IMG/VR virus record: IMGVR_UViG_3300046808_000240
Coordinates: 1 to 22,504 of that record
Length of the DNA: 22,504 nt
Strand: one strand, 5' to 3'
Origin: a virus
Part shown: positions 1-22,504 of the stretch, piece after piece
How positions within the stretch are numbered: the stretch's first letter is position 1
Layout: the number at the start of each line of letters is the position of its first letter
Notes under the pieces: model-generated
Told to the model about the DNA's origin: nothing
What the model saw: only the letters and a program-made list of their open reading frames with translations
Databases searched by the model: none
Made by a program: the position numbers and the translations under genes

Positions 1-110
1 AATAATACTATGAATATAGTATGTTGTCATTGGTTGAATGACGCCACCGAAGATGAAATTATCGAACATGATTGGAGTACCGACAATTAAACCACCGGTT
101 GAATTGGTTG
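1..110 (-). repeat. YYV beta module, copy 11, cut by the window edge
   Basis: About residues 5553-5589 contain GGLIVGTPIMFDN and IFGGVIQPMTTYYIHSI, then the frame leaves the window. The module is incomplete here, so the protein must continue past position 1. Confidence 0.7.
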
Positions 111-3100
111 TAATTGCATTATTACTTGCTTTAGTTCTACTGATTGTATTAGTCTTACCCAATACAAGTTTAGTACCATTCAAGAACACAATTGGGTCAG
201 TCCAAACAGTACCTGTACCAGTTTGAATATTAACAATCATTGAACCAGTTGCAGTTGCCAATGAGAATGTAGGACCTGCTGTACCTGTAATGCTGTTATA
301 ACTATCTGATACAGTGATTGTACTGGTTGCGACACTTACAGTCTTTACGTAATAAGTAGTTTCTTCTTGGATATTACCAAATGTAACACCTTGGAATGTA
401 ATTGGATCATTAACTGTAAAGTCAGAGACATTTACACATGTGATTCTGTCAGTAGTACCATCAGTAGCAGTTGCTTCCACTTCAATAGCATGTGAACCTG
501 TTCTAATTACACCTGAACCTTGGAAAATCGTTTCGCTGTAGTTGCAGTTTAAATAGATTTCATTGAAACCGGATTGAATGTTAGTTCTAATAGGATCAGT
601 ATCACTATTAGATTTAACCAATTGATCTCCGTTACCAACTTCATATACGTCTAAACGTAGACTTTGTGTAGAAGGTGACAAGTAATCTAATGGAGTGTTC
701 AATACAACAACCTTGTTTAGCCAATCAACAGTATATTCACTTGTTGGTAATGTAGTGCCCAAACCAGTTGTCGCATCTAATACCTGTACAAACACTTGTG
801 CAGGATATTGAAGTACTTCTGCAAAACTATATTCAGTTTGTGATGCTGAAGTTGGTGTCATTTCGGTACTGACTACTTTATATCCAGTATGTGCATACTC
901 AGTAACTGGCCAGTTAGTGCCAGGACGTGTTGTAACAATCATAGTTAGATTGTCAGTTACAACTCCCGGTACAAGTTCTTCTGGACCATAACCATATGGG
1001 AAGTCTGCACCTTTAACATCGTATACAGTTGGAGCAACCGTGAATAGTGAACTGCTTGTCCATGTAACACCGTTATCATCAGATACTAAAATAGTGTTGT
1101 TGTCACCTACTGCAATGAACGTTGAATCAGTGATATTGTAGTTAATACCATTTAGATTCTCAACAGTACCTGATGTTACAGTTGACCATGACAAATAATC
1201 TGAAGAAGTTTTAATAACACCTTCATCACCGACTGCGACCCATACACCATTTGCGTATGTAACATCACGCAATGTTAATGGATCGACTTCGTATAGATAC
1301 ATCATGGTTTGTTCTGGAACAGTAGTATTAACTAATGTTACCGGGCTACCACCTAATGTAGTTGAAACTTGAATCTGTGATCCTGAAACAACATTAACAA
1401 CATAGTAACTAGTTCCAGTTGATAACCCACCGACTGCGGCACTAAATCTTACAACATCATTAACTGCAAAACCTGCAGTATTTGTAACGTTGATTTGGTT
1501 TGTTGTTTCGTTGATAGAAATAATACTTACTTCATTGACACCTAACCAGTTAGCACCGTTATTTGTGTAATAAATGATGCCTGACTCACCAACTGCTACT
1601 GCAACTGAACCGTTATCAGCGATTGCATATAGACCCTTAGGTGTTAATGATGGAACTGTTGTCCAAGTTAAACCATCGTTGTTACTGTATAGAATTAAGT
1701 TAGTGTCAACGAGTAAAGTTACACCAGTTGAATAATCTGGGCGCTTGCCCTTACCAACTGCAATGAAGCCATTGAATGCAGTGATCTCAACATTATCAAC
1801 TCCGTACAATTGATTATTGTATTCTGGCTGGAATGTGTTTACTTCTCTCCAAATATATGTGTCATCACTGCGTACAATATTGTCGCCTACTGCTACATAA
1901 TAACCATTGCGATATGCAACACTGTTTAATGCTAGTGCCGCAATACTGATTGAGGTCATGTCATAAGGAATAGTATCGTACGGTACGCTTCCCCATGGTG
2001 TAAAGTAACCATTAGTTGTCCATGTGATGCCATCATTACTTCTGAACACCGGTGTAGCACTATTGGTTGAGGTCATTACATAATAACCGCCTGCATAGAT
2101 AATGTCAGTTGCACCAACACCAATGTTTGTTAATTTTGCAATTGCCCAGTTATCACCTGATGCACTGCCCAATACTGCTGAGTAGTCAGGTAGATTTGCA
2201 GCCGCAAGATAATGTGTTCCGTTCCAAACTACTGAGGTTACATCAACTTCAGTTGGGTAGAATGGCTGATCTGTCAATACTGTGTCTAGTTCAAATTGCT
2301 GACCCGGCTCGAATGGGTTACCCAAGTAAATTGAATTTGGATATGTGATACCCTCAAACAATTGTGTTAAGTCTACACCTGGCATATTGATAGTTGGCTG
2401 ATAGTAGCCAATTGTTCTATCAAGTGCATTCAATCTGCGGTCACCGCTATCTAGTAGTTCCCATTTACCAAATACGAATTCGTCATCATTGTTAGAAATG
2501 ATACAGATATAAACTCTACCATTGAACTTAACAATACTCTGATTGAAGTAGAATGGTTCGGGTAATAGTGCGAAACTTCCTGCCTTAGCAACAGTGAAGT
2601 CAACTGAAACTGTAGTAGGCATAGTAATCAAACTACCACCTGGTTCATCAGAAACAGTAAATGTTGTTGAGTTTACAATATCTAAGATATAGTAAGTGTT
2701 TCCTGCAACCAATGATGTTGGTGTAGTGTCGCCTGTAAACACAATTGCATCATTAACATTAAAGACGCTAGTATCTGCAATTGTCAATGTATCAGTAGAT
2801 GAGTTAATACCAGTTACACTTGCTGTAGTGAATCCAACATAGTTAAAGCCAATGCCTGATACAGGTACAGTCATCAATGGATCACTGTAAACGCCCAATG
2901 TATTTGGTGACAGCACCTTGAGATAGTATTGATTTGACAATCCAGGAACTGTTCCTGAACAAATCACATCAGTAATTTGTCCTGTTGAATTAATTGTGTT
3001 TACTGTTAGGGTAATGTCATTAGTTGGGCTTGTTCCACCAACTTCAGCACCACTAATAGTAATAGTATTGTTGATAGCAAATCCTGATCCAGGATCAGTG

Positions 3101-6100
3101 ATGATTGCACGATAACCACCCAATACATAAGAGATATCAAACTCAGGAATACCTGTAGTAAACTGTGTGAAACTTGATGTTGTTCCGGTAGAACTTGATG
3201 ATAGTGTTTCTGCACCACCACCAATACTAGTTGAAACAACAATATAAGGATCACCAGTACCAACCATGATGCCGTTAGCACCGGTTAAGTCTTTTGCTGT
3301 TCCAGTAGGTGTTTCTGAAATCTTAAATGTTGTTGGACTTGTAATTGATTGTACGAAATACTCTTGACCAATTACGATACCACCTAATGCAACACCAGTG
3401 AATACGATAGGCATTCTTACATATAATGATTCAGTTGTATCGCAAGTTAATTCATCTGTGCTTGCACTTGTATTAGTTACTTCTACTTGAATATTTGGTA
3501 AATACTCGCCTGGATTTAATGGATCTTCCATACCAGAATATTCAATGATATAGTAGTTAGTCGCAGTAGTCAATCCACCGATTGCACTATCAACACGCAA
3601 TGGCATGTTTACATAGAAATTATCAGTGCCGCCATCTGATTCAGGGATAGCAATTCTATCTACGGTAGCAATAGTAGCATTGATTGTTCTTTCAATCAAG
3701 TTACTGATAGTACCTGATGTGATAGCAGGATACTGTTCTGAAGTTTCATACAATGTAAACAACTGACCGTTAACTTGACCAGGACTTACTGGCAATGAAA
3801 CGTTCATTATCATTTCGCCAGTTGCAGTAGTTAATGTTACGGTATCGAACTGGTTAGTTAACAATGCATTAGTATTACTTGCGGCAGATACGTTACCTGG
3901 ATCAAATACTGAACCATTGACTAATGTTGAAATCTTTAATTGTGTATCACTTACAATCTGACTTACATAGTATGTTGTGCCTGAAACAATATTCCCAAAT
4001 GTGTTTGAAGCAGTGCCTGCTACAACCATTGTATTAAAGATGATTGGATCGTTAACTGAGAAACCTTCAGTTGATTCTACTGTGATAATGTCAGTTGATG
4101 ATGCGGCAGAATATGCTGTAGTAGATGTAGGTGTGTCATTTTCACTGATAGTGAAAGTTTCATCGTCAACTACTGTTCTAATATAGTAAGTTAGATTTTC
4201 AGTAATGCCACCGAATCCACCTGCACTAAAGAATACTGGTAGATTGACATAGAAACCACGTGTACCACCTGTACCAATAGCACTAATAGGAACTGTTAAC
4301 TTATTAGTTCCGGCTTCTGTTGCAGTGACAGTTAAAATACCTGGATAGTTTACAGTCAATACTGCGGTGTTGACTACTGATGCAACCAAACATGTCAATC
4401 CTTGTGCTGATACAGTAGCATCGGTTAATGAAATTACTGTACCGTTCTCATCCATAATAGAGAAATCAGAATCATTGATTACTTCGGCAACATAATAAGT
4501 TACACCTTCAGTGATTCCACCAAATGCGGCGCCGATGAATTTAACAGGCATACCTACTGTGAAGCCAATTGTTGATCCACTAGCATTGGGTTCAGTACTA
4601 CTGTAACTTAGTCTTACTACATCATTTGCAGCCACTGTTGCAGCCACAGTACGTTCAAATGTTGACCAGTTTACTTCCTGATCGTTCTCAACATCAACGA
4701 TTTCAAATGCAACACCTTGCGCACTAGCCAAAATGTTTTCAATTGGAGGCTGTGTGCTTTGTAATTGAATTGATGCACTGGCTACATTTTCACTGTTATA
4801 GTAACTACCTGCAAAGAATGAACCATAATATGCACCTGCTACCCAATCTTGAACTTGTGAACGATATGTTGTTCTGTCAAAACGTAGCGTAATGTTGTTT
4901 TCTCTGACTGGGCTTGCTGTAGTGATTGCGCTTGCTCTTGCACCCAAATTCAATGAGAATGTATCCGCAGTGCCATTGACAAAGATTTCAATACGATCTT
5001 TGTTATCTACCGCATCACTGTAACTTGAATACAATGCAACAATTGTACTTGGATTGTTTTCTAACACATTCACATAGTACCATTGATTGTTAATCAATTT
5101 ACCAATACCGGTACCGTCTTCTGCATCCTTGTATTGTACTAAGTCACCTGTTCTAATATTTGGTGCGTAAATGTTAATTGTATGCAATGATGAGTTTACC
5201 GCAGTGTCAGTGAAGAAAATCTGCAATGCCGGGTCAATTCTAATTTCAGGAAGAACAGCATAACCCTGACCTGGATCAATAACATTAACTTGTAATACGC
5301 TATCCAAACTCATTACTGCTTCTAGTACAGCAGGTCTTGTTGGTGCTGGGTACAAAGTTTGATCAATATATGCAGTTACCTTAGGAGGTTCAGTATATCC
5401 TCTACCACCATTTAGTAACAATACTGCAGGTAAGTCAATATAAATCTTTTCGCCAGGAATATGATCAACGATAGGAGTACCGTTTACACCTCTAATCAAT
5501 CCGCTGATTAGATTTAATGCACGATCCACTTGTGAGTAACCAATTTCTTCGTTGCCAATTCTAATAGTTCCGTTGATTGGGAAACCCTGAACATTGTCAA
5601 CAAGAATGAAACTTGAACTTAAATTCAAATATGAAGTTAGAACTGTAATTTCATAGTTTGGTTGACCTGTAATAGACACGCCTTTGTTAGCGAACCATTG
5701 ATTATATTCTGCATTTGACCAAATTTCATTAGTAGGTCCATACTCATATTCATTATTTGGTTCAGTATATACTAACTGAGGTGTAATGTACTTTTGATAC
5801 TGACTGTTATATTGTGCAGGTAAATCAAAGTCAGTGATGTTACCTTCAAATACTTCCTCGCCGGTATACTTGAATAAGAATTCTTTTACAACTACGTGAT
5901 AAGGCTTGACTTCATTAATATAACCTGCTAAGAAGTCTTGATTATCACTTTGGAATACTTCAATTGGACGTAGTTCACGAATCTTGTGCGCAACATCAAC
6001 CAATGAAGTCTTATTGAGCCAAGGCAAGAAGTTCTGAGATTCAGTTGTCTCAGTTTGAATGTATTCAAACAATAGAATCAATGATTTGTTTCTAAATGTC

Positions 6101-9100
6101 AACAAATCTTCAACATAAATCTGTTCGTTCAAAGCACGAACAATATATCTTGTTTCTTCACTTGGGTATGAGTCATAACTTGTTGTGTCAAAGAAGTCAC
6201 CACTGAAACCTAATTTTGCTTCAGCGTAATCCCATAGATAAACTTTGAACTGGATGGTACCGTTCTCTAGACCTACACGTGTCCATACACCTGATCCATC
6301 ATAACGATAAACTTCAAACTTACCTTCACCGTTTTGCTCCACAGTTACTAATGTGCCTGTTGCAACATTTAGTGCGGCAAGATCAGCATAAATGCTAACT
6401 TGCAATGCTGACTTAGTATTGTCATCATATCCAGTTGCCCACCAGTTTACGTATTCCCAATAATCAGTAGTATTGTAGAATTCCCCTTGTGCAAACAAGA
6501 AACTTGCTTCACGGCGTGTTTCTGCAATTGGGAACTGTGCTAGAACTGTGTTAGCATATAGCAAGTAGTTCTTTAAGCCCAAATATCTGTTATAGAAGAA
6601 ACTCTGACGAGGACGTGCTAAGATACCACTCTGTACTGCTTTTGGTAAGAATGGATTAGGTACAACTGCACCGGCTTCGTCAACACCTGATAAACTGTCA
6701 AGCAATCTATCATATAGACCTTCAGGTCTTAGTGTTGATCCAAACTGCGGAATGCCTGGTAAGAAGTCATCTGCATAGTTTTCTCTAATCAATGCAAACT
6801 CTTGGTGTGATACGTCACTACTTGTGCCGTTACTATATCCTACATGGAATACAGTGTCGTTTGCGTTGATATATTCAAGTGAGTTGTATAGACCAAATGT
6901 ATTTGGTAGCAATGGTGCCATGTATGCAATGCCAGAACCTCTAGGATTTGCAATATAGTTTGCAATAATAGTGTCTGATAATGTTTTGTCTCTTTGTGTG
7001 GCAACTAAGTTAGTATTTCTTACCCAGAAGTAATAAACCGGTACTACAACATTTGATGCATTCAATGTGCTACTGACGCTGAATAGGCTAATGTTGAGTG
7101 GAATTCCGGGACCTGGATATGCATTTGGTGGAACGAAACTTGAAACCCATGTATAAACAGCAACATCTGAACCTGGGAATACTTGACCCCAACGCTCTGA
7201 ATTGTAAACCACATCATCTTGATGGTAGTTTAGCCATCTTACATTGTTAGTGTTGAACCAAATTTGTCCAACATGTGCTTCACTCCAAACATAACCTGAT
7301 TGATCTGCTAAATCTGAATTGTATTTTGCAGGGTCTACACTAGAAACATAATCAATGTTTTGACGTACAGCACCTAGTAATTTACCCTGTAACGGATCCA
7401 TGTAATCTAAATTGATTAATGTATTATTAGTCTCGGCACTAAACAATTGTGTGTTCTGAATCTTGTTAATGTCTACAATTGGAGCAGACTGTCTGAAGAT
7501 TGACCAATCGGGAATACCTGTACTATTAGTATAAACAATAATTTCGCCACCAACTGTACCTGGCTGATAACCAGGAGTACCGATTACTACTTGGTATTCA
7601 TTGAAATCTAGTGCAGTACCATACATTGGTTGTGCGCCATATTCTTGATCTTGGCTATTAACAGACTGCGCATATACGAACTTACCTGGATTTACTAAAC
7701 TTTCGTTATAGTTATCCAAATAATCAAACATGTATACTGCACCTGCATTTTGATAACTGTCTACAAAGCGAGTAGCATTATTATCGAATACAGTGTCGTT
7801 GTCTAAGTTTTCATCGTCTGTAAAATCAAATGTAGTACCAGCATAACGTGTTCCAACTGGTGCAGAAATTACTACGCTATCAAATTCATTGAATTTAATA
7901 GTTGCACCAAACATTGTTGGACCCTGTTCATGTGGGCAAGTAATGATTTGAGTATTGGTATAGATTTCTAAACCTAGTTCAGAAAGAGTACTATTATCAA
8001 ATGCAGTTACTACTAACTTTTCATTTACAATTGTCAAGTCTTTATTAATTACTTGAATGATCAATTTATTATCTGAAGTGGCTGATGCCTCAACGTTAGT
8101 GATCTGAGCAGTATTAATAGTATTGGCAGCAACAGTTGCGTTACCTGCTGACAAGAATACTAGATATCCATTAATTAACAACTTGCGATTAGTTGTAACA
8201 TTACATTCATTTGTACCAATTACAACACCGTATTTGGCGCCACCGTTGGTATAACGATATACTGCGCCTTCTACGTTGTCATTGTTAATTTCTAATGGAG
8301 AACCGATTAGAATATCTGCACCTTGTGCAGTGATATCTAAATCATATCCAAACTGAATGTTAGTTCTGTCATTAAAGTCTGATGTGAAGGTTTGTAGTAG
8401 ATTGAACTCATTACCACTTACATTTACAATGTCGCCTGCACGTAATAGATTTGTATAATATAGACTTGAACCAACTACAGCATAGTTGTTATCTTGTACC
8501 AATACACCATTTACTGTTACATACAGTGGTGTAGTCTGTGCAGTTGCAGTTACGTTTGAAATTGATCCTACTGTTGCAACAGTTACTACATCTGTAGTTG
8601 AACGTGAAGTCTTGATAGTAATATCATTTCCTACTTTAGTTCTTACATAATAAACAGTGTTGCCGTTAATGCCTGTACCAGTTAATCCAATACCAGTAAA
8701 GATGATCGGATCGTTAACGCTGATACCTGTTGCACTTGCAAGAGTAATCAAGTTACCTGTTGCATTAGTTGCACTTACAGTAGTTGCAGTAGTATCAGGA
8801 GTCCATGCTAACTGATAGATTTGCGGTTCATTTGGTAATGAGTTGTACTGTGCTTCAATATTTTGAACTGTTCTTTGATATACATATGCACTGCCCCAAT
8901 CTGTGATTGAAGCACTGTAATCTTTGTTAGGCGCACTAACAACTAATACGTCACCGTTGTTGTCAGTTGACATTGCTTTACCAAAGTTGTCACCTGATAC
9001 TAGACCCAATACTGAACCGTCAATGATTGCAGATTGATTATAGGTTACTTGCATTGCAATACCTGGTGTTGTGCCACCTGATACTAATGCACTACCTGTA

Positions 9101-12100
9101 GTAGTTGCAACAAAAGTGATTCCAACTTTACCTTCAATAGCACCGGCTGCTACCCAATCAGTGTCACCGACTGTAGTAATAGTATAGGTTTGGCCTACAG
9201 TTAAGAATCCGGCAGTTAATTGAATTTGATCTCTACGATATACGTATACTTGATTGTTATCAATATCGGAGATGTACAACCAGTTAGTGTCATTAGACAA
9301 TGCTAATTCGCTACCCCAATTAGTTACACCGCCTGGTGCAGAAATTGTTTGGTAGTCTACAATATCATCTGACAATGTACTGTTGTTCAATGTATAAACA
9401 TAAACTTTAGGTGTGCCTGATGTTGGTTCTGATACAGCATATACATTGTTTGCATAAACAATAGTAGAACCAAATGAAGTTCCTTCAGTAATTGTTTCTG
9501 CTAAATCATATTGACTTGTCAATGCATTGTAAGCATAACGATATAGTTCGCCTGCATTTGCATCGCCAATCAAATATCCCATGTCACTTGTATATGCTAC
9601 AGCACTACCAAATGTGTCACCGTTTGGATCTCTACTTAATTCTTTTAGATATTGGTAATTGATATTCTTACGATATACTGCCCAATCACCATCACTGTTT
9701 TCGTCTACCCAAACAGTATTCTTACTGAATTCTGCTTCAAGTAAATCTACATTACCAATTTCACTAGGTGTTGCAACACGCTGTGATTCAAATGTTAGAC
9801 CAATGCCTCTGCCTTGCAATGACGTTTGGCTTGCATTTACAACGATTAAGTTAATGATAACTTCTAGTGTGTTGACAACATTTGTTACGATATAGTAACC
9901 ATCGACACTTGGTGCAAAGTTGATAATTGCTAATGGTTTTAACTTAGACAAGTTATGTGGATTGGCAAATCTAACTGTTGCAGTGTTGTTTAAGTTATTA
10001 CGTACTTCAACGATTTGTCCTGCTGGCTTCCATGAGTAAACATCCCAACGTTCTTTGAAGTTTGCAAGCCATAGATAATCTCTTACATAGAAATCTTGAA
10101 TAGGAACAATTTGATTGTTCTTATCTGTTGCTCTTGGTAAGCCTGCAAAGAAGTAACTTGCCATTTTAACATCGTCAAAATTGACATAACCTGCGTCAGG
10201 ATATAAGTCATTTGGAGGATTGTTAGTTACAGTACTCAATACGTTTGGACTGTTTACAGGGCGTCCATAGTTGAATAAACTGTACAACGGAACTTCCTGC
10301 ATTGAACCAACTGTTGGCATGCCCTCAGTCAATGACACGATGCTTGGGTTACCTGTCATATTGTTTTGATTGACGCGGAATTCAACAAAGTTGTCGTTTA
10401 ATACGCCACCGTACTCACCTTGTTTAATAGCCCAGTTTTCATATACTTCGTAGTCGATGCCACCTTGTGGCAAGTTAGCACCACGGAATGCTTCAACTGC
10501 ATTACGTGTACCTTTGTTCTTAATAAGGTTCTTATAAACGTTAACTTGTGTAACGTCTGTCAAATCTGCTAATGCTAGATAATCACGTGGGCGATAGCCA
10601 ATCAATGAGTATCCTAATAGGTTAGCATCTTGCTCTAGGTTAGCCTGGTTAACATCATAGTACAATGTACTTTCATAACTACGTGTACTTGAATTTGGCA
10701 GTAGTCCCTTTTGGATATCCTCGTAATCGATTTCTTTCCAATCTAGTTCTCTGAATACATTGCTTGGCTCAATAATCTTTAATGCAGTCCAATACTTGTT
10801 CTTGTATAGAACGATTTGACCCTTAACATACTTAAGTTCTCTTGACCATTCTTGAACGTTATCTTGATTCAAGATGAAGCCATAAGCATTGACTGTACCA
10901 TTCCACTCGGCTGTTTTAGTACCGCGCACATTAATACGTGATTGACGCAAACCAGTTGTCAAGTTATAAATGATATCGTTAAACAATGTAACGTTATCAA
11001 ATACAATGCCATGCTCAAAATTACTCATGTTAAACTGAGCATAACTCATTGCATCACCTTGGTTTAAGGTGTGGGTACTGAATAATGTTCCATCACGTTG
11101 TACACATAAGTTGTCCAATGAAATTGGATACAAGTTTTGATTTAGAATAAAGTTCTGCTGTTGTACTGTTAGTGGCTGAACGATTGTACTTTCTTTGTCA
11201 ATCTTCATCAACGTAGCACTTGGGTTTAGTGTAACTACGCTACCGTTTTCCCAACCAGTTTGTGTCCAGTATAGGAATTCATTAATCATTTGCTGCCAAG
11301 TAACTTCTAGACCATTTTGAACTTCATCAAAGATCATGCCCTTGCTCTTTAGCCAAGCGCCATAACTCATAATGAATTGTGAAACTTCTTGTACAGAATA
11401 GAAGCGAGTACCGTATGGCACTAATACTTCTTCATTCTGATAGTCATTTGTTACTTTGACTTTTAAGCCCTCAACATTAATGTTGGTATACTTACCGTTG
11501 TATAACGGTGCAAGTGTAGTGAAGTATGCAAAGTTTTGTGAATTACCATACACTGCCCATGCACCATCAAGTTGCTGAATGATAACACCTGAGTATGACA
11601 ATCTATCAAAAGGCTGATTGTCATATAACAATACTGCATATGATTCATCTGGAATCAACAAACTAGCATTGCGTGAGTTAGGAGTACCCTTTTCAACGTA
11701 GAACTTGAGTAATGTCTTATCGCTGTAACCTGCAAGTCTGTAAATCAATCTAACATCTAGATTATCTAATAGTTCAGTAATATTAGTTGTAGCATCAATA
11801 CCCAACTGCTTTTCATAATCAACAATCCAGTTAATGTATGAGGTCTTTGCAGTGCCGTTACCATAAATTTGAATATTACTGATATTCAAGTGGCTACGAT
11901 TGTCTACAAGATACTGATTAAATTCTTCGCTATATTTGTAGTTGTCAAGGTCTACTGCTAAGTTAAAGAACTCAGCAGGACGAGTTAATGCAAAAATTCT
12001 AGTTAAGTCAAACGGATAACTTGAACTTCTGCGATATGACAATTCTACTGGACCATCATCACCGACTTTCCAATCACGCTGGAATGTATTTGGATTATAG

Positions 12101-15100
12101 TTACCTACAATAGAATTCAACGGAGATATTAAATTACCTGCACTATCTACTGGTAGAATATTCAACAAGCCAGGACGTGCTAGTTCTTCAACATAGTATG
12201 GATCACCGTTGTTCCAAATATAACCCTGTTCTAAGTCAGTCCATAGAATCAAGTTTTCACTTGTGTATGGGGCAGGACCATATCTATCTGTCCACCAAGT
12301 TGGCTGATTTACAAAACCTAACATTTCCCATGGGCTAGTGTTTGGTGTTGTTGTGTCGTAGAAATACTCATACACACCTCTCCAATAGCCTTGAAGAATA
12401 GGCGCTTTGTCTAATTTGTTACCTGAGTTTACATAGTTGTAAGTGTATTCATCGTTCTTGTTGTAATACTGTGTTTTGTAATCTAAACGATTTTGACCTA
12501 CCCAGTTTAAGAATGACTCTGAATAAATTTCTAAAAATTCATTCCATGAATATGTAGGATCTCTAAAGAATCCAGGAACAACTTCATAACGCTCAATCGG
12601 CACTGTAGTGCTTAGTTTGAGGTTGTTGTAAATTCGCTTTTCAAATTCTAATAATGCCTGATCTCTAAAGTCAACCAAGGTATTAGATTCTGCAATGTAT
12701 TCGCCATATAGTTTAGTGTATGAGCCATCATGTCCCTTAATGAAATATGTAGGCTGTGTATAATCACTATCCAATACTACTGCAGGTTCATATGCAGGAT
12801 ACACGCCCAATTTAGTTGGAGTGTTTGGAATATATGAACCATATGTCTGATTATATTCTTTAATAGTAATTTGATCGCCGGCAAGTAATCCAATAGTAAC
12901 AGTCAATGATGGACTGTCTGTGCTAATAGTATAATCTACGTTGAGCAATAGTTGTGTCTGTGAAGTAAGACCTTCTACTGTTCTAGTCAAATAAACTAAT
13001 ACACCGTTATAGTTTGCTTGTGTGAAATTATATACTTGCGTTAATGGATAGATAGCAGTATCTAAGTCATTGTTGAAAGTATATGTATTTGTTCTGTATG
13101 GTGCCTTACTTGGCAACATGTCTGACCAAAAGAATGCATTTACTTGACTCTTCGCCGCAGTCATTTGATCTAATGCATCGTCTAGAATTTGTGCAGGAGT
13201 AAATCTTTGCACAAAATCCATGTTGTTAACTGTGTCTACTAATAACTGCTTGTACTTGATGTACTCGCGGCTGTTGAATAACAATGCATCAAATAGATTG
13301 TGATTTTGTTTGCGCAGGAATGTGCCTGGCAATACTAAACTTGCACTATTCTGAATAATTTTTGTACCATATGGTACAAGATTTCCTAAATCTCTAAAGT
13401 TGTTTGAACCAAAAATAGGTCCTTCTGTACCAGGAGCATTGATGAAAATGTCCTGATATTGTGAACGAATATCACCGATGTTAGCAGTAGTCAAATCTGC
13501 ATTGAATGGGTTATTGTTCAAGTTAATAGGAATAGTATAATAAGCAGTATTGCTTACTTGATTACTTAAAACTAGGATCTGAAATACAGTGTCTACGTCA
13601 CCAGTATTACTGAAGTTGACAGTAGTTGAATCAGTTCCAATTGTAACTGTGTAGTTCTGTGGTGCAACCCATTCATTATTGTTGTATACTTGAATTCTTG
13701 GCCAACCTAATTCACCGTCTGCTAATTCAGGTAACATAGCAACATCACATGTGAATGTACTAGTTGGATTTGCAATTGAATAATCAAAACTGAATAACTG
13801 ATATTGTACACTAGGTGCAATGGCAGTCTGCCAACCTAATTCACGTGCATATGACTCAATAGAATTATAGTTAAACACATATCCTGTGTTTACTTTTTGT
13901 GTGATAGGGTCAGTACCTCGAACATAATCAAAAGTATCGTTGTTTAATGTAATATCAAAACTAATATCACCTACGTTATCAATTGATGAATAACGAATCG
14001 GGAATCCTAAAATACTGTCATCTAATCCTGAACCAATACCATATTGGAATAGGGTACAACCAGCAAATGATGTACCTCTATAGATATCAGTATCACCAAA
14101 ACTAATTCCGTTCTCGTCATAGATATCAAACAACGGTGCTTGGTTAACTGTTACTTTTTGCTGTGCTTGAATCCATTCAATGCCGTCATAATAGAAACTG
14201 TCACCTTCATAATTGTAGCCTCTTAGAATTGCTACTTGATTATTTGGAACACACTCGCCATCTTCTGCAACAGTCAATGTAATGACCGGAGTTGATGAAG
14301 GAGTTAATGTTGAGAAGTTCACAACATAAATCTTGTTTCTTACGCTTGCATCGGTGTCTGCCGCAAAGATAACTCTTGCTTCAGGGAACAATGCAAAGTT
14401 GTCAACTGTTGTGTCTGTACCAATAATAGATGCATCAGCGGTTGATCCAACTGACTGTGAACCAGACCAAGAAATTGTTAGAGTTAATGTACCAGTACCA
14501 GTTCCTGCAATTGCACTAATTTGTGAGTTGTTAGGTAAAAGATTAGTAGAGTCAGTGACATACATACCAATTTGGAATGTACCAGTGACTTCATCTTCAT
14601 CTACTGTTACAGTGGTAGACGTACCTACAACTGAGGCAATAGTTGCTACATAACCTGTGTATACTTCAACATCAGGGTAATAGTTTTCCTGATTTGCTAC
14701 TGTTGATAATGCATCAGTAGTTCTAGTGTCAATAAAGTCAACAGCCTTTTTACCCACTGCACCTGAGTTGAATAACTTAAGGTTAGGGTAGAATTCAATA
14801 ATTGGACGCTTTGCTTTATTGTTAGCAGTTGCGTATGTAGTAACAATATCTGGATTGTTATTATATGAAGCAGTGTTATTGATTACGTCAATGTGGAACC
14901 AGCGGTTACTGCGTGACCAAGCGTTTTTACTAATGCTATTTCTTGCAATAGTAATATAGTCTGGATCAACAGGAACGAAAAGATTACTGTCAAAGTTTCC
15001 AATATCGTATGGAGTTGTGTCAAAAGGTATAAAAGTACTTTGAGTAAATCCTTCAGGACAGATCAATGAATCTACTGGAATTAGTTCAATGCTTGAGCCC

Positions 15101-16767
15101 ACACCTTCTACGTAATATTGACCCTGTAGATAACTTGACGGGATAACATCACCGTCAAACTCTACTTTAAGACCATTAGTAAAAACTACTCCATTAGTAG
15201 AAGTAAAGTTCTTTTGACCTAAAACGTCAGTTTCAATATCAAGTGTATTGGTAGTATTACTTTCAATGATTCTAATAATACCAACTTTATTTGCACTAGT
15301 ACCGTCTTGATAATATAATACATCTAGTGGTGCAGAAATATAAGGAACTAAACTAATGACACCTAAAGTATTTCTATAAAATAGGCGATCAATCCACTCA
15401 GTTCCAAACTGTGCTGTGATTTTTTGTTCTGTTGGAATGATACCATCTGGGATCAAACGCAATACTGGATCATCAGGATTGCCAACATATTCAATTCTGT
15501 AGAAGTTCTGATTTACAGTAGTGTAGAATCCTTCTTCATACAAGCCCTGATTAATATTAACTGTCATTGTGCCTGAGCCAGCAGTTAATGTTAATGGAGA
15601 ACCAGCAGTTAATGTGGTTGCAATTGTAAATGTAGTTGATGATGGGATACTATGAACATAATATACTTGTCCACCTGTGATGCCACCAAATACCGGATTG
15701 TCAAAAGTAACTGTTTGACCTACTACTAATCCTTCAGTTGTACCTGATGCTAAACTAAATGCAGTTGTGTTGCAACTTGATACTGTTAACGTTAGCGGTG
15801 CAACTAACAAATCATCGTTTACGTCAAAGTTTGTTTCGCCAAAGTATGATGAAACATAACCAATCTCACTTGCAATGCCTGTATTATAGAACATAACACG
15901 CAAGCCATTAAGAGATGTGATGCCGTCAATATCGCCTACATCTGCCAAACGCTGACCGTTGATTTCTGAAAATGGGGTTGTGCTTACAACATCAACTAAG
16001 TTGTTGCCTGGAAATATATATTCATCTTGTGCATTTTTTGCAGGAACAGTAAATGTAACAATACCCTGACTTGCACCGTTATTTGATACACCGAATACAT
16101 CTCTAACTGGCAAGTTAGGTTGTGTTGGACTGTATCCACTTACACCCGGTTCACCTTGAATCCAAAACTGACTATCTTGATTAACGATGAATCTATATGT
16201 ACCGCCGCGCAAGAAAGTCAACGTTGGGTTAAGTGTACCTGCACCTGCACCCAATGTTCTAATGTTATATCCATTAGGTAGATCAGTTACAACATAATCA
16301 TTGGTAGCAAACACTGTGGCACTGGCTACAGTTACCGCAGGTGCTCCATCAGGTAACCAATAGTATTGGTTGAAGTTAATGATTTTATCTAGGCTTGTGA
16401 ATGAATCCCATGAATAGAATTGGCTCTCAAACAATCTACTGTTGTTATCAGTAACGCCACCTTGAAGATTTAAACTGTCAATTATGCCAGGGTATGTAAT
16501 AAAATCTTGAGCCTTGCTCTGATTCTTTTTAGTGAACACAACACCAGGATCTAATTGATAGTCTCTGCGTGTTTTTGTAGGTTCAGTTACATAATAATCT
16601 TTTGCATTTACACCATAACCAAACTTACTACCCACGTATCCTTGAATACGCATAGTGTTTGGTGGATTGACTAATTGGTCAAGCGTAGCGCCTAGGAATT
16701 CAGCATTACTAGGAGTTCTGAAAATTTCTGGTAGAAACTCAAGGGTTCTAATTCTGTTTGTAGCCAT
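1..16767 (-). CDS. Giant multidomain virion structural protein (baseplate/tail-fibre associated), 3' end beyond window
   Basis: ATG at 16767 opens a frame of 5,589 codons that is still open at position 1. I checked every codon and found no in-frame TAA, TAG or TGA. It begins 8 nt after the gp6 stop. No strong Shine-Dalgarno is visible, only AAG/ATAAG-type sequence, so translation may be coupled to gp6. The N-terminus (MATNRIRTLEFLPEIFRTP) and blocks such as SRSNRWFHID (near residue 620) and PWEMLGF (near residue 1480) resemble, from memory, large structural proteins of marine T4-like phages. Visible modules are an FG-GAP propeller at about residues 2370-3090, GGRGYTEPP/DPGQGYAVLPE motifs at about 3790-3850, an Asp-box propeller at about 4840-5260, and at least eleven YYV beta modules. 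The protein is rich in N, T, V, Y and G, as in beta-rich fibres. I see no signal peptide or membrane segment. A virion role is inferred from context and composition; the exact role is unknown. T4's largest protein, gp34, is about 1,290 aa. Confidence 0.93.
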   Translation of the reverse strand, partial: MATNRIRTLEFLPEIFRTPSNAEFLGATLDQLVNPPNTMRIQGYVGSKFGYGVNAKDYYVTEPTKTRRDYQLDPGVVFTKKNQSKAQDFITYPGIIDSLNLQGGVTDNNSRLFESQFYSWDSFTSLDKIINFNQYYWLPDGAPAVTVASATVFATNDYVVTDLPNGYNIRTLGAGAGTLNPTLTFLRGGTYRFIVNQDSQFWIQGEPGVSGYSPTQPNLPVRDVFGVSNNGASQGIVTFTVPAKNAQDEYIFPGNNLVDVVSTTPFSEINGQRLADVGDIDGITSLNGLRVMFYNTGIASEIGYVSSYFGETNFDVNDDLLVAPLTLTVSSCNTTAFSLASGTTEGLVVGQTVTFDNPVFGGITGGQVYYVHSIPSSTTFTIATTLTAGSPLTLTAGSGTMTVNINQGLYEEGFYTTVNQNFYRIEYVGNPDDPVLRLIPDGIIPTEQKITAQFGTEWIDRLFYRNTLGVISLVPYISAPLDVLYYQDGTSANKVGIIRIIESNTTNTLDIETDVLGQKNFTSTNGVVFTNGLKVEFDGDVIPSSYLQGQYYVEGVGSSIELIPVDSLICPEGFTQSTFIPFDTTPYDIGNFDSNLFVPVDPDYITIARNSISKNAWSRSNRWFHIDVINNTASYNNNPDIVTTYATANNKAKRPIIEFYPNLKLFNSGAVGKKAVDFIDTRTTDALSTVANQENYYPDVEVYTGYVATIASVVGTSTTVTVDEDEVTGTFQIGMYVTDSTNLLPNNSQISAIAGTGTGTLTLTISWSGSQSVGSTADASIIGTDTTVDNFALFPEARVIFAADTDASVRNKIYVVNFSTLTPSSTPVITLTVAEDGECVPNNQVAILRGYNYEGDSFYYDGIEWIQAQQKVTVNQAPLFDIYDENGISFGDTDIYRGTSFAGCTLFQYGIGSGLDDSILGFPIRYSSIDNVGDISFDITLNNDTFDYVRGTDPITQKVNTGYVFNYNSIESYARELGWQTAIAPSVQYQLFSFDYSIANPTSTFTCDVAMLPELADGELGWPRIQVYNNNEWVAPQNYTVTIGTDSTTVNFSNTGDVDTVFQILVLSNQVSNTAYYTIPINLNNNPFNADLTTANIGDIRSQYQDIFINAPGTEGPIFGSNNFRDLGNLVPYGTKIIQNSASLVLPGTFLRKQNHNLFDALLFNSREYIKYKQLLVDTVNNMDFVQRFTPAQILDDALDQMTAAKSQVNAFFWSDMLPSKAPYRTNTYTFNNDLDTAIYPLTQVYNFTQANYNGVLVYLTRTVEGLTSQTQLLLNVDYTISTDSPSLTVTIGLLAGDQITIKEYNQTYGSYIPNTPTKLGVYPAYEPAVVLDSDYTQPTYFIKGHDGSYTKLYGEYIAESNTLVDFRDQALLEFEKRIYNNLKLSTTVPIERYEVVPGFFRDPTYSWNEFLEIYSESFLNWVGQNRLDYKTQYYNKNDEYTYNYVNSGNKLDKAPILQGYWRGVYEYFYDTTTPNTSPWEMLGFVNQPTWWTDRYGPAPYTSENLILWTDLEQGYIWNNGDPYYVEELARPGLLNILPVDSAGNLISPLNSIVGNYNPNTFQRDWKVGDDGPVELSYRRSSSYPFDLTRIFALTRPAEFFNLAVDLDNYKYSEEFNQYLVDNRSHLNISNIQIYGNGTAKTSYINWIVDYEKQLGIDATTNITELLDNLDVRLIYRLAGYSDKTLLKFYVEKGTPNSRNASLLIPDESYAVLLYDNQPFDRLSYSGVIIQQLDGAWAVYGNSQNFAYFTTLAPLYNGKYTNINVEGLKVKVTNDYQNEEVLVPYGTRFYSVQEVSQFIMSYGAWLKSKGMIFDEVQNGLEVTWQQMINEFLYWTQTGWENGSVVTLNPSATLMKIDKESTIVQPLTVQQQNFILNQNLYPISLDNLCVQRDGTLFSTHTLNQGDAMSYAQFNMSNFEHGIVFDNVTLFNDIIYNLTTGLRQSRINVRGTKTAEWNGTVNAYGFILNQDNVQEWSRELKYVKGQIVLYKNKYWTALKIIEPSNVFRELDWKEIDYEDIQKGLLPNSSTRSYESTLYYDVNQANLEQDANLLGYSLIGYRPRDYLALADLTDVTQVNVYKNLIKNKGTRNAVEAFRGANLPQGGIDYEVYENWAIKQGEYGGVLNDNFVEFRVNQNNMTGNPSIVSLTEGMPTVGSMQEVPLYSLFNYGRPVNSPNVLSTVTNNPPNDLYPDAGYVNFDDVKMASYFFAGLPRATDKNNQIVPIQDFYVRDYLWLANFKERWDVYSWKPAGQIVEVRNNLNNTATVRFANPHNLSKLKPLAIINFAPSVDGYYIVTNVVNTLEVIINLIVVNASQTSLQGRGIGLTFESQRVATPSEIGNVDLLEAEFSKNTVWVDENSDGDWAVYRKNINYQYLKELSRDPNGDTFGSAVAYTSDMGYLIGDANAGELYRYAYNALTSQYDLAETITEGTSFGSTIVYANNVYAVSEPTSGTPKVYVYTLNNSTLSDDIVDYQTISAPGGVTNWGSELALSNDTNWLYISDIDNNQVYVYRRDQIQLTAGFLTVGQTYTITTVGDTDWVAAGAIEGKVGITFVATTTGSALVSGGTTPGIAMQVTYNQSAIIDGSVLGLVSGDNFGKAMSTDNNGDVLVVSAPNKDYSASITDWGSAYVYQRTVQNIEAQYNSLPNEPQIYQLAWTPDTTATTVSATNATGNLITLASATGISVNDPIIFTGIGLTGTGINGNTVYYVRTKVGNDITIKTSRSTTDVVTVATVGSISNVTATAQTTPLYVTVNGVLVQDNNYAVVGSSLYYTNLLRAGDIVNVSGNEFNLLQTFTSDFNDRTNIQFGYDLDITAQGADILIGSPLEINNDNVEGAVYRYTNGGAKYGVVIGTNECNVTTNRKLLINGYLVFLSAGNATVAANTINTAQITNVEASATSDNKLIIQVINKDLTIVNEKLVVTAFDNSTLSELGLEIYTNTQIITCPHEQGPTMFGATIKFNEFDSVVISAPVGTRYAGTTFDFTDDENLDNDTVFDNNATRFVDSYQNAGAVYMFDYLDNYNESLVNPGKFVYAQSVNSQDQEYGAQPMYGTALDFNEYQVVIGTPGYQPGTVGGEIIVYTNSTGIPDWSIFRQSAPIVDINKIQNTQLFSAETNNTLINLDYMDPLQGKLLGAVRQNIDYVSSVDPAKYNSDLADQSGYVWSEAHVGQIWFNTNNVRWLNYHQDDVVYNSERWGQVFPGSDVAVYTWVSSFVPPNAYPGPGIPLNISLFSVSSTLNASNVVVPVYYFWVRNTNLVATQRDKTLSDTIIANYIANPRGSGIAYMAPLLPNTFGLYNSLEYINANDTVFHVGYSNGTSSDVSHQEFALIRENYADDFLPGIPQFGSTLRPEGLYDRLLDSLSGVDEAGAVVPNPFLPKAVQSGILARPRQSFFYNRYLGLKNYLLYANTVLAQFPIAETRREASFLFAQGEFYNTTDYWEYVNWWATGYDDNTKSALQVSIYADLAALNVATGTLVTVEQNGEGKFEVYRYDGSGVWTRVGLENGTIQFKVYLWDYAEAKLGFSGDFFDTTSYDSYPSEETRYIVRALNEQIYVEDLLTFRNKSLILLFEYIQTETTESQNFLPWLNKTSLVDVAHKIRELRPIEVFQSDNQDFLAGYINEVKPYHVVVKEFLFKYTGEEVFEGNITDFDLPAQYNSQYQKYITPQLVYTEPNNEYEYGPTNEIWSNAEYNQWFANKGVSITGQPNYEITVLTSYLNLSSSFILVDNVQGFPINGTIRIGNEEIGYSQVDRALNLISGLIRGVNGTPIVDHIPGEKIYIDLPAVLLLNGGRGYTEPPKVTAYIDQTLYPAPTRPAVLEAVMSLDSVLQVNVIDPGQGYAVLPEIRIDPALQIFFTDTAVNSSLHTINIYAPNIRTGDLVQYKDAEDGTGIGKLINNQWYYVNVLENNPSTIVALYSSYSDAVDNKDRIEIFVNGTADTFSLNLGARASAITTASPVRENNITLRFDRTTYRSQVQDWVAGAYYGSFFAGSYYNSENVASASIQLQSTQPPIENILASAQGVAFEIVDVENDQEVNWSTFERTVAATVAANDVVRLSYSSTEPNASGSTIGFTVGMPVKFIGAAFGGITEGVTYYVAEVINDSDFSIMDENGTVISLTDATVSAQGLTCLVASVVNTAVLTVNYPGILTVTATEAGTNKLTVPISAIGTGGTRGFYVNLPVFFSAGGFGGITENLTYYIRTVVDDETFTISENDTPTSTTAYSAASSTDIITVESTEGFSVNDPIIFNTMVVAGTASNTFGNIVSGTTYYVSQIVSDTQLKISTLVNGSVFDPGNVSAASNTNALLTNQFDTVTLTTATGEMIMNVSLPVSPGQVNGQLFTLYETSEQYPAITSGTISNLIERTINATIATVDRIAIPESDGGTDNFYVNMPLRVDSAIGGLTTATNYYIIEYSGMEDPLNPGEYLPNIQVEVTNTSASTDELTCDTTESLYVRMPIVFTGVALGGIVIGQEYFVQSITSPTTFKISETPTGTAKDLTGANGIMVGTGDPYIVVSTSIGGGAETLSSSSTGTTSSFTQFTTGIPEFDISYVLGGYRAIITDPGSGFAINNTITISGAEVGGTSPTNDITLTVNTINSTGQITDVICSGTVPGLSNQYYLKVLSPNTLGVYSDPLMTVPVSGIGFNYVGFTTASVTGINSSTDTLTIADTSVFNVNDAIVFTGDTTPTSLVAGNTYYILDIVNSTTFTVSDEPGGSLITMPTTVSVDFTVAKAGSFALLPEPFYFNQSIVKFNGRVYICIISNNDDEFVFGKWELLDSGDRRLNALDRTIGYYQPTINMPGVDLTQLFEGITYPNSIYLGNPFEPGQQFELDTVLTDQPFYPTEVDVTSVVWNGTHYLAAANLPDYSAVLGSASGDNWAIAKLTNIGVGATDIIYAGGYYVMTSTNSATPVFRSNDGITWTTNGYFTPWGSVPYDTIPYDMTSISIAALALNSVAYRNGYYVAVGDNIVRSDDTYIWREVNTFQPEYNNQLYGVDNVEITAFNGFIAVGKGKRPDYSTGVTLLVDTNLILYSNNDGLTWTTVPSLTPKGLYAIADNGSVAVAVGESGIIYYTNNGANWLGVNEVSIISINETTNQINVTNTAGFAVNDVVRFSAAVGGLSTGTSYYVVNVVSGSQIQVSTTLGGSPVTLVNTTVPEQTMMYLYEVDPLTLRDVTYANGVWVAVGDEGVIKTSSDYLSWSTVTSGTVENLNGINYNITDSTFIAVGDNNTILVSDDNGVTWTSSSLFTVAPTVYDVKGADFPYGYGPEELVPGVVTDNLTMIVTTRPGTNWPVTEYAHTGYKVVSTEMTPTSASQTEYSFAEVLQYPAQVFVQVLDATTGLGTTLPTSEYTVDWLNKVVVLNTPLDYLSPSTQSLRLDVYEVGNGDQLVKSNSDTDPIRTNIQSGFNEIYLNCNYSETIFQGSGVIRTGSHAIEVEATATDGTTDRITCVNVSDFTVNDPITFQGVTFGNIQEETTYYVKTVSVATSTITVSDSYNSITGTAGPTFSLATATGSMIVNIQTGTGTVWTDPIVFLNGTKLVLGKTNTISRTKASNNAITTNSTGGLIVGTPIMFDNFIFGGVIQPMTTYYIHSII
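270..420 (-). repeat. YYV beta module, copy 10
   Basis: About residues 5450-5498 contain FTVNDPITFQGV, FGNIQEETTYYVKTV and STITVSDS. It keeps the complete consensus, including the VNDPI lead-in. Confidence 0.75.
1020..2250 (-). other. Asp-box (BNR-type) beta-propeller region
   Basis: Seven Asp-box-like turns (S-x-D-x-G-x-x-W) occur near residues 4870 (SGDNWA), 4910 (SNDGITW), 4967 (SDDTYIW), 5028 (SNNDGLTW), 5068 (TNNGANW), 5188 (SSDYLSW) and 5229 (SDDNGVTW). Most are preceded by a blade strand of the form G-x-(Y/W/F)-V/I-A-V-G, for example GYYVAVGDN, GVWVAVGDEG and STFIAVGDNN. Asp boxes mark blades in sialidases, YCF48-like and sortilin-type propellers. They are structural, so no enzyme activity is implied. 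The 120-residue gap between the fifth and sixth boxes contains a YYV module. Confidence 0.75.
1330..1500 (-). repeat. YYV beta module, copy 9 (inside the Asp-box propeller)
   Basis: About residues 5090-5145 contain GFAVNDVVRFSAAVGG, LSTGTSYYVVNVVSG and SQIQVSTTLGG. It separates the Asp-box blade ending NNGANW from the next one at SSDYLSW. This places a small module inside a larger propeller. Confidence 0.7.
2630..2760 (-). repeat. YYV beta module, copy 8
   Basis: About residues 4670-4713 contain NVNDAIVFTGDT, SLVAGNTYYILDIVN and STTFTVSDEP. It shares both the VNDxI lead-in and the T-x-F-x-V-S tail with the other copies. It lies just before the Asp-box propeller. Confidence 0.7.
2880..3120 (-). 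repeat. DPGSGFAI / GGTSPTNDITLTV beta module
   Basis: About residues 4550-4630 read IITDPGSGFAINNTITISGA, EVGGTSPTNDITLTV and then SNQYYLKVLSP. The pattern G-S-G-(Y/F)-x-x-x-x-x-x-T-I-x-G-x-x-x-G-G-x-x-x-x-N-D resembles a module I recall from several marine phage tail proteins. The closing SNQYYLKVL looks like a degenerate YYV module. Confidence 0.5.
3260..4560 (-). repeat. Cluster of five YYV beta modules (copies 3-7)
   Basis: Five copies of the module are centred near residues 4082 (FGGITEGVTYYVAEV), 4185 (FGGITENLTYYIRTV), 4257 (FGNIVSGTTYYVSQI), 4396 (IGGLTTATNYYIIEY) and 4461 (LGGIVIGQEYFVQSI). Each is preceded by a hydrophobic strand of the type P-I/V-x-F and followed by a strand such as ETFTISE or TTFKISE. 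Spacing varies from about 65 to 140 residues because other beta segments lie between copies. The copies have diverged in DNA sequence and are recognisable only as protein, so the family is old. The function is unknown; such arrays commonly form stalks or receptor-facing surfaces. Confidence 0.75.
5200..5480 (-). other. GxGYxxPP-type segment of the giant protein
   Basis: About residues 3763-3857 contain LLLNGGRGYTEPPKVTAYID and, some 45 residues later, NVIDPGQGYAVLPEIRIDP. The paired motif G-x-G-Y-x-x-(P)P-x-(V/I) marks a short repeated beta unit that I recall from phage tail proteins. The preceding region (about nt 5500-7000) is rich in W, Y and F and non-repetitive, like the other core blocks. 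Confidence 0.5.
8610..8760 (-). repeat. YYV beta module, copy 2 (inside the FG-GAP region)
   Basis: About residues 2670-2720 read ISVNDPIIFTGIG, GTGINGNTVYYVRTK and ITIKTSRS. The VNDPI lead-in and the YYV core match copies near the C-terminal end. This copy lies in the long gap between FG-GAP blades four and five. Confidence 0.7.
9010..9230 (-). other. Beta module inserted between FG-GAP blades (GQTYTITTVGDTDW)
   Basis: About residues 2513-2586 include LTAGFLTVGQTYTITTVG, DTDWVAAGAIEGKVG and ITFVATTTGSALV. The pattern V-G-x-x-Y-T-I-x-x-x-G-D-T-D-W/F resembles small beta modules I recall from marine phage structural proteins. It lies between the YVYRR end of one FG-GAP blade and the FGKAM start of the next, so it is an insertion into the propeller. 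Confidence 0.55.
11960..12410 (-). other. Conserved W/Y-rich core block (PWEMLGF...PTWW) of the giant protein
   Basis: About residues 1453-1603. In order it contains GYWRGVYEYFYDT, SPWEMLGFVNQPTWW, TDRYGPAPY, GYIWNNGDPYYVEELARPG, FQRDWKVGDDGPVELSYRRS and SSYPFDLTRIFALTRPAEFF. Tryptophan and tyrosine density is high and there is no internal repetition, in contrast with the beta modules elsewhere. I recall the PWEMLGF and YRRSS-x-YPF strings from other large phage structural proteins. The function is unknown. Confidence 0.5.
14860..15000 (-). other. Conserved aromatic block SRSNRWFHID in the giant protein
   Basis: About residues 590-637 read DPDYITIARNSISKNAWSRS, then NRWFHIDVI. It is soon followed by RPIIEFYPNLKLFNSG. 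The spacing of W, R and aromatic residues is typical of a folded domain rather than a repeat linker. I recall very similar strings from other marine T4-like virion proteins. No function can be assigned from sequence alone. Confidence 0.5.
15578..15615 (-). repeat. Short in-frame tandem duplication
   Basis: The 14-mer ccagcagttaatgt occurs at 15578-15591 and again at 15602-15615. The 24-nt period is eight codons and gives TLTAGSPLTLTAGS. It sits directly after YYV module copy 1, looks like a recent slippage or duplication, and keeps the frame. Confidence 0.75.
15610..15730 (-). repeat. YYV beta module, copy 1
   Basis: About residues 347-386 read VFGGITGGQVYYVHSI followed by STTFTIA. This is the first, isolated copy of the module that recurs toward the C-terminal side: a hydrophobic strand, F/L-G-G/N-I, a short turn, then T-Y-Y-V-x-x-I and S-x-T-x-F-x-I. 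Confidence 0.75.
16300..16767 (-). other. N-terminal conserved region of the giant protein
   Basis: Residues 1-156 lack the beta-module repeats and contain LPEIFRTPSNAEFLGATLDQ, then a segment rich in K, D and Y, then FESQFYSWDSF and INFNQYYWLPDGAPAV. I recall the pattern 'LPEIF..., LDQLV..., W-x-x-x-x-x-L-D-K-x-x-N-F-x-x-Y-Y-W-L' from large virion proteins of marine T4-like phages. Being N-terminal and non-repetitive, it is the likely attachment domain to the baseplate wedge. That role is inference. Confidence 0.6.
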
Positions 16768-16775
16768 ATATGTAC

Positions 16776-19700
16776 TTATCTTATCTGTAATTCAGCGGGT
16801 GTGAGAGCCGGCACAACTAAAACGTCACTTGCGATAGCCGCGTTTACGAAAATTTCATACGGCAAGCATTTAATTTCATATAAATCTCCAAAAGGTTGTG
16901 AGGGGTTGTTTGGCACTAACACCGCAGAACTGATAAGTTCACCACACTCTGCATGTAAGAAAGCACTTAATTCTGAGAAATAGAAAGTATCACCAAAATT
17001 CCAATTATTAACATTAAAATAATTATTCATGGCTTGTAATACTGCACTTCTAATTTCACTGTCGCTAGCATTTGTGTTACTTGCTTTAATAACTTTAATA
17101 GTACCACGTAATGCTGGATCTGCCTTAGGACCAAATAATGGTTTAAAGACAACACTATTTAAGACCACTGCATCTGATAGCATCTTAAATTTTTGTACTT
17201 CACCGTATTCCTGATTCAACTCACTAATAGTAGGTCTATCTGGTTCTACTACAGTACCAGTAACATCAGTGATCCAATTTGTATATGCAGTATAATAAGC
17301 CTGTGTAACAACATACAAATCAATGATGTTAGTTGTAACAGGATCAATACGTGTAGTGTTGTTACTATTATGTCTGTATTGGAAACTTAATCCTTGACGT
17401 CCTGGCTTAACTGAATACTGAATTTGTTCTGTGACCACATAAGAAGGTGTAGTTACAGTTTGATCTTGGAATGTTTTATAAAATTTGTTTTCAGTATATG
17501 CATAGAACAACTGACCCAATGGATAATCATATTTGATTACTTCGATTTGAGTTTTTGTACCATACTGATATACTACATCACTTGTAGGAATAATGTATTG
17601 GCGTGTTAAATTAATAGCATCTTGTACTTCTTCAAAGAATACATAAACGCCAATATTTGCGCCATTATTTACATAGCCAGTAATTTCATTAAAGAAATCA
17701 GGACTTAAGATCAATTGACGATTGTTAACGTCAGTTGATGCAACTTCTACTTCAAAGTCATTAACATATCCGTCACTTTCAACAGTTTGACCCAAGATAT
17801 TAACTTTAATATCTTTGCCCAATGGACTGCTAGAATTAAACTGTGAATTTACAGCAAGCATGTTAATGAAGTCTTGAATAATTTTTCCTGAGAAAGGATC
17901 ATATACAAGTTCATCTTTTGCAAATGTAAATCTAATATCTGCTACGCTACCAAAATAATATGTTAATGATTTAAACGTAATAGTATAGCGATTGCCACCT
18001 AAACTAGTAAACTTAACAAAGTAGTTTGGATTAGTAAATGATTGAATAGACCAACGTTCTTGATTAATCAATAGTGAATTGTTAAACACTAATGTAAAAT
18101 CTTGTTGTAATTCCATTCTAATAATACATTCTTGAATGAGTGTAGTTGACAATGAATTATCAAACACTGGAATAACTTCTGTTGCTGTTACACCGTCTGG
18201 AACATATCCATTAACTTTGATTGGGCCTAATCCATTAGCAAAACTACCTTCACCGTTATTGCTACCGTCACCTACAACATTCAATATAGTTGACCAAATA
18301 TATGTCGGGTTACCGGGGCCAGGAATACCTGCAACTAATCTATTGTTATTATCAAAATAATAACCAGTGGGCGCTTGGAATTTTACAATTGCACCAGTAG
18401 TAATATACTTCAAGTTAGTGCTTGAGAAAATGCCTACGCTTTGTGGTTGTTCTAAACTACCACTGACTGTATAAAAATAACCTGTTTCTGCACTTGCATC
18501 TACTGTACTTGTTTTCCAATATGTGCCTGCAGGAATAGTATATCTAGAATAATTCTGAATATAATATTGTGTTGCGTTATTATCTGCTAATGCAGCCGCA
18601 AGTGTATTTGTAAAAAATGCAATAATGTCGCTAGTATTATTAATGGTTAATGTTAGGAATCCATCAGTATCATCTTGATATAATGCGCCATCACTACCAT
18701 AACTATTAGTGCTACTGTATTTGCCAGTAGGATCAAGTAAATCTAAATTCTTACTTACACCCACGCTTGAGCGGTTAATTGCCTTACTCTTAATAATAGA
18801 ACTGTATAATGTATATGGGAAGTTGCTATAATCTTCTCCGTTGACCATACGATTCTGTGTGTAATATCTTGTAGGAGCACGTTGCTTAATATTAGCAAGT
18901 GTTTCACGTGCTTGTGCAGTAGATACAGTTAATGGTAACTCTAGACCAATTGTTAATGTTTGCGCACGACCGGTGCGATCAATATAAGTGAATGCTACAC
19001 TAATACCCTGCATTTCACTTGGTTCAATTGTGTATGTTAATGCATTACCAGCACGAACATAAGCACGGAAGTTACCAACCGGAATCTGACTGAATACTCC
19101 GTCACCGAACACATAAGTTACTTGGTCATTGAAGCGTGAATTTACTGAAAAGATTTTCTTCTCTGAGAATTCAGTTTGTAGATATGCGTCAGCATACACG
19201 TTGTCCACTTTATCCCAAAGTGTTCTAGTGCCGTCAGCATTTAATTGATACAACCAAGTATCGGTATTATTAATACCTTGAATGTTGATATCAATATTTT
19301 GATTTGAAATCTGCTGTTGTAATGTAAAGTCAAAGTTCTGTAATGAACCCTGTTTAAAGTAGAAGAAGAATCCTGTCTCTGGGCTACCAAAACCTAATTT
19401 GTCGTTTCGGTATAGCATATTGAATCTGCCGTTAGGGGCAGGAGGAACTTCGTAGATATAGTCAGCATCCATAGATGTTGCACTGACCAATTCAAATCCC
19501 ATTGTTTGACCATCGATAGTACTATTAAATGGCACAATCGGAAGATTGTTTGATGGAATACGTATAGTGTATTCACTAGTTGTGACGCCCAATAACTCTG
19601 AAATGTTACCCGGTTTACCAATACGTTGTGTGTCAACTAATGTAGCATTGATTACAGTATTGAACTGTTCTAACCAATTTGGGTTAGCAGGATCATTCCA

Positions 19701-20129
19701 TAAGATAGGAAGATTACTAAGATTTAAACCATTAATGTCTGTTAGATTTTGAGTGGTTTGAATACTTGATACTTTAAGATAACCTTGACCTGCAATATTT
19801 CTTTTTGGCGTATAAGAGACTAATTCAGCAAGTTTAATAACACTGTCACGGCGTTCTGCGGTATCAATAAAGTTTTCACGTGCATTTAAGTCATTGCGGA
19901 ATGCAAGACCCTGCCCCATGAATGCGATAACGTCTAGTAGTGCTACGAATTCTGAACTTTCAACATAATCATTGAATGTTTCAGGGTAGTATAGACGCAA
20001 ATAATCGATGAAACTCTTACGTAGAGTCTCATAATCATAACTTCTAAAGTCGGCTTCTCTAAACGTTTGGTAGATTGTTTTCCAATCATTTACGCCGAAT
20101 AATGCTGATTGTCGTGAACTGGTTGCCAT
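16776..20129 (-). CDS. 6: Baseplate wedge subunit gp6 (T4-like), enlarged
   Basis: gp6 is the core of the baseplate wedge in T4-like phages. Its dimers form the ring around the central hub and hold the wedge components together. The N-terminus has the gp6-type character: FREADFRSYDYETLRKSFID, then YYPETFNDYVESSEFVALLD, IAFMGQGLAFRNDLNARENF and IDTAERRDSVIKLAELVSYTP (residues about 23-107). The last 120 residues (GTIKVIKASN, IRSAVLQAMNNYF, WNFGDTFYFSELSAFLHA) match the conserved gp6 C-terminal domain. The length is 1117 aa against about 660 in T4; the extra length lies in a beta-rich middle (about residues 130-950). ATG at 20129 is preceded by AGAGA six nt upstream. It lies 50 nt after gp25 and 8 nt before the giant gene, and stops with TAA. 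The assignment comes from recalled family features plus the gp25 neighbour. Confidence 0.9.
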   Translation of the reverse strand: MATSSRQSALFGVNDWKTIYQTFREADFRSYDYETLRKSFIDYLRLYYPETFNDYVESSEFVALLDVIAFMGQGLAFRNDLNARENFIDTAERRDSVIKLAELVSYTPKRNIAGQGYLKVSSIQTTQNLTDINGLNLSNLPILWNDPANPNWLEQFNTVINATLVDTQRIGKPGNISELLGVTTSEYTIRIPSNNLPIVPFNSTIDGQTMGFELVSATSMDADYIYEVPPAPNGRFNMLYRNDKLGFGSPETGFFFYFKQGSLQNFDFTLQQQISNQNIDINIQGINNTDTWLYQLNADGTRTLWDKVDNVYADAYLQTEFSEKKIFSVNSRFNDQVTYVFGDGVFSQIPVGNFRAYVRAGNALTYTIEPSEMQGISVAFTYIDRTGRAQTLTIGLELPLTVSTAQARETLANIKQRAPTRYYTQNRMVNGEDYSNFPYTLYSSIIKSKAINRSSVGVSKNLDLLDPTGKYSSTNSYGSDGALYQDDTDGFLTLTINNTSDIIAFFTNTLAAALADNNATQYYIQNYSRYTIPAGTYWKTSTVDASAETGYFYTVSGSLEQPQSVGIFSSTNLKYITTGAIVKFQAPTGYYFDNNNRLVAGIPGPGNPTYIWSTILNVVGDGSNNGEGSFANGLGPIKVNGYVPDGVTATEVIPVFDNSLSTTLIQECIIRMELQQDFTLVFNNSLLINQERWSIQSFTNPNYFVKFTSLGGNRYTITFKSLTYYFGSVADIRFTFAKDELVYDPFSGKIIQDFINMLAVNSQFNSSSPLGKDIKVNILGQTVESDGYVNDFEVEVASTDVNNRQLILSPDFFNEITGYVNNGANIGVYVFFEEVQDAINLTRQYIIPTSDVVYQYGTKTQIEVIKYDYPLGQLFYAYTENKFYKTFQDQTVTTPSYVVTEQIQYSVKPGRQGLSFQYRHNSNNTTRIDPVTTNIIDLYVVTQAYYTAYTNWITDVTGTVVEPDRPTISELNQEYGEVQKFKMLSDAVVLNSVVFKPLFGPKADPALRGTIKVIKASNTNASDSEIRSAVLQAMNNYFNVNNWNFGDTFYFSELSAFLHAECGELISSAVLVPNNPSQPFGDLYEIKCLPYEIFVNAAIASDVLVVPALTPAELQIR

Positions 20130-20135
20130 AGTAAG

Positions 20136-20140
20136 TCTCT
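20136..20140 (-). promoter_or_regulatory. Ribosome-binding site of gp6
   Basis: AGAGA on the minus strand lies six nt before the gp6 ATG at 20129. It is a modest Shine-Dalgarno with good spacing, and it overlaps the 3' arm of the upstream hairpin. Confidence 0.55.
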
Positions 20141-20168
20141 TTTGATATATTTATCATTATCAAAAAAG
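20137..20168 (-). promoter_or_regulatory. RNA hairpin masking the gp6 ribosome-binding site
   Basis: On the minus strand CTTTTTTGATA (20168-20158) pairs with TATCAAAAGAG (20147-20137). This gives 11 pairs, one of them a G-U wobble, around a 10-nt loop ATGATAAATA. The 3' arm ends in the AGAG that forms the gp6 Shine-Dalgarno. Read-through RNA from gp25 would therefore hide the site, while RNA started at the loop promoter would lack the 5' arm. The stem is AT-rich and only moderately stable. The pairing is seen in the sequence; the regulatory role is inferred. Confidence 0.55.
20148..20155 (-). promoter_or_regulatory. T4-type late promoter octamer GATAAATA upstream of gp6
   Basis: The minus strand reads GATAAATA, matching the NATAAATA late-promoter form described for T4-like cyanophages and differing from the T4 consensus only at the first base. 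Usual geometry gives a start near 20142, leaving a leader of about 13 nt that contains the AGAGA site and the gp6 ATG. The octamer lies exactly in the loop of the 20137-20168 hairpin. Confidence 0.6.
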
Positions 20169-20179
20169 ACAGTTTTTAG

Positions 20180-20641
20180 TTATACTAATGAAGCAACGTT
20201 TGTAGCGCGGTTAAAGAATACACTTAATGTAGCGGGATTATTGAAGGGAACAACGGCTAATTGTACTTCAATTAAGATGCCGTTTTCTTGGGGAAATGCT
20301 TTTACATAGTTCAAATCGATTCTAGGATCGGCTGATGCAACTCTGCGAATTTCGTTTTCTAATTGGAACTGTACGTCGGCTGTGTTTGGTTCAAAAATAA
20401 AATCCCAAAGTCTTGTTCCATATCCAGGCTGTCCTACTTTAGTACCCATTCTAATGTTCAATCCATTAACAAAATCTTGAACAACTAGTTGTGCATCTAG
20501 GATACGAAACTTTTTACCCCAAACAATTCCCTTGTTGATGCCACCTGGACCGCCATCAATTCCACCTGTGTTTAAACCCACAGGATTAGTAGTTTTTGGT
20601 TTACATGAGTTGATTGTACTGAATCCGATATATTGAGGCAT
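20180..20641 (-). CDS. 25: Baseplate wedge protein gp25 (GPW/gp25 family)
   Basis: gp25 lies at the inner rim of the baseplate, where it binds the wedge core and seeds sheath polymerisation. It is the counterpart of P2 gpW and of TssE in type VI secretion. The 153-aa protein has the family core KKFRILDAQLVVQDFVNGLN, GQPGYGTRLWDFIF, then ENEIRRVASADPRIDLNYV and IEVQLAVV. About 45 extra N-terminal residues, rich in Gly and Asn (YIGFSTINSCKPKTT..., GGPGGINKG), precede the core; T4 gp25 has about 132 aa. The invariant Glu-Pro-Arg motif of the family reads Asp-Pro-Arg here, near residue 117. The start is ATG at 20641, with AAGGA 12 nt upstream and 20 nt of spacer after the previous gene. gp6 follows directly, which supports the call. 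Confidence 0.93.
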   Translation of the reverse strand: MPQYIGFSTINSCKPKTTNPVGLNTGGIDGGPGGINKGIVWGKKFRILDAQLVVQDFVNGLNIRMGTKVGQPGYGTRLWDFIFEPNTADVQFQLENEIRRVASADPRIDLNYVKAFPQENGILIEVQLAVVPFNNPATLSVFFNRATNVASLV

Positions 20642-20645
20642 GATG

Positions 20646-20653
20646 TATTTATA
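20646..20653 (-). promoter_or_regulatory. T4-type late promoter octamer TATAAATA upstream of gp25
   Basis: The minus strand reads TATAAATAC, an exact match to the T4 late-promoter -10 element, which is recognised by the phage sigma factor gp55 with the sliding-clamp co-activator. It lies in the 20-nt gap before gp25. With usual T4 geometry (octamer at -13 to -6) transcription would begin at about 20640, inside the ATG. The transcript would then be leaderless or lack the AAGGA site. Either gp25 tolerates that or the element mainly serves gp6 and the giant gene. The match is seen directly; function is inferred. Confidence 0.6.
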
Positions 20654-20658
20654 TCCTT
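20654..20658 (-). promoter_or_regulatory. Ribosome-binding site of gp25
   Basis: AAGGA on the minus strand ends 12 nt before the gp25 ATG. The spacing is longer than the usual 5-9 nt because the late-promoter octamer occupies the gap. It would only be present on transcripts that come from upstream. Confidence 0.6.
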
Positions 20659-20661
20659 ATT

Positions 20662-22504
20662 TTAGCCGGCCCCGGGGCCAGTGTCTATACTTCCAATAAT
20701 TCCAGCAATAGAATTATTAATATCCTGTGAGTTTGGTGCTACTGATGCTGACTTTTGTAATGCAGTTAGTGCAGTTGCGCCTTGACCAGGCACTGAACCC
20801 AATGCTGTTTTAGCAGTTCCTGCTAATTGTGTGGCAGACCCAACTAAGTTAGTTAATGATCCTGCCGTAGTACTAATAGAACTTAATGACCCTTTAATTG
20901 AACTTACACCAGATGTAATACTTCCCAACAATGATGATGCGCTATTTGAAGCAGTATCAATCAAACTATTGATTGTTCCCTTGCCACTCAATGTGTCACT
21001 CAATGATGATACTAAGTCACCTGCGGCCGCGGCTGCACCACCTGCGGCTGCGGCTACCGCCGGAACGTTTACACCTTTAATGTCATCTAGTTTAGACAAT
21101 AGTGTTTTACGTTCAGGACTATCTAATAGATCAAACCAGGCTTTGCGCAAGTTGTCAATTTCTGGATCACCCTCAGGTAAATCTGCTTCAGCCGCATAAA
21201 ATGCTTCTCTTGCTTCATCAATCTTATCATTGATTTCATCCAATTCATCAATCGTTGCAAACAAGTCTTTACTCTTGTCAATAACAGATTGAACTTCATC
21301 TTTAACTGATTCTGCAATTTCACCTACTAGATTTGGAATAGGAATCTTAGGATCACCCAATACTGAAGTAATCTGTGAAGTAATAGATGCACGATCAGTT
21401 GTATTGAATCCAATTGTTGGTAACTTGATGGCGCCACCTGTACCTGAACTTAGGGCTGAGATTGCTGATGTTAATTGTGCGGCTGCACCTGCAGGTAATC
21501 CTTTGCTTGCTAATGATGATAATGCTCCGGCGGCATCCGGAATCTTTGGTAACGGCAATCCATTAAGTGCGGCTGCTTGTGCATCTTTAACAAGTCCTGA
21601 GATAGCCTCAGTACCAGGAAGTTTGTTGATTGCATCGGTAGCATTATTAACAACAGCCGATACAGTTTTTAATCCACCTGGTAAATTGCTAATACCTGAT
21701 GCCAATGCCGCAGAAGTTGCGGCTGCGGCTCCTTGCTGTATAGTACTAGCAGCCTTAGATAAACTTGTCAAGTCACCTGTTTTCAACATAGAACTTGCAC
21801 CGGCTACAGCATTGACCGAGTTAACTGCGGTGCCCACTGCATTAGTAATATTCTGTGCAAGTGTAGCAGTAGATGTGCTACTTGTTGCACCAGTAATTCC
21901 TCCCACAGTAGATACGATAGATTTAGCAGTGTTACTTGCACCCGTAATAGCATTCGTAACTGAAGTAACTGTGCCGGTAATTCCTGCAACTGTATTATTA
22001 ATGGCGCCGCCAATGTTGGTTACTGAACCCAATGACTTACCACCACTTGCTAATGCATTCAATGCACCCTGTGCGGCGCCTCCACCTAATCCCAATGCAT
22101 TGGTTGCGGCGCCCACTAATGCTCCTGTTGCCGCATCACCCAGTGCTTTAGTTAACTGACTAGACTGTCCTGCAACTGTAGCATTTTCTGCGGCTTTAGT
22201 TTTCGCAATAGCAGTTAGATTTTGAGGAACACCTGCTTCTAGTGCCTTGAATGAATTCTTAATCGCACTAAATGCTGAACCTGCTACACCCTTTGCACTA
22301 TCAATTAATCCTGATAAGCCCGGTGCAGACTTCATTGCATCTAATGCACCAGAGATACCTCCCAATGCACCACCGACTGTTTGTGCAATGCCGGCCGCGG
22401 CTGAGCCTTGTCCAATTGCCTTAAGTGCATCTTGTGCGTTACTTGGCAGCGATGGTAAGTTTCCGGCTGCTCCTGCAATTGATTTAACTGCATTAACTGT
22501 ATTC
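20662..22504 (-). CDS. Ala/Gly/Ser-rich probable virion protein upstream of gp25, 5' end beyond window
   Basis: The frame runs from the right edge to TAA at 20662-20664, with 613 residues visible and no start codon needed inside the window. Most of it is low-complexity A/G/S/T/N-rich sequence with short hydrophobic repeats (for example GALVGAATNALGLGGGAAQG and SNLPGGLKTVSAVV). A distinct charged segment at about visible residues 392-478 contains EVQSVIDKSKDLFATIDELD and INDKIDEAREAFYAAEADLP and looks helical, probably coiled coil. The protein ends in GPGAG. I see no catalytic motif or signal peptide. It directly precedes gp25 with a 20-nt spacer, so a baseplate or tail role is likely. It could be the C-terminal part of a gp5-like hub protein or a separate fibrous hub/tail protein. 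I do not recognise the family with confidence. Confidence 0.85.
   Translation of the reverse strand, partial: NTVNAVKSIAGAAGNLPSLPSNAQDALKAIGQGSAAAGIAQTVGGALGGISGALDAMKSAPGLSGLIDSAKGVAGSAFSAIKNSFKALEAGVPQNLTAIAKTKAAENATVAGQSSQLTKALGDAATGALVGAATNALGLGGGAAQGALNALASGGKSLGSVTNIGGAINNTVAGITGTVTSVTNAITGASNTAKSIVSTVGGITGATSSTSTATLAQNITNAVGTAVNSVNAVAGASSMLKTGDLTSLSKAASTIQQGAAAATSAALASGISNLPGGLKTVSAVVNNATDAINKLPGTEAISGLVKDAQAAALNGLPLPKIPDAAGALSSLASKGLPAGAAAQLTSAISALSSGTGGAIKLPTIGFNTTDRASITSQITSVLGDPKIPIPNLVGEIAESVKDEVQSVIDKSKDLFATIDELDEINDKIDEAREAFYAAEADLPEGDPEIDNLRKAWFDLLDSPERKTLLSKLDDIKGVNVPAVAAAAGGAAAAAGDLVSSLSDTLSGKGTINSLIDTASNSASSLLGSITSGVSSIKGSLSSISTTAGSLTNLVGSATQLAGTAKTALGSVPGQGATALTALQKSASVAPNSQDINNSIAGIIGSIDTGPGAG

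Follow-up and report, generated by a model that had tools for sequence, protein, structure and literature searches.

Related Giant Proteins of Jumbo Phages

In bacteriophage T4, the gene for the baseplate wedge subunit gp7 (1,032 aa) directly follows that for gp6. In the solved tail of A-1(L), the sheath initiator (gp30), the wedge proteins (gp31 and gp32), and the fibres (gp33 and gp34) are numbered consecutively (PMC10966104). Pectobacterium phage CBB and Klebsiella phage RaK2 encode much larger proteins directly after gp6, namely CBB_236 (3,340 aa) and ORF070 (3,326 aa), and gp355 (3,857 aa) of Pseudomonas phage PA5oct (Wroclawvirus) likewise lies after gp25 and gp6. CBB_236 was detected in virions by mass spectrometry (21 peptides, 7.72% coverage; PMC5259590 Table 4), and ESI-MS/MS is noted in the record of PA5oct gp355. 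Among T4 homologues, the report on CBB names those of gp6, gp25, and gp53; gp7 does not appear in it at all (PMC5259590). Homologues are also present in Agrobacterium phage Atu_ph07 (gp180, 4,449 aa) and Sinorhizobium phage Phosso (4,555 aa).

Here we describe a relative of these proteins encoded in a 22,504-bp stretch of DNA, hereafter called the window, which is an entire IMG/VR record. The window protein matches phrog_10938, a family of 3,324 positions annotated as “virion structural protein,” and is orthologous to CBB_236, RaK2 ORF070, and PA5oct gp355. It is homologous to the CBB and RaK2 proteins over the conserved core and is ~28–36% identical to PA5oct gp355 in the matched parts. However, these three proteins are shorter (expected masses of roughly 350–430 kDa for those of CBB and PA5oct), the RaK2 and PA5oct members lack the ~77-aa modules described below, and the FG-GAP region of gp355 is barely alignable. 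The Atu_ph07 and Phosso homologues share the core and an alignable propeller region, but they lack the modules and have a different C-terminal part. The window gene is real and very large, but not unprecedented, and its product belongs, with many other giants, to a catalogued virion protein family.

A Genuine Gene Truncated by the Contig Edge

As an earlier note made from the sequence alone had described, a frame of 5,589 codons without a stop runs on the minus strand from the ATG at position 16767 through position 1, where it is open at the left contig edge and a beta module is cut (aa 5539–5589):

1–16767, (−), giant ORF, 5,589 codons visible, with its 3′ end beyond the contig and ~820 codons predicted to be missing

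Stops occur at ~17–71 per 1,500 bases across the other five frames of the same stretch, and the probability of a chance frame of such length, calculated from base composition, is ~10^-175. Moreover, dN/dS values relative to the closest relative (contig G013, with 78% identity across the query segment) are 0.10–0.22 in all fourteen 400-aa bins along the entire length, although these ratios are approximate because dS exceeds 1. The composition probability and the purifying selection rule out a chance frame, in agreement with the earlier note and with the matches to phrog_10938. The giant frame is therefore a genuine gene that is truncated by the contig edge. The choice of start codon agrees with the relatives: the majority of them open with a sequence like MARIRTLNFLPEIFQT at the equivalent place.

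Because the IMG/VR record extends no farther than the window, the stop codon of the giant gene lies outside the readable sequence, and exact searches of IMG/VR with two 30–32-mers returned no contig overlapping the left edge. The G013 contig is colinear with the window to this edge, such that residue 5589 of the window protein corresponds to residue 5584 of the 6,404 residues (701 kDa) encoded by G013. Given this colinearity and the ~820 further codons to the G013 stop, the complete window protein should comprise ~6,400 aa with a mass of ~700 kDa. The C terminus of the relatives contains the sequence ...GDPLQIS.... The prediction in the earlier note of a longer protein of well over 600 kDa thus agrees with the 613.8 kDa of the visible part and with the comparison to G013.

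Across ~3,700 residues the window protein matches phrog_10938, with four successive 1,000-aa segments giving values of 3.1e-70, 5.9e-133, 5.8e-18, and 5.9e-58; profile searches with the last 1,589 visible residues yielded no PHROG match. The giant gene is present in 84 IMG/VR contigs, and its frame is unbroken in nearly all of them. The complete IMG/VR relatives retrieved range from 4,137 to 7,256 aa, with the longest given as 7,258 aa by the search tool. Proteins of the window clade have ~5,463–7,258 aa, those of a sister clade ~4,650–5,190 aa, and those of cultured jumbo phages 3,326–4,555 aa. The suggestion that this frame ranks with the longest known from phages is fair, but the length is unexceptional within the family, and proteins of up to 7,694 aa were predicted for huge phages in 2020 (Al-Shayeb et al., PMC7162821). 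These huge-phage giants and the “YHYH domain” proteins in BFVD are of the same size class, and the 7,694-aa protein is likened to the window protein by size only.

The earlier note had proposed a comparison with giant proteins of marine T4-like phages. Kinship instead lies with RaK2-like and PA5oct-like jumbo phages, as tblastn searches with two segments matched jumbo-phage records only. The isolate records matched by segments of the giant protein are nearly all 284–490 kb in size, and contigs carrying relatives reach 348,701 bp, the window itself being a 22.5-kb fragment. Its source is probably an uncultured jumbo myophage.

Two relatives have broken frames. One contig (G037) has a single TAA within the giant frame, and in another (L139 on contig G033) the gene is split over several frames, for which sequence error and real decay are both possible explanations.

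Conserved Regions and Candidate Domains of the Giant Protein

The following regions were delineated in the visible part of the protein:

16348–16767, (−), conserved N-terminal region, aa 1–140 (FLPEIF.T..N..FL.ATLDQL), also seen in cultured jumbo phages and poorly predicted alone
15259–16314, (−), cupredoxin-like beta sandwich, aa ~152–503, broken by beta module 1
13564–13824, (−), small beta domain, aa ~982–1068, resembling phage tailspike and tail-adaptor anchors
10168–12867, (−), most conserved family core, aa ~1301–2200, ~24–28% identical to isolates
10714–10860, (−), CBM5/12-like carbohydrate-binding segment, aa ~1970–2018 (approximate)
7528–9612, (−), seven FG-GAP-like blades, aa ~2386–3080
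5668–7470, (−), second region conserved across all cultured relatives examined, aa ~3100–3700
988–2250, (−), Asp-box/BNR-type propeller-like region, aa ~4840–5260, with one module inserted

Sequence conservation is concentrated in residues 1–260, 500–700, 800–2200, and 3100–3700, with some of these regions recognizable down to the most distant isolates, and the length-variable places lie between them. Residues 1–140 are a possible wedge-attachment region. At the length-variable places, at least two inserted segments unlike the ~77-aa module were observed, at positions 14368–14667 (aa 701–800) and 9058–9270 (aa ~2500–2570).

Residues ~2386–3080 probably form a seven-bladed propeller with insertions, based on matches to FG-GAP_2 (25.8 bits; Pfam cutoff 23) and to seven-bladed lactonase-type propeller profiles. 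A motif scan places the blade starts near residues 2386, 2432, 2484, 2595, 2806, 2953, and 3049. The region at residues ~4840–5260 is a weak candidate for a second propeller, with PSII_BNR and Vps10 matches below cutoff and Asp-box motifs at residues 5028 and 5229. The CBM5/12 segment was assigned from Pfam matches in 8 of 23 relatives; the window protein's own segment matched 0 families in the same search. Solved structures searched by sequence returned propeller matches only, plus one tail-fibre match (E 0.0016). The host surface may be contacted through the propellers and the CBM-like segment.

AlphaFold models were examined for residues 1–1099 of a relative (L104) and for residues 3000–3720 (model 2). 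Together they correspond to roughly one-third of the visible protein, and their confidence is low (mean pLDDT values of 58 and 61). Structural matches were restricted to the cupredoxin-like and tail-anchor-like domains in the better-predicted parts of L104, with Z scores (8–9.3) near the stated background of the alignment tool. The beta sandwich aligned with laccases in VIA-align (Z ~8.5), and the small beta domain aligned with CBA120 TSP4 (Z 9.3, rmsd 1.2 over 64 aa) and with a tail chain of LME-1 (Z 8.9). Model 2 gave nothing convincing, its best Z being not above 5.1. BFVD “YHYH domain” proteins from uncultured Caudovirales phages also match the N-terminal model, with E values down to 1e-70.

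Beta Modules and Protein Length

A beta module of ~77 aa with the consensus ..GFYVNDPIVFTGTVFGGIVAGTTYYVKSIISSTTFTIS.. occurs in 11 copies in the window protein:

15559–15792, (−), beta module copy 1, aa 326–403, at a site that lacks the module in some relatives
8548–8787, (−), beta module copy within the FG-GAP propeller, aa 2661–2740
2593–4647, (−), six beta module copies, aa 4041–4725 (4041–4123, 4144–4222, 4215–4299, 4359–4414, 4427–4503, and 4648–4725)
1306–1533, (−), beta module copy, aa 5079–5154
232–483, (−), beta module copy, aa 5429–5512
1–153, (−), beta module copy truncated at the contig edge, aa 5539–5589

Most members of the window clade carry 9–17 copies. Only one copy is present in each of two relatives (G024 and G025), and none was found in another (G026) or in the five isolates searched, RaK2 included. 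Most copies occupy shared positions, whereas some positions are filled in just one or two relatives. Module-free sites are visible in some relatives, including one inside the propeller.

Among complete relatives, module copy number correlates with protein length (r=0.89, uncorrected for relatedness, so that the points are not independent because module count and length share ancestry). The modules thus appear to be the source of much of the extra length of the giant protein. Because the copies are diverged and interspersed, no tandem DNA repeats were found in the window. Searches of the retrieved DNA gave no modules beyond the giant gene, with all eight matches being pieces of that gene.

Several aspects of this protein class are already known: the family is catalogued, cultured members have been seen by mass spectrometry, chunks of similar proteins are present in BFVD, and proteins of up to 7,694 aa have been reported from huge phages (PMC7162821). 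Growth in length through a ~77-aa module seems to be undescribed, according to a literature search that was not exhaustive.

Gene Neighborhood and Predicted Role in the Baseplate

Three genes precede the giant gene on the same strand, in the order spike, gp25, and gp6, with the giant gene following immediately:

20662–22503, (−), gp5/VgrG-like baseplate spike, low-complexity C-terminal part, with its 5′ end off the contig; the complete homologue in contig G001 matches Phage_base_V and phrog_13211
20180–20641, (−), gp25-like sheath initiator/wedge subunit, 153 aa, Pfam GPW_gp25 (28.6 bits, cutoff 27.2)
16776–20129, (−), gp6-like baseplate wedge subunit, 1,117 aa, phrog_10646 (4e-260) and phrog_219 (1.5e-22), also matched by tblastn

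The order spike–gp25–gp6–giant gene–fibres is conserved in relatives, and gp25, gp6, and the giant gene follow one another in PA5oct, Phosso, Atu_ph07, RaK2, and CBB alike. Salicola phage SCTP-2 is an exception, with gp6 located elsewhere in the genome. On the 3′ side of the giant gene, most relatives encode a protein of 204–222 aa (phrog_11259 in G001) and fibre-like proteins.

Given that orthologues have been detected in virions, the window protein is a probable virion component, which accords with one half of the earlier proposal of a very large virion component or fibre (PMC5259590 and the PA5oct record). The fibre half is not the best reading, because the gene belongs to a baseplate operon and lies directly after gp6. 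Instead, the protein most likely takes the place of gp7 in the wedge. We prefer to say that it works in the place of gp7 rather than that it is a gp7. No sequence similarity to T4 gp7 was detected (hhalign probability not above 0.5% for any of the six segments compared), nor any profile similarity to T4 gp10. Furthermore, no wedge protein and no chain of the gp7/TriB fold was listed among the Foldseek and VIA-align matches of the two low-confidence models, whose combined coverage is roughly one-third of the visible protein. The proposed gp7-like function thus derives from gene position.

One alternative is that the protein is a tail fibre or whisker, an extended appendage that is encoded beside the wedge genes but forms no part of the wedge. 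The beta-rich, modular composition, the small domain resembling tailspikes and tail anchors, and fold types that often bind sugars are all consistent with this possibility, and the RaK2-like phage CBB bears tail whiskers (PMC5259590). However, the giant gene is consistently located right behind gp25 and gp6, fibre-like proteins have genes of their own downstream, and large conserved cores free of repeats are unusual for a fibre. We therefore regard an appendage as a serious but clearly less favored explanation. Another possibility is that the chain is made in one piece and processed into several virion proteins as the particle assembles. Prohead proteases are known from T4-like phages, but the papers examined contain no cleavage data for the phrog_10938 family, and we judge processing of this kind to be unlikely.

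Finally, the length might reflect misassembly or a fused gene pair, with a missed stop or frameshift concealing a shorter product. The window is a single metagenomic contig, and the broken frames in G037 and G033 lend this concern some substance. Against it stand colinear unbroken frames, present in sequenced isolates as well as in dozens of contigs, together with uniform purifying selection, which make an artefact of this type highly improbable.

We therefore favor, with reasonable but far from complete confidence, the interpretation that the visible ORF represents the 5′ ~87% of a gene whose ~6,400-aa product is a giant virion protein associated with the baseplate of an uncultured myophage, probably a jumbo one, and that this product fills a gp7-type place in the wedge and extends an arm of propellers and modules. 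In such an arrangement, one copy per wedge would serve as the third wedge subunit, anchored on gp6 by the regions conserved in its N-terminal part and core (residues 1–260, 500–700, 800–2200, and 3100–3700). A large arm surrounding the baseplate would be built from the propellers, the beta modules, and the CBM-like segment; this arm could contact sugars on the host surface and provide a docking site for the fibres whose genes lie downstream. The modules may be spacers or adhesive units that were added to loops over time, which would make the protein longer in the window clade.

A bolder version of this proposal is that a single ~700-kDa chain per wedge not only replaces gp7 in the window clade but also makes up most of the outer baseplate, as a titin-like arm that grew by repeated insertion of the ~77-aa module into loops of older domains, so that the number of modules would set how far the baseplate reaches or how well it adheres. 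We offer this only tentatively and consider it doubtful as a whole. One of the largest phage protein classes is tied to a baseplate operon in both cultured and uncultured jumbo phages. If the assignment to the gp7 place is true, six copies of ~700 kDa would add megadaltons of extra protein around the jumbo-phage wedge.

Several minor observations concern the flanking genes. The window ORF at 20662–22503 gave a match to a tape measure protein (PHROG 1.8e-4), but this assignment was ruled out because the complete G001 gene identifies the ORF as the tail of the gp5-like spike. This spike has a very long C-terminal extension of low complexity, rich in Ala, Gly, and Ser, and in G001 it is a 1,243-aa protein (L198 4379–8107). 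A fibre-like gene downstream of the giant gene in G001 (L201 653–1876) has a borderline match to Peptidase_G2, an intramolecular chaperone. In SCTP-2, a second giant frame of 9,291 bp (L004 8612–17902; about 3,096 aa) is located directly before the homologue.
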